Assembly (NCBI RefSeq): GCF_019039035.1
Contig: NZ_JAHNZT010000033.1
Location: forward strand, 1 to 64,000
From: Citreicoccus inhibens
Lineage (GTDB): Bacteria > Myxococcota > Myxococcia > Myxococcales > Myxococcaceae
Reading direction: 5' to 3'
DNA length: 64,000 nt
Shown one piece after another: positions 1 to 64,000 of this stretch (positions within the stretch are counted from its first letter, which is position 1; every line of letters begins with the position of its first letter). The notes beneath the pieces are model-generated. The model made no database searches and had not been told where the DNA came from. It saw nothing but the letters and a program-made list of their open reading frames with translations. Position numbers and translations under genes: made by a program.

Positions 1-111
1 ATCGTCCACGACGGGAACTCCTCGGCTCCCCTGCCAGGGGGAGACCGTCTCGGTTGGTTTCTCCGAGGAGCTTCCCTCTTTCCCGCTCACCTCTGTTCGC
101 CGACTACACAC

Positions 112-360
112 TTATAGGGACACGACCAAGATGGGCTTGGGGCCGTCGAAAGAGATCCCGACATGGCCGGTGTATACGAGGCATTCCCGTTCAGTCGGAC
201 CTGGGCTCTCATTGCTTCGGCTCAATTCCAACTTTGATTCGAACATACCTAGATAAGCCCTGTCCCGGTTGCCACGGAAGGCTTGCAGGTAGATTCGTTT
301 GGGGTTGGGTGGTTCCTCTTCCAGTTCGATGATGTCGCCAAGCTGGGCAGCATGAATGTC
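112..360 (-). pseudogene. Fragment of a hypothetical protein gene
   Basis: Read on the minus strand from 360 down to a TAA at 112-114, this frame gives about 82 residues with protein-like composition, including the strings RIYLQAFRGNRDRAYLGMF and CLVYTGHVGISFDGPKP. There is an in-frame stop (TAA) directly upstream, at about 361-363, and no ATG, GTG or TTG before the conserved-looking part, so the 5' end is missing. The segment around HVGISFDG resembles, from memory only, conserved hypothetical proteins of myxobacteria in which a similar string continues further. Here it stops soon after, suggesting a second lesion. It probably marks a resident gene disrupted at the left side of the DISARM locus. 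A chance open frame is the alternative; I favour a remnant. Confidence 0.4.
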
Positions 361-493
361 TTACTGGCTACGAAGGCATCTGCACTGAGCGGATAGGCGC
401 ATCGGCGCCCTCAGTGTATGGGGCGGGATGACGCCGTTCTATCACTCCGAGGAGGTATGGCTTGGCTCAATCCTGTAGCGGGATGTTGCTCCC

Positions 494-3400
494 GTGCCCA
501 TCGCTCCCATTCCGTGCGCGGGTGATATCGCGCAGGTCCGCCATCGTCAGTATCTGGTCAACGAGGTCATTGCTCCTTCGGATGTCCGGGAGCAGCACAC
601 CCTCGTTCGTCTCACGTGTCTCGATGATGACTCACAGGGGCGCCCCCTGTCGGTCTTGTGGGAGCGTGAGCTTGCCGCTCGGGTCATCCGACCTGAACAG
701 GGTGGACTGGGAACGCCGGAGCGTTTCGACGAGCCCCGTCACTTCGCCGCGTATCTGCACGCGCTCAAGTGGAGCTCCGTCACCGCCACCGACGCCCGGC
801 TCTTCCAGGCGCCGTTCCGCGCGGGCATCCACTTGATGAATCACCAGCTCACGCCTCTCAAGAAGGCGCTTGAGCTGCCTCGGGTGAATCTCTTTATCGC
901 CGATGACGTAGGTCTCGGAAAGACCATCGAGGCGGGGTTGGTGTTGCAGGAACTCATCCTCCGCCAGCGTGTGGACCGTGTCCTCATCGTCTGCCCGGCG
1001 TCAGTGACGCTCCAGTGGCGCGATGAGATGGAGAAGCGCTTCGGTCTGCGCTTCGAAATCTTCAACAGCGAGTTTGTCTCCCGCCGCCGTCAGGAGCGCG
1101 GCTTCCAGGTCCCAGTCTGGGCCACGCACTCACGCTTCATCGTGTCGTACCAGACGCTGCGGCGCAGCGAGTACTTCGAACCGCTGAAGACACTCCTGGA
1201 GGAGAAGGGGTACCACAAGTCCTTGTTGGTGCTCGACGAGGCGCACGTTGTCGCGCCCGCCTCGGCCAGCCGCTACGCCATCGACACGGAGACCACTCGC
1301 AGCATCCGCTCACTGGCGGAGCGCTTCGAGCACCGGCTCTTCCTCTCCGCTACGCCGCACAACGGCCACTCGAACAGTTTCTCCGCGCTGTTGGAGATGT
1401 TGGACCCACAGCGCTTCACGCGGGGCACCCGCGTCCGCGAATCACAGCTGGCTCCCGTCATGGTGCGCCGGCTCAAGGGCGACCTTCGCGCCTTGGGCAG
1501 TTCACAGCGCTACCCCGAGCGGCTCGTGGTGGGCGTGCGGCTAACGCATGAATTGGGACGCTGGCACGCCGAGTGGCTCGCCCCGGATGGACAGACCGCC
1601 GAGCAGCGTGTCGACCTGGGCGAGGCCGCCGCCCCGGAACTGGAGCTGTCCCAGAAGCTCGCTCGCTACACGGAGCTCATGGCGCCCGGCACGAAGCAGG
1701 GGCGTCTGGTCTTCATCAACCTCCAGAAGCGCCTCCTCTCGAGCATCGAGGCGTTCCATCGCACTCTCTCCATTCATGCGGCGGCCTTCGGCGCGGGGAC
1801 GCTTGCTCCCGATGGCGGAGCGCTCACCGGCGACATGGCTCCTGAGTCCGAGGAGCATGGCGAAACGGACGAGGCGCTCGAGCTGTCGTTCGCGGAGAGC
1901 ATCCGCGAGCACAGTGAGCATCTGTCCGCCAGCGTCCAGGCGCGCAAGCTCCTGGATGACATGCTCCAGTTGAGCGCCCGGTACCGCGCTGCCCGGGATG
2001 CGAAGCTGCGGGCCCTGCTTCACTGGATTCGCGAGCATCAATGCCCGCTTACCCGAGGCGCCGCGTGGATGCCCCGTCGGGTCATCCTTTTCACTGAGTA
2101 TGGCGACACGCTCCGCTACCTCAAGGAGCAGCTCTCCTCCGCCTTCGAGGGGACCCAACGAGGGGATGAGCGCATCCTCACGCTGACGGGCGGCATCGAT
2201 GACGTGAAGCGCGCGGAAGTGCAGGCCGCCTTCAACGGCTCGATGGAGGAGTTCCCCGTGCGGGTCCTCCTCGCGACCGACGCCGCGCGCGAAGGCATCA
2301 ATCTGCAAGGTCACTGCGCGGACCTCTTCCACATCGACGTTCCGTGGAATCCCTCCCGCATGGAGCAGCGCAACGGTCGCATCGACCGTGCCCTGCAACC
2401 CGAGTCCACCGTGCGCTGTGGCTACTTCGTCTACGGCCAGCGCGCCGAGGATGCGGTGCTCGACACCCTCGCTCGCAAGGTCGAGACCATCACGCGTGAG
2501 TTGGGCAGCCTGGGTTGTGTGCTGATGGACCAGATGCACGATGCCCTCGCCTCGGGCATCACGAAGAGCACACTGGAGAGCCTCTCCCGTGCCGCGACCT
2601 CGACTCGTACGGAGGTGGCGAAGCGGGAACTGGAGTCCCAGCGCACGCTCCAATCCCTGCGCAAGGAACTGGATGCGATTGGAGAACTCCGCGAGCGCAG
2701 CGGCAAGGTCATGGACTTCAATCCCGTCCTGCTGCGCGATGCGCTGGACGTGGGGTTCGAATTGGCCGGCGCGGGCCGGTTGGAGCGGGAGGCCATCACG
2801 GAAGAGGGCCGGACGCTGGAGGCCTGGAAGGTCCCCGTCCTTCCCGCTTCGTGGAGCACGACCCTGGATTCCATTCGTCCGCGCCGGGAACACGACGAGG
2901 CCGCGTGGGAGTGGCGCAAGCGCCCCCTGTCTCCCGTCGTCTTCGAGGCGCCGCCGGGCGTTTCCAGCAAGCTCGTCCACCTGCATCTGTCCCATCCGCT
3001 CGTCCAGCGGGTGCTCCAGCGGTTCCTGGCGCAGGGGTTCTCCGCGAACGACCTGAGCCGTGTCACGGTGGTCCAGACCCAACGCGACGCAGTGGCGCGC
3101 GTCATTGTCTTCGGCCGGTTGTCTCTCTTTGGCGAGGGTGCCGCGCGGCTTCATGACGAGGTGGTCTCTGTTTCTGCAAGGTGGCTGGATGGCGGCGGCC
3201 GCGGGCACCTGAAGCCCTTCGCGGACGACGCGGACCGCAAGGCGATCGACCAACTGGAGACCACGCTGGCAGAGGCTCCCGCGCTCTCCGCGATCCCCAA
3301 AGCCGTCCAGAAGCGGTTGTTGGCCAGCGCCGAGTCCGACTTCTCGAAGCTCTGGTCCGCCGTCGAGGAACAGGCGTCGGTGCGAGAGCAGGGGGCTCGC

Positions 3401-3688
3401 AAGAAGCTGGCGGCGCGAGGGGCGGCCGAAGCCAAGGCGCTGACAGCAATTCTCCTGACACAGCAGGAGGCCATCCAGGAGGCACTGGGCGCGCAGCTCG
3501 AGCTCAAGCTCGACGCCCGAGTGGAGCAGGACCAATGGAGGAGGGACAAGGTCCATCTTGAACAGCGATTGACCGCGCTCGGAAGAGAGCTTGTCGAACA
3601 ACCTGAATCCTTGAAGGCCACCTACGCCGTGCGGGTCGCCCGACTGGTTCCCGTGGGCATGGTCTATCTGTGGCCGGGGGCACGCTGA
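494..3688 (+). CDS. drmD: DISARM SNF2-family helicase DrmD
   Basis: A 1064-aa SNF2-type ATPase, the signature helicase of class 1 DISARM phage-defence systems. The N-terminal lobe has a Walker A motif DDVGLGKT (residues 137-144) and DEAH (248-251). The C-terminal helicase lobe carries TDAAREGINLQ and motif VI QRNGRIDR (about 625-632). A long alpha-helical C-terminal half follows. The GTG at 494 is the first possible start after an in-frame stop at 476-478, and the protein begins with a plausible short lead into QVRHRQYLV. No good ribosome site precedes it: the strong GGAGG at 451-455 is too far away. The stop overlaps the drmMI start as TGATG. Function in defence is inferred from the family and operon. 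Confidence 0.9.
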   Translation: MPIAPIPCAGDIAQVRHRQYLVNEVIAPSDVREQHTLVRLTCLDDDSQGRPLSVLWERELAARVIRPEQGGLGTPERFDEPRHFAAYLHALKWSSVTATDARLFQAPFRAGIHLMNHQLTPLKKALELPRVNLFIADDVGLGKTIEAGLVLQELILRQRVDRVLIVCPASVTLQWRDEMEKRFGLRFEIFNSEFVSRRRQERGFQVPVWATHSRFIVSYQTLRRSEYFEPLKTLLEEKGYHKSLLVLDEAHVVAPASASRYAIDTETTRSIRSLAERFEHRLFLSATPHNGHSNSFSALLEMLDPQRFTRGTRVRESQLAPVMVRRLKGDLRALGSSQRYPERLVVGVRLTHELGRWHAEWLAPDGQTAEQRVDLGEAAAPELELSQKLARYTELMAPGTKQGRLVFINLQKRLLSSIEAFHRTLSIHAAAFGAGTLAPDGGALTGDMAPESEEHGETDEALELSFAESIREHSEHLSASVQARKLLDDMLQLSARYRAARDAKLRALLHWIREHQCPLTRGAAWMPRRVILFTEYGDTLRYLKEQLSSAFEGTQRGDERILTLTGGIDDVKRAEVQAAFNGSMEEFPVRVLLATDAAREGINLQGHCADLFHIDVPWNPSRMEQRNGRIDRALQPESTVRCGYFVYGQRAEDAVLDTLARKVETITRELGSLGCVLMDQMHDALASGITKSTLESLSRAATSTRTEVAKRELESQRTLQSLRKELDAIGELRERSGKVMDFNPVLLRDALDVGFELAGAGRLEREAITEEGRTLEAWKVPVLPASWSTTLDSIRPRREHDEAAWEWRKRPLSPVVFEAPPGVSSKLVHLHLSHPLVQRVLQRFLAQGFSANDLSRVTVVQTQRDAVARVIVFGRLSLFGEGAARLHDEVVSVSARWLDGGGRGHLKPFADDADRKAIDQLETTLAEAPALSAIPKAVQKRLLASAESDFSKLWSAVEEQASVREQGARKKLAARGAAEAKALTAILLTQQEAIQEALGAQLELKLDARVEQDQWRRDKVHLEQRLTALGRELVEQPESLKATYAVRVARLVPVGMVYLWPGAR

Positions 3689-6600
3689 TGAACGGGCAGA
3701 ACTTTGGCGGGGACGTCGAGCGTCGCTATCACCAGACCTGGATGGGGATGGCTCAGCCCATCGAAGGCTTGGTGGTCTCCATTCCGGTCCTCGAGGACGC
3801 GCAGTGCATGCAGCGTCTGCCGGTGTCCGCGCAGTCGCGGTTTGTCCTGCTGACGGGCCGGGAGTCGCCTCGCGTGACGGATGTCCCGCGCTTCCTCCGG
3901 GAGGTGCTGGGCTACACCGAGGACGATTTCACCACGAGGTTTCCGGAGGACCTCCAGCTCGATATCGCGGAGGGGCACCAGACGCTCACGCCCACGCGGG
4001 GGCTGTTGCGACGAGGGCCTCCTCCCACGAAGCCGGAAGGACTGCCGGATGATTCCACGCCCATCAGCCGCGCCGCGGAAGGCTTCGCGCTCCTGACGTG
4101 GGAGTTGCCGGTCGGGTTGGACCTGGACAAGAAGGAGGACACCACGGGCGCATGGTTCTACGAGCCCACCGCCAAGTTCGAGCGCCTGCTACGCGCGGCC
4201 CGTGTCCCCATCGGTCTGCTGTTCAACGGGGACTCCGTGCGCCTCGTCTATGCGCCCCACGGAGAGACGTCAGGGCACATCACCTTCCGGTTCAAGGACC
4301 TCGTCACCGCCAGCGGCCGTCCGCTGTTCGACGCGATGGTGATGCTCCTGCATGCGCGCCGCTTCTTCGGCGTGCTGCCCGAGCATCAGCTTCCCGCGCT
4401 CCTGGAGCAGTCACGCCGCCGGCAGGCGGATGTCACCGACGAACTGGCCGACCAGGTCCTGGAGGCGCTCGGCATCCTTCTCACGGGTTTCGAGACGGCC
4501 GCTGAACGGGATGGCTCCCGGGCCTTGGCCGAGGCGTTCTCGCGAGGTGAGGACCACGTTTATGGCGGGCTCCTCTCCACGCTCTTGCGGCTCGTCTTCA
4601 TCCTCTACGCGGAGGACCAGGGTCTGCTTCCCGTCGACCAGGAGCCCTACCGCGATGATTTGTCGGTGAAGGCACTTCACGCGCAGCTCGTCGAGGACTC
4701 CAGCCAATACCCCGATTCGATGAACCGGCGGTTCGGTGCGTGGCCACGGTTGTTGGCGCTCTTCCGGTGCATCTACTTAGGCGCCTCGCATGACAAGCTG
4801 CGAATGCCGGCACGGCGTGGACAGCTCTTCGACCCTGACGCGTTCCCCTTCCTGGGAGGTGCGAGTTCCGCCGAGGTGGGCACGGATGTGCGGGTGCCTC
4901 CCATTGATGACGAGACGGTCCTCCAGGTCCTGGAACGGCTCATCTTTCTCAAGGGACAGCGCCTGAGCTTCAAGTCGCTCGACGTGGAGCAGATTGGCTC
5001 CGTGTACGAGGGCCTGATGGGCTTCCACGTGAAGCGCCTGAGTGGCGCTGGAATCTGCCTCAAGCCTTCACGGGTATGGGTCTCGGTGCCCGAGGTGCTG
5101 GCCCAGCCCGCGAAGCGGCGTGCGGCATGGCTGGAAGGGGAGGTGGGCCTCGATGCGAAGGCGGTGAAAGCCCTGTCGAAGACGTTGGAGCAGGCTACGA
5201 CGCAGCAGTTGGTCCTGGCCGCGCTGGAGCCGTACCGCGTGAAGGGGACCGAGACACGGCGAGACCAGTGGGTACTCCAGCCTGGCGACGAGCGGCGACG
5301 GACCAGCAGTCACTACACGCCTCGTAGTCTGTCAGCGCCCATCGTCCGTCGGGCTCTGGAGCCTTTGCTCAAGACGATGGGGCCGCAGCCGTCTTCAGAG
5401 AGACTCCTCAACCTGAAGATCTGCGACCCGGCCATGGGGTCGGGTGCGTTCCTGGTGGAGTCCTGCCGTTTTCTCGCGGACCAGGTTGTCGCCGCTTGGA
5501 CACGTGAGGGCGTGCTGAAGCGTGACAAGCATGAGGACGAGGTGATGCGGGCACGCAGGCTGGTGGCTCAGCGATGCCTGTACGGCGTGGACAAGAATCC
5601 ATGGGCCGTGAAGCTCGCGAAGCTGTCGCTGTGGCTCGTGACGTTGGCGAAGACGGAGCCCTTCACCTTCCTGGACCATGCACTCAAGTGTGGGGATTCA
5701 CTGGTCGGGCTCGATCTGGATCAGCTTCAATCATTTCACTGGGCCCCGACCCGCAAGAAGCAGTCGGAGCTGTCCTGGGCGTTCATCTCGAAGGCGCTGA
5801 AGAGCTCGCTGGAGAAGCGCGAGAAGATCCTCCAACTCGCGCTCGACCTGGAAGGACCGGAGCGCAAGCCGCTGCAACTGGACTTGGAGCCCGGCCGGGT
5901 GAAGGAGGGGCTTCTGCGCGACGCGGACGTGGCGTTGGAGGACATCAAGCGGATCGCCAATGCGTGCGTCGGGGCGTTCTTCGCGCATGGCTCGGACAAG
6001 GAGCGGGAGAAGGAGCGCGTCCGCCGGTTGGACCTGATTGGGGTGTGGTTGTCCAAGGCGAAGAATGGTGTTCCGCCGCCCATGCCTGCGGACATCGCGG
6101 AGTTCTCCGCGCCGTCGTGGACGTTCCACTGGCCGCTGGAGTTCCCGGAGGTTTTCCACGGGAGCCGGCCGGATCCGCTCGACAACGAGCAGCCCAACAA
6201 GGCTGCATGGGTGGATGGGTTCGTGGGGAACCCTCCGTTCGCGGGAAAGAACGCCATCATTGAGGCGGGCGGAGCGAGCTATCTCCCTTGGCTCCAGGCG
6301 ATTCATGAGGGGGCGCATGGCAACGCGGATCTCTCCGCGCACTTCTTCCGCCGTGCGTTTCATCTGTTGGGCGAACACGGTAGCTTCGGATTCATCGCAA
6401 CGAACACCATCGCGCAGGGGGACACGAGGGCCACGGGGCTGAAGCACTTGGTGGACCATGGTGGCCACCTCTACGACGCTGTGCGCTCCATGAAATGGCC
6501 GGTGGCTGGCGCCAACGTCTCGGTGTCCGTGGTGCATTTGGCGAAGGGCCACGTCTCCGACCTGCAGTTGGAGCCGCGGCTGGACCATCTGCCCGTAACT

Positions 6601-7602
6601 CACCTGAACTCTCGACTGAGAGGAAAACCCGAGCGATCAGATCCAGAGATACTCACCGCCAATGCGGGGAAGAGCTTCCAGGGATGCATCGTCCTTGGGA
6701 TGGGGTTCGTTCTCAGCTCCGAGCAGCGATCAGCGCTCGTCGCGAAATCACCGAGGAACGTGGAACGCATCTTTCGCTATGTGGGCGGAGAAGAAATCAA
6801 CTCCGACCCGAGTCCCGAACTCGAAAGGCACGTCATCAACTTCGGGCAGATGGAATTACAGAAGGCGGAGCACTGGTCGGAACTCATTCGTATCGTACGG
6901 GAGTTGGTGAAACCTGAGCGAGACAAGAACAATAGGGAAAGCTACCGCAAGTGGTGGTGGCAGTTTGGCGAGAAGCGCATTGAACTACAGGAAGCACTTC
7001 GCCCCGTCGCTCGTTGCCTCACGACCTCTCGAGTCTCGAAGCACTTGATGTTCTCATGGCAGCCGTCGTCCGTTGTCTTCAGCGAGCAAGTCATTGTCAT
7101 CCCCGTAGAGCAGGACTGCTGGCAGACGGTGCTTCAATCGCGAGTTCATGAGGTCTGGGCCCGGCTTCTGTCGTCATCTCTCGAGGACCGCCTTCGTTAC
7201 GCACCAAGCGACTGCTTCGAGACATTCCCCTTTCCTGACTTCGGGAATGCATCGGCGCTCGACCGCATCGGCGAGCGGCTCCACTTTGAGCGCAGCCAGT
7301 ACATGCAGGCCCACAACATCGGTCTGACGACGACTTACAACCGGCTCAAGGACAAGTCCGTCACCGACACCGCGACGCAGTGCCTGCGGGACCTGCACGT
7401 GGCCGTAGACCAGTCCGTCCTGGACGCCTACGGATGGAAGGACATCCACGTCCCTTTGTACTGCGGCGCCACTCCCAAACAGCTCGAAGTCTTCGAAGAC
7501 GAAGTGCTCGACCGCCTCTTCGACCTGAACGCCCAGCGCGCACACGAGGAAGCCCATCCCACCGCCCGCCATCCCTCGAAATCCCGCGCCCAGACCGCGT
7601 GA
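3688..7602 (+). CDS. drmMI: DISARM adenine-N6 DNA methyltransferase DrmMI
   Basis: A 1304-aa Eco57I-like methyltransferase, the modification enzyme of class 1 DISARM, expected to mark host DNA by N6-adenine methylation. The SAM-binding motif I DPAMGSGAF lies at residues 580-588 and the catalytic NPPF motif at 848-851; the order (motif I before NPPF) is that of gamma-type enzymes. The region before motif I is a long N-terminal extension, and the region after NPPF should hold target recognition. ATG 3688 overlaps the drmD stop (TGATG), which supports this start over a GTG 18 bases earlier. Bases of about 6600-7215 (residues about 970-1175) are clearly poorer in GC than the flanks, with less biased codons, as if the specificity segment had been exchanged. 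Confidence 0.92.
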   Translation: MNGQNFGGDVERRYHQTWMGMAQPIEGLVVSIPVLEDAQCMQRLPVSAQSRFVLLTGRESPRVTDVPRFLREVLGYTEDDFTTRFPEDLQLDIAEGHQTLTPTRGLLRRGPPPTKPEGLPDDSTPISRAAEGFALLTWELPVGLDLDKKEDTTGAWFYEPTAKFERLLRAARVPIGLLFNGDSVRLVYAPHGETSGHITFRFKDLVTASGRPLFDAMVMLLHARRFFGVLPEHQLPALLEQSRRRQADVTDELADQVLEALGILLTGFETAAERDGSRALAEAFSRGEDHVYGGLLSTLLRLVFILYAEDQGLLPVDQEPYRDDLSVKALHAQLVEDSSQYPDSMNRRFGAWPRLLALFRCIYLGASHDKLRMPARRGQLFDPDAFPFLGGASSAEVGTDVRVPPIDDETVLQVLERLIFLKGQRLSFKSLDVEQIGSVYEGLMGFHVKRLSGAGICLKPSRVWVSVPEVLAQPAKRRAAWLEGEVGLDAKAVKALSKTLEQATTQQLVLAALEPYRVKGTETRRDQWVLQPGDERRRTSSHYTPRSLSAPIVRRALEPLLKTMGPQPSSERLLNLKICDPAMGSGAFLVESCRFLADQVVAAWTREGVLKRDKHEDEVMRARRLVAQRCLYGVDKNPWAVKLAKLSLWLVTLAKTEPFTFLDHALKCGDSLVGLDLDQLQSFHWAPTRKKQSELSWAFISKALKSSLEKREKILQLALDLEGPERKPLQLDLEPGRVKEGLLRDADVALEDIKRIANACVGAFFAHGSDKEREKERVRRLDLIGVWLSKAKNGVPPPMPADIAEFSAPSWTFHWPLEFPEVFHGSRPDPLDNEQPNKAAWVDGFVGNPPFAGKNAIIEAGGASYLPWLQAIHEGAHGNADLSAHFFRRAFHLLGEHGSFGFIATNTIAQGDTRATGLKHLVDHGGHLYDAVRSMKWPVAGANVSVSVVHLAKGHVSDLQLEPRLDHLPVTHLNSRLRGKPERSDPEILTANAGKSFQGCIVLGMGFVLSSEQRSALVAKSPRNVERIFRYVGGEEINSDPSPELERHVINFGQMELQKAEHWSELIRIVRELVKPERDKNNRESYRKWWWQFGEKRIELQEALRPVARCLTTSRVSKHLMFSWQPSSVVFSEQVIVIPVEQDCWQTVLQSRVHEVWARLLSSSLEDRLRYAPSDCFETFPFPDFGNASALDRIGERLHFERSQYMQAHNIGLTTTYNRLKDKSVTDTATQCLRDLHVAVDQSVLDAYGWKDIHVPLYCGATPKQLEVFEDEVLDRLFDLNAQRAHEEAHPTARHPSKSRAQTA

Positions 7603-7610
7603 GGCTTCCC

Positions 7611-10600
7611 ATGCATGCTGCTGACACGGGAGCGGTCCGCTCCCACCTCATCGATGCGCTCGAAGCGGACCTCGTCGGTCCGTTCCACAAGCCTCCAGGT
7701 GCTGCCGTCTCGGACACCCCGGAAGTGCTCCGCACGCCACCGTCTCGCTGGTACCTGACGGGCTTCCTCGTTCCGCTCGACCAGGGTGTCATCGAGGATG
7801 ACCCTGACGACGAGGAAGACGACCTGGCCGCGGGCAATGACGAGGACCACGAGGACGCCTCCCGACCTGATCCGACCGCCAAGAAGGTGCGCCGCCTGCC
7901 CGCATCCATGGGCCTGTCCGTCTTCGTCCCCGCGGGCGCATCCCAGCTCGCCGCCCATGTCTGTTGGGCGGACTATCAGCGCATCGAAGCAGAGGGTCGC
8001 AAGCACTGGAGCCGCACCTTCCACCAACGCACCGTCACCCTGTCACTGAACGACGCGACACTGCGGGAAGGCATGTACCTCCAGGACGGTCGGGGCCTGC
8101 GCCTGGAAGGCCACGTGGAGAAGACGCGCGAAGGCGAGCTCGCGGTCGCCATCTTCCTCGTCAACGCGCGTCCGCCCACCAGCACCGCCGCCGACCGGGA
8201 CGAGGCCTATGCCTTCCAGACCCACCTCGCCCTGGAATGCGAGCAAGGCTTCGTCAGCCGACAGGACTCCAGCGACGCCATGAGCGAGGACGACGACGAC
8301 CGCGTCAACGACCTCCAGTTCCGCGACCGCCAGCGGTGGGCCGTGGGTCATGGCATCTCCGTGCGCATCCCATCAGTCTCCGTCCCCGTCATCCGCGTGG
8401 AAACGGATTGGCTGCCACGCGTCGAGGTGCTCCCTGTCGAAGCGCGGCAGATTCACGAAGTCACGGTCGGCATGGAGCTGCTCGCCGCGTTCGCAACCCC
8501 CGCAGAGGCCGTTGCGGCCCTGCTCCCTCTGGTCCGGACCTACCGTGAATGGGTGGCCACCCAGGCCACTCTCGCTGTCGGCAGTGAACGCCGCGAGGAG
8601 ACACGGGATGAGCTCATCCGCAGGGCTCGACGCGCGGCTGATCGCATCGAGGAGGGTATCCAACTCCTGACTCGGGAGCCTCTCGCCTTCGACGCCTTCC
8701 GCTGGATGAACAGCGTCATGGCCCAGGCGGAGCGAAAGGTGCGGCAGGGAGAAGCGCCCCAATGGCGTCTCTTCCAGCTCGCCTTCATCCTGCTCAACCT
8801 CCCCTCCGTTGAGCACGAAGGCCACGCGGACCGTGAGCTCGTGGAGCTCATCTTCTTCCCCACCGGAGGCGGAAAGACGCAGGCCTACCTGGGGCTGATT
8901 GCCTTCACCTTGCTCCTGCGCCGTCTCCGCGGTCAGGCCTACCTCCACGGCGGCCTGGGTGTGGCCGTGCTGCTGCGCTACACGCTGCGGTTGCTCACTC
9001 TCGACCAACTGGGGCGCGCCGCGACACTCATCTGTGCGCTCGAAGTGCTCCGCCAACAAGAGCCGAAGCGCCTGGGCGCAGTGCGCTTCTCCATCGGCCT
9101 GTGGGTCGGCCGCTCCGCGACTGCCAACACGCTGGAGCAGGCATCCACGCAGATTACCGAGTACAAGAATGACAACAGCCCCCGCGCGCAATCGCCGTTC
9201 CCGCTCGCCACCTGCCCCTGGTGCGCCACACCGTTCGAACGGGAGTGCTTCATCCTCCGGCCGTCCAAGTCCAGACCCGAGGAAGTGCTCGTCGGCTGCG
9301 CCAACATCGCGTGCGCCTTCAACCTCGGCCGCAACCCGGAAGGGCTCCCCGTCCTCTTCGTCGACGAGCAGATCTACCGCGAGCTGCCGTGCTTCCTCGT
9401 CGCCACCGTGGACAAGTTCGCCATGCTGCCGTGGCGTGGAGAGACGGGATTGCTCTTCGGTCGCGTCTTGGGGCGCACCGGAAAGCGCTTCGTCGGCCCG
9501 TGCAACGCTGCCGCGGACGTGAAGGCGGCGCTCGTGACGCTCCCGAAGGGGCTGCCTCCTCCCGAGCTCATCGTCCAGGACGAACTGCACCTCATCTCCG
9601 GCCCATTGGGCTCCATGGTGGGCCTCTACGAAGGCGCCGTCCTGACGCTCGCGCCTCGGGCGAAGTTGGTGGCCTCCACCGCCACCGTCCGCCGCTCCCG
9701 GCAACAGGTGAGTCGCCTCTATGGGCGGGACGTCGCGCTCTTCCCTCCGCCAGGGGTGGATGCCTCCGAGACGTTCTTCGCCTCCGTGGGCAAGAAGGGC
9801 GCGCGCCAATACGTGGGCGTGGCGGCACCGGGGCGGCCCATGAAGGCCATCCTGCTGCGCGTCTATGTCAGCCTGCTCGCCGCCGCCTCGCGCGGCGAGC
9901 AGCTTCACGGCGCCGTGAGCGCGGACCCGTACCTGACGCTCGTCGGCTACTTCAACAGCTTGCGCGAACTGGGCGGCATGCGCCGGCTGGTCGAGGACGA
10001 GGTTCGCCGACTGGTGATGGACCGCGTTCGCCGTCGTCCAGAGGACTTCGGCAGAGAGGCCGAGCATCCCTGGTATCGGGGCAGGACCATCCGCGGCGAG
10101 CCCATCGAGCTGACCAGCCGGGAGAAGACCGCTGACATCAAGGCCTCGAAGAGCCGCCTGGAGCTCACGCACGGCCAGCCCCAGAGCATCGACGTCGTGC
10201 TCGCCAGCAACATGATCTCCGTCGGCGTGGACATCGACAGGTTGGGACTCATGGTCGTGGCGGGACAGCCCAAGACGACCAGCGAGTACATCCAGGCGTC
10301 CAGCCGCGTGGGCCGCAAGATGAACAAGCCCGGCCTCGTGGTGACGTGCCTCAACGCGGCCAAGCCCCGCGACCGCAGCCACTACGAGCGCTTCGGGACG
10401 TATCACGAGTCGTTCTATCGCTTCGTCGAAGCCACCTCGGTGACACCCTTCTCGGCTCCGGCGCTCGACCGGGGGCTCGCGGGCGTGGTGGTGGCGCTGG
10501 GCCGGCTGCTGGACACCGCCATGACCGCGCCCCTGGAGTGGAAGTCCCTTCAGGCACACCGCGACGCGCTGGAGCAGGCGCTCGAAACCCTGGCGAAGCG

Positions 10601-10949
10601 CGCTGGCCGCGGGCTGCCCAAGGCGGAGTCCGAGCGGGCCAGCGGCATCGTGATGCAGCGAGCGCGAAGCCTGCTCGACTCGTGGCGCAACATCATCGAG
10701 CAGGCGAAGAAGGACGCCGCGCAGCGCGCGTACTCGCCCTACGACCCGGAGGGAAAGGGGCTCAAGCCCCTGCTGCGCGGCTTCCTGGACCCCACTGACA
10801 ACCTCACCCAGGACGAACTCAAGTTCGAGGCGCCGACGTCCATGCGTGACGTGGAGTCCTCGGTACACCTGTGGATTTCACGTCAACCCCTGGGCGGCTA
10901 CCGCGCCCCGAAGGCCGCGACGGAGGAGGTAGCGCATGACGAATCGTAG
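7611..10949 (+). CDS. drmA: DISARM helicase DrmA
   Basis: A 1112-aa helicase, one of the three core DISARM proteins (with DrmB and DrmC). The N-terminal 400 residues contain an acidic linker. The helicase core has Walker A TGGGKT (418-423), a DELH motif (657-660) in place of DEAD/DEAH, and late motifs ASNMISVGVDID and QASSRVGRK. A CxxC pair (CPWC) and a later CANIAC lie between lobes and could bind zinc. ATG 7611, nine bases after the drmMI stop, is the natural start; the frame remains open upstream, but only inside drmMI. The stop overlaps drmB by 14 bases. DrmA with DrmB is known from the Bacillus system to bind DNA and block incoming phage DNA; that role here is by homology. Confidence 0.92.
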   Translation: MHAADTGAVRSHLIDALEADLVGPFHKPPGAAVSDTPEVLRTPPSRWYLTGFLVPLDQGVIEDDPDDEEDDLAAGNDEDHEDASRPDPTAKKVRRLPASMGLSVFVPAGASQLAAHVCWADYQRIEAEGRKHWSRTFHQRTVTLSLNDATLREGMYLQDGRGLRLEGHVEKTREGELAVAIFLVNARPPTSTAADRDEAYAFQTHLALECEQGFVSRQDSSDAMSEDDDDRVNDLQFRDRQRWAVGHGISVRIPSVSVPVIRVETDWLPRVEVLPVEARQIHEVTVGMELLAAFATPAEAVAALLPLVRTYREWVATQATLAVGSERREETRDELIRRARRAADRIEEGIQLLTREPLAFDAFRWMNSVMAQAERKVRQGEAPQWRLFQLAFILLNLPSVEHEGHADRELVELIFFPTGGGKTQAYLGLIAFTLLLRRLRGQAYLHGGLGVAVLLRYTLRLLTLDQLGRAATLICALEVLRQQEPKRLGAVRFSIGLWVGRSATANTLEQASTQITEYKNDNSPRAQSPFPLATCPWCATPFERECFILRPSKSRPEEVLVGCANIACAFNLGRNPEGLPVLFVDEQIYRELPCFLVATVDKFAMLPWRGETGLLFGRVLGRTGKRFVGPCNAAADVKAALVTLPKGLPPPELIVQDELHLISGPLGSMVGLYEGAVLTLAPRAKLVASTATVRRSRQQVSRLYGRDVALFPPPGVDASETFFASVGKKGARQYVGVAAPGRPMKAILLRVYVSLLAAASRGEQLHGAVSADPYLTLVGYFNSLRELGGMRRLVEDEVRRLVMDRVRRRPEDFGREAEHPWYRGRTIRGEPIELTSREKTADIKASKSRLELTHGQPQSIDVVLASNMISVGVDIDRLGLMVVAGQPKTTSEYIQASSRVGRKMNKPGLVVTCLNAAKPRDRSHYERFGTYHESFYRFVEATSVTPFSAPALDRGLAGVVVALGRLLDTAMTAPLEWKSLQAHRDALEQALETLAKRAGRGLPKAESERASGIVMQRARSLLDSWRNIIEQAKKDAAQRAYSPYDPEGKGLKPLLRGFLDPTDNLTQDELKFEAPTSMRDVESSVHLWISRQPLGGYRAPKAATEEVAHDES

Positions 10950-12783
10950 GAAGTGGACCAAGGCCCGCTCGACGCGGCCGCCGGATGGGCGCGTGCGCCA
11001 GAGCCAAGTGGTCTCCACCTTCGGTCCGGGCAGCATGCTGGACCTGCTGAACGACGCAGTTCTCGTGGGCGGTCTGGACTTCTGGCGGCTCAAGGGCCAG
11101 GGCGAGGTGGTCAACGAGCCACGGCTGCTGGAGATCGTCGAACCGCTCTACCATCGCAACAAGTGGCCGCTCAGCAAGGAAGCCCCCTTCCGCAAGCCCC
11201 CTGCTGGGGATGAGCGAGAGCCGACCGAGTCCTGCGGCATCCAGGTGTATGAGTTTCCGCGCTGGTTTGTCTGCCAGAACCCCCACTGCCGCACGCTGGT
11301 GCGGGCCAACAGCTTGGAGCGCGTGAACCAGGAGTACCGCCATCGCTGTGCGGGGGTGGACGCGAAGCCCGAGCGCTGTGTGCCAGTGCGCTTCGTCGCG
11401 GCCTGTCCCCGGGGGCACCTGTCGGACATCGACTGGAGCTGGTGGATGCACGAGCGCAAACCTTGCGACGCCCCACAGCTCAAGCTCGAGGAGGGCGTGA
11501 GCGGTGACTTCAGTGACATCGAGGTCGCGTGCTCGACGTGCGGCAAGCGCAGGCGCCTCATCGACATGACCCACAAGGAGCAGCAGGACCGCTGCGAAGG
11601 GGAGCGGCCCTGGCTGGGATTGGAGGCGCGGGAGCGCTGCGACGAGAAGCAGCGACTGCTGGTCCGCACCGCCAGCAACGGCTACTTCGCGCAGACCACC
11701 AGCGCCATCACCATCCCTGAACCGGAGTCGCTCCGTCGCAAGGTGCAGTCCGCGTGGAGCATCCTCCAATCCGCCACCGCGGAGACCCTGCCGGCCTTCC
11801 GGACCATTGCCCAGGTGCAGGCGGCGCTCGGCTCCGCCTCCAACGCGGAGGTGCTGGGGGCCATCACCGCGGAGCGCGAGCACACGCCCGAAGTCGTCCC
11901 GGAGATCCGCACCGCGGAGTGGCTCCAGTTCCTCTCCCAGCCACAGGAGAAGCCTGGCGAGATGCCCCGGGACCGCACCGAGGTCTTCTGGGCCCGGCGC
12001 ATCGCTCGGCCCCAGGGGCTGCCCTCGCTGGTCGAACGCGTGGTGCTGGCGCGACGGCTGCGGGAGGTCCAGGCCCAGGTCGGCTTCACGCGGCTGGAGC
12101 CCCTGTCGAAGGACCTCCAGGGCCGCTACGACCTGGACGTGGCGCTCGCGCCGATGTCGCTCCACCGGGACTGGATACCCGTCACGGAGATGCAGGGCGA
12201 GGGCATGCTGCTGGTGCTCGACGAGCAGCAGGTGCATGCGTGGGAGATGTCCGAGCCCGTGCTGCGGCGCGAGGAGGTTCTGAGGGCTGGGTATGAACGC
12301 TGGAAGCAGGGCTCCGGCTCGAAGCTCCTCTTCCCGGGCGTGCGGCTCTACCTGCTCCATTCGCTGGCGCACCTGTTGATGACGGAGGTGGCGTTGGAGT
12401 GTGGCTATCCCGCGAGCTCCATCCGCGAGCGGCTCTACTGCGCGCCGCACAGCGACGCGGTCCCCATGGCGGGCATGCTGTTGATGACGGGCACCACGGG
12501 CGCGGAAGGCACCCTGGGCGGACTGGTGGAGGAGGGGAGGCGACTGGGGCAGCACCTTGCCCGGGCGCTGGAAGACGCGCGCCTCTGCTCCAACGACCCC
12601 GTCTGCGCGCATCACGAACCCACGGGCCGTGACGACCGAGACCTGGAGGGCGCCGCGTGCCACGGGTGCCTCTTCCTCCCCGAGTGCTCCTGCGAGCGCT
12701 TCAATCAGTACCTCGATCGCGCGCTCGTCGTGCCCACGCTGGGCCACGAGGACGTCGCCTTCCTGAAGACGCCGTGGACCTGA
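10936..12783 (+). CDS. drmB: DISARM DUF1998 protein DrmB
   Basis: A 615-aa core DISARM protein carrying a C-terminal DUF1998 domain, partner of DrmA. Cysteine clusters suggest zinc sites: CQNPHC near residue 115, CSTCGK near 200, and a C-terminal group CHGCLFLPECSC near 575-586. The DUF1998-like part includes LLHSLAHLLMTEVALECGY. ATG 10936 follows a strong Shine-Dalgarno (GGAGGAGGT) and overlaps the end of drmA by 14 bases, implying translational coupling. The length and cysteine pattern fit the family. Confidence 0.92.
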   Translation: MTNRRKWTKARSTRPPDGRVRQSQVVSTFGPGSMLDLLNDAVLVGGLDFWRLKGQGEVVNEPRLLEIVEPLYHRNKWPLSKEAPFRKPPAGDEREPTESCGIQVYEFPRWFVCQNPHCRTLVRANSLERVNQEYRHRCAGVDAKPERCVPVRFVAACPRGHLSDIDWSWWMHERKPCDAPQLKLEEGVSGDFSDIEVACSTCGKRRRLIDMTHKEQQDRCEGERPWLGLEARERCDEKQRLLVRTASNGYFAQTTSAITIPEPESLRRKVQSAWSILQSATAETLPAFRTIAQVQAALGSASNAEVLGAITAEREHTPEVVPEIRTAEWLQFLSQPQEKPGEMPRDRTEVFWARRIARPQGLPSLVERVVLARRLREVQAQVGFTRLEPLSKDLQGRYDLDVALAPMSLHRDWIPVTEMQGEGMLLVLDEQQVHAWEMSEPVLRREEVLRAGYERWKQGSGSKLLFPGVRLYLLHSLAHLLMTEVALECGYPASSIRERLYCAPHSDAVPMAGMLLMTGTTGAEGTLGGLVEEGRRLGQHLARALEDARLCSNDPVCAHHEPTGRDDRDLEGAACHGCLFLPECSCERFNQYLDRALVVPTLGHEDVAFLKTPWT

Positions 12784-13460
12784 GCGGCGTGGCGACGTTG
12801 GACCTGGAGCGGCTGATGGCCGTGGTGCGCACGCGGCGGCTCGGGTTTCCGTTGTCCCGACTGGCGCTCCAGGGAGAGGGGTTGGAGTGGCTGGCGGGGG
12901 AGGTCGCGGCGTTGAACGCGCTGGGACGAGAGGGAACGCTGGTGCTGCTGGACACGGTGCTCGTGGAACGGCGCGCGGGTGCCCGGCGGCCAGAGTTGGT
13001 CTGGACGGGACCCGAGGCCCGCTGGAGCGGCGCTCGCGACACGGCGGTGGTGCTGGCGGACCTGTTCCACAAGGCCACGAGCACGGTGCTGGTGGCCGGG
13101 TTCACGTTCGACCACGCGGCGGACGTGTTGGGGCCGCTGCACACAGCCCTCCAGCGAGGCGTGAGTGGCAGGCTCTATGCGAGCGCCTCGGTGGCCACGG
13201 CGTTCCTGCGAGAGCACTGGCCCTTCGGTCCCCCCTTTCCGGAGTGCCACGGCTTCTCACCCGGGAGGGAGGTCTTCGCCAGCCTGCATGCGAAATGTGT
13301 CGTGGTGGACGCACGTTGGGTCTTCGTGACGTCCGCGAACTTCACGAACCGAGGACAGACACGGAACATCGAAGTGGGCGTACTGCTGGAGGACACGCAT
13401 CTGGCCGCGGTGCTGGAGGCCCAGTTCTCCACGGGGGAGTGGTTCTCACGGGTCGCCTGA
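12774..13460 (+). CDS. drmC: DISARM phospholipase D-like protein DrmC
   Basis: A 228-aa protein with a single phospholipase-D/nuclease HKD motif: H172, K174 and D179 within SLHAKCVVVD, followed by SANFTNRG. This is the third core DISARM gene. In the studied Bacillus system DrmC was the least essential component; whether it cuts DNA is not settled. The chosen GTG at 12774 overlaps the end of drmB by ten bases; GTG 12789 is an alternative start 15 bases later. It is the last gene of the operon, and a hairpin follows its stop codon directly. Confidence 0.88.
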   Translation: MDLSGVATLDLERLMAVVRTRRLGFPLSRLALQGEGLEWLAGEVAALNALGREGTLVLLDTVLVERRAGARRPELVWTGPEARWSGARDTAVVLADLFHKATSTVLVAGFTFDHAADVLGPLHTALQRGVSGRLYASASVATAFLREHWPFGPPFPECHGFSPGREVFASLHAKCVVVDARWVFVTSANFTNRGQTRNIEVGVLLEDTHLAAVLEAQFSTGEWFSRVA

Positions 13461-13461
13461 T

Positions 13462-13476
13462 CCGGCGTTGCGCCGG
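13462..13476 (+). terminator. Hairpin after drmC
   Basis: A perfect six-base stem CCGGCG / CGCCGG with loop TTG starts two bases after the drmC stop. No U-run follows, so it may act with Rho or only protect the 3' end. Position at the end of a five-gene operon is the main support. Confidence 0.45.
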
Positions 13477-13484
13477 TGCGTAGC

Positions 13485-13500
13485 GGCAGTGGCCACTGCC
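13485..13500. repeat. 16-bp perfect palindrome
   Basis: GGCAGTGGCCACTGCC is a perfect palindrome nine bases after the drmC-proximal hairpin. It could be a second terminator stem, a regulator site for the lipoprotein gene starting at 13677, or part of the right edge of the DISARM insertion. Confidence 0.4.
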
Positions 13501-13676
13501 AACGCGTCCTGTGCAGTCTGCTCCAGGCGGTCCGGCGGCCCACCGAGCGCATTCATTCGGGTTGTCCGCTCCTTCTGCGAGGCCGCATCGGGTCCATCAT
13601 GTCCTGCTGGCTTCCTTTGGGGGCGTCGATGCGCCCATCTCTGACTTTCGTTCGCTCTCCTCGCTATGCTTTTGCG

Positions 13677-14984
13677 ATGACCGGACCCCATTTCGTTGTT
13701 CGACACGTCCCCTCCTTGTTGGTGGGACGGCGTGGGGTGCTGGGCTGGTTGGCGCTGCTCGTGTCCGCCGCCTGTGGCCGGGATGGCCATACCGCTCGAA
13801 TCAAGTCTGTCGAAGCCTCGGGCTGGCGTGGGTTGTTGTACCTCCGTCAAGAACGCCCTGGGGCCCCTCGAGACCTCTGGGTCCAATCGCTGGATGGAGC
13901 GCGTCGCGTCGCGCTTACGGACAGTGGCCTGGTAGCCGCCTGGGAGCGCCCCCGGGTCGAGGGCGCCATCAACGGAGCGGTGATCTCTCCGGATGGCGCG
14001 CGCGTGGCCTACGCGGAGCGTCATCCCGTCGCAGTGAAGGAGGGGGCGTCTGCTCCCGCGCAGGCGTGGAATGTCTTATTCGTGGTGAACGCCGACGGCA
14101 CGGGCCGGCGAAAGCTGGTGGACCTGCGCGAGCCTCCGTTCTCGCCGGCCGCCGTGCGGGCCGGTAGCTTCATCTGGTCCTCGGACGGAGCGCGGCTGGC
14201 CTATGTCCTTGAGACCCTCGAGGGCGGCTGTGCGCGCGTGAGCCTTCACCAGGTGGAGGTCGATTCCGCCAGGGGGACCTCCCTTCCTCTTGACGTTCCC
14301 CTCGGGGACACCCAGTTGCTCGTCTGGGACACTTCTCGGGATGTGCTCTCATTCGCGAGTCTTTGCGGTGTGACGGAGGAGCAGCGGCTGGGGGGCCTGC
14401 GGATGTCCACGGGAGCCCTGTGGACCCTCCCCGCCGAGAGGCCCTCCGTCTCGCCTGATGGCGTGCGCGCTTTCGTGCCAGCCTCGGTGCTTCCCAGCGG
14501 AAAGGCAGCGTGGCTGACCTTCGATTCACAGGGCGATGGCTTCACGCGGGAGCCCGTGCTGGAAGCGCCCTCCTGGGGGCGGTTCAATTGGTACCAGACG
14601 CACGCCGGGGGGCTCTTCACGGCGGTGACGCCCGAGCGTCAATCCCTGGAGTGCACGGGCGTCACACCTCAGCCACAGCGCCTCTATCGTTGGGATGCCA
14701 ATGCGCGTGCCCTCCAACTGGTACGCCACGACGCGACGGCGTTCTCGACGCTGGCCTTCTCTCCTGATGACACGCAGGCACTGGTGAGCATTCTGGTCGG
14801 ACGGGATGCCTCCCTCCCCGGCTTCTGTGGTGACGGCTGGCTCCGGCAGCTCTACCTCGTCCCAAGGGAGGCGCTGGAGAGCGAGCTTCCCCCCGAGCAA
14901 CTTCTCGCGCGGAGCATCGCCTTGGAGCCCCCGACGATGTGGCCAGGAGCCTCGAGCTTCCACTTCATCGGTTGGCTGCGATGA
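13677..14984 (+). CDS. Beta-propeller lipoprotein (WD40/PD40-like)
   Basis: A 435-aa protein with an N-terminal lipoprotein-type signal ending near LLVSAAC and repeated propeller strings: ISPDGARVAYAE, WSSDGARLAYV, VSPDGVRAF and FSPDDTQALVS. These are typical of TolB/PD40-like blades. It is probably exported and lipid-anchored; no enzyme motif is visible. ATG 13677 was chosen because it sits immediately before the signal sequence; the frame is open upstream to about 13476, but that part is Arg-rich and unlike an N-terminus. It stands alone between the DISARM operon and the radical SAM cluster. Confidence 0.75.
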   Translation: MTGPHFVVRHVPSLLVGRRGVLGWLALLVSAACGRDGHTARIKSVEASGWRGLLYLRQERPGAPRDLWVQSLDGARRVALTDSGLVAAWERPRVEGAINGAVISPDGARVAYAERHPVAVKEGASAPAQAWNVLFVVNADGTGRRKLVDLREPPFSPAAVRAGSFIWSSDGARLAYVLETLEGGCARVSLHQVEVDSARGTSLPLDVPLGDTQLLVWDTSRDVLSFASLCGVTEEQRLGGLRMSTGALWTLPAERPSVSPDGVRAFVPASVLPSGKAAWLTFDSQGDGFTREPVLEAPSWGRFNWYQTHAGGLFTAVTPERQSLECTGVTPQPQRLYRWDANARALQLVRHDATAFSTLAFSPDDTQALVSILVGRDASLPGFCGDGWLRQLYLVPREALESELPPEQLLARSIALEPPTMWPGASSFHFIGWLR

Positions 14985-15134
14985 CGCTGGCCGTCGTGGG
15001 CCCTGTCCGCCTCGGCCAGTCTCCTCACCTCGCCCCGGCAATGTAGGAGCTGAAGCGTGTCGGCTGAATCCTCTCACGCGACAACGACCTTGACGCTCAT
15101 CGAAGTCAAGGATGGTCCCGAGGACCTGGGCTGA

Positions 15135-15158
15135 GAATGCCCCATCGCTGGGGTATTC
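15135..15158 (+). terminator. Hairpin terminator-like element
   Basis: GAATGCCCCA and TGGGGTATTC form a ten-pair stem (one G:U pair) around the loop TCGC, followed by TT. It lies 150 bases after the propeller lipoprotein gene and 500 bases before the radical SAM gene, so it would insulate the two transcripts. Confidence 0.5.
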
Positions 15159-15331
15159 TTAACCCCTCACTTCGCTCCCGAATCCACCCAATGGGTATTC
15201 CTGGCAGTGTCCTGACTCGCGTATGCCCTTCATGCCGGCATTCCGGGTAGGCGCAAAATTCAGCTTATGCGTACCTTGACATGAAGTTGCGGGACGTTTA
15301 GAAGGCGACACGTCATCACCAATCGGCCGGG

Positions 15332-15388
15332 ATGGTGTGCAGATTGACTGCGCATTGGCACGGGTGCGCGACGTTTGCGCCCTGTTGA
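15332..15388 (+). CDS. Possible leader mini-ORF upstream of the radical SAM cluster
   Basis: ATG 15332 opens an 18-codon frame, MVCRLTAHWHGCATFAPC, whose TGA overlaps a second ATG (15388) of a 12-codon frame, MCGGWSSDGGLP. The second frame ends inside the hairpin at 15411-15440. Three cysteine codons in the first and one in the second would suit a cysteine-sensing leader ahead of sulfur-metabolism genes, or even a precursor peptide for the radical SAM enzyme. There is no convincing ribosome site, and frames this short arise easily by chance, so this is a low-confidence record. Confidence 0.15.
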   Translation: MVCRLTAHWHGCATFAPC

Positions 15389-15410
15389 TGTGCGGTGGGT
15401 GGAGCAGTGA

Positions 15411-15440
15411 CGGGGGATTGCCGTAAGGCAGCCTGCCCCG
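15411..15440 (+). promoter_or_regulatory. Structured leader element (GNRA hairpin)
   Basis: An outer stem CGGGG / CCCCG encloses an inner stem TGCC / GGCA capped by the GNRA tetraloop GTAA, about 220 bases before the radical SAM start. It does not match any riboswitch I can recognise by eye. The whole 14985-15661 stretch (677 bases) otherwise holds only the upstream hairpin and no credible gene; it presumably contains the cluster promoter. Confidence 0.35.
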
Positions 15441-15661
15441 GGCGTAGCAGTCGGCAGAGGGGGAGCATCTCGTGATTCTTGGGGCGGCAGGACTCGTTCC
15501 GTTGCGGGCGCCAGATGCGGCGGACGGTTCGTTTGCCCCGTGGTTTCTCTTCTCCTCTCCGTTGCTCCCGATGCGCCACGATTCCCCCTCAGCCGAGTGG
15601 GCACGTCGGGTCTTGCTCTATCCGAAGTGGATTCCCGTAGCACCGAACAGGGGTTCCCGCC

Positions 15662-16912
15662 ATGAGCAACACCAATCTTCCCATTGCATACGACTTCCAC
15701 GGTGACGTCGCGTTCAACGTTCCCTTTGATCAGATCAAGCCGGAAGATATCCATATCTACCTGGACCTCGATACCAAGGTAGGCAAGACGACCTGTGGCC
15801 AGAACTGTAGCCACTGTTGGTTCGTCAATTACGAGCAGGCCTTCGACAAAGCGTTCGACATGAAGGAGGGCGTGCTGATCAAGGAGTCGCTCGAGAAGGC
15901 GGGCTACAAGATCTACCCGCGCTACGTCGACAGCTTCGCCTATAGCGGTGACTTCATGCGCCTCTATGGCCCGGCGCACAACCGAGAGTTCCGGCAGGAG
16001 TCCGACCACAAGCCCACGGAGACCATGCACAAGGGCGATGCGTGGACCAGCGGTCGCCCCTTGATGGGGGACAACTATGTCGAACTGCTGAACCTCGCCC
16101 GAGACAGCGGCTACGGCACCATCTCCATCACCTTCCACGGTCTGATCGACTCGGACCTGAACGTGCGCGACGGCAAGGACTACCCCATCAAGGGAGTGTT
16201 CGGCGGCTCGAAGTGCGAGGAGGTGGTGCGGCGTATCTTCAAGTACAACGCCGACGCCGGGGCCGAGATGTTCCGCGTCAACATCGGCATCACCGTTGGA
16301 CGCCACAACAACTCGCGTGAATCGCTCGTGCGATATGCGCAGTACTTCAACAAGCTCGGCGTGCACACGGTCCGCTTCAACAACTTCTCGGACCATGGCG
16401 GGCGGCATACCGACCTCCAGATGTCGCGCGAGGAGATCGAGCAAGCCTACCGCGACATCAAGTGGCTCCACGAGAACGAGCCGATCAACTTCCAGCTCGC
16501 GGTCAGCGAGGATTTTGGCACCTTCGGCATCAAGGTGATGGGCTTCCCGGGCCATGTGGGCTGGTGCCGTGCTGGCCGGCAGCTGTTCGCCGTGGTCCCG
16601 ACCCCCGAGTCGCTCCTGCGCGAATCCGCCGGGGAGCGCACGGTGAAGATTGGAGATGTGGTCGCCTGCGTCAACATGTTCGGGCCGCACATGGGCGAGC
16701 TGGTGCGCAAGACCCGCGCGGAGGGCACCACCTACGCGCTCGAGTTCAATCACCAGTCCATCACGGAGTTCTCCGAGAAGCGCATGCGCGGGGTCTACAA
16801 GAATGGTTGCTTCGCCCGTGAGCTGATCCAGGAGATGCCGCCGGCGCTGACCGCCCAGGCGCGCAATGCGCTCATCAACCGCTCGGCCGCGAACGAAGAG
16901 GCCGTCGACTGA
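15662..16912 (+). CDS. Radical SAM enzyme of a small biosynthetic cluster
   Basis: A 416-aa radical SAM protein. The 4Fe-4S ligating motif CxxxCxxC is present as C45, C49 and C52 in TCGQNCSHCW, followed by a GGD-like region and the barrel. Further cysteines at 185, 302, 336 and 383 lie in the C-terminal half and could ligate an auxiliary cluster, but their spacing matches no SPASM or twitch pattern I know. ATG 15662 follows AGGGG at suitable distance. It heads a co-directional set with an ATP-grasp ligase, a sulfurtransferase, an MFS transporter and a PLP lyase. It probably catalyses a radical modification (perhaps C-S bond formation) of a small substrate; the reaction is not predictable from sequence alone. 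Confidence 0.8.
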   Translation: MSNTNLPIAYDFHGDVAFNVPFDQIKPEDIHIYLDLDTKVGKTTCGQNCSHCWFVNYEQAFDKAFDMKEGVLIKESLEKAGYKIYPRYVDSFAYSGDFMRLYGPAHNREFRQESDHKPTETMHKGDAWTSGRPLMGDNYVELLNLARDSGYGTISITFHGLIDSDLNVRDGKDYPIKGVFGGSKCEEVVRRIFKYNADAGAEMFRVNIGITVGRHNNSRESLVRYAQYFNKLGVHTVRFNNFSDHGGRHTDLQMSREEIEQAYRDIKWLHENEPINFQLAVSEDFGTFGIKVMGFPGHVGWCRAGRQLFAVVPTPESLLRESAGERTVKIGDVVACVNMFGPHMGELVRKTRAEGTTYALEFNHQSITEFSEKRMRGVYKNGCFARELIQEMPPALTAQARNALINRSAANEEAVD

Positions 16913-17037
16913 GCCGGCTTGCGTGATAATTGCTTCACGGCGGCGCGGAGCAGCTGTTCGCCCTGCGCCGCATGCTTGGCAGGCCCCCACGCTCGCGCCG
17001 CGCGGAGGGAGTGGGCACTGACACGAGGCCGCGACAC

Positions 17038-18240
17038 ATGAGCAAGCAATACATCCTGATCTTCGCCAAGACGACCTACGCCAAGACGCCCTACGATCAG
17101 TGGCTGGCCGGGACCGGCATCGAGCCTATCATCCTGACCCCCGAGGAGTACGCCTCGGGCTACCGGCATCTCCCCCAGGTGCATGCCTTCGCGAACTACG
17201 ATCACAACCAGCTCGTTGAAAAGACCGCGCTGCGGCTGGGGCGTCGATACCCCCTGGTTGGAGTCTTCGCCCGGGCGGAAGCCGACGTCATCCGCGCCGG
17301 CCAGCTGCGCGACGCGCTGGACCTTCCGGGGCAGCGGACCGCTAGCGCGCTGGCCTACCGCAACAAGGTGATCATGAAGGATCACCTCCGTGGCTCCGGT
17401 GTCCTCCTTCCGGATTATCGGCCCCTCGACTCCGCCTACACCGCCATTCAATTCGTCGAGGCGCACGGCTTCCCGGTGGTCATCAAGCCCCAGGCCGAGT
17501 CGGGCTCCTTTGGAACCCACATCATCCATGATGAGCGCGAACTCGACAGCTACCTGGCGAACGCGCAGCGCGGCAATCTGGAGATCGAGACATTCGTCGA
17601 TGGGCAGATGTACCACGTGGACGGATTGATTATCGGAGGGAAGATCGCCTTCATTCATCCGTTCAAGTACGTCAACGACTGCCTCTCGTATCGAAAGAAC
17701 GAGTTCGCGGGGACCCGCACCCTGTCCTCGACGGACCCGCTCTATCAGCCGCTGATTGATACGGCTCGGAAGGTCTTGGGCGCGTTGCCGTCACCCAGCA
17801 ACATGGCCTTCCATTGCGAGCTGTGGCACACGAAGACGGGGGAGATCGTCTTCTGTGAGATCGCCAGCCGTACGGGTGGTGGGATGATCAGCTCGAACAT
17901 CGTCTACAGCTTCGACTTGAACATCGACAAGGAGTGGCTGCTCGCGGAGTGTGGTCTGGCCCAACCGCTGGGGCCTCGGGCTTATCGGCCCGGTGGAGGA
18001 GTCGTCATCCCGCCGCTCAACGGCGTCTTGGAGCACCTGCCTCGCGGCAATGAGCCGGAGTATGTCCGCGAAGTGGTGTTCACGAGCAGCGAAGGCCAGC
18101 GCTTCCATGGCGGGGTCAAGTCCGGCCTCTTCTTGGCTGGGTACGTCATCGCGGGTGACTCCGAGGAGGAGGTGTCCACGAACATGTTTGGCGTGGCCGA
18201 CTGGTTCGCGAAGAGCGCGAAGTGGCAGCTCTCCACCTAG
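17038..18240 (+). CDS. ATP-grasp carboxylate-amine ligase
   Basis: A 400-aa ATP-grasp enzyme of the kind that joins a carboxylate to an amine through an acyl-phosphate (BacD and other L-amino-acid ligases, or carbamoyl-phosphate-synthase-like ligases). Visible features are an N-terminal Rossmann-like part, the ATP-binding lysine region FPVVIKPQAESGSFGTHII, EIETFVDGQMYHVDG, and the metal-binding end GEIVFCEIASRTGGGM. ATG 17038 is preceded by CGAGG. It lies 125 bases after the radical SAM gene with no intervening gene. In this cluster it would form an amide or dipeptide bond in the product; substrates are unknown. Confidence 0.8.
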   Translation: MSKQYILIFAKTTYAKTPYDQWLAGTGIEPIILTPEEYASGYRHLPQVHAFANYDHNQLVEKTALRLGRRYPLVGVFARAEADVIRAGQLRDALDLPGQRTASALAYRNKVIMKDHLRGSGVLLPDYRPLDSAYTAIQFVEAHGFPVVIKPQAESGSFGTHIIHDERELDSYLANAQRGNLEIETFVDGQMYHVDGLIIGGKIAFIHPFKYVNDCLSYRKNEFAGTRTLSSTDPLYQPLIDTARKVLGALPSPSNMAFHCELWHTKTGEIVFCEIASRTGGGMISSNIVYSFDLNIDKEWLLAECGLAQPLGPRAYRPGGGVVIPPLNGVLEHLPRGNEPEYVREVVFTSSEGQRFHGGVKSGLFLAGYVIAGDSEEEVSTNMFGVADWFAKSAKWQLST

Positions 18241-18350
18241 CCTCACCTGGAGCCAGAGGGCCTCGCGCCCTTGTGCCGGCCTGTCCACGCTGCTCGCCAG
18301 CCTGGTTCCCGTTGATCTAGTCTCCCGGGCTCGAACCTCCACCCAAAGGG

Positions 18351-19211
18351 ATGTTGATGAATCCGCTAGAGCTGCCGCGCCCCCTCGTGTCTGTCTCGTG
18401 GCTGGCCGAGCACCTCGGGCATCCCCAGTTGGTGGTGCTCGATGCCAGTCTGAAGCCTGCAACGGCCAGCGCGGGGGCCAGCACTGGGAACGCTTTGCAT
18501 GTGCCCGGCACGCGGCTCTTCGATTTCGACAAGCGAATCTGTGATCAGACGACCTCGCTGCCCCACATGATGCCCTCACCGGAGCTCTTTGAGCGGGAGG
18601 TCCGTGCGCTGGGCATTCGTCGTGACAGCAGGATCGTCATTTATGACCGGGTCGGGGTCTACGCGAGTCCTCGCGCCTGGTGGATGTTCAAGGCCATGGG
18701 GCACGAGCACGTGGCGGTGCTGGATGGTGGCCTGCCGGCCTGGGTCGAGGCGAAGCATCCCTGTGCGCCAGTGGGCAGCGCAACGCCCGTCGAGCCAGGC
18801 GATTTCAGCGCGGCGCCGCGACCGGGTCTGTTCTGTGATGCCGAGCAAGTGGCCGCCGCGTTGTCGGACAATGGCTACGCGGTGCTCGATGCGCGCTCGG
18901 AGGGGCGCTTCCTGGGCCGAGAGCCGGAGCCCCGAGCGGGCCTGCGCCCCGGTCATATGCCGCGTGCGCTGAATCTGCCGTTCAACGCGGTTCTGGCCAA
19001 CGGACGCATGCGCGACGCCGAGGAACTGGCCGTCCTCTTCGACGCCAAGGCGGCGCCGCAGCGGAAGCTGATTTTCAGCTGTGGCTCCGGAGTCACTGCC
19101 TGCATTCTGGCGTTGGCCGCCGTGCAGGCGGGCCGCCGCGAGCTTGCCGTCTACGATGGCTCCTGGAGCGAGTGGGGGCTTCCCTCGTCGCGGCCGGTGG
19201 TGACCGGTTAG
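18351..19211 (+). CDS. 3-Mercaptopyruvate-type sulfurtransferase (rhodanese family)
   Basis: A 286-aa protein of two rhodanese domains. The C-terminal active-site loop is CGSGVTA with the catalytic cysteine at residue 244. That loop is the signature of 3-mercaptopyruvate sulfurtransferases rather than thiosulfate sulfurtransferases (CRKGVTA). It should form a cysteine persulfide and pass sulfane sulfur to an acceptor. The start may be ATG 18351 or ATG 18357; the AAAGGG just upstream fits the second slightly better. Between a ligase and a transporter in a biosynthetic cluster it suggests that sulfur is being supplied to the product. Confidence 0.85.
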   Translation: MLMNPLELPRPLVSVSWLAEHLGHPQLVVLDASLKPATASAGASTGNALHVPGTRLFDFDKRICDQTTSLPHMMPSPELFEREVRALGIRRDSRIVIYDRVGVYASPRAWWMFKAMGHEHVAVLDGGLPAWVEAKHPCAPVGSATPVEPGDFSAAPRPGLFCDAEQVAAALSDNGYAVLDARSEGRFLGREPEPRAGLRPGHMPRALNLPFNAVLANGRMRDAEELAVLFDAKAAPQRKLIFSCGSGVTACILALAAVQAGRRELAVYDGSWSEWGLPSSRPVVTG

Positions 19212-19242
19212 CTCCCCTCCTCGACGGCGCAAGGAACTCCTC

Positions 19243-20466
19243 ATGCTGGGCTACGTCGCACAGAAGTACCGGTTCTTCGCCTCGCTCTCGACGAGTTTGA
19301 AGTCGCTGATCCTCAGCTCGTTCGTGGTGGCGTTCGGAAGCTTCATGGTCACGCCCTTCCTCGCCATCTTCCTTGAGCGCGGCGTGGGGATGGAGCTCCA
19401 TGCCATTGGGACGCTGGTCGCGGTGGCGACATTCGTCCAGTTCGGCGGCGGAGTCGTGGGTGGGGTGGTCGCCGACAGGTTTGGGCTCAAGCCCTCCATG
19501 GTGTTCGCGCTGGCCTTCCGCACGGTGGGCTTCGTGATGCTTGCCTTTGCGACGATCGTCCCCGCGGTGACCATCCCCGCCGTGCTGCTGGTGGCTGCTG
19601 GGCCGGCGGTGTATCTGCCGGCCAACAAAGCCTACATCTTGTCGAGTGTGTCTTCGGAGATGAAGCCCTTGTTCCTCTCCATCAGCAACGCCGCGCTGAA
19701 CGCGGGCATGGCGCTGGGGCCCTTGGTGGCGGCCGTGTTCATCAACGATGACCCCCGGTTGCTGCTATTCGGGGTCGCAATCTTGTTCACCTTCATCACG
19801 CTCATCCATCAAGGGTTGTTGACTCCCATCGCGCCGGCCCCCGCGCAGGCTCGTCGCGTCTCCCTGGGGAACCTGTCTGACGTTCTGAAGCGGGTCTGGC
19901 GTCCGGTGGTGTTCAACACGCTGACGTTCTTCACCTACTTCTACTTCCAGAACTTCATGGGGCTCTACGCGGCCAACGTCTCCGGGGTGAAGGTGTTTGG
20001 CTGGGTCATGCTCCTCAACTTCGTGATGATGTTCGTGCTGCAGCCGATGCTGGCCGGATTCACCGCCCGGGCGAACTATCGGCTCTTGCTGGTGGGGGCG
20101 TTCTCGATGATGAGCCTCGGCATGCTGATCATGTCACTGGGCAGCCTCCTGGGGCTGCTGTTGGGCACGGCCTTCATGACCGTCGGAGAGATCTTCCTGT
20201 TCCTGCGGGGGGACCTCGAGCTCGTCGCGCAACTGCCTGAACAGCCGGCGATTGCTTTTGGCATCCAGCGATTGACCGCGGGAGTGGGCGGCTTGCTGAG
20301 CGGCATCGCGGGCGGGTCGCTCTTCGCGCACTACAAGGCCGCCAACACGTTGGGGATGTTCTGGGTGGCGGTTGCTTCGCAGTGCGCGCTGGCCGCGCTC
20401 CTGAGCCTGGCGTTCGCTCGCGCGCCCGCTCCGGCCATGCCCGCGCTCGCGGAGCCGTCACGCTGA
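19243..20466 (+). CDS. MFS transporter
   Basis: A 407-aa membrane protein with about twelve hydrophobic segments typical of the major facilitator superfamily. A loop after the second helix, GGVVADRFGLKPSM, resembles the MFS motif A (GxxxDRxGRR). ATG 19243 has AAGGA upstream. The gene starts 31 bases after the sulfurtransferase and ends 57 bases before the PLP enzyme, so it belongs to the same transcription unit. The likely role is export of the cluster product or self-protection; import is the alternative. Confidence 0.85.
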   Translation: MLGYVAQKYRFFASLSTSLKSLILSSFVVAFGSFMVTPFLAIFLERGVGMELHAIGTLVAVATFVQFGGGVVGGVVADRFGLKPSMVFALAFRTVGFVMLAFATIVPAVTIPAVLLVAAGPAVYLPANKAYILSSVSSEMKPLFLSISNAALNAGMALGPLVAAVFINDDPRLLLFGVAILFTFITLIHQGLLTPIAPAPAQARRVSLGNLSDVLKRVWRPVVFNTLTFFTYFYFQNFMGLYAANVSGVKVFGWVMLLNFVMMFVLQPMLAGFTARANYRLLLVGAFSMMSLGMLIMSLGSLLGLLLGTAFMTVGEIFLFLRGDLELVAQLPEQPAIAFGIQRLTAGVGGLLSGIAGGSLFAHYKAANTLGMFWVAVASQCALAALLSLAFARAPAPAMPALAEPSR

Positions 20467-20523
20467 ACCACGCCGGGCCGCGTCTCGCGGTCCGCTCGGT
20501 CCGACATCTCATTGGAGCAACCC

Positions 20524-21738
20524 ATGAAGCGCGACGCGGACGACGGGGCCGAGTGCGGCGGTGCCGCGTCCCCGGCGTTGGACACCACGCTCATTCACGT
20601 GGGAAGCAATCCCGCGCAACAGCACGGGTTCGTGAATCCTCCGCTCTATCGGGGCTCCACCGTCCTGTATGGCAGCGTCCAGTCCATGGAGGAGACCGCT
20701 AGAGACCGGCTGAAGCGCACGCTGCCAGCCTACGGGCGCTTTGGCTCGCCGACGTGCCGGGCATTGGAGTCGGCGCTGGCCGAGCTGGAGGGGGGCTATG
20801 CTTCCGTGTGCACGGTCTCGGGACTGGCGGCCATCACCACGGCCATCCTGGCCTTCGTGGAGACTGGCGACCATATCCTGGTGAGTGATTCAGCCTACAT
20901 GCCCACCCGCAACTTCTGTGACTCCCTGCGGCGGTTCGGTATCGAGGCTCAGTATTATGACCCTTGTATCGGGGGGGCGATCGAGGCGCTGCTCCGGCCC
21001 AATACCCGGCTGGTGTTCCTGGAGTCGCCCGGCTCGATGACCTTCGAGGTGCAGGACATCCCGGCGATCAGCGAGGTCTGCCGGGCGCGGGGCATTGTCA
21101 CCCTGGTGGACAACACCTGGGCGACGCCCTTGTTCCTCAATCCCTTGACGCTGGGAGTGGATGTCGTCATCCATTCCGCGACCAAATACATCACGGGCCA
21201 CGCGGACAGCCTTCTGGGCGCGATTGTCTGCAACGAGGCCATCTATCCGCTCGTGCGCGCCAGTTCCATCCGCTTGGGGCAATGCGCGGGGGCCGATGAT
21301 GTCTATCTCGGCCTGCGTGGACTCAGGACGCTGACGGTCCGGCTGCGTCAGCATCAGCACCAGGCGCTGACCTTGGCGCATTGGTTGGTCGAGCGCCGGG
21401 AGGTCGCCGAGGTGCTCTATCCGGCCCTGCCGGGAGACCGCGGCCATGCGCTCTGGAAGCGGGATTTCAAGGGGGCCTCCGGGCTCTTGGGTGTCGTCTT
21501 GCAGCCCCATCATGACAAGGCATCGGTGGATGCGATGCTCAATGCCTTGCGGCTCTTCGGCCTGGGGCATAGCTGGGGCGGCTTCGAGAGTCTGATCGTC
21601 CCTGGGGATCCGTCCGCGTACCGCCTGCCTGGGCAGTGGCAGCGCAGCGGGGCGCTGCTGCGCATTCACGTAGGCCTGGAAGACATGGCCGACCTGAAGG
21701 CCGACCTGGCCGAGGGCTTCCGGCACCTGTCTCGGTAG
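20524..21738 (+). CDS. Cystathionine lyase-type PLP enzyme (MetC-like)
   Basis: A 404-aa Cys/Met-metabolism PLP-dependent enzyme. The PLP-binding lysine is K221 in HSATKYITGHADS, and the region TLVDNTWATPLFLNP and the C-terminal LRIHVGLEDMADL are typical of proteobacterial cystathionine beta-lyases. It would cleave a C-S bond (cystathionine, cysteine or a cluster intermediate), releasing a thiol, pyruvate and ammonia. ATG 20524 has GGAG nine bases upstream; a TTG at 20512 is a less likely start. Its place at the end of the radical SAM/ATP-grasp/sulfurtransferase operon argues for a pathway-specific role rather than methionine synthesis, which is an inference. Confidence 0.85.
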   Translation: MKRDADDGAECGGAASPALDTTLIHVGSNPAQQHGFVNPPLYRGSTVLYGSVQSMEETARDRLKRTLPAYGRFGSPTCRALESALAELEGGYASVCTVSGLAAITTAILAFVETGDHILVSDSAYMPTRNFCDSLRRFGIEAQYYDPCIGGAIEALLRPNTRLVFLESPGSMTFEVQDIPAISEVCRARGIVTLVDNTWATPLFLNPLTLGVDVVIHSATKYITGHADSLLGAIVCNEAIYPLVRASSIRLGQCAGADDVYLGLRGLRTLTVRLRQHQHQALTLAHWLVERREVAEVLYPALPGDRGHALWKRDFKGASGLLGVVLQPHHDKASVDAMLNALRLFGLGHSWGGFESLIVPGDPSAYRLPGQWQRSGALLRIHVGLEDMADLKADLAEGFRHLSR

Positions 21739-21744
21739 CGAGAA

Positions 21745-21762
21745 GCGCGGCGGGGGCCGCGC
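21745..21762. terminator. Shared terminator hairpin between convergent genes
   Basis: A seven-pair GC stem GCGCGGC / GCCGCGC with loop GGGG fills the 30-base gap between the PLP enzyme (plus) and the DUF5916 gene (minus). It could serve both transcripts; there is no U-run. Confidence 0.5.
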
Positions 21763-21768
21763 GTTGAC

Positions 21769-24357
21769 TCAGACCGCCCAGTAGTAGCTCCACTTGAGCA
21801 TCACGGCATCCGTGGCGGGGCCCGAGCCCAGGTTCCGCGGCAACAAGGTGGTGGGCATCCGCTCGTCGTCGAAGACCTTCAGCCCCTGCTGCGAGCGCGT
21901 ATAGACGAAGAAGAACGTCGAGCCCAATCGATACTCCCAGCGGAGCACCAGACTCAGGTTGAGTGCCGTGTCATAGAAGTCATCCGCCTGTCCCTCGGTG
22001 GGGCGCAGCGCGGCGAAGCGGATGGCCGTGCGCTCCTCATCCGAGGTCGCCTCGAAGAAGGGGCCGTAGATGCCATAGTCGGTGAAGAGCTGGGCATACC
22101 CCTGCAGGGTCAGGTTGGGACGCAGGACCCACTGCTGGCGGACGGTCATGGAGAGATAGTTGGACTGCAGGTTTCCGAGGAGGAACAGGTTGTTCCCCTG
22201 ATTCGCCACGAATCGCGGGCCGTACTCGGTGCGGTCATCCAGTATCTCGAAGCGCGTCTCCAGCGCCGGGTGGGGCCGCAGCGTGAGAATGAGATCCGCC
22301 CCCCACGCCCACGCGCCCGGGGCGGGGCCGCGGTCGTGGTACGCCGCCGCCAAGTAGCCCTGTAGCTGGGCGACCCGGTTGCTATTGGTCTTCCAGTTCA
22401 AGAGCAGGAAGTCGCTGAACTCTTTCTGCAAGGGGATGCCCGTGCCCGCCAGCTCGCGGACGTCGTAGCCGCCCACGTTCATGCCCATCTGCATGCCCAG
22501 GGTGTCGGAGCTGGGCAACTGCGCGGTGACATCCAGGGTCACTCGACTGCCGCGATTGATGAGTCGTCCATCCGTCGTCCAGGCCGTGGAGCCAATGAGA
22601 TTGACGGAGAAATCCCGCAGGGGGCCGAAGCCGTTGGGGCGCTGGTATCGCAGTTCGACACGCGGCGCCTGCTCGTTTTGAGTGCGCTGATAACCGGTGG
22701 CGTTCAGCTCCAGCGTGGGCGTGGAGAAGTCATAGCCCAGGTCCCATCGGAAACCCTCTCCACCGAACTTTCCCGCGCGCACGTAGCCGCCGTAGCCCCC
22801 ATCCCCAGGGTGCAGGAGGGTTCCATCCCGGAGGGTCCGCTCTGGTAATCCTCCCACGACGCGGCTGGCGCTCACCTGTCCGAGCAGTCCGTATGCACTG
22901 TCGGCGGTCTTCAGATCGAAGTCGGCCGCGACCCCCATTCCTCCTTGGGCCAGGCACTCCGCGGGGCGCTGCTTGCCCAGCGCGGCTTTCTCGATCGTGC
23001 ACTCCCCCACCACAGGGATGGCCGAGGCGACACTTGCGCCAATGCGAGAGTTCTCGCCCACCGAGCCGCGCACCACCGCGGCCAGGAAGTTGGTCGGAGC
23101 CTGGGGGCTGCTCGGCAGGGAGTCATTGGTTCCCAGGTGCAACGGGCGGCTGGCATGCAGACGCCACCGTCGATCGGGAACCTCATCATCTTGCGCCTGC
23201 CAGGGGCTCGTGACGAGCGCGTCCAGTACGCCCACCTCCACGCCCTTGCTGGCCGTGCCCGTCAACTTCGCCGCGCCGAAGATGGGCGTCTCCAGCCCGA
23301 TGCGCCGCGAGTAGAAGAGCGACTGGGCGGGCTGCCCCAACTCGCTGCCCACCGGCTGGAAGAGCTCCAGGCCTTGCGTGAAGAAGGGGCGCTTCTCCGG
23401 GAAGAACGTTTCGAAGGTGGTCAGATTGAGGGTGAGTTGGTCCGCTTCGACTTGGCCGAAGTCCGGGTTGAGGGTGGCGTTGAGCGCCAGGTTGCTGGTG
23501 AGCGCCGCCTTCAGGTCCAACCCCAGGTCAAGCGTTGGATCCAACCGTCGAGGTTCGGGTCGGGTGACGTCCGAGAACTGGGGCCGCAAGAGGCTGCGGG
23601 TCGCCAGGTATGGCACCATCTCCAGCGAACGCTGGGGCCTCAATCCCTCCATGCCCGTCAGATGTCCGAGCCGCGAGACGTTCGCGTTGCTCGTGCGAGG
23701 GTTGTCGACCGATTCAATCTCCTCGTTGAGTCGGGCAATCTCCCGGCGCACCGAGAAGCCCCAGGTCTGCATTGGGGCCTCGGGAAATCGCAACACGGAC
23801 AGGGGAATGGCGAACTCGGCGACCCAACCGTCGTTCACCGTGCGCGTCGCTCCGTCCCAGACGGCGTCCCAATCGGTGGTGAAGTTCCGGTCGTCGAAGA
23901 ACAGCCCATCGCCGTGGACGCCGCCCGCGCTCAAGTAGAACGAGTACGCGGTACGGTGGTCATGCGTCGAGTCAATGATGAGCTGCACCGAGTCCGTGGT
24001 GGGGAAGGTATCTCGACGCGCCAGTCGCTGGTCAATGAGCGCAGGCTGCGAGTCTCGGGCGATGACGCCGAAGTAGACGTGGTCCGAGTCATAGAGAATA
24101 CGGACCTCCGTGCGCTCGCTGGGAGCCGCCCCCGCGTTCGGGAAGCGTTGAACGAAGGCGTCGAAGACAGGCGCTTCCGCCCAGGCGGGTTCATTCAACT
24201 GCCCGTCCACCTGGATGCGCTCAGTCACGGGCGTCGCTTGGATGAACTGATTCCGGCCGGGGCCCTCCACGGCCGCGCCGGCCGCCATGGCATACAGCAG
24301 CACTGCGAACATCAGCCCGTGCTGCAGCACCTCAGCCCCCCTGTCTCTGCCACTCAT
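21769..24357 (-). CDS. DUF5916 outer-membrane-type protein with CBM9-like N-terminus
   Basis: An 862-aa exported protein. After a signal peptide (hydrophobic MFAVLLYAMAAGAA) comes a domain like family-9 carbohydrate-binding modules (IQVDGQLNEPAWAEAPVF through GWVAEFAIPLSVLRF), then the long beta-rich DUF5916 region containing NPDFGQVEADQLTLN and FFPEKRPFFTQGLE, which is predicted to form a membrane barrel. ATG 24357 was chosen because it puts the signal sequence near the N-terminus; the frame stays open 25 codons upstream. Family members accompany outer-membrane and polysaccharide functions in myxobacteria and Bacteroidetes, but none has a firm role. It converges on the radical SAM cluster and is probably independent of it. 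Confidence 0.8.
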   Translation of the reverse strand: MSGRDRGAEVLQHGLMFAVLLYAMAAGAAVEGPGRNQFIQATPVTERIQVDGQLNEPAWAEAPVFDAFVQRFPNAGAAPSERTEVRILYDSDHVYFGVIARDSQPALIDQRLARRDTFPTTDSVQLIIDSTHDHRTAYSFYLSAGGVHGDGLFFDDRNFTTDWDAVWDGATRTVNDGWVAEFAIPLSVLRFPEAPMQTWGFSVRREIARLNEEIESVDNPRTSNANVSRLGHLTGMEGLRPQRSLEMVPYLATRSLLRPQFSDVTRPEPRRLDPTLDLGLDLKAALTSNLALNATLNPDFGQVEADQLTLNLTTFETFFPEKRPFFTQGLELFQPVGSELGQPAQSLFYSRRIGLETPIFGAAKLTGTASKGVEVGVLDALVTSPWQAQDDEVPDRRWRLHASRPLHLGTNDSLPSSPQAPTNFLAAVVRGSVGENSRIGASVASAIPVVGECTIEKAALGKQRPAECLAQGGMGVAADFDLKTADSAYGLLGQVSASRVVGGLPERTLRDGTLLHPGDGGYGGYVRAGKFGGEGFRWDLGYDFSTPTLELNATGYQRTQNEQAPRVELRYQRPNGFGPLRDFSVNLIGSTAWTTDGRLINRGSRVTLDVTAQLPSSDTLGMQMGMNVGGYDVRELAGTGIPLQKEFSDFLLLNWKTNSNRVAQLQGYLAAAYHDRGPAPGAWAWGADLILTLRPHPALETRFEILDDRTEYGPRFVANQGNNLFLLGNLQSNYLSMTVRQQWVLRPNLTLQGYAQLFTDYGIYGPFFEATSDEERTAIRFAALRPTEGQADDFYDTALNLSLVLRWEYRLGSTFFFVYTRSQQGLKVFDDERMPTTLLPRNLGSGPATDAVMLKWSYYWAV

Positions 24358-24822
24358 GTCCTGGCTCCGAAGTGACGCGTGATTCCTCCGAGAGCAACTC
24401 GTGGCACGCGCGAGCAGGCCGCCTTCTTTCACAGCTTCATTCGTCTGTCATCACCTCACCGGCGCTGCTCGAGTCCTCGTTGCTTGACCGCGCTTTCATT
24501 CACCGCCGCTGATGCAGCGCTTGCCCATGCACACCCTGGTCGGCATGGGAGGGGGCTTCCGTTTCCGCGTCTCGGAGCGTGAGGGCATTGTGGATGCGCC
24601 ACATGGACTCCCAAGCACTGCTTGGAGGGGGCCGCGCGACCATGACCCTGGGTCAGCCTGGACGTCGCGGCTCGGAGGGACAGTCGTCCAGGGGCGCCGC
24701 GGTGCGCGAACACGTGGTGGGCAGGAGGGGCGCATGCCCTGGCTGGGAAGAGGTGTTTCCTCGGTGCGCCTGCGCTTGCTTTGGGTCGCGTTGTCTCGTG
24801 ATGGCGAGGTTGCCCCTGGGCT
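24358..24822. other. Intergenic stretch, no gene seen
   Basis: These 465 bases separate the start of the DUF5916 gene from the end of the AraC regulator gene. Open frames on both strands here have unnatural Arg/Pro-rich translations and no good start signals. It should hold the promoter of the DUF5916 gene; no clear motif was found. Confidence 0.5.
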
Positions 24823-25773
24823 TCAGCGGGACCGTGAATCGAGGTGCGGACCTGATGTGCTGTTCGACCGGCGGTAGCGCGCGGGGGTTGTCCCCAGGTG
24901 CTGTTTGAACGCCTTGCCGAAGGCCGCTTCGGACCGGTAGCCGATACGCTCGCCGATCTCGCCCACGTTGTCCTGACCGTGGAGTAAGTGGTTGCAGGCC
25001 AGCGTCATCCTCACGCGCGTGAGGAATTCCCACATCGTCATGGCGGCGCGTGCCTTGAAGTGCCGCGCATAGGTGGCGCGTGACATGGCGGCAAGCTCGG
25101 CCAGGGCGTCGAGGGTCCAGGCTCGTTCGGGCGTTGTGAGCATGGCCTGCACGGAGGGGCCGAGGCGTGCATCCGAGAGGAGCGTCAGCGTGCCGGGCGC
25201 TGCGTCCTGGCGCTGGCCATGGACTCGCAGCGCCAGTGTCAACAGTGCCTGGCTGAGCGACGTGACGATCGCCAGCGCCCCCGGGGCGCGTGCGCCGGCT
25301 TCCTGGCGCATGAGCTCGATGACTGCTTGCAGCGCTGGAAACGCCGCGCTCTCACGCAAGGACACATGCAGTGGGTCGGGCAGGGTTCGCACGAGCAGCG
25401 TGGTCGAACCGGGTCCGTGGACGAAGCGGCCGCAGAGCAGGTCGACTTCGGCGGCGCCTCGGCCTGTCTGACGTAGCGGCAGCATGCCGTTGTGTCCGCC
25501 ACGTGCCTTACGGTCTGGGGTGTTCGCGGTGCGCGCCGGAACTTGGAGCGTGTGTGCGTGGCCGCGCGGGAAGAGGATGAAGTCGCCTTCTCGAAGAGGG
25601 AACGTTCGGCCACCTGATTCCATCAGACAGCTTCCGGCGAGCACGAGATGGAACAGCACCTGTCCTTCTGGTGCCGCGTCGTGCGGAACCGAGAAGGGAC
25701 CTTGAAACAGGCACCTCAGGTCGAGGCTGGCCTGGGGCCGGGTGAGCTGGATGAACTGGCTGAGTGCGTCCAT
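24823..25773 (-). CDS. AraC-family transcription regulator with cupin domain
   Basis: A 316-aa regulator. The N-terminal half is cupin-like (VLAGSCLMESGGRTFPLREGDFILFPRGHAHTL, of the AraC cupin_6 type). The C-terminal 100 residues are a double helix-turn-helix: LAELAAMSRATYARHFKA and IGERIGYRSEAAFGKAFKQHLG. ATG 25773 was chosen because MDALSQF is the usual beginning of this family; earlier starts add an unrelated leader. It is divergent from the AhpD-like gene at 25890, an arrangement often seen where the regulator controls an oxidoreductase or AhpD-like neighbour. The effector is unknown. Confidence 0.85.
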   Translation of the reverse strand: MDALSQFIQLTRPQASLDLRCLFQGPFSVPHDAAPEGQVLFHLVLAGSCLMESGGRTFPLREGDFILFPRGHAHTLQVPARTANTPDRKARGGHNGMLPLRQTGRGAAEVDLLCGRFVHGPGSTTLLVRTLPDPLHVSLRESAAFPALQAVIELMRQEAGARAPGALAIVTSLSQALLTLALRVHGQRQDAAPGTLTLLSDARLGPSVQAMLTTPERAWTLDALAELAAMSRATYARHFKARAAMTMWEFLTRVRMTLACNHLLHGQDNVGEIGERIGYRSEAAFGKAFKQHLGTTPARYRRSNSTSGPHLDSRSR

Positions 25774-25889
25774 TGAGACGATCTCGCTAGAAGTTGATTG
25801 AATCGAGCATTCAACGGCTCGGACCGGTGCGCAAGAGTGCATCCAACAGCGCGGCATCAGGGCCGGCGCGGTGACACTGGGAGCACACC

Positions 25890-26225
25890 TTGTTGGACTG
25901 GGTCGAGTATCGGAAGGAGTTGCTGGGGCGTATTGGCGAGATTGGCCGAATCTCGCCGGATACCGTCAAGGGCTATCAGACCTTGTCGGGCGCCAGGATC
26001 GGGAGCCTGGATGCCAAGACGCGCGAGTTGATTGCGCTGGCCGTGGCCGTGACGGCCCGCTGCGACGGCTGCATCACCGTTCATGCCGCCGAAGCGCTCA
26101 AGCACGGCGCCACACACGAGGAGATGGCGGATGCGCTGAGCGTGGCGATCTCAGTGAATGCCGGGGCCGCGTTGGTGTACTCGGCTCGGGTGATGGATGC
26201 GGTGCAGGCACACGCGAAGACCTGA
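25890..26225 (+). CDS. Carboxymuconolactone decarboxylase/AhpD-like protein
   Basis: A 111-aa protein with the AhpD core: CDGCITVH supplies the CxxC and the following histidine, flanked by the helices LDAKTRELIALAVAVTARC and HGATHEEMADALSVAI. Such proteins are small redox enzymes (alkylhydroperoxidase-like) acting on peroxides or other electrophiles. The start is TTG at 25890, preceded by GGGAG; TTG 25893 is an equal alternative. It is transcribed away from the AraC regulator, which probably controls it, and the zinc-ribbon gene follows almost at once. Confidence 0.85.
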   Translation: MLDWVEYRKELLGRIGEIGRISPDTVKGYQTLSGARIGSLDAKTRELIALAVAVTARCDGCITVHAAEALKHGATHEEMADALSVAISVNAGAALVYSARVMDAVQAHAKT

Positions 26226-26238
26226 GCGCATTGGCGAC

Positions 26239-26616
26239 GTGCTGCCCGAGGCCCTCGATGCCCTGCGCTTCGTGGTCCGTGGAGCGCATGTCCCGGTTGA
26301 CGCGGAGCTCGCACGCGGTCTGCTTGATGCTCGCTTCGCAGAGGAACGGGCGATGGCTTGGATGGCAGCTCGGCCCCCCGCTCACGCTTGCGTGGCGGCG
26401 AACCTGCGTTACGTCGAGTGCATGATTGAGCCACGCATCGCGACTCGCGACTACACGATCCCCGAGGGTTGCCCCAGCTGCTCGGCGGACCTCGCCGTGC
26501 GTGTCTCGGTCGCTGGGCCGAGCGGAGTCTGCAAGCACTGTGGATGGCTGGGACGACCCGTCATCACTGTGACGCACCAGGGGCTGCGCGTTAGCTATGA
26601 GGGCGCGCGTGCTTGA
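26239..26616 (+). CDS. Small zinc-ribbon hypothetical protein
   Basis: A protein of about 125 aa with two CxxC pairs 18 residues apart, CPSC and CKHC, that look like a treble-clef or zinc-ribbon fold in its last third. The N-terminal half is helical (VLPEALDALRFVV, AHACVAANLRYVECMIEPR). I do not recognise a family. GTG 26239 gives a sensible N-terminus 14 bases after the AhpD-like stop; an ATG at 26197 would overlap the previous gene by 29 bases. Composition is protein-like, and the co-directional spacing suggests an operon with the AhpD-like gene. Confidence 0.55.
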   Translation: MLPEALDALRFVVRGAHVPVDAELARGLLDARFAEERAMAWMAARPPAHACVAANLRYVECMIEPRIATRDYTIPEGCPSCSADLAVRVSVAGPSGVCKHCGWLGRPVITVTHQGLRVSYEGARA

Positions 26617-26678
26617 TGGGGGCACAGGCGTGCTCGGACGGCGCCATCGTGTCGCCCGAGCACGCCTGGAGCGGCGAA

Positions 26679-26936
26679 TCAGATACAGCGAGTCTTTCCT
26701 GGGACGATGGTCGAGCAGTAGAAGATGTAGCCGCCAGGGCAGCTGGACGAAGCCGCCCCACTCGTGGCGCACATTCCGGCGGGGCATCCATCCATGTTAC
26801 AGGTCGTGGGGCCCGTTGGGAGCGTCAGAGACTGCGTGGCACCGGCGGTCTCGGGCGCCTGCGCTTCCTCGGGCGTCTGGGGACCGCACGCCGCCAAGCC
26901 CAACGACAGGCACAACGTTAGCAGCACCTTCTGCAT
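26679..26936 (-). CDS. Small Cys-rich lipoprotein
   Basis: An 85-aa lipoprotein. Its signal MQKVLLTLCLSLGLAAC has a good lipobox (LAAC); the mature part starts with a Pro/Glu/Ala-rich linker and ends in a Cys-rich domain (CNMDGCPAGMCATS, SCPGGYIFYC and a final RCI), suggesting disulfides. ATG 26936 is preceded by a strong AGGAGGT. Small disulfide-rich lipoproteins of this style are common in myxobacteria; function is unknown. Confidence 0.75.
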   Translation of the reverse strand: MQKVLLTLCLSLGLAACGPQTPEEAQAPETAGATQSLTLPTGPTTCNMDGCPAGMCATSGAASSSCPGGYIFYCSTIVPGKTRCI

Positions 26937-27173
26937 TGTGGTGACCTCCTGCGGGGAGATGCCAGTGTACACGATGCAGACGCCTGAGAGGGATAGGGCC
27001 CGTTGAAGGACGCGCTGCCCCAGTGCGGAGATTCCCTTGAGTGGAAGAAAACCCTGTCGAGTTGCTGGGGCTTGCAAGGGGCCACGGCTGTGCGCGCTGC
27101 CTGTGGAGGTGAGCGGGCTGGGCCGAATTGACTGTCTGATTCCGGACAGTCCGGGGGCGCTTCACCCGGCTTG

Positions 27174-28070
27174 CTATAGGTCGAGGTGCAAGGTCTCGGG
27201 AAACCGGGAGACCTCCATGCATGCCAATGGCTTGTTCTTGTTGACAGGGGCGACGGTGCCTGGCCAGGGGTTCCAGGTCAGCAGCGAACCCACCGTGCTC
27301 AGCGGGGCATTCCATGCAGCGGCGCCAAAGCTCGGGGTGAGACCCGGTTGCGTGTAATTGAATTGCGCGCAGGTCTGGAAATAGAAGCTCCACTGGTCGG
27401 GACCCGTGCGAAACCCGTAGACCGTGGTGAATCCAAGCGTCGAGACGTTCTGGTACTCCTTGGCGCGCTTCCGATTCATGTAGACCAGGACCTGCCGGTT
27501 GTAGAGCGCGGGGTCGCAGCGTGAGATGAGTTGCGAGTTCGCTGGACGCGCGGCCATGTAGAGCCGGTCCATATAGTCCTGCGCGCCTTGGTCTCCACCG
27601 TGCTGGGTGAGCCGCATGCCGTTGGCATGATAGACGCGAAGACGGTTCGTGATCGTGTCGCGCTCGACGTAGACGCTGCATCCCGAGAGATTGGCGGTGA
27701 AGAAGAAGTTCGCCCGATCGCTGAGCTCCATTCCCACGATGAGGTTCTCTTTGAAGGGGAGATAGAACGCGGGTTTCCAACCACGACTGCCATTCTTCTC
27801 GAACTTGATCTTGTACTGGGCAATACCACCCGCATTGACGTCGAAGTAGCAGGTGGCCGGGACGTGCGGGTGGTCCGGTTGGACGGTGAAGCAGTGAAGG
27901 TTGGCGTTGATCCCCAGGTTGGCTGGAGTGGGCGCGTGATTCACGCTGGCCAGCGCTTGCCCTGCGCCGTTCGTGACGCCGTACCCGGCGAAGTCGCTAC
28001 CCAACACGGTGTGCGCTGCGAGGAACTGTGCCTTCTGGGTCGCGAACTGCTGGGTGAGGAGCGCCGTCAT
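27174..28070 (-). CDS. Hypothetical protein, 298 aa, unrecognised
   Basis: A protein I cannot place. It has no signal peptide or membrane segment, is rich in aromatic residues and Asn, and contains six cysteines spread along its length. A central string, GCSVYVERDTITNRLRVYHAN, is reminiscent of segments near the active cysteine in some bacterial effector or toxin domains, but this is a weak impression. ATG 28070 begins MTALLTQQF; the frame continues upstream through an Arg-rich stretch that is probably not translated. It is divergent from the MORN-repeat gene at 28188, with about 117 bases between the starts. Confidence 0.6.
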   Translation of the reverse strand: MTALLTQQFATQKAQFLAAHTVLGSDFAGYGVTNGAGQALASVNHAPTPANLGINANLHCFTVQPDHPHVPATCYFDVNAGGIAQYKIKFEKNGSRGWKPAFYLPFKENLIVGMELSDRANFFFTANLSGCSVYVERDTITNRLRVYHANGMRLTQHGGDQGAQDYMDRLYMAARPANSQLISRCDPALYNRQVLVYMNRKRAKEYQNVSTLGFTTVYGFRTGPDQWSFYFQTCAQFNYTQPGLTPSFGAAAWNAPLSTVGSLLTWNPWPGTVAPVNKNKPLACMEVSRFPETLHLDL

Positions 28071-28187
28071 GGGCTGGAATCTTCCCTGATGATAGGTCGG
28101 GATTCCCGTCAAATCTCGTTGGGGTGGATTTCTGTTCGTGGATGATTGCTCTCGTCCTCCCGATGGCCTCACCGTAATCTCCCTGGG

Positions 28188-29132
28188 ATGACCTCTTCGC
28201 GCGCCGCGGATGCATTTGAAGAGCTGGCGTCGTTCCTGGAGGCGAACGGCAAGGGCCATTGGGTTCGGCGCGGGACGCCAGCCGATGACGCTCCGAGTCC
28301 GCTCTGGGCGCATTTGATCCCCGCCTCGCTGCGCGCATTCGTCGCGCGCTGTGGGTATCCGTCGCTCCTGGCTCCGAGAGTCCGCATCGCATTCGTGCCG
28401 TTGCGCTTGCAGCCAGCACTCGGGCTCGCGGAGCCAGGCTTCACCTGGAACCTGTACAAAGCGCTCCTTCAATCAGCGGTGCGTCGTGCCAATGGCGCCT
28501 TCTTCGCGGGCGCCGACTTCTCTGAAGTCGGCGGTTGGTGTCTGCGGCACGACGGAACTGGCGAGCGCGTGTGGCGCGTCGAGGACGGCCTCGTGTTTCC
28601 TCAGGAGGACGAGGGCTCCTTCGAGGAGTGGTTCGTGATGCAGCTCGAGTCCGTACGACGCGCGGCCAGCAAGAAAACCGTGACGGATGCTCCCACGCAG
28701 AAGCGCAAGGCTCGACCGGCGAGCGACCCTGCCGCCGATCTCCGCATGTACGAAGAGTTCGTGCCCGCGTATGCCGTGGCCGTGACTCCGGATGCCAGAT
28801 GGACCAATGGGACGACCCAGTCAGAAGGAGCGTTCCGCGAGGACAAGCCCGAGGGGTTCTTTCGTTTCTTCTACGAAACGGGAGCACCCCTGGCCTCCGG
28901 TCACTTCGTGAACGGAGTTCGCCAGGGGCCCTGGCAGTACCATCTGCCGCCGAGCCATACCGAGGATGCTTCGGAGAAGCGGCTCTGGGGACGTGGCGAG
29001 GTCAAGGATGGGCTCGAGGAGGGCCCCTGGGTCGGCTCCGATGAATGGAGCCCGGTGGAGTTGACGCGCGTGTTTCGGGCAGGGGTCCTCGACGTACCCG
29101 AAGTGCTGGGTTCCGTCGCTCGAAAGGAGTGA
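28188..29132 (+). CDS. MORN-repeat-like protein
   Basis: A 314-aa cytoplasmic protein. The N-terminal two thirds resemble SMI1/KNR4-like proteins in style (FEELASFLEANGKGHWV, ASLRAFVARCGYPSLL); this is not firmly assignable. The C-terminal third has toxin-immunity-style MORN repeats: EGAFREDKPEGFFRFFYETG, SGHFVNGVRQGPWQYH and GRGEVKDGLEEGPWVGS. ATG 28188 follows GGG with weak support. The stop is seven bases before the C-factor-like dehydrogenase start, so the two are co-transcribed. Confidence 0.65.
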   Translation: MTSSRAADAFEELASFLEANGKGHWVRRGTPADDAPSPLWAHLIPASLRAFVARCGYPSLLAPRVRIAFVPLRLQPALGLAEPGFTWNLYKALLQSAVRRANGAFFAGADFSEVGGWCLRHDGTGERVWRVEDGLVFPQEDEGSFEEWFVMQLESVRRAASKKTVTDAPTQKRKARPASDPAADLRMYEEFVPAYAVAVTPDARWTNGTTQSEGAFREDKPEGFFRFFYETGAPLASGHFVNGVRQGPWQYHLPPSHTEDASEKRLWGRGEVKDGLEEGPWVGSDEWSPVELTRVFRAGVLDVPEVLGSVARKE

Positions 29133-29139
29133 GGTCGCC

Positions 29140-29826
29140 ATGAACGTGGTCATCACTGGGGCCAGTCGAGGCATTGGCCTGGAGCTGGTTCGGCAATGCC
29201 TCGCCCGTGGTGATGTGGTCCATGCCGGGGTGCGTGCGCCCAGGCGGGCCACGGAGCTTGCCTCGCTCGTTCGGGGCTCCAGTGGACGGCTTCATGTCCA
29301 CATGCTCGATGTGGCTGACGAAGCGAGCGTGCAAGTCTTCGCAGGCGCGCTCCCTGGCCCCGTGCACTTGCTCATCAACAACGCCGGTGTTCGAAGCCGT
29401 CCGGATGCGCTCGCGGGGTTGGACAGCGAGGACTTGATTCGGACCTTTCAGGTGAACGCCGTGGCGGCGCTCCGCGTGACCGTGGCACTGCTTCCGCAGT
29501 TGAGAGCGGCGGGTGGCGCGAAGGTGGCCAATCTCAGCTCGAACCTTGGCTCCATCACGGACAACAGCTGGGGTGGCGCCTATGGCTATCGGATGTCCAA
29601 GGCGGCGTTGAACATGGCCACTCGTTCGCTGGGGCATGACCTGAAGGAAGATGGCATCCTCGCGTTTGCCATGAGCCCCGGTTGGGTGCGAACAGACATG
29701 GGCGGCAGTGAGGCGCCCACGGCCGTGGAGGTCTCGGTGACGGGGTTGCTCACGGTGCTTGCCCGCCTGGGCGGCGAAGACACGGGTGGCTTCTTCGACT
29801 TCGAGGGACATCGCCTCTCGTGGTGA
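29140..29826 (+). CDS. Short-chain dehydrogenase, C-factor (CsgA)-like
   Basis: A 228-aa SDR enzyme. TGASRGIG (residues 6-13) is the NAD(P)-binding glycine motif, INNAGV stabilises the fold, and YRMSKAALNMATRS supplies the catalytic Tyr and Lys. The C-terminus, PGWVRTDMGG to FFDFEGHRLSW, matches my recollection of the developmental C-factor protein CsgA of Myxococcus xanthus in layout and length (about 229 aa). ATG 29140 has a strong AAGGAG. Whether it acts in signalling or is a general reductase is unknown. Confidence 0.85.
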   Translation: MNVVITGASRGIGLELVRQCLARGDVVHAGVRAPRRATELASLVRGSSGRLHVHMLDVADEASVQVFAGALPGPVHLLINNAGVRSRPDALAGLDSEDLIRTFQVNAVAALRVTVALLPQLRAAGGAKVANLSSNLGSITDNSWGGAYGYRMSKAALNMATRSLGHDLKEDGILAFAMSPGWVRTDMGGSEAPTAVEVSVTGLLTVLARLGGEDTGGFFDFEGHRLSW

Positions 29827-29874
29827 CTGGCTTCGCACTCCGGCGCCTCTTGCTGTGGCGCCGGAGCGCGCGTG

Positions 29875-30756
29875 TCAGGGAGTTGCCGCGAGTCGCAGGG
29901 CGCGCAGGCGGAGTGGATCCGCGATGACGTCGATCTCGGTGATGCGGTCTCCGTCGAACTTGAGCCGGATGGCGAGCCGCAGCTTCCCCGCGGGCGCGAT
30001 GACGGCTCCGGGAACTCCATCCACGAGCGCCACTCGGGCGAACCGGGCTCGGTCGGTGTGGAGTCGCGTCTCCTCGATGACTCGGTGGGCCCCGTGTACT
30101 TCGGTCGCGGCGTCTGCTCGGAGAACGAGGGGATCCGCGCGACGCACGACTCCAGGGGACAACACCGCGAGGAGTGCTTCGGCATCGCCCGCCCTTGTCG
30201 CGGCGAGGAAGCGCTCGACGATGGCGTAGCGCTGTGTCAGCTCTTCGCGCGAGGCCGTCGGGGCGCCCCTCACGCGATGACGGGCGCGGCTCGCCAGCTT
30301 CTTGGTCGCGACGGGCGTTCGCTCGACGACGGCGGCGATCTCCTCGAAGGGGAGTCCGAACAGGTCGTGCAGGACGAAGGCGATGCGCTCGGCGGGTCCC
30401 AGCCGGTCGAGGACCACGAGGAGCGCGAGCCCCACGGATTCGGCCCACGCGAACTGGTCCTCGGGGTGGGGGACACCTGATTCGACCTCGGCTCGCTCGT
30501 CCTCGGCAGGCTCCGCGTGCGCGTGGGCCCGGCGCTGACGTGTGCGCAGCATCTCCAGGCAGACCCGCGCGAGGAGGGTCGTCAGCCAGCCGGTCACGTT
30601 GAGGATGCCGCTGCTGTCGGCGTGGCTGGCCCGCAGCCACGTCTCCTGGACCGCGTCCTCCGCGTCATCGACGGAGCCGAGCATCCGGGATGCCATGGCG
30701 TGCAGCCGCTCTCGCGAGCGGTCGAACCGCTCGGCCAGTTCACTCTGATTTCGCAC
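29875..30756 (-). CDS. ECF sigma factor with SnoaL-like C-terminal domain
   Basis: A 293-aa sigma factor of the SigJ/ECF41-ECF56 kind. Region 2 is near the N-terminus (RMLGSVDDAEDAVQETWLRA, WLTTLLARVCLEMLR), region 4 follows (RIAFVLHDLFGLPFEEIAAVV), then a SnoaL-like domain (VERFLAATRAGDAEALLAVL, VVRRADPLVL). In this class the fused C-terminal domain, not a separate anti-sigma factor, controls activity. The WLPEP linker motif of classical ECF41 is absent. The start is GTG 30756 with AAAGGTGA upstream. It is divergent from the small monooxygenase-like gene, the likely target. Confidence 0.88.
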   Translation of the reverse strand: MRNQSELAERFDRSRERLHAMASRMLGSVDDAEDAVQETWLRASHADSSGILNVTGWLTTLLARVCLEMLRTRQRRAHAHAEPAEDERAEVESGVPHPEDQFAWAESVGLALLVVLDRLGPAERIAFVLHDLFGLPFEEIAAVVERTPVATKKLASRARHRVRGAPTASREELTQRYAIVERFLAATRAGDAEALLAVLSPGVVRRADPLVLRADAATEVHGAHRVIEETRLHTDRARFARVALVDGVPGAVIAPAGKLRLAIRLKFDGDRITEIDVIADPLRLRALRLAATP

Positions 30757-30801
30757 CGGTCACCTTTTCTCGCCTCGTTTCATCATCTCGTTGGGACGCG
30801 T

Positions 30802-30827
30802 GACGCGACGAGCGAGCGCAAGTGACA
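30802..30827 (-). promoter_or_regulatory. Possible ECF41-type promoter
   Basis: On the minus strand, TGTCACT (30827-30821) lies 15 bases before CGTC (30805-30802), close to the TGTCACA / CGTC pattern described for ECF41 sigma factors. It would drive the sigma gene itself. CGTC recurs nearby and the match is short, so this may be chance. Confidence 0.25.
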
Positions 30828-30839
30828 CTGGAGACGAAT

Positions 30840-31148
30840 ATGCCCACCATGATGTTGCAGTACAAGGCAACAGAAGCGGCAGTGCCCGAAGTGATCAGCG
30901 CGGTCGAGGCGACCTTCGCGGCCTTGGAGCAGCGCAAACCCAAGGGCCTGGTTCGGTTCACCTACTATCGGAAGCCGGGGACCGCGGAGTTCGTGGGCGT
31001 GCTGGAGCTGGAGGAGGGCGTGGAGAATCCGCTCTTGGGCATTGAGGCAGCGAGGGCGCTGGTGGCCACCGTGACAAGGGTTGCCGTGGGGGCCGCGCCC
31101 ATGCCTGTGCCCCTCGAACTGGTGGCCATGCACGACTCCCGCACCTGA
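30840..31148 (+). CDS. Small monooxygenase-like (dimeric alpha/beta-barrel) protein
   Basis: A 102-aa protein with the size and pattern of antibiotic-biosynthesis-monooxygenase/ferredoxin-like barrel proteins: MLQYKATEAAVPEVISAVEATF, LVRFTYYRKPGTAEFVGVLELEE. ATG 30840 has GGAG ten bases upstream. It is divergent from the SnoaL-type ECF sigma gene. In this sigma group the neighbouring gene is commonly an oxidoreductase, decarboxylase or monooxygenase that the sigma factor controls, which would fit. No substrate can be proposed. Confidence 0.6.
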   Translation: MPTMMLQYKATEAAVPEVISAVEATFAALEQRKPKGLVRFTYYRKPGTAEFVGVLELEEGVENPLLGIEAARALVATVTRVAVGAAPMPVPLELVAMHDSRT

Positions 31149-31311
31149 GGTCTCGCCTCACACGGAGGGATGGCGCCCAACCGTTCGCCCGTCGGGCTGA
31201 GGGGCGTTGTCCCTCAATGGCTATCGGTGCCGCGCAACTTGCCGGTCATGACTCGCGCGACGACTTCTCCACGGCGTCTTCGCGCGGTGGAACTCGGGCA
31301 CAGGCGCTTCG

Positions 31312-32907
31312 TCAGGGCGCCAATGCCTTCATCTTCCGCGTGCTCTCCGTGAGGAGATTGTCTCGCGACTCTGGGTTGAGGGCCGGGTCCTTGGGGGCTT
31401 TCTCAAGGGCTCGCGCGAAGGCTTGCCGCGCGGCTTCCTTCTGGCCCGCGGCCAGATAGCCATCTCCCAGACTGTCCGCCGCGTTGGCCGAGGCGGGGTG
31501 GAAGTGCTCCGCGAGTCGGAAGGCGAGGACGGCGCGCTCGGACTTTCCCTGGCCCAACAACTCGTAGCCCATCGCGACGAAGACGGATTCATCGACGAGG
31601 GGCTCCTCGGGAATCTCGCGCTCGAGTTGCTCGAGGGTGGTGATGGTCGCGTCGAACCCGCGGGCCTCTGCCTGGTCGAGGACGACGGTCGGAGGCGGCC
31701 GGGCGGGGAGGGCGGGCTCGTGCGCGAGAGTGGCCCTGGGGTTGTGGGCGACGAACTCGTTCATCCGCGTGAGCCCCGTGGCGTCCGCCTTGAGTTGGAG
31801 ATCCAGGAACGCCTCGATGAGCCTGCAGCTCCAGGTGAAGCCCTCGCCGCTCGACGTGGGTGTCGTCCCCCCGGGGTTCGTGGGGAACTCCTTCGTGAAG
31901 CGCTGATGCAGATTGCCGTTGATGAAGCTGGAGTGGAACATCTGGGTCAGCGTCACCAGGTAGCGGTCGGAGTGTCGATAGGAGCGGACCGCGCTCAAAT
32001 CAATCCACGGCTGCTGTCGTCGCAGGTCCAGGAGGGCGGCCTGCATCCTTCGCGGCGCATGGCGATATCCCTGGGTCACCGAGAGGATTCCAGGGTCGGC
32101 GGGTGGATGGGGGAACCCATAGGTCCCGTCCAGCCCCACGACCGCGGAGACGTTGGGGTTCTGCATCGCGAAGAGGACGGCCGCGCTGCCACCCATGCTG
32201 TGACCGACCATGGCGAGCCGAGTCGGGTCCACGTTGGGCAGGGCGCTCACCACGGAGGTTGCGAACTCGAAGTCCCGCACCGTGATGTCGACCTCGGCGG
32301 GGGTGAGGCCCAGGATGGGCTCATCGCTGCTCGGCCCCAGGGTGAGGACCGTGGCGACGACGTAGCCATGGCTGGCGAGGTACTCGGCCAGCGTGGCGTT
32401 CGTCGTGAGCATGGCTCCCTGTCCTCCCGTGGTGAGGACGAGGGGAAAGCGCCCGGCGGCGACAGGCGCGTTGGCGGAGGCGTTCACGGGTGTGGCGGCC
32501 AGGGCCGGATAGGACTCGGCCTGGCTTTGTCGGTAGACCCCGCCGTCTCGCTCGGCGAGGAGGGCCTCGATGTTCGCGAACGACTTCGGTGCGCTCCCAC
32601 TCCCGCCTCGGAAGTAGTCCTCGAAGCGGAGCGGGTGGCCTAAACTTCGCGCGGCCGGATACCAGACGCTGATTCGCATCGGCCGGCCCTGGGTATCCGC
32701 CGTGAAGCCCTTTCCGTAGGGCCGCGTCGTGGCCCAGGCGCGGCTCGTGTCGAACCGGTAGAGGACCTGGTAGCCGACGGCATGGGGACCCGGGCGCAGG
32801 TCTCCCCAGAGGGGACTCGGCGCGGGGGGCGCTTCCTTGGCCGCCGTGGGCAGTCCCACCCCCAGCACCACGCACACGCTGAACGCCACGACGCTCGCTC
32901 GAGTCAT
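31312..32907 (-). CDS. Secreted alpha/beta hydrolase with TPR-like tail
   Basis: A 531-aa exported protein. A signal peptide (MTRASVVAFSVCVVLGVGLP) is followed by a dienelactone/PAF-acetylhydrolase-like alpha/beta hydrolase. It contains FPLVLTTGGQGAMLTTNATLA near the oxyanion region, the nucleophile elbow GHSMGGSAA, and GLDGTYG. The last 100 residues are helical TPR-like repeats (VLAFRLAEHFHPASANAADSLG, ARQAFARALEKAPKDPAL). Esterase or peptidase-like activity is likely. ATG 32907 was chosen for the signal peptide; the frame extends upstream with an unlikely leader. The TPR-like tail is unusual on a small hydrolase. Confidence 0.78.
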   Translation of the reverse strand: MTRASVVAFSVCVVLGVGLPTAAKEAPPAPSPLWGDLRPGPHAVGYQVLYRFDTSRAWATTRPYGKGFTADTQGRPMRISVWYPAARSLGHPLRFEDYFRGGSGSAPKSFANIEALLAERDGGVYRQSQAESYPALAATPVNASANAPVAAGRFPLVLTTGGQGAMLTTNATLAEYLASHGYVVATVLTLGPSSDEPILGLTPAEVDITVRDFEFATSVVSALPNVDPTRLAMVGHSMGGSAAVLFAMQNPNVSAVVGLDGTYGFPHPPADPGILSVTQGYRHAPRRMQAALLDLRRQQPWIDLSAVRSYRHSDRYLVTLTQMFHSSFINGNLHQRFTKEFPTNPGGTTPTSSGEGFTWSCRLIEAFLDLQLKADATGLTRMNEFVAHNPRATLAHEPALPARPPPTVVLDQAEARGFDATITTLEQLEREIPEEPLVDESVFVAMGYELLGQGKSERAVLAFRLAEHFHPASANAADSLGDGYLAAGQKEAARQAFARALEKAPKDPALNPESRDNLLTESTRKMKALAP

Positions 32908-33079
32908 TCCGGTCTCCCGGTCCGCGCCCCGCGGACGCCCCCTCTTCACGAAGAAGACGGGAGACGATTGCAGGGCGGTGGATGGGAGCCCGTGAGTCCG
33001 CGGAGCAGTCGAGACGGGCCAGCGGCAGGGCACGGCTTGCGTGCCCTTCAGCGCCGTGGCTCCTGGTGGAAGGGGGGCG

Positions 33080-33277
33080 TCAGAGCGCGGGCTGTTCGCG
33101 CAGCATCAACGGCTCCACCTGTCGTTGGAGGGCCTGGAGCTGGGTGAGCTTCTCCCGCAGCTTGATGCGCATGTCGCGCTCGTCGGTGTGGAGGACCTCG
33201 TCGTGCAAGTCCTCGATGCATTCCCCCAGACACGAATGGAGGAGGTGGATCTGCTGCTGGGAGAGCTCCAGAACCAT
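33080..33277 (-). CDS. Small helical hypothetical protein
   Basis: A 65-aa, charged, Leu/Gln-rich protein (MVLELSQQQIHLLHSCLGE, LREKLTQLQALQRQVEPLM) that should form a helical hairpin or coiled coil. ATG 33277 has GAGAGGTG upstream. No family is recognised. It is the only gene between hppA and the hydrolase gene. Confidence 0.6.
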   Translation of the reverse strand: MVLELSQQQIHLLHSCLGECIEDLHDEVLHTDERDMRIKLREKLTQLQALQRQVEPLMLREQPAL

Positions 33278-33511
33278 GGGACACCTCTCGGTCAGCGAAA
33301 CGGCGGTGGCACTCCTCCCCCCCACACCGGGAAGAGGGGGGCGAGCGTAGCGCGTGCGTGACGGCCACCCCGGCGACCCACCGGGTGAATCCCTGAGAGG
33401 TGTTGGATGCTGGACACTCGCACCCCGAGGCGCTGGCCAGAGTCCGCGCCGCTCTGGCGCACGACTCGATGGCGAGCTTCGTCCCGGTTCGCGACGAACC
33501 GCGCCCCGCCT

Positions 33512-33528
33512 GCTCGGAGACTCCGAGC
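33512..33528 (-). terminator. Hairpin downstream of hppA
   Basis: GCTCGGA and TCCGAGC pair perfectly around a three-base loop, 66 bases after the hppA stop on the minus strand. No U-run follows. The rest of 33278-33593 (316 bases) shows no gene. Confidence 0.35.
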
Positions 33529-33593
33529 GCGATGGGGCGCGGGGGCGCGCGATGCGGCACCTCGGTGAAGAGGCGCCGCACCTCGCGCGACGA

Positions 33594-35672
<2,079 letters not shown>

Positions 35673-36027
35673 CCAATCCTCCAGAGCAATCCCGGGGCCC
35701 GACCTCCCCCTCTGGGGCGCTCGTACGCCGCACAGTGTGCGCGCATGGCCTATACGGGATTTCCGAGCCATCTGGGAGCCTTCTCGACAGATGCGGGCCG
35801 GATGACCGGCAGCCTGGGGGGCCCGGAGGTGAAGCTGTGGGGTCCGCTCCCTGGAATGAGCGGTTCCTGTGGGCCGCTCACCCCCTTTGGAGCACACGCA
35901 CGGTGCTGGGCGCGCGCAACGCCGGCTCCTCCATTGGTTGGAGGGCCTACGAAGTCCCTTGGGCAGAGCGGGGTCTCCGTGGCGGGTGCGAATCACCCCG
36001 CTACGCTCCGGGGCGAGCCGTCATGAA
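35673..36027. other. Intergenic stretch upstream of hppA
   Basis: These 355 bases lie between the hppA start and the end of the pseudokinase gene. No gene, repeat or clear promoter motif was recognised. The hppA promoter should be here. Confidence 0.5.
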
Positions 36028-37035
36028 TCAACGGCGGGGCGGCAGCCGCGCCAGGGCTTGCTGGAACTTCTCGAACGCGCGCGCTGGGGTATCCGCCTCG
36101 GCCTTCTGCGGAGGATTGGGCTGGGGGACGAGGAGCTGGCGGCGCGCTTCTTGGATCTCTGCTGCTGACATCGAGGGCGTCTGGGCTTGAAGCCATGCGG
36201 ACAGGGCCTGGCCCAGGGCCTCGGCGCTCTCGTAGCGGGCCGTCGGGTCGGCCCGCATCGCGCGTTGGAGAATCTCCGAGAGCCGGGCGTCCATCGTGGG
36301 CACGCGCGTGGTCAGCGGGATCAACTGGTCGTTCCGCGCGGAGTCGAACCACGCGGACTCATGCTCACCCATGAAGGGGAGCTGGTCGCACAGCAGGCGG
36401 TACAGCACCACGCCTGCGACGTACACATCCGAGCGAGCATCCAGGGCGCCTCCCCGAATCATCTCGGGCGAGAAGAACATGACCTTGGGGCCCATCACGC
36501 CCTCCGTGCGAGGAGGCGGAAGCCGGCCCGTGCCGAACCCGCCGAGCTTCACCTCGCCCGTGGAGAGGACATGGATGTGGGTGAGACACAGTGCGTCGTG
36601 GGTCATTCCCAGGGACTCGCCATGCTCGCCACGCAGGGTGTGCGCGAAGTGCAGCGCGCGGCACACGTCGATGAAGATGCTCACGGCAATGGGCGCGGGA
36701 ATGCCTCGGTGTCCTTGCGTTCGTCTGACGTTGTGCAGGACGCCGACCAACTCCTTCCCGTCCAGTGCGGCGGTGCCCAGGAAGTACTCTCCGTCGATGA
36801 CTCCGAACTCGAGCACTTGGACGATGTTGTTGTGCCGGAGCTGCATCGCGAGCTGTGCGCCCTGACGATACCTCTCCAGCCATGATTCCTCAGTGTTCGA
36901 CTCGAGGGGGAGCCGCAGGAGCTCGAGGGTCCGAGCTCCCTCGGGCGCCGTGGTGTCGAGTGCCCGGTAGCGCACGCCATGCAATTCGAAGTTGAGCCGC
37001 TCCAGGAGTTCAAACCTGCCGAATCGGGTCGTCAT
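36028..37035 (-). CDS. Pseudokinase of the Ser/Thr kinase fold
   Basis: A 335-aa protein with the Hanks-kinase fold and the layout of myxobacterial Ser/Thr kinases, but without the catalytic residues. The beta-3 lysine is replaced within RTLELLRL (36-42). The HRD motif reads HDA (146-148), so the catalytic Asp is Ala; the metal-binding Asn is His153; DFG is GFG (166-168). The activation-segment SPE and the C-lobe helices (DARSDVYVAGVVLYRLLCDQLPF) are intact, so the fold should be preserved. ATG 37035 is chosen at MTTRFGRFELLERL. It lacks a transmembrane segment and is probably a scaffold or regulatory partner of an active kinase. Confidence 0.85.
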   Translation of the reverse strand: MTTRFGRFELLERLNFELHGVRYRALDTTAPEGARTLELLRLPLESNTEESWLERYRQGAQLAMQLRHNNIVQVLEFGVIDGEYFLGTAALDGKELVGVLHNVRRTQGHRGIPAPIAVSIFIDVCRALHFAHTLRGEHGESLGMTHDALCLTHIHVLSTGEVKLGGFGTGRLPPPRTEGVMGPKVMFFSPEMIRGGALDARSDVYVAGVVLYRLLCDQLPFMGEHESAWFDSARNDQLIPLTTRVPTMDARLSEILQRAMRADPTARYESAEALGQALSAWLQAQTPSMSAAEIQEARRQLLVPQPNPPQKAEADTPARAFEKFQQALARLPPRR

Positions 37036-37108
37036 GCGGAGGGCAGTCTGACCCGAGGCCGGAACGCATGGCAAATGCGAGCGCGGCGGGGGCCGGCGCG
37101 GCGACTGG

Positions 37109-38029
37109 CTACAGCGAGGTGCTGTAGAGCGGAATCTGCTGCTTGAGCCAGGGGATGTAATGGGAGACGCGCGCGTAGACGCCAGGGAGTCCTGCTCGTG
37201 CGCAGCCCACGCCGAAGCTGGTGATGCCTTGCAGGACGTACTTGCTCCCAGCCTTCACAATCAGGGGACCTCCGCTGTCACCCTGGCAGGAATCCTGTCC
37301 GCCCCGTGCGTAGCCGGCCCCGAACATGGCTGCCTTGTCGATGGAGATGCCTTGATTGCTGTAGTTGGCTCGGAGGGTCGCGTCGTTGACCACTGGGACC
37401 TCCACCTGCATCAGGATGGGCGAGGTCGAGAAGCCCCCTTCTCGCACCAGCCCCCAGCCCGCGGTGGTCATGAGCGTGCCCTCCGGGACGATCTCCCCTG
37501 AAGCCGGCAGGCAGATGGGGCCCACCACGAGCCCGGGCGTGGTGGCGGGCGCGGGGCGGATGCCGGAGGACAGGCCACAGGCGCTGGTCCCCGTGGGGAG
37601 CCCGACGAACTTGATGGGCTTCTCGAGCTTGAGGATGGCGATGTCGTTCAGCGTCGTGTCCGGGTTGTACTGCGGATGCGGAATGGCGCGGGTGACGCGG
37701 ACACTGATTTGCGTGGACGAGGGCTTCTCCAAGTCGTGCGCACCCGCGACCGCGACGAGTCCGGTGCTTCCATCCGCGATGCAGTGCGCCGCCGTCACGA
37801 CGATGTCGCTCTGCTCCTTGGCGCCGACGCGGAGCAACGAGCCGCCACAGAAGTGGATGCCATTGGACTGGAGGCTGATCATCCACGGGAAGGAGTTCGG
37901 GCGAGCCTCGACGCCCCCCACAATCGGCTGTCCTTGCGACGCCACCTCGGCGACCGGCTCCTGCTCCAGCCCCGTTCCACCACAGCCCAGCAGACCCACC
38001 GCGACAATCCAGCCACTGACGAAGCGCAA
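37109..38029 (-). CDS. Trypsin-like serine protease, lipoprotein
   Basis: A 306-aa chymotrypsin-family protease. A signal of the lipoprotein type (FVSGWIVAVGLLGC) is followed by a short propeptide and the mature start IVGGVEARPNSFPWMISL. The catalytic triad is visible: His in VVTAAHC, Asp in TTLNDIAIL and Ser in SCQGDSGGPL; the preceding Asp in GGQDSCQGDSGG predicts trypsin-like (Arg/Lys) specificity. TTG 38029 follows GGAGG and opens directly into the signal; an ATG 21 codons upstream is possible. It is probably exported and activated by cleavage before IVGG. Confidence 0.82.
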   Translation of the reverse strand: MRFVSGWIVAVGLLGCGGTGLEQEPVAEVASQGQPIVGGVEARPNSFPWMISLQSNGIHFCGGSLLRVGAKEQSDIVVTAAHCIADGSTGLVAVAGAHDLEKPSSTQISVRVTRAIPHPQYNPDTTLNDIAILKLEKPIKFVGLPTGTSACGLSSGIRPAPATTPGLVVGPICLPASGEIVPEGTLMTTAGWGLVREGGFSTSPILMQVEVPVVNDATLRANYSNQGISIDKAAMFGAGYARGGQDSCQGDSGGPLIVKAGSKYVLQGITSFGVGCARAGLPGVYARVSHYIPWLKQQIPLYSTSL

Positions 38030-38145
38030 AGCGCCCTCCTGTTTCGAGTTGCCCGGCCCTTCGCAAGGCATGTGCCACGCTCGGGCGCGGATGCTGTCGA
38101 GGAGGGCTGGCCGCGCGATGGGGAACTCGGGGCTCGCTTGACACG

Positions 38146-39036
38146 TCACGCTGCACGCAATGCCGCGAGGTGACGCGTCAGGTGTGTGTCAATGGAGCAC
38201 GCGGCACGGGCTCGGGGCTTGACCCCGGCGATGCCGAGCGCCGCCAGCAGCAACGCCGCGCCGGCGAACAGCCCCATGCGCAATGCGGAGAGCCGCCTCG
38301 CGCCGAGCGAGTCGTTCACCACGCGCGTGAGCGGCGCCACGTCATGGAGCGGGATGTCCTTGTCCACCGCGCGCGCCGCCTCGATGCTCGGGCGCAGGGA
38401 TTCCAGGGGGACCGTCGTGGGGCGCACCACCAGCCCCAGGTGCAGCGCGGGCCGCTGCGTCAGCGCCCAGTACGCGGTCGGCTGGGCGGCGGTGGGGATT
38501 CCGGTCTCGTGCAGGTCGTCGAGGATGCCTACGATCGTCGCCCACTGGGCCTCCTTTGCGTGGACCCGCAGCCGCTTCCCCAGGGCATTGCCGTGCGGCC
38601 AGTAGAGCCGAGCGAAGGTCTGGTTGATGACGAGCGCCCAAGGCGCCTGCCGGTCGTCCGACTCCTGGAGCATGCGGCCTTGGAGCAGGCGCGCTCGCAG
38701 CGTCCGCAGGTAGTGGGCGGACACAGCGCGGTACTGCACCGCGGGCAGTTGCTCGCTGGGGTCGAGCGTGCGCCCTTCGATGTCGAAGCAGTTGTGTTGC
38801 TGCCCGGAGAGCGGAAGGAGGTTGGCGAGCCCGGCGGACTCAACCTCGAGCAGTGCCTGGATTCGTTCCAGCCAGGCGCGCTGAAAGGCTTCTTGTCGCG
38901 GGGCGTCCGGGTAGCTCTCCTGCGGCACCGAGACCCAGCCCGCGAGGACGCCTTCGGCGGTGAACCCAGGGTCGATGTGTTGCAGCGCGAGGAAGCTTCG
39001 CACGAACAGGCCCGGCGAGAACTCATGCAACGGCAA
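38146..39036 (-). pseudogene. Remnant of an ADOP/MacB-type permease gene
   Basis: About 296 codons matching the middle of the duplicated orphan permeases (MacB_PCD-FtsX): LFVRSFLALQHIDPGF, VESAGLANLLPLSGQQ, LVINQTFARLYWPHGNALGKRL, IVGILDDLHETGIP. It breaks off after LLLAALGIAGV, exactly where a membrane helix and the final FtsX domain should follow. The N-terminal periplasmic and FtsX halves are missing too. A normal family member is about 800 aa, so the gene has lost both ends. A start codon exists but a functional product is unlikely. Confidence 0.7.
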
Positions 39037-39264
39037 GCAGCCTGATTGCTACCAATCTGGTGTCTCAACAATCAGGTGCGGTACACTGGCTCGCCGTGTT
39101 CGATTCCGTGACGTGCGTTCCCCAGGAATGAACGCGCACCCGGGGCGCGGTGTCCCGCTTCGCGGGGCACCTTTGGCCCGGCGTGGCTTGTGGATTGGGC
39201 ACCCTGGAGGGGCATCGCGCGGATGAAGCGTTGACTCCGTGCGGGTGATGGGGGACGGGGAGGC

Positions 39265-40182
39265 ATGGCACTGCGCAAGGTCCTGGTACCCCGTGAGATT
39301 GCTGGCGACCGACTCGACCGGTTCCTCACGAAGCATGTCCCCGGGCTGACCCCGGAGCGGGCCCGTGCGCTCTTGGACTCGGGCCGCGTGCGCATCCGGG
39401 GCAAGAAGGCGCAGGCCACGCGCAAGCTCTGGGGTGGGGAGGAGCTGGAGATCGAAACGCTGGAGCCTCGCCTGTCGCCGCATCTGTCGAGCGAAGGGCC
39501 TCCGCTCCCGGTCTTGTATGACGACGCGGCGCTCGTGGTGGTGGACAAGCCGCCAGGGCTGGTGGTCGAGCCCGAGGGGCGGGCGCCTTCCGTGGTGGGG
39601 CTGCTCGCGGCGCGCTGTCCTCCGTTCGATGTGGAGGGGCTCGCGCAGCCCGGGGTGGTGCACCGGTTGGATCGCGAGACGAGTGGCTGTCTGGCGCTCA
39701 CGCGCACGGACCTGGCGACGGCGGCGTTGCTCCAGGCGTTCCAGGCGAAGCGCGTGGACAAGCGCTACCAGACGTTGGTGCTGGGGCGCCCGCCGGACAC
39801 GGGGCGGTTGGAAGGGCCGTATGCCAGGGACCCGAAGGATCCGCGTCGCTTCACGACCCGCGTGCCCTCGGCGCGGCGGGCGGCGCTGACCTTCTCGGTG
39901 CGGGAGCGCTTCGCGGAAGGCGCGCTGCTCGACATTGACCTGGACACGGGCCGCACGCACCAGATTCGCGTGCAACTCTCCGAGGCGGGCTTCCCGGTGC
40001 TGGGGGATTCCCTCTATGGCTCGGAGGCCGCGCGTCAGCACCCCGCCGCGCTCGCGGTGGGGCGGCAGGCGCTGCACGCGTGGCGCCTGGAGGTGCCCTC
40101 GTCCGCGACGGGCAAGGTCGTCCACGTGGAGTCGGCGCTGCCCGAGGACTTCCTGCGAGGGCTCGCGCTCCTCAGGGGATGA
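39265..40182 (+). CDS. RluA-family pseudouridine synthase
   Basis: A 305-aa RNA pseudouridine synthase of the RluA/RluD type. An S4-like domain (DRLDRFLTKHVPGLTPERARALLDSGRVRI) occupies the first 60 residues, followed by the catalytic domain with HRLDRETSG, in which Asp136 is the nucleophile, and the conserved GRTHQIRVQL. It converts uridine to pseudouridine in rRNA or tRNA; the exact target is not predictable. ATG 39265 is supported by GGGGAGG just upstream. It converges on the NO-response operon. Confidence 0.92.
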   Translation: MALRKVLVPREIAGDRLDRFLTKHVPGLTPERARALLDSGRVRIRGKKAQATRKLWGGEELEIETLEPRLSPHLSSEGPPLPVLYDDAALVVVDKPPGLVVEPEGRAPSVVGLLAARCPPFDVEGLAQPGVVHRLDRETSGCLALTRTDLATAALLQAFQAKRVDKRYQTLVLGRPPDTGRLEGPYARDPKDPRRFTTRVPSARRAALTFSVRERFAEGALLDIDLDTGRTHQIRVQLSEAGFPVLGDSLYGSEAARQHPAALAVGRQALHAWRLEVPSSATGKVVHVESALPEDFLRGLALLRG

Positions 40183-40186
40183 CGGG

Positions 40187-40202
40187 CAGGGCTCAAGCCC
40201 TG
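40187..40202. terminator. Hairpin between convergent genes
   Basis: CAGGGC / GCCCTG with loop TCAA lies in the 28-base gap between the RluA-family gene (plus) and the Rrf2 regulator gene (minus). It could terminate both. Confidence 0.45.
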
Positions 40203-40210
40203 GATGGACG

Positions 40211-40669
40211 TCAGACCTGCGGATCGTTGGTTGGGGAGACGCGGAAGAGGCTGGCCATTCCCGGCTTGGAGCGGCGCAGCAGGTCCTCCAAGGTGTAGCG
40301 GTCCAGCGTCTCCAGGAAGGCACTCTGGGCCTCCGCGAGCACGCCCTTGAGTCCACAGGCCGCCGCGATGGGGCAGGTGTTCCGCTCGCGGTCGAAGCAC
40401 TCCACCAGGTTGAAGTCCGGCTCGGCCGCGCGCACGACCGCGCCCAGCCGGATGTCCCCGGGGGGACTGGCGAGGAGGACACCTCCCGCGCGCCCAGGCC
40501 GGATCTCGACGTGGCCCAGGCTCCCCAGCGTCTGGACGACGCGGACCAGGTGGTGCTTGGAGATGCCGTAGGCGTCCGCCATCTCCTGTGTGGACGTCGG
40601 ACGGTCGGGGTGTGCCGCGAGGTACATGAGGACGCGCAGCGCGTAGTCGGCGTGAAGGGTGAGATGCAA
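40211..40669 (-). CDS. nsrR: Rrf2-family NO-responsive repressor (NsrR-type)
   Basis: A 152-aa winged-helix regulator. The N-terminus LHADYALRVLMYLAAHP and the HTH (MADAYGISKHHLVRVVQTLGSLG) are of the NsrR class, and three cysteines at 91, 99 and 105 match the spacing of iron-sulfur ligands in NsrR. It would repress its targets until nitric oxide damages the cluster. The start is TTG 40669, two bases after the reductase stop, so it is translated as the last gene of the globin operon. An NsrR-like palindrome upstream of that operon supports autoregulation. Confidence 0.82.
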   Translation of the reverse strand: MHLTLHADYALRVLMYLAAHPDRPTSTQEMADAYGISKHHLVRVVQTLGSLGHVEIRPGRAGGVLLASPPGDIRLGAVVRAAEPDFNLVECFDRERNTCPIAAACGLKGVLAEAQSAFLETLDRYTLEDLLRRSKPGMASLFRVSPTNDPQV

Positions 40670-40671
40670 GG

Positions 40672-41667
40672 TCAGGCGGCTCCAGCGAGGGGCCCCCCTG
40701 GTGGTGTGCTCGGGAGGAAGGCATCCGCGTGGATGTCCTTCAGGGAGAACCCCGCCAAGAAGAGCTTCTTGCGCAGGGATAGCACCCCTTCGACGTTGCC
40801 GCAGAGGTAGGCCCGCCACCCCAGTGGACGCTTGGGCAGAATGGTGCGGACGAGCGCCTCGATGCTCCCTTCCTCCACGCCATCGCCGCCGCCGCACAGC
40901 ACGTTCGGGCGGTAGTGGAAGTTCGCGTGCCGCGCCGCCAGCTCGCGCAGCGTCTCCACGAGATACAGCCCGCCCGGCTCCCGTGCGCCGTGAAAGAGGA
41001 AGAGCGGCCCCGTGTGCCCTTGCTCCAGCGCGTCCCGGGCAATGCCATACAGCGGCGCGAGTCCGGTTCCCGTGCCCGCCAGGAGCAGCGGCGCCTCGGA
41101 GGCCCCCGGTACGTAGAAGCAATCTCCCGCGGGGCCCTGCAGCGCGACCTGCTCGCCGGGGCGGGCCTCGCGGGCCAACCAGCCGCTCATGGTGCCGCCC
41201 GGGACCTGGCGCACGTGCAGCTCCAGGTGTTTCTCCCGAGGCAGGCTCGCCAGCGAGTAGCTGCGCGCGAGTCCGTCCGCGCGCAGCAGGGTGATGTACT
41301 GGCCCGCGCGATAGTCGAGCGGCGCCTCGGGCTCCAGGCTGACGCGCAGCACATCCGCCGTGAGCTGCTCCACGGCGGTGATGCGCGCGGGGACGCGCAG
41401 GTCTTGCGCCCCCGCGACCTCCAGGCCCGTGCCCTCGGGCAGCTTGCACATGCAGGCGAGAAAGTAGCTTCGGGCCTTGAGCGTGTCCTTGAGTCCGCTC
41501 TGCGCCGTGGGCGGCACGTTGCCCGCCACGCCTCGCATCATGCAGGACTGGCAGGCCCCCGCTCGGCATGAATGGGGAACCGCCACCCCTTGCCGCAAGA
41601 GGCCGTCGAGGACCGACTCCTCGGGCTCCAGCGGGTACCACGTGGACTCGACTTTCACTCTCGCCAT
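40672..41667 (-). CDS. 2Fe-2S ferredoxin-flavin reductase
   Basis: A 331-aa electron-transfer enzyme. The N-terminal 2Fe-2S domain has cysteines in SCRAGACQSCMM and FLACMC; the FAD-binding domain has RSYSLASLP; the NAD(P) domain has LLAGTGTGLAPLYGI and ends AYLCGNVEGV. It resembles reductases of oxygenases and of flavohaemoglobin-like systems. Placed between the truncated haemoglobin and NsrR, it probably re-reduces the globin for NO dioxygenation, a split version of flavohaemoglobin; the pairing is an inference. ATG 41667 is in the usual place for the family. Confidence 0.88.
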   Translation of the reverse strand: MARVKVESTWYPLEPEESVLDGLLRQGVAVPHSCRAGACQSCMMRGVAGNVPPTAQSGLKDTLKARSYFLACMCKLPEGTGLEVAGAQDLRVPARITAVEQLTADVLRVSLEPEAPLDYRAGQYITLLRADGLARSYSLASLPREKHLELHVRQVPGGTMSGWLAREARPGEQVALQGPAGDCFYVPGASEAPLLLAGTGTGLAPLYGIARDALEQGHTGPLFLFHGAREPGGLYLVETLRELAARHANFHYRPNVLCGGGDGVEEGSIEALVRTILPKRPLGWRAYLCGNVEGVLSLRKKLFLAGFSLKDIHADAFLPSTPPGGPLAGAA

Positions 41668-41685
41668 GGCGTGGGCCCGGGTGCT

Positions 41686-42051
41686 TCAGCGGTTCAACAC
41701 ATCCGCGCGGGCGCCCTCGGCGACCGCCATCACCTGCCTCACGAGGTCCGCGGAGACACCCAGCTCCTCCAGCGTCCCCTGGAGGTGCTCCGCCACCGCG
41801 TTGAAGTGGATGTCATTGAGGCCCCGCTTCACCAGGTGCCGGTGGCCCTCGCGCATGTCCTTGCCCGAGTAGTGCGAGGGGCCGCCGCACACCATCGTCA
41901 GGAACGCCTTCTGCTTCGCGGCCTGCCGGTCCATGTCCACGTCTTCGAAGTAGTGGCTGATGCGGTCGTCCGCCAGGACCTTCCGGTAGAAGAGCTCCAC
42001 GGCCGCCGCCATCGCCGGTTCTCCGCCCAACTGCTCGTACACACTCGACAT
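41686..42051 (-). CDS. glbN: Group I truncated haemoglobin
   Basis: A 121-aa globin of the TrHbN group: SSVYEQLGGEPAMAAAVELFY, MVCGGPSHYSGKDM and EGHRHLVKRG, the last holding the proximal histidine (about residue 70). Length and motifs are normal. TrHbN proteins bind O2 and detoxify NO as dioxygenases when a reductase is available. ATG 42051 begins the usual N-terminus; 14 further codons upstream overlap the operator and are not needed. It is the first gene of the globin-reductase-NsrR operon. Confidence 0.9.
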   Translation of the reverse strand: MSSVYEQLGGEPAMAAAVELFYRKVLADDRISHYFEDVDMDRQAAKQKAFLTMVCGGPSHYSGKDMREGHRHLVKRGLNDIHFNAVAEHLQGTLEELGVSADLVRQVMAVAEGARADVLNR

Positions 42052-42084
42052 GTCCGCGCTCCCTCGCCCGAAACCGGGCGCATA

Positions 42085-42107
42085 AAGATGCATACTGAAT
42101 GCATCGT
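42085..42107 (-). promoter_or_regulatory. Predicted NsrR operator
   Basis: A 23-bp palindrome of half-sites AAGATGCAT and ATGCATCGT, five bases apart, 34 bases before the globin start. The enterobacterial NsrR site is an inverted repeat of AAGATGCAT-like arms with the same overall size, so the match is very good. Its AT-rich sequence stands out in a GC-rich region. It implies that NsrR, encoded by the last gene, represses its own operon. Confidence 0.75.
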
Positions 42108-42311
42108 TTTGGGCGAGGCGTCAATTCGCGCGGGAAAGGGCGGCTGCTCGCAGCGAGTTCTTGGGCTAACGGACTGCGTGTCGCAGGGAAGCGCGCGCCG
42201 CGTGTCAGCCCATCCGGGAGGGGGCCGTCCGCGCGCGCCGTACTCTTGCCAGTGGGAGTTCCGTGGGGGACTGGCGCGTCACACGTCGCGGGTCCGTCCA
42301 CGGGAGACGCT

Positions 42312-43178
42312 ATGGATTTGATTGTCGAGACCGACCTTGGACGTGACCCCGATGACTTCTTCGCCTTGCTTTACCTGGTCGCGGCGGGAGTCCGCATTCG
42401 CGCCATCACCCTGTCCCCGGGTGACAAGGACCAGGTGGCGGTCGCGCGCTTCCTCTGTCGTGAGCTGGGGCTGGACATCCCCATTGGCAGCGCGGGGCCG
42501 GAGCGAGAGAAGTCCAGCGTGGGCAGTGTCCACGTGGACCTGCTCAAGAAGTATCAGTGGCCGAGTCGCCTACCGACCGATGGACTGGGCCAGGACGTCT
42601 TGCGTGAGACCATGGCGCGCTACCCCGAGGCCGAGTGGTTCATCATCGGGCCGCTCCAGAATGTCGGCGGCTACCTCGCGGGGGATGCGCCTCGGCTTCC
42701 ACGGCGCGCCACGATGCAGGGAGGCTTCGTGGGCTACCACCTGCACGCCCCGTCGGTGCGGCTCGAGAAGTTCGAGGGGCGCGAGTCCGTGGCGACCTTC
42801 AATCTGAACGGGGACGTGAAGAGCGCCCAGCGCTTCCTGGCCCACGACATCCCTCGGCGCTTCGTGGGGAAGAACGTCTGCCACACCATGGTCTACGACC
42901 GGGACATCCTGCGGCGGCATCGGGAGCATCCGCCGCGCTCTCGCGCCATGGAGCTGTTCCTGGAGGCCATGGCGATGTACCTCGCCCGCTCGCTGGAGAA
43001 GATGTTCCATGACCCCACGGCCGCGGTCTGCCTCCTGCATCCCGAGGTGGGCACGTGGCTCGAGGGCGAGCTCTTCCGAGAGAAGGGCGGCTGGGGGACG
43101 CGTCCGGGCGGCCGAGACGCGATGCTCGTCGAGCTTCAGCGCGAGGCCGTCTGGAATCACATCTTCACGGGCACCTGA
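42312..43178 (+). CDS. Nucleoside hydrolase-like protein
   Basis: A 288-aa protein of the inosine-uridine preferring nucleoside hydrolase family. The N-terminal metal-binding loop DLGRDPDDFFALL corresponds to the family's DxDxGxDDxxAL (with one inserted residue), and IIGPLQNVGGYL corresponds to the GPLTNLA segment. It should cleave the N-glycosidic bond of a nucleoside or a similar ribosyl compound, using Ca2+; the altered loop leaves the substrate open. ATG 42312 has GGGAG nine bases upstream. It is divergent from the globin operon. Confidence 0.7.
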   Translation: MDLIVETDLGRDPDDFFALLYLVAAGVRIRAITLSPGDKDQVAVARFLCRELGLDIPIGSAGPEREKSSVGSVHVDLLKKYQWPSRLPTDGLGQDVLRETMARYPEAEWFIIGPLQNVGGYLAGDAPRLPRRATMQGGFVGYHLHAPSVRLEKFEGRESVATFNLNGDVKSAQRFLAHDIPRRFVGKNVCHTMVYDRDILRRHREHPPRSRAMELFLEAMAMYLARSLEKMFHDPTAAVCLLHPEVGTWLEGELFREKGGWGTRPGGRDAMLVELQREAVWNHIFTGT

Positions 43179-43198
43179 CCGCTCGTCGTCACGTCACG

Positions 43199-44494
43199 TC
43201 ACGGCGTGCCGGCGAGTCGGCTCTCGCGAAGCTGTCCGGGGGCAATCACCGACACGAAACACCGCGCCGCGGGATGCCAGGCCGTGGGCTTCAGTGTGGA
43301 GTCGACGTGGAGGCGCTCTCCGGTCTCCCAATCCCAGACGGCCGTTCCCTCATCCCCGGCGCTGGTGAGCAGGAATTGCCCGTCGCAGTGGAAGTCTCCC
43401 TGTGGCCCCGGGAACCATCGGCGCAGCGCGCCGGTCTCGAGGTCGATGATGAGCGCCGCGGCGAAGAGGGTTCTGTCGGTGCCGCCGAATCCCCAGACCG
43501 CGAGGAGGCGCGGGCCGACGAAGCACCGAGGCCCATCCCAGAAGTACTCCACCTGCCGGAGCGACTTGCGCGAGGGGCCGTCCTCGGACTCCCACACGTT
43601 CTCGTGGAGCCACCGGCGCAGGGAGAGGCGGGTCAGGATGCCCACCGGGTGCCAGACCCAGCCGTCGTCCACGAGCCACTGCCCATCCGGGGAGACGCTC
43701 AGGCCACAGTGGAAGTAGTCGAGCCCGTGTGCTTCGGAGTCCTCGGTCGCCGCCGCCGCCGCCTCGGCTGGCCGTGGGGTCAGCCGCTCGCCCGTGGAGG
43801 GATCGGAGATGTCGAGCTGGTTCCAATCCGTTCCATGCACGAGCAGGGTGCGGTCGCCGTCGCGGAAGAACGCCAGGGGGAACTGGCAATGCGTCACATG
43901 GTACGTGCCGCGGTCCAGCTTCATCGTCACCGCGCCGGAGTCCAGTGCGATGACGACGCCGTGTGAGCCCGTCGCATTCGCCACCGCCGCGTAGTGGCCA
44001 CAATCCGAGACGTGCACGGCCAGCGGCTCCGAGAGCGCGAGGGACTCCGCGGGCACCGCGCCGAGGCGGGTGGTGGTGGGCTTCTCGAGCTCCAGTCGCA
44101 GCAGGTCGCCGGTGGAGGTCACCGCGAGCCACTGGGAGCGCGGCGCGCTTCCGAGCGGTTCGAGCGCGAGCAGGGTGGCGCTCTCCAACTCGGGCAGGGA
44201 GTGCTCTCGGTGCTCGAAGCGCAGGGCCGACGCACGGGTGCGCACCTCGGGCCTTCCGAGCGCGTGGATGAGGTCATCCAGTCGTTCGAGGTGCGCTTGC
44301 TGGCAGGCCGCGCAGATGGGCCGGAGCTCCGCACGAGCCGGGGCGGTGGGACTGTCGCAGTCATCGCACAGGAGGTCGTGGTCCTGACCTTGTCCCGTGA
44401 ACCGGACCGTGTAGGGCGCGCCCGGTGCTTCAACCAGGTGCGCGCACGCATGACCCGCGATGGGCGCGGCATGTCCACAGGCGAGCGGTTCCAT
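43199..44494 (-). CDS. WD40-like propeller protein
   Basis: A 431-aa cytoplasmic-looking protein. The first 90 residues are rich in Cys/His (PLACGHAAPIAGHACAHL, LLCDDCDS, PICAACQQAH), suggesting zinc-binding; the rest has beta-propeller-like blades such as LSVSPDGQWLVDDGWVW and GTAVWDWETGERL. No enzyme motif is present. ATG 44494 has GGAGGA upstream. It ends 21 bases from the convergent nucleoside hydrolase-like gene. A protein-binding role is the most that can be said. Confidence 0.65.
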   Translation of the reverse strand: MEPLACGHAAPIAGHACAHLVEAPGAPYTVRFTGQGQDHDLLCDDCDSPTAPARAELRPICAACQQAHLERLDDLIHALGRPEVRTRASALRFEHREHSLPELESATLLALEPLGSAPRSQWLAVTSTGDLLRLELEKPTTTRLGAVPAESLALSEPLAVHVSDCGHYAAVANATGSHGVVIALDSGAVTMKLDRGTYHVTHCQFPLAFFRDGDRTLLVHGTDWNQLDISDPSTGERLTPRPAEAAAAATEDSEAHGLDYFHCGLSVSPDGQWLVDDGWVWHPVGILTRLSLRRWLHENVWESEDGPSRKSLRQVEYFWDGPRCFVGPRLLAVWGFGGTDRTLFAAALIIDLETGALRRWFPGPQGDFHCDGQFLLTSAGDEGTAVWDWETGERLHVDSTLKPTAWHPAARCFVSVIAPGQLRESRLAGTP

Positions 44495-44576
44495 TGTCGT
44501 CCTCCCAGGTGCGGTGGCTCGCGGCAGGCTTCGCATTCCGCGCGCTGGGTCGCAAGCCCGCGCGCCGCGCGGAGGG

Positions 44577-45620
44577 CTACGGTTTCGTGGGCGCGGCGGA
44601 GACCAGCTTCGCGATGCGGCCCTCCTCACCGACGGCGAACGCGGTGTCTCGCGAGCGCGGCGAGGACACCGCGTGGAAGCCCGTGGTGTCCAGCGCCTCC
44701 CAGGTGCGTCCGCCGTTGTGTGAGACATCGGAGCCCGTGGGGCCCACGGCGATGAGCCACATCTGCCGATTCCGCGTGAGGGCCGCGACGCAGGAGCGAT
44801 AGCCTCCTGGGGGCGCATCCGTGGGGGCGCTCCAGGTCTTTCCCCCATCGAGCGTGAGGGCCGCGGTGCCGCCGCGCTCGTCCGGCTGCTTGTAGTTGCC
44901 GCCCAGCGCGATGCCCGCCTTCGAGGTCCAGAAGAAGAGCGAGAAGACCCCCGCGCCCTCGCCCGTGGCGAGCGGTGTCGTCGCGACAGTCCACGAGTGG
45001 CCTCGGTCCATGGAGCGAAGCACGCGCGCCACCGAGCCTCCCAGACCGAACCACGCGTTCTCCGTGCCCTGCACGGCGATGCTCGTGCCGCTGGCCGCGA
45101 AGCCCGCCTCTCCCGCGGTCGCGGGCGGGAGCGCCTCGGGGCGCACGGGCTTCCAGGTCGTTCCCCCATCCTCGGTGGTGATGACGACGAAGCGGCCATC
45201 CACCGGGTCACTGAAGGCCACGCCGTGGCGTTCATCCCAGAAGGCCATGCCGTCGAAGAACGCACCGGGCTGCGGATTGGTGAACTGGAGCGACCAGTGC
45301 GCACCGCCGTCGGTGGTCTTGTAGATGCGGGACTTGTCGCCGGGCCCGATGGACAGCACGTACGCGGTGCGCTCACTGAACGCATCCACGTCGCGGAAGT
45401 CGAGCGCGTCCGCACCCGGCACGGGCGCAGCGGACCAGGTCTTTCCCCCATCCGTCGTGCGCAGCACCGTGCCCTTGTCTCCGCTCGCCCATGCGACCCG
45501 CGCATCCACCGCGCTGACCCCGCGCAGCCGCACGGTCGTTCCGCTGCTCTGGGGCTCCCACTTCAGCTCCGCGCTCCCCAGCGCGAGTCCCATCGCCAGC
45601 CAGATGCTCGCTGTCACCAT
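44577..45620 (-). CDS. Secreted BNR/YCF48-like propeller protein
   Basis: A 347-aa exported protein made of repeated Asp-box (BNR) blades: LRTTDGGKTWSA, YKTTDGGAHWSL, ITTEDGGTTWKP, LRSMDRGHSWTV, LTLDGGKTWSAP and VSHNGGRTWEA. The N-terminus has a short signal (MVTASIWLAMGLALGSA). Such proteins resemble the YCF48/HCF136 assembly factors and sialidase propellers; here no sialidase active-site residues are evident. ATG 45620 begins the signal. Confidence 0.8.
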   Translation of the reverse strand: MVTASIWLAMGLALGSAELKWEPQSSGTTVRLRGVSAVDARVAWASGDKGTVLRTTDGGKTWSAAPVPGADALDFRDVDAFSERTAYVLSIGPGDKSRIYKTTDGGAHWSLQFTNPQPGAFFDGMAFWDERHGVAFSDPVDGRFVVITTEDGGTTWKPVRPEALPPATAGEAGFAASGTSIAVQGTENAWFGLGGSVARVLRSMDRGHSWTVATTPLATGEGAGVFSLFFWTSKAGIALGGNYKQPDERGGTAALTLDGGKTWSAPTDAPPGGYRSCVAALTRNRQMWLIAVGPTGSDVSHNGGRTWEALDTTGFHAVSSPRSRDTAFAVGEEGRIAKLVSAAPTKP

Positions 45621-45951
45621 GTTCGTGTCTCCTGTCCACGCCTGAGTCGAGGAGGATCCTCCATCAAGCCGTGGGAGCAGGTTGAGGAATATTCACGCCC
45701 TCCGCCTTTCTCCTCGGACGCGTGCGCGAGTGCCCGTGACGCATGAACGTGCGCGTGCGCGGAGGTCGGCGGGGACCGCGACCGCCGTGACCAGGGACGG
45801 GCGGGGCAGGAGGGACCCGTGGGGTGCTCGTGTTTCACGGCGCCGCGGTGAATCAAGTCAGGGCTTGGCCCACGCGCGGCGTTCTGAATAGACGCCGCGG
45901 CTGACGTGTCTGAGTCGATGGGCGCGATATCGCCCCAGATGAAAGGTCTCC
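45621..45951. other. Divergent intergenic stretch, no gene seen
   Basis: These 331 bases separate the starts of the BNR-propeller gene and the DNRLRE lipoprotein gene. They should contain both promoters; no motif is clear enough to call. Confidence 0.5.
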
Positions 45952-47181
45952 ATGATGAGTCTTTCGAGAAAGCTGGCTGTGTCACGATGGAATTCCCTCT
46001 CACTCTCCTCGCTGGGATTGTTGGCCGCAGTGGCGTGCGGCCCGGCTCCTTCCGGCGAGGCTCCCGGAAACGAAGCCGCGCCTGCGATACAGACACGCAC
46101 CGCGGCACTGGGGAGCACGACGGTGTCGCTCACGCCCGTCGCCGATGCGCAGGTCTCATCGGATACCCCCACCACGAACTACGGCACCAGCACGACCTGG
46201 CTCGTGAATCGACAGACCGGGATGAGCTATCTGCGCTTCGACCTCAGTGGCATTCCGACGAATGCGCATGTCACCGCCGTCACGCTGAGCGCCCAGGCCT
46301 ATGATGGTTATGCCTACGGCGGGGATGGCAATGTCTACACGACCTTCGTTCCGGATGACACCTGGAGCGAGACAGGTATCACCTGGAACAACAAGCCCGC
46401 GACCTCGGGAAACACGCTGGGAGAATGGTTCCTCTGGTATGACTACACGCCGGTCGACAAGCTGGGCGTCAACTCGAGTCCGCTGCTCATCCCCGTGGTG
46501 CAGCAAGAGCTGGCGGGCGACAAGCGGGTGAGCTTCCGATTGAACTCCACGGGCTACAAGACGCGCTATCGCTCGCGTGAGTACGCCGATGCCACGCAGC
46601 GCCCGAAGCTCGTCATCACGTATGATTTGCCGGAAGTCACCACGGTGCTCGAGCCCGAGGCGGACACGTACGCCAATGGCGACTTCTGGGGAGAGCGGGA
46701 TTGGAACTACGGCAGCTCGACCGAGCTGTTGATCCATCCCTACTTCGACCGGAGGGTCTTCCTGCGGTTCAACTTGGGAAGCATCCCCGCGAGCGCGACC
46801 ATCAAGTCCGCGACGCTCTCCTCCACCGCGTTCTACGGCATGGCCGGGGGCGGGGACGGCAACGTGTACACGTACCTGGTGCCGGACAACACGTGGGGAG
46901 AGCTGACGCTGACGTACAACAACCAGCCCGCCGTCCAAGGCGAGCCCCTGGGCTCGTGGTTCCTCTGGTATCCCCAGGAGTCACCCTACTTCGACCAGGT
47001 CGGCAGCATGAGCGACCCGGCGCTCATCCCCGCCATCCAGAACGCCTCGCGCGGCGCGGATCGGCGCATCTCCTTCCGGCTCACCAACACGGGTAGCCCC
47101 GGCTATCAGACGTCCTATTACTCGCGAGAGTCGCCGGATGCGGCGAAGCACCCGAAGCTCACCGTGACGTATGCACCGTGA
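45952..47181 (+). CDS. DNRLRE-domain lipoprotein
   Basis: A 409-aa lipoprotein (lipobox around LAAVAC) with two tandem DNRLRE domains of about 170 residues each. Each begins with a GTSTTWLVN- or GSSTELLIH-type string, continues with YLRFDLSGIPTNAHV or FLRFNLGSIPASATI, and has WSETGITWNNKPA or WGELTLTYNNQPA, ending KLVITY or KLTVTY. DNRLRE domains are Ig-like modules found in secreted adhesins and carbohydrate-active proteins. The duplication is clear at protein level. ATG 45952 (or 45955) has AAAGG upstream. Confidence 0.88.
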   Translation: MMSLSRKLAVSRWNSLSLSSLGLLAAVACGPAPSGEAPGNEAAPAIQTRTAALGSTTVSLTPVADAQVSSDTPTTNYGTSTTWLVNRQTGMSYLRFDLSGIPTNAHVTAVTLSAQAYDGYAYGGDGNVYTTFVPDDTWSETGITWNNKPATSGNTLGEWFLWYDYTPVDKLGVNSSPLLIPVVQQELAGDKRVSFRLNSTGYKTRYRSREYADATQRPKLVITYDLPEVTTVLEPEADTYANGDFWGERDWNYGSSTELLIHPYFDRRVFLRFNLGSIPASATIKSATLSSTAFYGMAGGGDGNVYTYLVPDNTWGELTLTYNNQPAVQGEPLGSWFLWYPQESPYFDQVGSMSDPALIPAIQNASRGADRRISFRLTNTGSPGYQTSYYSRESPDAAKHPKLTVTYAP

Positions 47182-47190
47182 TTGAGGTCC

Positions 47191-47208
47191 GCGGAGGGAG
47201 ACCTCCGC
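47191..47208 (+). terminator. GNRA-capped hairpin after DNRLRE gene
   Basis: A perfect stem GCGGAGG / CCTCCGC capped by GAGA starts ten bases after the stop of the DNRLRE gene. Confidence 0.45.
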
Positions 47209-47259
47209 GCACCTCCCCGTGAACGCTGCACCGGATGCTTCGATAGCTGATTGCGAAGT

Positions 47260-47289
47260 CCCCGTGCGCGTCGACCTGCGCGCACGGGG
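47260..47289. terminator. Bidirectional terminator hairpin
   Basis: A perfect 11-pair stem, CCCCGTGCGCG with CGCGCACGGGG around an eight-base loop, lies between convergent genes and 15 bases beyond the M28 peptidase stop. Confidence 0.55.
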
Positions 47290-47304
47290 CTGTTCCCCAT
47301 GGGT

Positions 47305-49452
47305 TCAGTTCTTGTTGGAGCGCTGTCCCGCGGCGTTCGTCATGACGCCGCCTTGTTCCAGTACTTCGAAGAGGGCGAGGAGCGCGTCCACCGGGAAGGC
47401 GTGGCCGTACTCGGCATAGGCCGCGTCTCGGATGTCCGCGACTGAGCGGTGGCCGTTGGCGTAGCTCGCGATGGCGTCGGCCAGCTCGTAGAAGCGCAGC
47501 TCGCTTTGGCCTCGCTCCCGCAGGGTCTGCGTCGCGGTCGTCATCGCGTCCTGGACGGCGGTGACCTGGGCTTTGGCCTCGGGGTTGGCTTTGCCCGCGA
47601 TCTCGTCGAAGGAGGTCAGCTCCTGTCCCGGCACCCGCCGCGGAATGAAGGCCCGGGCGCGGCGCTCCGCTTCGGTGGGGGCGGGCTCGCGGGTGACTCC
47701 GCGCTCGCGTCCGTCCGCGTCCACGCGGCTCAGGGCCTGGGCCTCCGCGGTCTCCAGGGTCTTGACCATGCGCTGGATGGGCGCGGACGTGGCGCCCAAG
47801 GGCAGACACGTGCGGAGCGCCTCACGCTCGCGCTGATAACCCACGCGCACCGATGCTCGCGCCAGGGCATACGTGGTGGCGAGTTGCTCGGGAGTGGCCG
47901 AGGCCAGGTTGCGGCGCGCGGTGAACTCATCCTCCCCCACGCGCCGCGCTCCGTGCACCGCCACCAGCCGGGCCAGCTCCAGCGCCCCGGGGCCCTCTGC
48001 CCACGCGGCGACCGTGATGGACGCGAGGCCGGCGAACGCGGCGCGGTGAAGCTGCGTGGGGTCCACGAACTCGGGGCGATCTCCGCTCGTGTGATAGCCG
48101 TCATCGGGCCACGTGGCGAACGCGACCCCAGGGATGCCGTGGTCGTTGAAGAGCTGGTGGTCGGAGCCTCGGCCGTACCGCTCCATGTGCGCGTCCAGGA
48201 CATCCCTCGACCCGTTCACCGAGGTGATGCGGAAGGCTTTCTGCGTGGGGTAGGCCACGCCGTTGAATCGGTTCATGAAGTCCACCGTGGACTCCGACAC
48301 GGCGTTCACGAAGCTGGCATTCCAGTCTGGCGTGTAGGAGATCTGGAAGCGCGAGTGCGCCCGCGTCAGGCTCGCTCCGAGCATGTCGAAGTTGAACTGC
48401 GCCACGCGCCGCACGGGCTCGGTCCCATGGTGGGCGAACCATTCGCGCGTGCCCAGGAACTCGGGCAGCCACAAGACACGCAGGCTCCGCACGGGAGGCG
48501 GGAGCACCCCGCGGCGGATCAGCGTGGAGTACGTCCGCACCAACTCCAGCAGCGTGGCCGAGCCCGAGGCGTTGTCATCGGCGCCTGGCTTGTAGTGGTC
48601 CAGGTGCGCGGTGAGCACGACCTCCTCGCCAGCGCGCGTGCCCGGAATCACGCCGCTGACGATGCTGAAGTGTCCGTCGAACGTCTCGGCCTCGATGTGG
48701 ACGTCCACCTTCACCGGGCCCGCTTGCGTCTGGATGCGCAGCTCGCGTCCCTGGCGATCCGACACCATGAACAAGAAGGGCGCGCGGCCCGTGGGGGTCT
48801 TCAGCGTGCGCGGAACCAGGGCCCAGCCGACCTGATCCGGGAAGTCTCCATCCATGCGGTTGGGCGCGTTCCAGGGCGGCGTCGAGTACGACGACACCAT
48901 TCCGACCGCGCCACGCTCGAGGGCCTTGCGAAAGACCGCGCCGGGATGGCTCCGCGTGAGCACCACCTTGCCCGTGAGGTCCTTGCCGGCGAAGTCCGCG
49001 TCCTGGGTGCCCAGGCCCACGTCGACCAACTCGATGCCCGAGCCCTCGAAGGTGCCGCTGCCCGCCGCCAGCGACATGGGGAGGTCCGCGAACGACGTGA
49101 CCTTGTAGCCCTGCGGACCGGAGACCCACAGCTCGCCCCGCGTCGCACGCCACTGCGGTCCGTCCTTCATCGCCTCCAGATGGACCGCTTGGAGTCCAGC
49201 GGCCTCGGCGGTGGTCTTCGTCCACTCGGCGGCCTCGGTGTAGCCGCCGTGCAAATCCCTGGCGATGAGCGACAGGCGCTGCACGCTGTCATGGATGCGG
49301 TCTCCCGAACTCTCCTGGATGAGCGCGCGGACGACGTCGTCACGCAGCACGAGTCCTGTGGTGGGGGAGATCGGCCCCAGCGGGGATGCGGCGGACTGCG
49401 CCGAAGCTGGGAGTGCGGCGAGGGCGAGGAGGACGAGCGGAGATAGGCGCAT
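47305..49452 (-). CDS. Secreted M28-family metallopeptidase
   Basis: A 715-aa exported protein. A signal peptide (MRLSPLVLLALAALPASAQ) is followed by a PA-like insert (LTGKVVLTRSHPGAVFRKALE) and the M28 catalytic domain. Likely zinc ligands are the His/Asp of LTAHLDHYKPGADDNASG, the Asp in FNFDMLG and the His in DDGYHTSGD; the usual EE pair is changed to PE in LWLPEFLG, so catalysis may be altered. A helical domain of about 200 residues follows. It probably acts as an aminopeptidase outside the cell. Confidence 0.82.
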   Translation of the reverse strand: MRLSPLVLLALAALPASAQSAASPLGPISPTTGLVLRDDVVRALIQESSGDRIHDSVQRLSLIARDLHGGYTEAAEWTKTTAEAAGLQAVHLEAMKDGPQWRATRGELWVSGPQGYKVTSFADLPMSLAAGSGTFEGSGIELVDVGLGTQDADFAGKDLTGKVVLTRSHPGAVFRKALERGAVGMVSSYSTPPWNAPNRMDGDFPDQVGWALVPRTLKTPTGRAPFLFMVSDRQGRELRIQTQAGPVKVDVHIEAETFDGHFSIVSGVIPGTRAGEEVVLTAHLDHYKPGADDNASGSATLLELVRTYSTLIRRGVLPPPVRSLRVLWLPEFLGTREWFAHHGTEPVRRVAQFNFDMLGASLTRAHSRFQISYTPDWNASFVNAVSESTVDFMNRFNGVAYPTQKAFRITSVNGSRDVLDAHMERYGRGSDHQLFNDHGIPGVAFATWPDDGYHTSGDRPEFVDPTQLHRAAFAGLASITVAAWAEGPGALELARLVAVHGARRVGEDEFTARRNLASATPEQLATTYALARASVRVGYQREREALRTCLPLGATSAPIQRMVKTLETAEAQALSRVDADGRERGVTREPAPTEAERRARAFIPRRVPGQELTSFDEIAGKANPEAKAQVTAVQDAMTTATQTLRERGQSELRFYELADAIASYANGHRSVADIRDAAYAEYGHAFPVDALLALFEVLEQGGVMTNAAGQRSNKN

Positions 49453-49464
49453 GGCCTCACTCCC

Positions 49465-49851
49465 TTACTCCAATCGCGCGCCGCGCGCCTCGAACAGCGC
49501 TCGCAGGAGGGCGCGATGGCAGCGCGCTTCGTCCTCGCAGTAGCACCCGACCGAGAAGTCCGCGGTGTGGGACAGCGCGGCGAGCAGGTCGAGGGTACGG
49601 CTCGCGGCGGGCTCGGCCATCTCGGCGCGATAGCGTTTCTTGAACGCCTCCCAGTCCTTGTCCGTCTGGGCTTGCTGACCGAGCTTCACCACCTCTGGAC
49701 TGGGCGCCAGCTCCGGATACCAGACGTCATACCAATCATCCGAGGCGAAGCGGGCCGCGGGGACTCCGCGCGGAGGCCTGCGCACCGTGCCGATGCGCAG
49801 GCCCTCACCGGCGACGCGAGGAGCCCCCAGACGAACGATGCGGACGGTCAT
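49465..49851 (-). CDS. DUF488 family protein
   Basis: A 128-aa DUF488 (YeaO-like) protein: TVRIVRLGAPRVAGEGLRIG, WYDVWYPELAPSPEVVK and the C-terminal SVGCYCEDEARCHRALL with its CxC and CH. The function of the family is not established. Its ATG at 49851 overlaps the stop of the upstream NTF2-like gene (ATGA), so the two are translationally coupled. Confidence 0.85.
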   Translation of the reverse strand: MTVRIVRLGAPRVAGEGLRIGTVRRPPRGVPAARFASDDWYDVWYPELAPSPEVVKLGQQAQTDKDWEAFKKRYRAEMAEPAASRTLDLLAALSHTADFSVGCYCEDEARCHRALLRALFEARGARLE

Positions 49852-50327
49852 GGGGCCGCTTTTAGCACCGCGGCCTTGCGCTCCTCATGGAAGGACTTGT
49901 TGATGATGCGCCACTCGCCTTTCACCTGGAGCAGCGTCAGGTACGAGGTGTAGCGGCTCTCGGGCCCGTCCTCGACCACCGTGGCGACGGCGATGGTCCC
50001 CATGACTTCGAGCGCACGGACGTCGCGATGCCACGCGTGCTCGTCCGGTCTGGGCTTGCCCGCGAGCGAGCGGTAGTGGTCCGCGAAGCGCTGGAAGTGC
50101 TCGCTGATGCCCATGACTTGCACCGCGCCGTCGCGCACGAACGTCAGCCGCGCGTCGGGCCAGTACGCTTGCTGGAGGAATTCGACCTTGCCAGTGGAGT
50201 GTCCCTGGAGGAACGCCTCCAAGGGTTTGCGCACGGCCGCATCGTCGCTGGGGGTTGCCCGCGCGTCGCGGGGCGCGAGCGTCACGCCCCAGAGCAGCAG
50301 GCTCAAGCACAGCATCCAGGTCTTCAT
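49848..50327 (-). CDS. Exported NTF2-like (lumazine-binding-like) protein
   Basis: A 159-aa protein with a signal peptide (MKTWMLCLSLLLWGVTLAP) and one NTF2-like domain: PLEAFLQGHSTGKVEFLQQA, MGISEHFQRFADHYRSLAG and LTLLQVKGEWRIINKSFHEE. Such cone-shaped domains serve as enzymes or binding proteins, and no catalytic residues are identifiable. It overlaps the DUF488 gene start by four bases. Confidence 0.78.
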   Translation of the reverse strand: MKTWMLCLSLLLWGVTLAPRDARATPSDDAAVRKPLEAFLQGHSTGKVEFLQQAYWPDARLTFVRDGAVQVMGISEHFQRFADHYRSLAGKPRPDEHAWHRDVRALEVMGTIAVATVVEDGPESRYTSYLTLLQVKGEWRIINKSFHEERKAAVLKAAP

Positions 50328-50681
50328 CGGGGGCTTCCTCGCAGGGGAGACGGGGACGTCGCCTCGTCGGGTGACGGGGCGGAAGTCTGGGCCGCGCGCG
50401 AGGGACGGGCCCGAGGGAATCGGTCAATGGACCGAACGCGTCGGTGAATCGTGCTGACGCGACGGTGAGGCGTCCATGCCTCGAAGGGGCTCGAGCAGGC
50501 GTGGGGACGCGCTCGGTTCGGTGGAGGGGGCGTGCGTGTGATGGCATCCATCCGGGAGGCCACGTCGATGCTCCTGGGCAGGGCAGGGGCTGCGTCGCGG
50601 GGCCGCTCCGCTCCGGGGGCCCGTGCATCGGGTCCCCGGAGGCGGTGGGGGGGCGCTGAGGCCGATGCGTGCGCCAGTGCA
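50328..50681. other. Intergenic stretch, no gene seen
   Basis: These 354 bases lie between the NTF2-like gene start and the end of the TIGR03118 gene. Translations in all frames are Arg/Pro-rich and lack starts with ribosome sites. Nothing was recognised. Confidence 0.45.
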
Positions 50682-51842
50682 CTACTGCGCGGCGGGCGCA
50701 GGGGCCAGGCGATCCGGGGTGGGCGTGGGCTCGCTGGTGGGCACCGCGTCCAGCCGCCCGAAGACACCGTGGGCCTCCTTCTCCGGACCCGCGGCGAAGA
50801 AGAGCGCGTTGCTGGGCTGGCCATGCACGCCATTGCCGAACGCAATCCCCCACAGGCCGTCGATGTGGACCGCGGTGCCATCCGGGCTTTCGAGTGAGCC
50901 CTCGGCGTGACCGGTCGCCAGGTCATAGGCGTTGATGGTCCCATCGCCAAAGTTGGCGACCAACAGTCGGTTGCTGAAGCTCCCGAAGTCGGCGGGCGCC
51001 AGCGCGACGCCCCATGGCGCGTTGAGCTTGCCTTGCGAGATGAGCCGCCGCAGGAAGTGGCCGTTCGCATCGAACACACTCACGAAGCCCAGCCCCTTGC
51101 CCTTGACGTCGTCATGGCGTTGCTCGTCTTGGCGGGCGTACGTCACATAGAGGCTGCCCTGGATGTTGTGGATGCCGAAGGGCGCGAAGCCATCCGGCAG
51201 CGACGGATCCACGAACGAGCCCTCCAGGTGGACAGGGGAGAAGTGGCGATCGAAGACGTCGATGCGACCGTGGTGGAAGTCGGTGGCGTACAGGTGCAGG
51301 CCCTCGCCGTTCCCGGCCATCGCCAGTCCCTTGTAGACGGCGTCCGAGCCGGAGTTATCCACCACGAGGAGCGCGTTCGTGCGGTCCACGTCGGGAGACC
51401 AGGCGCCCAGCGTTCCTTGCTCCGTCGCGAAGATGAAGCGACTGGGGCCCTCGGCGGAGCCGTGATGGATGACGAAGTCCTCGGAGCCGTTGAAGACGAC
51501 GCCCGTGGGGCTGGCGTCGCCCGTGTCGCCGGGGGGCGTGGGAATGGTCACGACGGGCGACTGGGGCTTCCCATTGCCGTCGAGCGGCGTTGCGCGCCCT
51601 GTTCCGTTGTCCGCGACCCAGGCGAAGCCGAAGGGGTTGAACGCGACGCCCCATGGGTTCACCAGGCTCTTGTCAACGTGCTCCGCCGCTTGTGCGCCGT
51701 CGGAGGTGAGGTCGTGTTGCTCGTAGGCGTTGGGCTGAGCCCCGAGCCCCGCCGCGAGCGCGAGTCCCGACGTCGTTCCAAGGATGAGGCCGAGGGGAAT
51801 CCAGTACCGCTGTCGCTGGCGTGGAGACCGTGCGGAAATCAT
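50682..51842 (-). CDS. TIGR03118-family secreted propeller protein
   Basis: A 386-aa exported protein of the TIGR03118 family. It has a signal segment (YWIPLGLILGTTSGLALAAG) and characteristic strings VDKSLVNPWGVAFNPFGFAWVADNGTG, FIFATEQGTLGAWSP, APFGIHNIQGSLYVTYA, NAPWGVALAP and GLWGIAFGNG. It should form a six-bladed NHL-like propeller. The family is conserved, of unknown function. The C-terminus is Pro/Thr-rich. Confidence 0.85.
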   Translation of the reverse strand: MISARSPRQRQRYWIPLGLILGTTSGLALAAGLGAQPNAYEQHDLTSDGAQAAEHVDKSLVNPWGVAFNPFGFAWVADNGTGRATPLDGNGKPQSPVVTIPTPPGDTGDASPTGVVFNGSEDFVIHHGSAEGPSRFIFATEQGTLGAWSPDVDRTNALLVVDNSGSDAVYKGLAMAGNGEGLHLYATDFHHGRIDVFDRHFSPVHLEGSFVDPSLPDGFAPFGIHNIQGSLYVTYARQDEQRHDDVKGKGLGFVSVFDANGHFLRRLISQGKLNAPWGVALAPADFGSFSNRLLVANFGDGTINAYDLATGHAEGSLESPDGTAVHIDGLWGIAFGNGVHGQPSNALFFAAGPEKEAHGVFGRLDAVPTSEPTPTPDRLAPAPAAQ

Positions 51843-52030
51843 GTGTTCCTCCCTTCGGAATCACGGGCGCGCAGCTCGCGTGCACCGCTGGGAGGTGAAT
51901 GTGGGTTCCAGACTCGGGACACGGCAATGCGCCCCAATGGCCCGAGCGCTGGTCACTGGCCGCCAATGGCAGGGATTGGCGGGTGGGAGGCAAGGGCGCG
52001 CGAGGGCCCGTCGAGTCGCTCGGGTTCAGT

Positions 52031-52474
52031 TCACTGGATGGTGAGGTTGGCCCGGTTGAGCATCATGCTCGTGTGGATGGCACAGAAGTAGGGGACGAAG
52101 GTCCCGCTCACGGCGTCCGCGGGAATCGTGAACGTGGTCTGCCCCATGAAGGGCCCCGTGTCGAAGACGATGGTGCCGACCGGCCCTGGGACGAAGGTGT
52201 CCGCGACGGTCTGGCTCGTCACCGTGTGCGGGACGGGGTCCATGTTGATGACCGTGATGGTCGCGCCCGCGGGGACGATGAGGTTGGCCGGGCTGAAGGC
52301 GAAGTTCTGGATGGTGATGGTGGTGCCAATGACGCCCGCGTCACCGTCCGTGGTGGGGGGCGGCGTGGTGGTGGGCGGCGGGTAACTGGCGGGGTCGGTG
52401 TTCCGGTCGCTGCAGGCGGTCAATGTCAGACACGCCAGGAGAACGCTCCACGCCGCCCACGAACTTCTCTTCAT
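52031..52474 (-). CDS. Cupredoxin lipoprotein (plastocyanin-like)
   Basis: A 147-aa blue-copper-type protein anchored as a lipoprotein (lipobox LTAC, Cys21) through a Pro/Thr-rich linker. Copper ligands are His83 (VPHTVTS) and the C-x2-H-x2-M group C131, H134, M137 (YFCAIHTSMM). It should carry electrons or bind copper in the periplasm. ATG 52474 opens the signal peptide; the frame extends further upstream without good signals. Confidence 0.85.
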   Translation of the reverse strand: MKRSSWAAWSVLLACLTLTACSDRNTDPASYPPPTTTPPPTTDGDAGVIGTTITIQNFAFSPANLIVPAGATITVINMDPVPHTVTSQTVADTFVPGPVGTIVFDTGPFMGQTTFTIPADAVSGTFVPYFCAIHTSMMLNRANLTIQ

Positions 52475-52757
52475 GACTGTATCCCTCTCCAAGAGTCTCC
52501 GAGAAGAATGGCCCGTGGCACTCCGTGGGCAAGGTGCTCCCCAGGGGTACTCCGATGTCCCGTGGTGTGTGGACCCTTGCGCGTGCCGCGTCGGGGCGTG
52601 CACCGTCCCTCGGGCGGTGCGCGCTGTGCGGCCATCGAGGAGGTCGTTGCCGTTCGAAAGGTCCTCGGTGAGTGCGCGCGCAACGGTCCAAGCGCCCGTG
52701 GCTTCATGACCCGTGGCGAGGGATAAGCTCCGGACCTCTTTCTCCTGGAGCGCGCGC

Positions 52758-53300
52758 ATGTCCACCCCTCTCGACCCCTCGTCCATCGACACCGAGCGCC
52801 TCACGCTGCGTCGGCCTCGCCTGGAGGACTTCGAGGAGGCGCTCGCGATGTGGGGGGATCCGGAGGTGACCCGCTACATCACGGGCAAGGCGGCCACCCG
52901 AGAGGAGATGTGGAGCCGGCTCTTGCGCTACGTGGGCCACTGGGAGCTGATGGGCTACGGGTTCTGGGTGGTGCGTGAGAAGAGCACCGGGAGGTTCGCG
53001 GGCGAGGTGGGGCTGGCGGACTTCCGCCGCGACATCGAGCTGTCCTTCGACGGGGCGAAGGAGATGGGCTGGGTGCTGTCCTCGGCGTTCCACGGCAAGG
53101 GCTTCGCCACGGAGGCGATCACCGCGGCGCTGAAGTGGGTGGAGGGGCGCTTCGGGCCGGAGCGCGTGGTCTGCATCATCGACCCGGCCAACGAGCCTTC
53201 CCGCAAGGTCGCGCTCAAGGTCGGGTTCCGCGAGTGCGCGCGAGGCAGCTACAAGGGCTCGCCCACGGTGATGTACGAGCGCCTCCCCAGTGGGAAGTGA
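52758..53300 (+). CDS. GNAT acetyltransferase (RimJ/RimL-like)
   Basis: A 180-aa N-acetyltransferase: the N-terminal TERLTLRRPRLEDFEEAL, the acetyl-CoA loop AFHGKGFATEAITAAL and the C-terminal PANEPSRKVALKVGFREC are typical of the RimJ/RimL group, which acetylates protein N-termini or small amines. ATG 52758 has GGAG upstream. It ends six bases from a convergent gene. Confidence 0.88.
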   Translation: MSTPLDPSSIDTERLTLRRPRLEDFEEALAMWGDPEVTRYITGKAATREEMWSRLLRYVGHWELMGYGFWVVREKSTGRFAGEVGLADFRRDIELSFDGAKEMGWVLSSAFHGKGFATEAITAALKWVEGRFGPERVVCIIDPANEPSRKVALKVGFRECARGSYKGSPTVMYERLPSGK

Positions 53301-53306
53301 GGGGCG

Positions 53307-53675
53307 CTACGTCGCTGACTGAAGGTCGGCGATGAAGGCCTCGGGCTCCTCCAGCGAGACGAAGATGAGGCGGGCCCGCACGGGAATTCCCAGGACGCTC
53401 ACGCGCTGGGGCTCGCGCAGGCTCACCGCGACGATGTTCTGACGCGCGCCAACCAACCCCACGGTGCCCACCCCGACACGCCAGCCAATGCCTCCGAGCA
53501 GGGGCCACTGAGCGCGCGCCGCGTCGAGGATGTCGGTGCGCGGGATGCGGGCCTCGAAGAAGCCGAAGCGGAAGGTCACGACGTCCGGCGTCACGTCGAC
53601 GAAGGAGCGCTCGCGCGTTCCTCCGAAGAGGACGAGCAACGGACTCCAGGCTCCGCGCTTCATGGCATGCCGCAT
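53307..53675 (-). CDS. Conserved-looking hypothetical protein
   Basis: A 122-aa soluble protein, beta-rich, with TFRFGFFEARIPRTDILDAARAQWPLLGGIGWRVGVG and two short strands after it. The shape suggests a PH-like domain (bPH_2), not certain. ATG 53675 is preceded by GGAGGGA and MRHAMKRG; ATG 53663 is possible. No function is proposed. Confidence 0.6.
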   Translation of the reverse strand: MRHAMKRGAWSPLLVLFGGTRERSFVDVTPDVVTFRFGFFEARIPRTDILDAARAQWPLLGGIGWRVGVGTVGLVGARQNIVAVSLREPQRVSVLGIPVRARLIFVSLEEPEAFIADLQSAT

Positions 53676-53933
53676 GTCTTCCCTCCGAAGGAGACCGCGC
53701 GAACAGTAGCACCCGGCTCGGCGCGCGAACCGACGGGTGGGGCCTGCGGTGAGGTGGATGGGTTCTGCCAGGTCACTCCCGTGGGCTGCTCCTGGTGGCC
53801 CCGTCAGGAGTGAATCCTGTCGTGATGAGATGCGACGCACTTGTGCGTGATTTGCAAATTATCCTGCTTTGAAAGAGAGTGATTTGTGATTCATCGAAGC
53901 AGTGCCAGTCAACCAATCGACAGGAGTCCAACC

Positions 53934-54566
53934 ATGAAGCGCTCTGCGATGTGGATGTGGGTGGGGATGACGGCGCTGGGGGTGGGATGTGGCGGCCCAC
54001 CGGAGGAGGGGCCACCCGCGGAGGCTCCGGCCCCTCAAGAGGAGCGCATCTCTCAGACCATCCTGCGCCAGCTCCCCGGCGGCGAGCTGACCCAGGAGAC
54101 GACGTACATCACCCGCGCCGAGCAGCTCGCGCAGATCGCCGCGCGCGAGGAGTATGTCCGCCAGATTCAGAGTGGGGCTCCGCGCCAGCTCATGGCGGGC
54201 CTCACCATCGACAGCGGCTGCGCGGGCTCCAGCCTCTGGCTGTTCGACCAGCCCAACCGGACGGGGCGCCAACTGTGTCTCTACAAGAACCCCGCTGAGG
54301 ACTATGCCTTCATCGACCTGGGGCGGGTGATTCGGTACTACTCCCCGCAGCCGTTTCCCATCCTCCTCTTCTGGACCGCCGCCGTGCGAAGCCTCTGGGC
54401 GGGCGAGGACGCGGGCAACATGGCGACCTGCGATAACCAGACCATGGCCTGCTACAGCCACGCGCCCTATGTGCCATTCAACGCATGGCAGCAGCTCAAT
54501 GACATCTCCATCGCGCAGATCCCGGGGGGCCCCACGGGACCCAACACCGTGTTCCTGGAGCTCTGA
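53934..54566 (+). CDS. Lipoprotein with beta/gamma-crystallin-like module
   Basis: A 210-aa lipoprotein (signal ending LGVGC). After a charged helical stretch it has GCAGSSLWLFDQPNRTGRQL followed by CLYKNPAEDYAFIDLG, a layout like one beta/gamma-crystallin or I36-inhibitor motif; two more Cys pairs lie towards the C-terminus. The similarity is moderate. ATG 53934 has AGGAG eight bases upstream. An AT-rich stretch (53845-53900) just before it probably holds the promoter. Confidence 0.6.
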   Translation: MKRSAMWMWVGMTALGVGCGGPPEEGPPAEAPAPQEERISQTILRQLPGGELTQETTYITRAEQLAQIAAREEYVRQIQSGAPRQLMAGLTIDSGCAGSSLWLFDQPNRTGRQLCLYKNPAEDYAFIDLGRVIRYYSPQPFPILLFWTAAVRSLWAGEDAGNMATCDNQTMACYSHAPYVPFNAWQQLNDISIAQIPGGPTGPNTVFLEL

Positions 54567-55019
54567 ATCAAATCAGGTGTGCTCGGCGGAGTGACGCGCG
54601 GTGCTCGGGCGTCCTCCAGCTCTCCGAATCTGTCGGGGCGCCGCCGTCCAGGGCCTTGCTTCAGGGAGGGGCGCGGCTCGCAGCCTCCTCGTGTGGCCAG
54701 TGTCGGGCGGTGGCGTGCGCGGCGGCCGATTGTTCGGTGACGAATCCCTGCGCCAGCCCGCTTTGACGGCGCGGCATCCTCGCGCATGGAGATCCGCCAG
54801 GCGCATCGAGTTCAGTCAGCGCCCGTGAACTCGTCGCACGCGTCCCTATTTCACCCGGGTGGTTGGTGGGTGGACGGGCGAGCTGTGCGCTTCCCCCGGG
54901 GCTTCGGCCGTCGAGCATTGCCCGGGTGGATGCCGACGTGTCGTCGGCGCGAGCGGAACGCGGGGCGTGGCCGGTCGTGATGAATGCCCGGGCCCTTGCT
55001 CGCGGTTACACTCGCGCCC
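54567..55019. other. Intergenic stretch, no gene seen
   Basis: These 453 bases precede the SUV3-like helicase gene. Long frames on either strand are Arg/Pro-rich and lack ribosome sites. Nothing was recognised apart from the expected promoter. Confidence 0.45.
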
Positions 55020-57392
55020 ATGAACTCCAGCCCTTCCGGCCGTGCGTCCGTCGTCGTGGCGGAGCTGGGGCCCACCAATACCGGGAAGACCCATCGCGCC
55101 ATCGAGCGCATGCTGGAGCATGACTCGGGGATGATGGGGCTGCCGCTCCGGTTGCTGGCTCGCGAGGTCTACGACCGGGTGTCCGCTCGGGTGGGCGAGG
55201 GCCGCGTGGCGCTGATGACGGGAGAGGAGAAGCGCCTGCCTCCCCGGCCGGACTATTGGATCTGCACAGTCGAGGCGATGCCGATGGACCGGCCCGTGGA
55301 CTTCCTCGCCGTGGATGAAATCCAGCTCGCGGCGCACCGGGAGCGCGGGCATGTCTTCACGGACCGCCTGCTGCACGCGCGCGGTCGCAAGGAGACGTGG
55401 TTCCTGGGCGCGGAGACCCTGCGCCCCATGGTGCAGTCGCTCATCCCTCACGTCTCCGTGAAGCGCGCGACCCGCTTGTCCCAGCTCCGCTACTCCGGGC
55501 GCCGCTCCCTGAAGAGCCTGCCGCCGCGCTCGGCGGTGGTCGCGTTCTCCGCGGACCGGGTGTACGAGCTGGCCGAGTCGCTGCGCCGACTCCGAGGTGG
55601 CGTCGCGGTGGTGCTGGGTGCGCTGTCGCCCCGGACTCGCAACGCGCAGGTGGCGATGTACCAGTCGGGCGAAGTCCAATACCTGGTGGCCACGGATGCC
55701 ATTGGCATGGGGCTCAACCTGGACCTGCATCACGTGGCGTTCGCGTCGCTCTCCAAATACGACGGCGCCGAGCAGCGCGACCTCTTCCCCGACGAACTGG
55801 CGCAGATCGCCGGGCGCGCGGGCCGCCACCTGAACGACGGCACCTTCGGGACCCTCAACACGCTGCCCGAGCTGTCACCGCGCATCGTGTCCGCCGTGGA
55901 GACCCACCAGTTCCCGGCGGTGCGCAGCCTCATCTGGCGCAACGCGCAGCTCGACTTCTCCACCCCAGAGGCCTTGCTCGACTCGCTGTCTCGCGCGCCC
56001 CAGCACTCGGCCTTCGTTCGCGTGGAGCGCGCGGATGACTTCGACGCGCTGAGAGACTTGTCGCAGGTGCCCGCCATCCGCGACCTCATCACCGAGTCCG
56101 CCTCGGTCGAGTTGCTGTGGCAGGTCTGCCAGATTCCTGACTTCCGCAAGGGGCTCTTCGGCCAGCACGTGGCGCTGCTTCGCGAGACGTTCCTTCAACT
56201 CTCCGAGGGTGACGGCACGCTGGAGACCTCGTGGCTGGCGAAGCAGGTCGCCCCGCTCGATGACGTCTCGGGAGACCTCCACACGCTGATGGACCGGCTG
56301 GCCGCCATCCGCATCTGGACGTACATCAGTCATCGGTCGAGCTGGCTGCATGACGCCGAGCACTGGCAGGAGCGCACCCGCCACATCGAGGATGCGCTGG
56401 GGGATGCGCTCCATGAACGGCTCGTGGAGCGCTTCGTTCAGCGGGCCGCGCGCCGCAGCGCTCGCCGATTCGTGCGCGCCGCCTCGCGACCGGCGCCTGC
56501 GTCGGACAGCCCCTTCGCGAAGCTGGGGCTCCTGTTGGGTGACACCGCTGGCGCGGATGGCACGACGCTGACCGAAGAGCAGTTCGTCCAACGCGTGGTG
56601 GACGCGACGCACGAGAGCTTCCAGGTGGACGTGGTGGGGAACATCTCGTTCGAGGAGCTGCCGCTGGCGCGACTGGTGCGGGGCGCGGACCGGCGCTCAC
56701 CCCAGCTCGCGCTCGCGGAGCCCGAGGTGTGGACGGGCGGCGCGCGGCAGCGGCTCGAACGGCGCATGCTGGCATTGGCCAGAGACCTGGTCTCCGAGGC
56801 GATGGGCGGCTTCCCCGCGGAGTCCCTCACGGGCGCGGGTCGCTCGCCCGCGACGCGGGGGCTGGCGTACCGGCTGGCCGCGGGATTGGGGGTGGTGTCT
56901 CTCCATGAAGCGCGAGAGCAGTGGGAGCAACTCGACACCGAGTCACGCGAGCGGCTGCGGGCCTTGGGCGTCCGCGAGGGGCAGCGTTTCTTCTACGTCA
57001 GTGAGGCCTTGGCACCTCCCGCCCTGGAGCGCCGGAGCATGTTGATGGCGCTGTTCCACCAACGCGCGGTCCCTCCGGGGATTCCGCGTGAGCCTCTCCT
57101 GGAGGTTGCGACGCTGGGCGGTTGGGATGCGCGCGCGTTCGGCTACGAGGTCCTCGGGGCCGTGGCCCTGAGAATCGACATCGTCGAGCGGCTCACCGAG
57201 GCGCTGCGTCACCCGCACGGAGGGGCGCAGGTACAGCGACTCTTTCAGGAGCTGCGATTGGATGGCGCGGCGCGCGCGCGTGTCTTGCGTGAACTGGGGG
57301 GGCCTGTGAGCGCCGCCCAGAAGAAGCGGCGGCGCCGACGCAGAAGCAAGTCCGCGCCGCCGGTTCCGAACAAGGGCGATGCCCACGTGTGA
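55020..57392 (+). CDS. SUV3-like ATP-dependent RNA helicase
   Basis: A 790-aa helicase of the SUV3 type, the family of the mitochondrial RNA degradosome helicase and its alphaproteobacterial relatives. Motifs are GPTNTGKT (17-24), DEIQ (99-102), LGAETLRPM, TDAIGMGLNL and QIAGRAGRH. A helical C-terminal half follows, ending in an Arg/Lys-rich tail (KKRRRRRRSK). It should unwind RNA, perhaps for decay or ribosome-related processing. ATG 55020 was chosen because it precedes the Walker A motif by 16 residues as expected; an upstream GTG in frame is less likely. Confidence 0.88.
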   Translation: MNSSPSGRASVVVAELGPTNTGKTHRAIERMLEHDSGMMGLPLRLLAREVYDRVSARVGEGRVALMTGEEKRLPPRPDYWICTVEAMPMDRPVDFLAVDEIQLAAHRERGHVFTDRLLHARGRKETWFLGAETLRPMVQSLIPHVSVKRATRLSQLRYSGRRSLKSLPPRSAVVAFSADRVYELAESLRRLRGGVAVVLGALSPRTRNAQVAMYQSGEVQYLVATDAIGMGLNLDLHHVAFASLSKYDGAEQRDLFPDELAQIAGRAGRHLNDGTFGTLNTLPELSPRIVSAVETHQFPAVRSLIWRNAQLDFSTPEALLDSLSRAPQHSAFVRVERADDFDALRDLSQVPAIRDLITESASVELLWQVCQIPDFRKGLFGQHVALLRETFLQLSEGDGTLETSWLAKQVAPLDDVSGDLHTLMDRLAAIRIWTYISHRSSWLHDAEHWQERTRHIEDALGDALHERLVERFVQRAARRSARRFVRAASRPAPASDSPFAKLGLLLGDTAGADGTTLTEEQFVQRVVDATHESFQVDVVGNISFEELPLARLVRGADRRSPQLALAEPEVWTGGARQRLERRMLALARDLVSEAMGGFPAESLTGAGRSPATRGLAYRLAAGLGVVSLHEAREQWEQLDTESRERLRALGVREGQRFFYVSEALAPPALERRSMLMALFHQRAVPPGIPREPLLEVATLGGWDARAFGYEVLGAVALRIDIVERLTEALRHPHGGAQVQRLFQELRLDGAARARVLRELGGPVSAAQKKRRRRRRSKSAPPVPNKGDAHV

Positions 57393-57398
57393 GGCCCG

Positions 57399-58346
57399 TC
57401 AGGCTTGTGGCGTGGGCGCCGTGACGCGGTGCTGTCCCAGGACTTCGAGCAGGAACGCCGCGCCCACCGCCAGCAAGAGGAGGGACAGCAGCACCCCCTG
57501 CTCGAACTGGTACGACAAGGGCAGGTTGGGATTGGGCTCGAGCAGCGGCGCGCTGGCCCACGTCAGTCCACCGTACAGCACGAAGAAGAGTCCGGTCATC
57601 ACGCCTGTCGGCAAGGATGGCCAGCGCGCGCGCACGGCCCAGAGCAGCGCGAGGAGCACGCACCCCTCCAGTGCCGCCTCGTAGAGCACGACGGGATGAC
57701 GGGGGGGAAGGATGCGCAGCAGCTCCTCCTCGAAGCGCGGATTCTCCCGTGCCAGCCGCGCCAGCTCGTGTCCCGGTGCCTGGGCCAGGGACGCGAGATC
57801 GAGCGTTGGCGGCGCGACGGGCTGGAAGCCGTCGCGGTTCAGCTCGGCGGGAAAGCGCACACCCCAGGGCATGTCCGTGACGCGTCCCAAGGGCTCGCCG
57901 TCCGTGAATGCAGCCAGGTGCCATAACAGCAGGCCCAGGGGGGCCAGGAGCACGAGCGCGTCCGTCACCTGGAGCCACGGCCGCTGGTGCTTGCGGGCAT
58001 GGTAGGCCGCGCACGCGAGAACACCCGCGAACACGCCGACCACGGAGGTCCCGCTCTGGCGAAACAGGAAGGCGAGGGTGCCATCGCTCGCGAAGTCGTC
58101 CCACTGGTGGAGGACGACGGCGCCCAGATGCCCGCCCACCAGCACCCCCAGCAGGCCGGTGAAGAGGACGAACCCAGACACGTCGGCCGGGGTGAAGGGG
58201 CCGACTCCTCGCTCCGCCTGGCGCTTGAGCCAGACGAACGCGATGAGAAACCCCGCGAGCGCCGCAGCTCCCGACCAACGCAGGGTCAGCGTTTCGGAGA
58301 GTTGGATGAGAGTGGGATTGAATCCGTGGAACATGGAGGAGGGCAC
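57399..58346 (-). CDS. Lgt paralogue lacking catalytic residues
   Basis: A 315-aa membrane protein of the prolipoprotein diacylglyceryl transferase family, with seven or so helices and the family's GEPLGRVTDMPWGVRFP and HPVVLYEAALEG segments. Compared with E. coli Lgt (numbering coincides here), the important Arg143 is His, Asn146 is Ala, His103 is Val, and the Arg239 of the YGxxR region is not found. Gly154 is kept. It is therefore unlikely to be the cell's main Lgt and may have another substrate or a binding role. GTG 58346 (GAGGA upstream) or ATG 58334. Confidence 0.75.
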   Translation of the reverse strand: MPSSMFHGFNPTLIQLSETLTLRWSGAAALAGFLIAFVWLKRQAERGVGPFTPADVSGFVLFTGLLGVLVGGHLGAVVLHQWDDFASDGTLAFLFRQSGTSVVGVFAGVLACAAYHARKHQRPWLQVTDALVLLAPLGLLLWHLAAFTDGEPLGRVTDMPWGVRFPAELNRDGFQPVAPPTLDLASLAQAPGHELARLARENPRFEEELLRILPPRHPVVLYEAALEGCVLLALLWAVRARWPSLPTGVMTGLFFVLYGGLTWASAPLLEPNPNLPLSYQFEQGVLLSLLLLAVGAAFLLEVLGQHRVTAPTPQA

Positions 58347-58364
58347 GGTTCCTCGGGCGGGCCG

Positions 58365-58742
58365 CTACTTGAAGAAGTCCTCGCCGGCGATGGTCGTGGG
58401 ATTGGTCCCCTGCATCTTCCGGAACGTCAGGGTGTAGCCGTTGTCGCTGCTGGTGATGACCTGATAGCGGAAACCGTCCAGCTTCCCGGCCTTGCGCAGC
58501 TGCTCCCAATCACTGGCGTTGACGCGGATGGTGGGACTCGCGCCACAACAGTTGTAGGTGACATCGCTGGTGATCATCCCGGCGGTCCACGAGATGGTGG
58601 CACATTGCTGAGTGAACGCCCCCAGGGGGACGGTGGCCGCCCCCTGGTTTATCGTCTTGATACAGTCCTCGGCACCCTGGGCTGTTCCTTGAGACAGGCA
58701 CAGCCAGAGCAGACAGATTCCCGCCACGAGTTTCTTCATCAT
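58365..58742 (-). CDS. Small secreted hypothetical protein
   Basis: A 125-aa exported protein. The signal MMKKLVAGICLLWLCLSQGTAQG is followed by a mature part with four cysteines (EDCIKT, QQCATI, YNCCGAS) and beta-strand-like segments. ATG 58742 has AGGAGGA upstream. No family is recognised. It lies upstream of the Lgt paralogue in the same direction. Confidence 0.65.
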   Translation of the reverse strand: MMKKLVAGICLLWLCLSQGTAQGAEDCIKTINQGAATVPLGAFTQQCATISWTAGMITSDVTYNCCGASPTIRVNASDWEQLRKAGKLDGFRYQVITSSDNGYTLTFRKMQGTNPTTIAGEDFFK

Positions 58743-58771
58743 GGATTTGTCCTCCTGAACCGCAGGGCCAG

Positions 58772-59020
58772 CTACAGGTCGGGCTGCTGTTCCGAGTGCT
58801 CGGCTTTGGTGCCCGTCTCCTTGTTCTTCGGCTCCTTCTTGGCGGCGGCGTCGTCCTGGACCTTCAGCTTCTTGGGTGTGGGGGACCTGGCCTCTTGAGC
58901 CTCGGCCGGCGACGGTGGCCTCGCGGTGGAGGGAGGGGACTCCGGGGGAGTCTTCTCCGTGGCGAAGGCGCTCGGAGCGAGGGAGACACAGATGAGGCAA
59001 ACAGCCAACCAGCATTTCAT
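58772..59020 (-). CDS. Small secreted Pro/Lys-rich protein
   Basis: An 82-aa exported protein: signal MKCWLAVCLICVSLAPSAFA, then a low-complexity Pro/Ser/Glu stretch and a Lys-rich tail (KKLKVQDDAAAKKEPKNKE). It should be unstructured. ATG 59020 has AAGGA upstream. It is the first of three co-directional genes with the previous two entries. Confidence 0.5.
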   Translation of the reverse strand: MKCWLAVCLICVSLAPSAFATEKTPPESPPSTARPPSPAEAQEARSPTPKKLKVQDDAAAKKEPKNKETGTKAEHSEQQPDL

Positions 59021-59352
59021 GGGGACGGGGTCCTTCCTGGGGCCAGCCCTATGCCAGTGAATGGGTTGAAGTGAAGGTTCGTAAGGCGACCGCGAGCGTG
59101 CCCGCGGAAGGGGAGAACACGCAATGTCCCGCAGGGCGTGCTGTGGGGCCGCAAACACTCTCGCGAGGGAATTACAGCCTTCGGCCAGTGAGCGCGCGAG
59201 GGCTCTCTGCGTCACGCCGAGCCCCCTGCACAGGCCGCGCGCGGGCGCGTGCTTCACCGCGCGGCGACGGGTTCATTGGGTGCGGCGCGGTTGCTGCTAG
59301 CGTCGCGAGACACCTCATCGCGCGATGCGGACCGCATCGACAGGAGCACACC
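59021..59352. other. Divergent intergenic stretch, no gene seen
   Basis: These 332 bases lie between two divergent starts. The frame on the plus strand that continues into the TPR-like gene is open here but Arg-rich and lacks a ribosome site. Promoters for both directions should lie here. Confidence 0.45.
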
Positions 59353-60720
59353 GTGGACGACACCTTTGCCGCTCGGCTCGAAGAGGCTCGCACGGCCCTG
59401 TCCGAGGAGTCGCCGCAAGACGCGTTCGGCCATCTGCGGCCTGTGTTGTCCTATCCCGGTGCGCCAGAGCTGGCGGTGCCCTCTCGGTGGGCGGAAACCT
59501 GGGAGCTCTTCGCGCGCATCGCGGGAGCGCTGAGCGCCACCACGCTGGAGGACGCCGCTCGGCAGGCGGTGAAGCAGCCCACGGACGCGGAGGGTCTGTA
59601 TGCGCTGGGCTTCGCGTTGGTGGACCAGGGACTCAACGACGTCGCCGCGACGGTCCTGTCCCGCGGACATCGCGAGGCGCCCGACTCGGTGGAGATGCTC
59701 CAGGAGTGGGTGGCCGCGCTGGAGGGGATGGGCGCTTCGGCGGAGGCAGTCCGCGTCCTTCATGCGGCGCCTGCGCTCGTGACGGCCAACCCCTTTCTCA
59801 TGTACCTGCTCGCGTTCAACGCGCTGATGACCGGAGACCTGCTGGAGCCCCGCACGTGGGTGGCCCAGTTGGAGGCGCGGATGGCCGCTCCCCTGGATGA
59901 CGCCGAGGAGCCGCCCTTGCCGCTCTCGGAGCTCGTCGAGCGATTGAAGGGGGGCCTCGCGCGCGCGGATGCCATTCGGGCCGTCACGCCGCTCGACACG
60001 CGAGACCTGCGGGGCTGGCACGCGGTCATTACGGGCGGGTTGTTGCTGCACCTGTCTCCCTATGGGCGCGATGAGGGCATGAATGGTCGGTATGCCTTCG
60101 TGCAGGACTCCGAGCAGAACTGTCTGGAGGGCATTCATCGCGTGGCGGCGGTGCTGGCTCGCATCGAACGCGCCGTGCCGTGTGTCTTCATCCTTCCTGA
60201 GCGCGACAGCGCCATCCTCGGGCTCGCCACCGCGCAGGTGCTGGGGCTTCGCGCCGTTCCCTGGCCAGAAGAGGGCACGGATGCGCCGGGGTTGGTGGTG
60301 GCGTATGACGTCAGCCATCTGGAGGGCTCGCTGCGGGAGCAGCTCCATCGGCATCACCCGGGACAGGTGTTGTGGAGTCACGCGTGCCCGTGGACGGAGT
60401 CGCCACCCTTCGCGCCCGACCTCGTCACGCTGCTCTACCAGATGAATGTGTCGCCCTGGGCCCAGCGGCTGGTCCTCTCTCCCGATGGCCAGCAGCCCGA
60501 GCGCGCGCCGGCCGAGGAGGGGAGCGAGGAGTCCCTCGCTGCGCGCCTCGCCTCGCGGACGCTCTCGGACGAGGCGCTCGCGGACCTGTCCGTGCTGGGG
60601 GAGCTGGCGTCTGCCTTGGCGATGCAGGAGGGCCCGGGCGTGGCGGGACTCTTCCGCGAGCACGGACGTCGGCGCCGTCAGTTCACGGACTCACCGGTGA
60701 AGAGCAATCGCTTCGCGTGA
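59353..60720 (+). CDS. TPR-like hypothetical protein
   Basis: A 455-aa soluble protein. The first 220 residues are TPR/HEAT-like helices (EGLYALGFALVDQGLNDVAA, SVEMLQEWVAALEGMGASAE). The rest is a globular alpha/beta domain (DLRGWHAVITGGLLLHLS, RYAFVQDSEQNCLEGIHRV, VLWSHACPW) that I do not recognise. GTG 59353 has GGAG nine bases upstream and begins MDDTFAARLEEART. It has no signal or membrane segment. A similar layout is common in myxobacterial hypothetical proteins. Confidence 0.7.
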   Translation: MDDTFAARLEEARTALSEESPQDAFGHLRPVLSYPGAPELAVPSRWAETWELFARIAGALSATTLEDAARQAVKQPTDAEGLYALGFALVDQGLNDVAATVLSRGHREAPDSVEMLQEWVAALEGMGASAEAVRVLHAAPALVTANPFLMYLLAFNALMTGDLLEPRTWVAQLEARMAAPLDDAEEPPLPLSELVERLKGGLARADAIRAVTPLDTRDLRGWHAVITGGLLLHLSPYGRDEGMNGRYAFVQDSEQNCLEGIHRVAAVLARIERAVPCVFILPERDSAILGLATAQVLGLRAVPWPEEGTDAPGLVVAYDVSHLEGSLREQLHRHHPGQVLWSHACPWTESPPFAPDLVTLLYQMNVSPWAQRLVLSPDGQQPERAPAEEGSEESLAARLASRTLSDEALADLSVLGELASALAMQEGPGVAGLFREHGRRRRQFTDSPVKSNRFA

Positions 60721-60776
60721 GCCTGTCGCGTGGCTACCTTTGAGGCGTTCCCCCGCTTTCTCGATGGAGGTGCCGC

Positions 60777-61280
60777 ATGGCCACCCGATTCCAGCGCATC
60801 ACGCCGTTCCTCTGGTTTCCGACCGCGGAGGTGACGGAGGCCGCCGTCGCGCTCTACACGACGGTCTTCGAGGACTCGCGCATCGTGGCGCGGACCGCCT
60901 ACAACGCGCAGAGCGCTCGCGCGAGCGGCCAGCCCGAGGGTGCGGTGATGACCATCGCGTTCCAGCTCGCGGGCCAGGACTTCGTCGCGCTCAATGGCGG
61001 GCCGCACTTCCGATTCACCGAGGCGGTGTCTTTCTCCGTGAGCTGTGAGACGCAGGCCGAGCTGGACCACTTCTGGAACCGGCTCTCGGAGGGCGGTGAC
61101 GAGAAGGCGCAGCAGTGCGGCTGGCTCAAGGACCGCTTCGGCGTGTCGTGGCAGGTCGTCCCCGCCGCGCTGCCCCAGCTCCTGGCGGGCTCGGACCCAG
61201 AGAAGGCGCGGCGGGTGATGGAGGCGATGTTGAAGATGAAGAAGCTCGACGTCGCGGCCCTCCAGCGCGCGGCGGGCTGA
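60777..61280 (+). CDS. VOC-family (PhnB-like) protein
   Basis: A 167-aa protein of the glyoxalase/VOC superfamily, PhnB type: ITPFLWFPTAEVTEAAVALY, FQLAGQDFVALNGGPHFRFT, SFSVSCETQAELDHFWNRLS and the C-terminal DRFGVSWQVVPAALPQLL. These are small metal-binding or antibiotic-binding folds formerly called 3-demethylubiquinone methyltransferase-like; the function of this group is unclear. ATG 60777 has GGAGG nine bases upstream. Confidence 0.88.
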   Translation: MATRFQRITPFLWFPTAEVTEAAVALYTTVFEDSRIVARTAYNAQSARASGQPEGAVMTIAFQLAGQDFVALNGGPHFRFTEAVSFSVSCETQAELDHFWNRLSEGGDEKAQQCGWLKDRFGVSWQVVPAALPQLLAGSDPEKARRVMEAMLKMKKLDVAALQRAAG

Positions 61281-61303
61281 GCGCCGCGCGCCGCGAACCG
61301 TGG

Positions 61304-62917
61304 CTACGGCACTTCGTAGGTCACGGCGATGGTCGAGGCCACGCTGACCCCGTCCAGGAGCAACCGCGTGTAGCGCGGATAGACGTTGTCCATGGCGCCG
61401 TCGAAGGCCATGCGGAACGACAGCCGGCTGCCCTCGCTCTGCCGATTCTTCCAGCGCGAGTCCGCCAGGGCCGTGATGTCCACGCGAAGCCAGTCCGGAG
61501 TGGCGCTGGTGCTGAGCGTGCCCGTGGCGCCGCCCGCCAGGTCATAGTCCGTGGTGTCGAGCTTCCCGTAGTCCACCGCCGTCCAGGAGAGCGTCCCCCA
61601 TTGGGTGTAGGGGTTATCGCCGACGAGGGTGTCCTGGTAGATGGAGAGGGTGGCCGCGGTGATGCGCGTGGCGTTGGGATCGATGGGCGTCATGTCATAG
61701 CTGGCGAAGGCACGGGAGCGATGGAGCCCGGAGCCGCCGGCGACGGTGACATCGCCTACCTCGACATTGGTGTTGTGATACGCGTAGCGATAGTCGGAGG
61801 TCAGGGACTTCGTCACCCTTCCTGCCGTGGTGGTGTCCAACTTCAGCACCGCCTGCTCGGAACGGATGATGCGCATGACGTCCTTGCCGCTCGCCGCCAC
61901 CAGGGCATTGCCCGCGCGGTCCGTCGCGGAGCTGGTGAGGCTCCAATCGATGAAGCTCCCGGAGTTGGCGTGTCCGTGGAAGGTGAGCACGCGGCTGTCG
62001 GCCGACCAGGACAGGGTTCCGACCACGGTGAGCGCCTGCGTGCCTTGCTTCGCGGTGACGAGCAGGGCGCCGCTCGTCGAGAGCCGATCCATGGGCTCGG
62101 AGAAGGTGAGGCCGAGGTCGAAGTCCTGAGGGATTCCCTTCGCGCCGGGCGTGGGGCCGACCACGGTGGGGCGAGTCACGTCGAGCGCCATCACCTTGAA
62201 CCGAGACGTCCTCGTACCTCCCAGCGAGCCGCCGGTTGAGTCCATGGCGGCGGCTCGAACTCCCCACTCCACCTGCTGGTCCCAGGCCCACGGCGCATCG
62301 GGCGTGAAGACGAGGCTCGTGCCCTCCGCATCCCACGCGAAGCTTCCTGGCTGGCCGGATGCACCGGTGATGAAGAACGCCGCCTCGGTCGCGGCGCGAT
62401 TCATGGGCTGGCTGAAGGTGATGCGGAGGGGCTCGCGAGGCGCGACGTTCTGCTCGCCGTCATCCGGAGTCATGAGCCTCACTTCGGGCTTCGCGGCTCC
62501 CTTCACCGTGAACTGGCCAGACATGGGCTCTTGGAGGGCGTTGCCCGCGCGGTCCTTCGCGCCGCTTCCTACGTGCCAGTGAATCTGCTGCCCCGGGGGA
62601 AAGGGCGCCGTCGAGGTGGCGGTCAGCACCGTGGCGGCGGGGTTCATCACGACCATCATCGTGAGGGTCGCGGTCTCCTCGACGCTGAAGGCCTGCATGA
62701 CCGACTCCACGTTCATGGGCTCGGAGAACGTCACGGTGAGGGCCGCGGTGTTCTCCACCTGGAGGGCGCCATTCTCGGGGACCACGGAGGTGATCCGCGG
62801 CGGTGTGGAGTCCTTCGTGGGGAGCGGCTCCTCGCCACCGCCTGGCGGGTGATCGACCCCGGGACCACAGGCGCTCCACAACATCCCCAACAGCCCCCAC
62901 ACCACGACTCGCTTCAT
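61304..62917 (-). CDS. Lipoprotein with Big_5 repeats and DNRLRE-like domain
   Basis: A 537-aa lipoprotein (lipobox in MLWSAC). Three bacterial Ig-like Big_5 repeats follow: PPRITSVVPENGALQVE with LTVTFSEPMN, VRLMTPDDGEQNV with LRITFSQPMN, and PTVVGPTPGAKGIP with LGLTFSEPMD. The C-terminal 170 residues are DNRLRE-like (SRAFASYDMTPIDPNATRIT, LRVDITALADSRWKN, STIAVTYEVP). It should be a surface-exposed, adhesin-like protein. ATG 62917 has GAGGG nine bases upstream. Confidence 0.85.
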   Translation of the reverse strand: MKRVVVWGLLGMLWSACGPGVDHPPGGGEEPLPTKDSTPPRITSVVPENGALQVENTAALTVTFSEPMNVESVMQAFSVEETATLTMMVVMNPAATVLTATSTAPFPPGQQIHWHVGSGAKDRAGNALQEPMSGQFTVKGAAKPEVRLMTPDDGEQNVAPREPLRITFSQPMNRAATEAAFFITGASGQPGSFAWDAEGTSLVFTPDAPWAWDQQVEWGVRAAAMDSTGGSLGGTRTSRFKVMALDVTRPTVVGPTPGAKGIPQDFDLGLTFSEPMDRLSTSGALLVTAKQGTQALTVVGTLSWSADSRVLTFHGHANSGSFIDWSLTSSATDRAGNALVAASGKDVMRIIRSEQAVLKLDTTTAGRVTKSLTSDYRYAYHNTNVEVGDVTVAGGSGLHRSRAFASYDMTPIDPNATRITAATLSIYQDTLVGDNPYTQWGTLSWTAVDYGKLDTTDYDLAGGATGTLSTSATPDWLRVDITALADSRWKNRQSEGSRLSFRMAFDGAMDNVYPRYTRLLLDGVSVASTIAVTYEVP

Positions 62918-63017
62918 GTCATGCCCTCGGATCCGGCGGCGCATCCAGGCCGCGCGTCATGGGACTGAACCCGCGAGTCCCGCGGGCTGCGCAAAAAATC
63001 GACGCGAGGTTCGTGGC

Positions 63018-64000
63018 TCAGAGCGCGAAGGCCAGTCCGCCCCAGGCCGCGGGCAGGAGCGTCACGGTCAAGTCCTGGTCCCGGCGAAAGGCGGTCACCG
63101 GCAGCTGGGCCTCGAATGCCAGGGACACGGGACCTGCCAGCGGCACCTGGAATCCCACCCAGGGCGCCACGCCACCCGCGCCACTCCAGGCGGTGCCCGC
63201 CTCGCCCTGCCGGGTCTGGAGAATGGCGCCGAGCCCCAGCTCCAATCCCACCGAGAGGGTCGCGGGTTCGCTGTGCCAGGTGTGGTGAAGCCCGAACCAA
63301 CCGAAGGCGCTCGTCTCGTGCAAGGTGTCCTGGCTCCCGGTGGAGAGCGTCACCGCGCCCGAGACTCCCGAGGGCTCCCCGCTGCGCACTGCCGCGCGAA
63401 GCCCCAGCACTCCGCCCAAGCCCGAGCCGACCCGCGCCTGCGCTCCCGCGGCCACCACGGCGCTCCATCGCGAAGGCGCGGAGAGGGGCGTGCCCTTGGG
63501 CGTGGCCTCGACGCGCACGGGCGTGGCTCGGAATGCATCGCGGGGCAGGACGTGGGTTTGCCCCGCCTCCAGGGACACCTGCGCGACGGTGCGTTCACCT
63601 TTCTCACTGGCGAGTCGCACCGCGTAGGCGCCAGGGGGCAAGGCGATCCGTCGTGCCGAGCCGGGCACCAGCTCGGCCAGGACCTGCTCGCGAGGAAGGG
63701 CCACCACGAGCGCGCGTTGGAAGTCGCCGGGCACTTCCAGCACGGCGCTGGGGCGCGTCAGCTCGGTGAGCACCAGCTCCCCTCGGCCGGAGAGGCGATA
63801 GTCATAGGCCGGGTGCTGCGTGGCGATGAGCGTGTCGGATGTATCTCGCACGGTGCGCTCGAAGGCGTAGCGATAGGCCTCCGCGAGCGTGACTCGGCCA
63901 TCGCCAGAGAGGTCCGCCGCGCCGCGCAGCCCGGAGACGAGGTGATGTGTGAAGAACGCGCCGCCCAGCTCTCGGGACTCCAGCGCCAGTTCGTCCGCCG
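63018..64000 (-). CDS. Caspase-like (peptidase C14) protein, 3' part
   Basis: The C-terminal part of a gene running off the right edge (its 5' end lies beyond 64000). The first visible residues, ALESRELGGAFFTHHLVSGL, then DLSGDGRVTLAEAYRYAFE (an EF-hand loop) and the HPAYDYRLSGRGELVLTEL segment are typical of myxobacterial caspase-domain proteins. The remaining 230 residues, LEVPGDFQRALVVALP onward, look like a carboxypeptidase-regulatory-like domain and then a beta-barrel-like region. The catalytic His/Cys are outside the window. Confidence 0.75.
   Translation of the reverse strand, partial: ADELALESRELGGAFFTHHLVSGLRGAADLSGDGRVTLAEAYRYAFERTVRDTSDTLIATQHPAYDYRLSGRGELVLTELTRPSAVLEVPGDFQRALVVALPREQVLAELVPGSARRIALPPGAYAVRLASEKGERTVAQVSLEAGQTHVLPRDAFRATPVRVEATPKGTPLSAPSRWSAVVAAGAQARVGSGLGGVLGLRAAVRSGEPSGVSGAVTLSTGSQDTLHETSAFGWFGLHHTWHSEPATLSVGLELGLGAILQTRQGEAGTAWSGAGGVAPWVGFQVPLAGPVSLAFEAQLPVTAFRRDQDLTVTLLPAAWGGLAFAL

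What the first reader, a model, noticed from the sequence alone, without database searches (positions are those of the whole stretch)
494..13460. Complete class 1 DISARM anti-phage operon
All five expected genes are present with intact motifs and overlapping junctions: SNF2 helicase DrmD, adenine methyltransferase DrmMI, helicase DrmA, DUF1998 DrmB and PLD-like DrmC. The class 1 set (drmD plus drmMI rather than drmE plus drmMII) is the less-studied branch experimentally.
Basis: partly seen in the sequence, partly recalled or inferred. Interest (0 to 1): 0.7.

Follow-up and report, generated by a model that had tools for sequence, protein, structure and literature searches.

The report
DISARM operon with shuffled recognition domain
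This is an intact copy of a known bacterial anti-phage system (class 1 DISARM) in a myxobacterium. Relatives carry nearly identical copies that differ mainly in the part of the methyltransferase that reads DNA, which appears to be reassorted between strains and so probably gives each strain its own 'self' mark.

Summary
Confirmed: window 494-13460 holds a complete, undamaged class 1 DISARM operon (drmD, drmMI, drmA, drmB, drmC). Family models, solved DrmA/DrmB relatives, intact motifs and low dN/dS all agree. The window starts at a contig end, so the upstream neighbourhood is unknown. DrmA is the known short form (NCBIfam DrmAS). The operon itself is a new member of a known kind, common in Myxococcaceae (28 of 96 genomes have a drmMI relative).

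The less ordinary result came from comparing 18 orthologous operons. They are near-uniform (about 19% divergence at fourfold-degenerate sites), except in one block, DrmMI residues about 960-1192, where it rises to 37-54%. This block is the target recognition domain (TRD). It shows strong internal mosaicism (PHI-type z -28; other segments 0.4 to -3.9). Several variable residues align with MmeI's base-contacting residues. The pair equivalent to MmeI Glu806/Arg808, which sets the last base, is always E-R (8) or R-D (10), never mixed, and reassorts against the other determinants. No residue elsewhere in the operon covaries with it beyond chance.

Best reading: class 1 DISARM diversifies its methylation motif by recombination between strains, while the DrmABC/D machinery stays motif-blind or takes its specificity from DrmMI. 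The target motifs themselves are not shown.

The parts
364..493 (+). Upstream region shared with other Myxococcus DISARM loci just before drmD; holds an imperfect palindrome (about 441-458, ATCACTCC-GA-GGAGGTAT), possible operator or promoter
   Evidence: 76% identity over 131 nt to the L117 left flank although no other match to that flank was found; alignment of 8 upstream regions. Function inferred.
494..3688 (+). drmD, SNF2-family helicase, 1064 aa
   Evidence: PADLOC DrmD 1026 bits; NCBIfam DISARM_DrmD 1067.6 bits, cut-off 610; GLGKT, DEAH, SATPH and QRNGRIDR intact in 18/18 orthologues
3670..7602 (+). drmMI, N6-adenine DNA methyltransferase, 1310 aa (alternative ATG start at 3688)
   Evidence: PADLOC DrmMI 1243 bits over the whole length; Pfam MmeI_Mtase and MmeI_TRD; model of the C-terminal part matches MmeI 5HR4 at E 3.5e-17
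5425..5451 (+). Methyltransferase motif I, DPAMGSGAF (AdoMet binding)
   Evidence: 18/18 orthologues; mostly invariant columns in A1
6226..6240 (+). Methyltransferase motif IV, GNPPF (catalytic)
   Evidence: 18/18 orthologues; invariant columns in A1
6547..7251 (+). Hypervariable, mosaic target recognition domain of DrmMI (residues 960-1194)
   Evidence: Fourfold-site divergence 37-54% against an operon median of 19%; PHI-type z -27.9 against 0.4 to -3.9 elsewhere; Pfam MmeI_TRD at 1012-1190
6679..6690 (+). Residues 1004-1007 (Q-G-C-I here), aligned with MmeI Tyr642/Lys645, the position-2 reader; Q..I or V..Y in most relatives
   Evidence: Profile alignment A1 to 5HR4, E 3.7e-26; allele table
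7084..7089 (+). Residues 1139-1140 (E-Q here), aligned with MmeI Asn773/Ala774, readers of positions 3 and 4; variable in relatives
7180..7191 (+). Residues 1171-1174 (L-E-D-R here; M-R-N-D in other alleles), aligned with MmeI Leu805-Arg808, which includes the position-6 reader
7611..10949 (+). drmA, short-form YprA-family SF2 helicase, 1112 aa
   Evidence: NCBIfam DISARM_DrmAS 1104 bits, cut-off 950; Serratia DrmA 7S9V E 3.8e-165; PTGGGKT, DELH and SRVGR in 18/18
7791..7856 (+). Acidic stretch of DrmA (IEDDPDDEEDDLAAGNDEDHED) at the position of the autoinhibitory trigger loop of Serratia DrmA (residues 176-232)
   Evidence: Alignment resumes at DrmA residue 82 = Serratia residue 220, so the acidic run lies just before it; trigger loop defined in PMC9142583. 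Equivalence inferred from position.
10851..10853 (+). DrmA Val1081, equivalent of Serratia Val1296, the proposed methylation-sensing residue
   Evidence: SMRDVE aligned with SMREVE; PMC9142583
10936..12783 (+). drmB, DUF1998/MZB partner of DrmA, 615 aa
   Evidence: NCBIfam DrmB_fam 542.9 bits, cut-off 240; Serratia DrmB 7S9V_B E 2.5e-92; Pfam MZB
12774..13460 (+). drmC, PLD-family candidate nuclease, 228 aa
   Evidence: PADLOC DrmC 349 bits; Pfam PLDc_2 and PLDc; HxKxxxxD at 13287-13310

Best explanation
This is a functional class 1 DISARM operon. DrmMI methylates an adenine in a short, asymmetric, strain-specific DNA motif and so marks the host chromosome as self. DrmA-DrmB is an autoinhibited helicase that loads on unmodified phage or plasmid DNA with exposed 5' ends and, with DrmD and the dispensable nuclease DrmC, stops its replication. 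The motif is set only by the TRD of DrmMI. This changes the self mark while the rest of the operon stays constant. Shown here: the gene set, intact motifs, purifying selection, hypervariability and mosaicism confined to the TRD, positional match of several variable residues to MmeI base readers, no covarying residue elsewhere, and no second TRD copy in the genomes tested. Inferred: defence activity, methylation, the motif itself, and that recombination is selected to change the motif.
For: Gene identity and integrity. Homology to the solved DrmAB, including Val1296 and the trigger-loop position. TRD-only divergence: fourfold-site divergence 37-54% over DrmMI residues about 960-1192 against a median of 19%, falling back to about 17-25% on both sides. 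Recombination: PHI-type z -27.9 in the TRD, 0.4 in an equal-length control, -0.9 to -3.9 elsewhere; TRD distances follow backbone distances poorly (Spearman 0.28 against 0.69 between backbone genes). Residue mapping to MmeI: E 3.7e-26, contacts from PMC4833311. Position-6 pair only E-R (8) or R-D (10), with all four combinations against position 2 and position 3; 14 of 15 rows of a wider DrmMI table have an E-R or R/K-D pair. No residue among 510 variable columns outside the TRD tracks the position-6 state beyond permutation. Nine genomes each hold exactly one TRD. dN/dS 0.08-0.17 per gene.
Against: No methylome or phage assay is available. DrmMI and MmeI share only about 15% identity, so residue mapping may be off by one; the residue aligned with MmeI Glu751 (Leu1117) is invariant, unlike a specificity residue. 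The excess variability of all mapped contacts over the rest of the TRD is modest (one-sided p 0.019). One of the distant DrmMI sequences (L043) has R-A instead of a charged pair. Eighteen alleles from one family are a small sample, and shuffled-label controls do not remove all shared ancestry.
Confidence: 0.8

Rival explanations
1. An ordinary class 1 DISARM whose TRD variability reflects deep, balanced polymorphism or relaxed constraint in one domain, without recombination or functional change of motif.
For: High divergence alone could come from old alleles; hypervariable TRDs are common in restriction-modification systems (for example PMC3983042, seen only as a search abstract).
Against: Relaxed constraint does not raise fourfold-site divergence, which doubles here. 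The strong clustering of incompatible sites and the reassortment of the E-R/R-D pair with other determinants need recombination. The charge pair is never mixed, so function is maintained.
Confidence: 0.12
2. DrmMI gives specificity for restriction as well as methylation: the DrmA/B/C/D machinery is recruited to unmethylated sites by DrmMI itself, as PglX does in BREX.
For: No residue in DrmA-D covaries with TRD type. PglX is a fold relative in the model search and is the sole specificity factor of BREX (PMC11341690). DrmMI has a 500-residue N-terminal region with no match to solved structures that could be a docking surface.
Against: Bravo et al. report that DrmAB acts by DNA structure and methylation state, without sequence, and cite work in which targeting is enhanced when methylation target sequences are absent (PMC9142583). 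No DrmMI-DrmAB contact is known to me.
Confidence: 0.3
3. DrmMI is itself a restriction-methylation (type IIL/IIG) enzyme with an active nuclease at its N terminus, and cuts the DNA on its own.
For: PADLOC type IIG models score up to 580 bits and the N terminus weakly matches Pfam MmeI_N.
Against: MmeI_N is under its cut-off; I saw no D...E-x-K pattern among the conserved columns of 24 N-terminal regions; the predicted N-terminal model matches no solved structure.
Confidence: 0.05

Closest known systems
Class 1 DISARM of Serratia sp. SCBI (DrmAB structures 7S9V/7S9W)
   Same: DrmA (E 3.8e-165) and DrmB (E 2.5e-92) homologous over most of their length; the Val1296 equivalent is conserved; an acidic stretch lies at the trigger-loop position
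   Different: DrmA is the short form (NCBIfam DrmAS, 1112 aa against 1325): about 60 residues precede the loop instead of about 175, too few for the EVE-like domain reported for class 1 DrmA (PMC12458937). No cytosine methyltransferase seen here, whereas the Serratia operon has one.
MmeI and the type IIL restriction-modification family
   Same: Methyltransferase and TRD fold; variable DrmMI positions fall on several MmeI base-contacting residues; same E-R versus K/R-D alternatives at the residues that set base pair 6
   Different: Only about 15% identity; no evidence of the MmeI nuclease; part of a DISARM operon
BREX PglX/BrxX
   Same: MmeI-like methyltransferase with one TRD in a multi-gene anti-phage operon; PglX variability is also described as a way to change specificity (PMC11341690)
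   Different: Operon partners are DISARM proteins; no PglX model reaches its cut-off; variation here is inter-strain mosaicism with no sign of local cassettes
ARMADA (DISARM-related systems, PMC12458937)
   Same: Share the BrxHII/RapA-like helicase, a PglX-like methyltransferase and a YprA-family helicase
   Different: Here the DUF1998 part is a separate gene (DrmB) and DrmC is present, the DISARM arrangement; DrmA passes the DISARM DrmAS cut-off

Membership tests
DISARM (core) | drmA helicase next to a separate DUF1998 gene drmB | tested here: met
   NCBIfam DrmAS 1104 bits (cut-off 950) and DrmB_fam 543 bits (cut-off 240), adjacent with a 14-nt overlap; homology to 7S9V chains A and B
DISARM (core) | PLD-domain protein drmC | tested here: met
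   PADLOC DrmC 349 bits, Pfam PLDc_2; NCBIfam DrmC_I 132.6 bits, just below the cut-off of 133
DISARM class 1 | drmD SNF2 helicase and drmMI adenine methyltransferase, in place of drmE and drmMII | tested here: met
   NCBIfam DISARM_DrmD 1067.6 bits (cut-off 610); PADLOC DrmMI 1243 bits; no drmE or drmMII among the ORFs scanned, though upstream is cut off by the contig end
DISARM class 1 | EVE-like domain at the N terminus of DrmA (as stated in PMC12458937) | tested here: not met
   Only about 60 residues precede the loop; the open frame further upstream lies within drmMI and the start is conserved at ATG 7611. Judged by length, without a fold test. NCBIfam has a separate short-form DISARM DrmA family, which this protein passes, so it remains DISARM but not the EVE-bearing form.
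DISARM | Anti-phage activity and motif methylation | not testable with these tools
   Needs phage assays and a methylome
Type IIL (MmeI) restriction-modification | MmeI-like methyltransferase and TRD | tested here: met
   Pfam MmeI_Mtase 61.4 and MmeI_TRD 55.7, both over the cut-off of 27; Foldseek 5HR4 E 3.5e-17
Type IIL (MmeI) restriction-modification | Active nuclease in the same polypeptide | tested here: inconclusive
   MmeI_N below cut-off; no conserved E-x-K pattern seen; no structural match
BREX | PglX with PglZ and other brx genes | tested here: not met
   PglX models score 24-31 bits against cut-offs of 400-900; the neighbouring genes are DISARM genes

The most novel reading that the evidence does not exclude
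In class 1 DISARM, DrmMI is the only sequence-reading part for both self-marking and attack. Its TRD is a set of small, nearly per-base modules that are traded horizontally between strains, so each strain carries its own epigenetic barrier on a constant DISARM chassis.
Probability: 0.3. Interest if true: 0.65.

Novelty: new member of a known kind. Interest (0 to 1): 0.42.

Why it matters
The operon alone is ordinary. The comparison gives a set of at least 18 natural operons, most of them highly similar outside the TRD, that differ mainly in the DNA-reading domain of one protein. They act as natural TRD swaps. They make testable an open question about DISARM: whether its attack on phage DNA depends on the methyltransferase's motif or only on DNA structure and methylation state. 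The E-R versus R-D pair also gives a concrete prediction for the last base of the motif, and suggests that the MmeI specificity code extends to DISARM methyltransferases. In the 5.39-million-paper library, searches for DrmMI and for DISARM with TRD or recombination returned no paper that I recognised as describing this, judged from titles, abstracts and the passages read; subscription papers and preprints are mostly missing from that library.

Tried and rejected
Phase variation by local silent TRD cassettes: not supported, since the window genome and eight relatives with complete or near-complete assemblies each hold exactly one TRD match. An early drmA start at GTG 7380: rejected (orthologues start at ATG 7611 and the frame upstream lies inside drmMI). 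A nuclease in DrmMI: no support. A covarying motif reader in DrmA-D: none above permuted labels. The empty site: not found; [quoted passage not shown] Locating Serratia SCBI DrmMI (motif ACACAG) to calibrate the position-6 rule: not among the listed best plasmid records and not otherwise reachable. The Cutibacterium acnes DISARM methylome gave no genuine motif (PMC7365801). The class 1 DISARM preprint and the original DISARM paper are not held.
Full report
Observation. PADLOC assigns DrmD (494-3688), DrmMI (3670-7602), DrmA, DrmB (10936-12783) and DrmC with strong scores. NCBIfam agrees for DrmD, DrmA (short form, DrmAS) and DrmB above curated cut-offs, and for DrmC 0.4 bits below. DrmA starts at ATG 7611: orthologues begin there, and the longer frame from GTG 7380 lies inside drmMI. 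DrmC most likely starts at GTG 12774. No gene has an internal stop, catalytic motifs are conserved in orthologues (DrmC's HAKCVVVD string in 14 of 15, the others in 18 of 18), and pairwise dN/dS is 0.08-0.17. The window starts at base 1 of contig C50, so nothing can be said about genes further upstream.

Surroundings and distribution. The host belongs to the Myxococcaceae: nearest operons come from records named Myxococcus and Corallococcus. A drmMI relative was found in 28 of 96 genomes of the family, so presence is patchy. Flanking DNA is mostly unrelated between Myxococcus copies, while short stretches before drmD (about 50-130 nt) and after drmC (about 50-160 nt) are shared by some of them, so the operon seems to move as a compact unit. 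The ORFs scanned in the right flank of the window (13476 to 24432) gave no defence matches. Corallococcus-type copies do share flanks. Three of the 18 operons lack drmC (L121, L125, L127), in line with its reported dispensability (PMC9142583).

Core machinery. DrmA and DrmB align over most of their length with the solved Serratia proteins (E 3.8e-165 and 2.5e-92). The residue proposed to sense methylation, Val1296, corresponds to Val1081 here (SMRDVE/SMREVE). A strongly acidic stretch (7791-7856) sits where Serratia DrmA has its autoinhibitory trigger loop; equivalence is inferred from position only. The N terminus is too short for the EVE-like domain reported for class 1 DrmA (PMC12458937); other Myxococcota and a Nostoc-labelled record also start at about the same point. 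NCBIfam already has a short-form family, so this is a known variant.

The TRD. Across 18 operons (window plus L115-L131), fourfold-degenerate-site divergence averages 16-20% in drmA, drmB, drmC and drmD. It is 10-33% along most of drmMI, and 37-54% in residues about 960-1192. Amino-acid identity there falls to 60-83% per window. Elevated synonymous divergence cannot come from relaxed protein constraint. Within the 14 Myxococcus-like alleles, pairwise distances of the DrmMI backbone correlate with those of drmA and drmD (0.69) but poorly with those of the TRD (0.28). The nearest neighbour of the window allele changes several times along the block.

Which residues vary. A profile of 32 DrmMI sequences aligns with MmeI (5HR4) at E 3.7e-26, and an AlphaFold2 model of the C-terminal part (mean pLDDT 74.7) has MmeI as its best match at E 3.5e-17. 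The MmeI base contacts were taken from PMC4833311. Residues aligned with MmeI 642/645 are Q..I or V..Y (Q..T in one); with 773/774 they are E, H or N followed by Q, G, S, A or T; with 806/808 they are E-R in 8 alleles and R-D in 10, never mixed; with 810 Arg is invariant. In MmeI, E-R specifies C:G and K-D specifies G:C at base pair 6. All four combinations of the position-6 pair with position 2 and with position 3 occur, and all 18 alleles are distinct combinations. In a wider table of 15 DrmMI rows (the window and 14 relatives down to 39% identity), 14 have E-R, R-D or K-D and one has R-A. Mapped contacts are more variable than other TRD positions, but only modestly (one-sided p 0.019), and the residue aligned with MmeI Glu751 is invariant, so the mapping is not exact everywhere.

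No partner. Among 510 variable columns outside the TRD, none tracks the position-6, position-2 or position-3 state beyond what shuffled labels give. The genomes checked hold one TRD each, so variation is between strains, with no sign of switching from stored cassettes.

Interpretation. The operon is a class 1 DISARM system and most likely active, given purifying selection. The best-supported addition is that its methylation motif is diversified by recombination in the DrmMI TRD. Two mechanisms remain open: DrmAB may read only DNA structure and methylation state (the Bravo model), or DrmMI may also direct attack, as PglX does in BREX. The natural allele set is suited to separate them. Prediction from the MmeI rule, moderate confidence: the window allele (E1172-R1174) methylates a motif ending in AC, and R-D alleles one ending in AG. 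The reported Serratia motif ACAC(mA)G has the same layout (adenine fifth of six) and predicts an R/K-D pair in that enzyme, which could not be checked here.

Limits. No methylation or phage data; small allele set; low identity to MmeI; E-values and z-scores do not remove shared ancestry; the literature search covers only openly licensed papers.

Noticed in passing
L020:640-6637, L029:7952-9903, L135:12093-13790: In more distant Myxococcota operons the junctions next to drmMI carry inserted genes between drmMI and drmA or drmD. These include an IetA-like AAA ATPase (PADLOC 237 bits, L020), a HEC-01A-like AAA ATPase with a DUF4276-like gene (L029) and a Schlafen/AlbA_2 protein (L135), so this junction may be a nesting site for other defence modules.
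   Followed up: partly
window 441-458 and upstream regions of L115, L117, L121, L123, L125-L127: Imperfect palindrome (ATCACTCC-GA-GGAGGTAT and variants, sometimes duplicated) just before drmD in several relatives; possible operator of an unidentified regulator.
   Followed up: no
L121, L125, L127: Three Myxococcus-type operons with intact drmD-drmMI-drmA-drmB have no drmC.
   Followed up: partly
L136 and L140 (same genome, G066): One genome carries two drmMI genes on different contigs, 69% and 48% identical to the window's, so two DISARM-like systems may coexist.
   Followed up: no
L021: A record titled Comamonas sp. KCTC 72670 holds a DISARM operon about 95% identical to Myxococcus copies; the record name is probably wrong.
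   Followed up: no
window DrmMI residues 1-545 (3670-5304): The 500-residue N-terminal region of DrmMI is conserved and well modelled (mean pLDDT 83) but matches no solved structure.
   Followed up: partly
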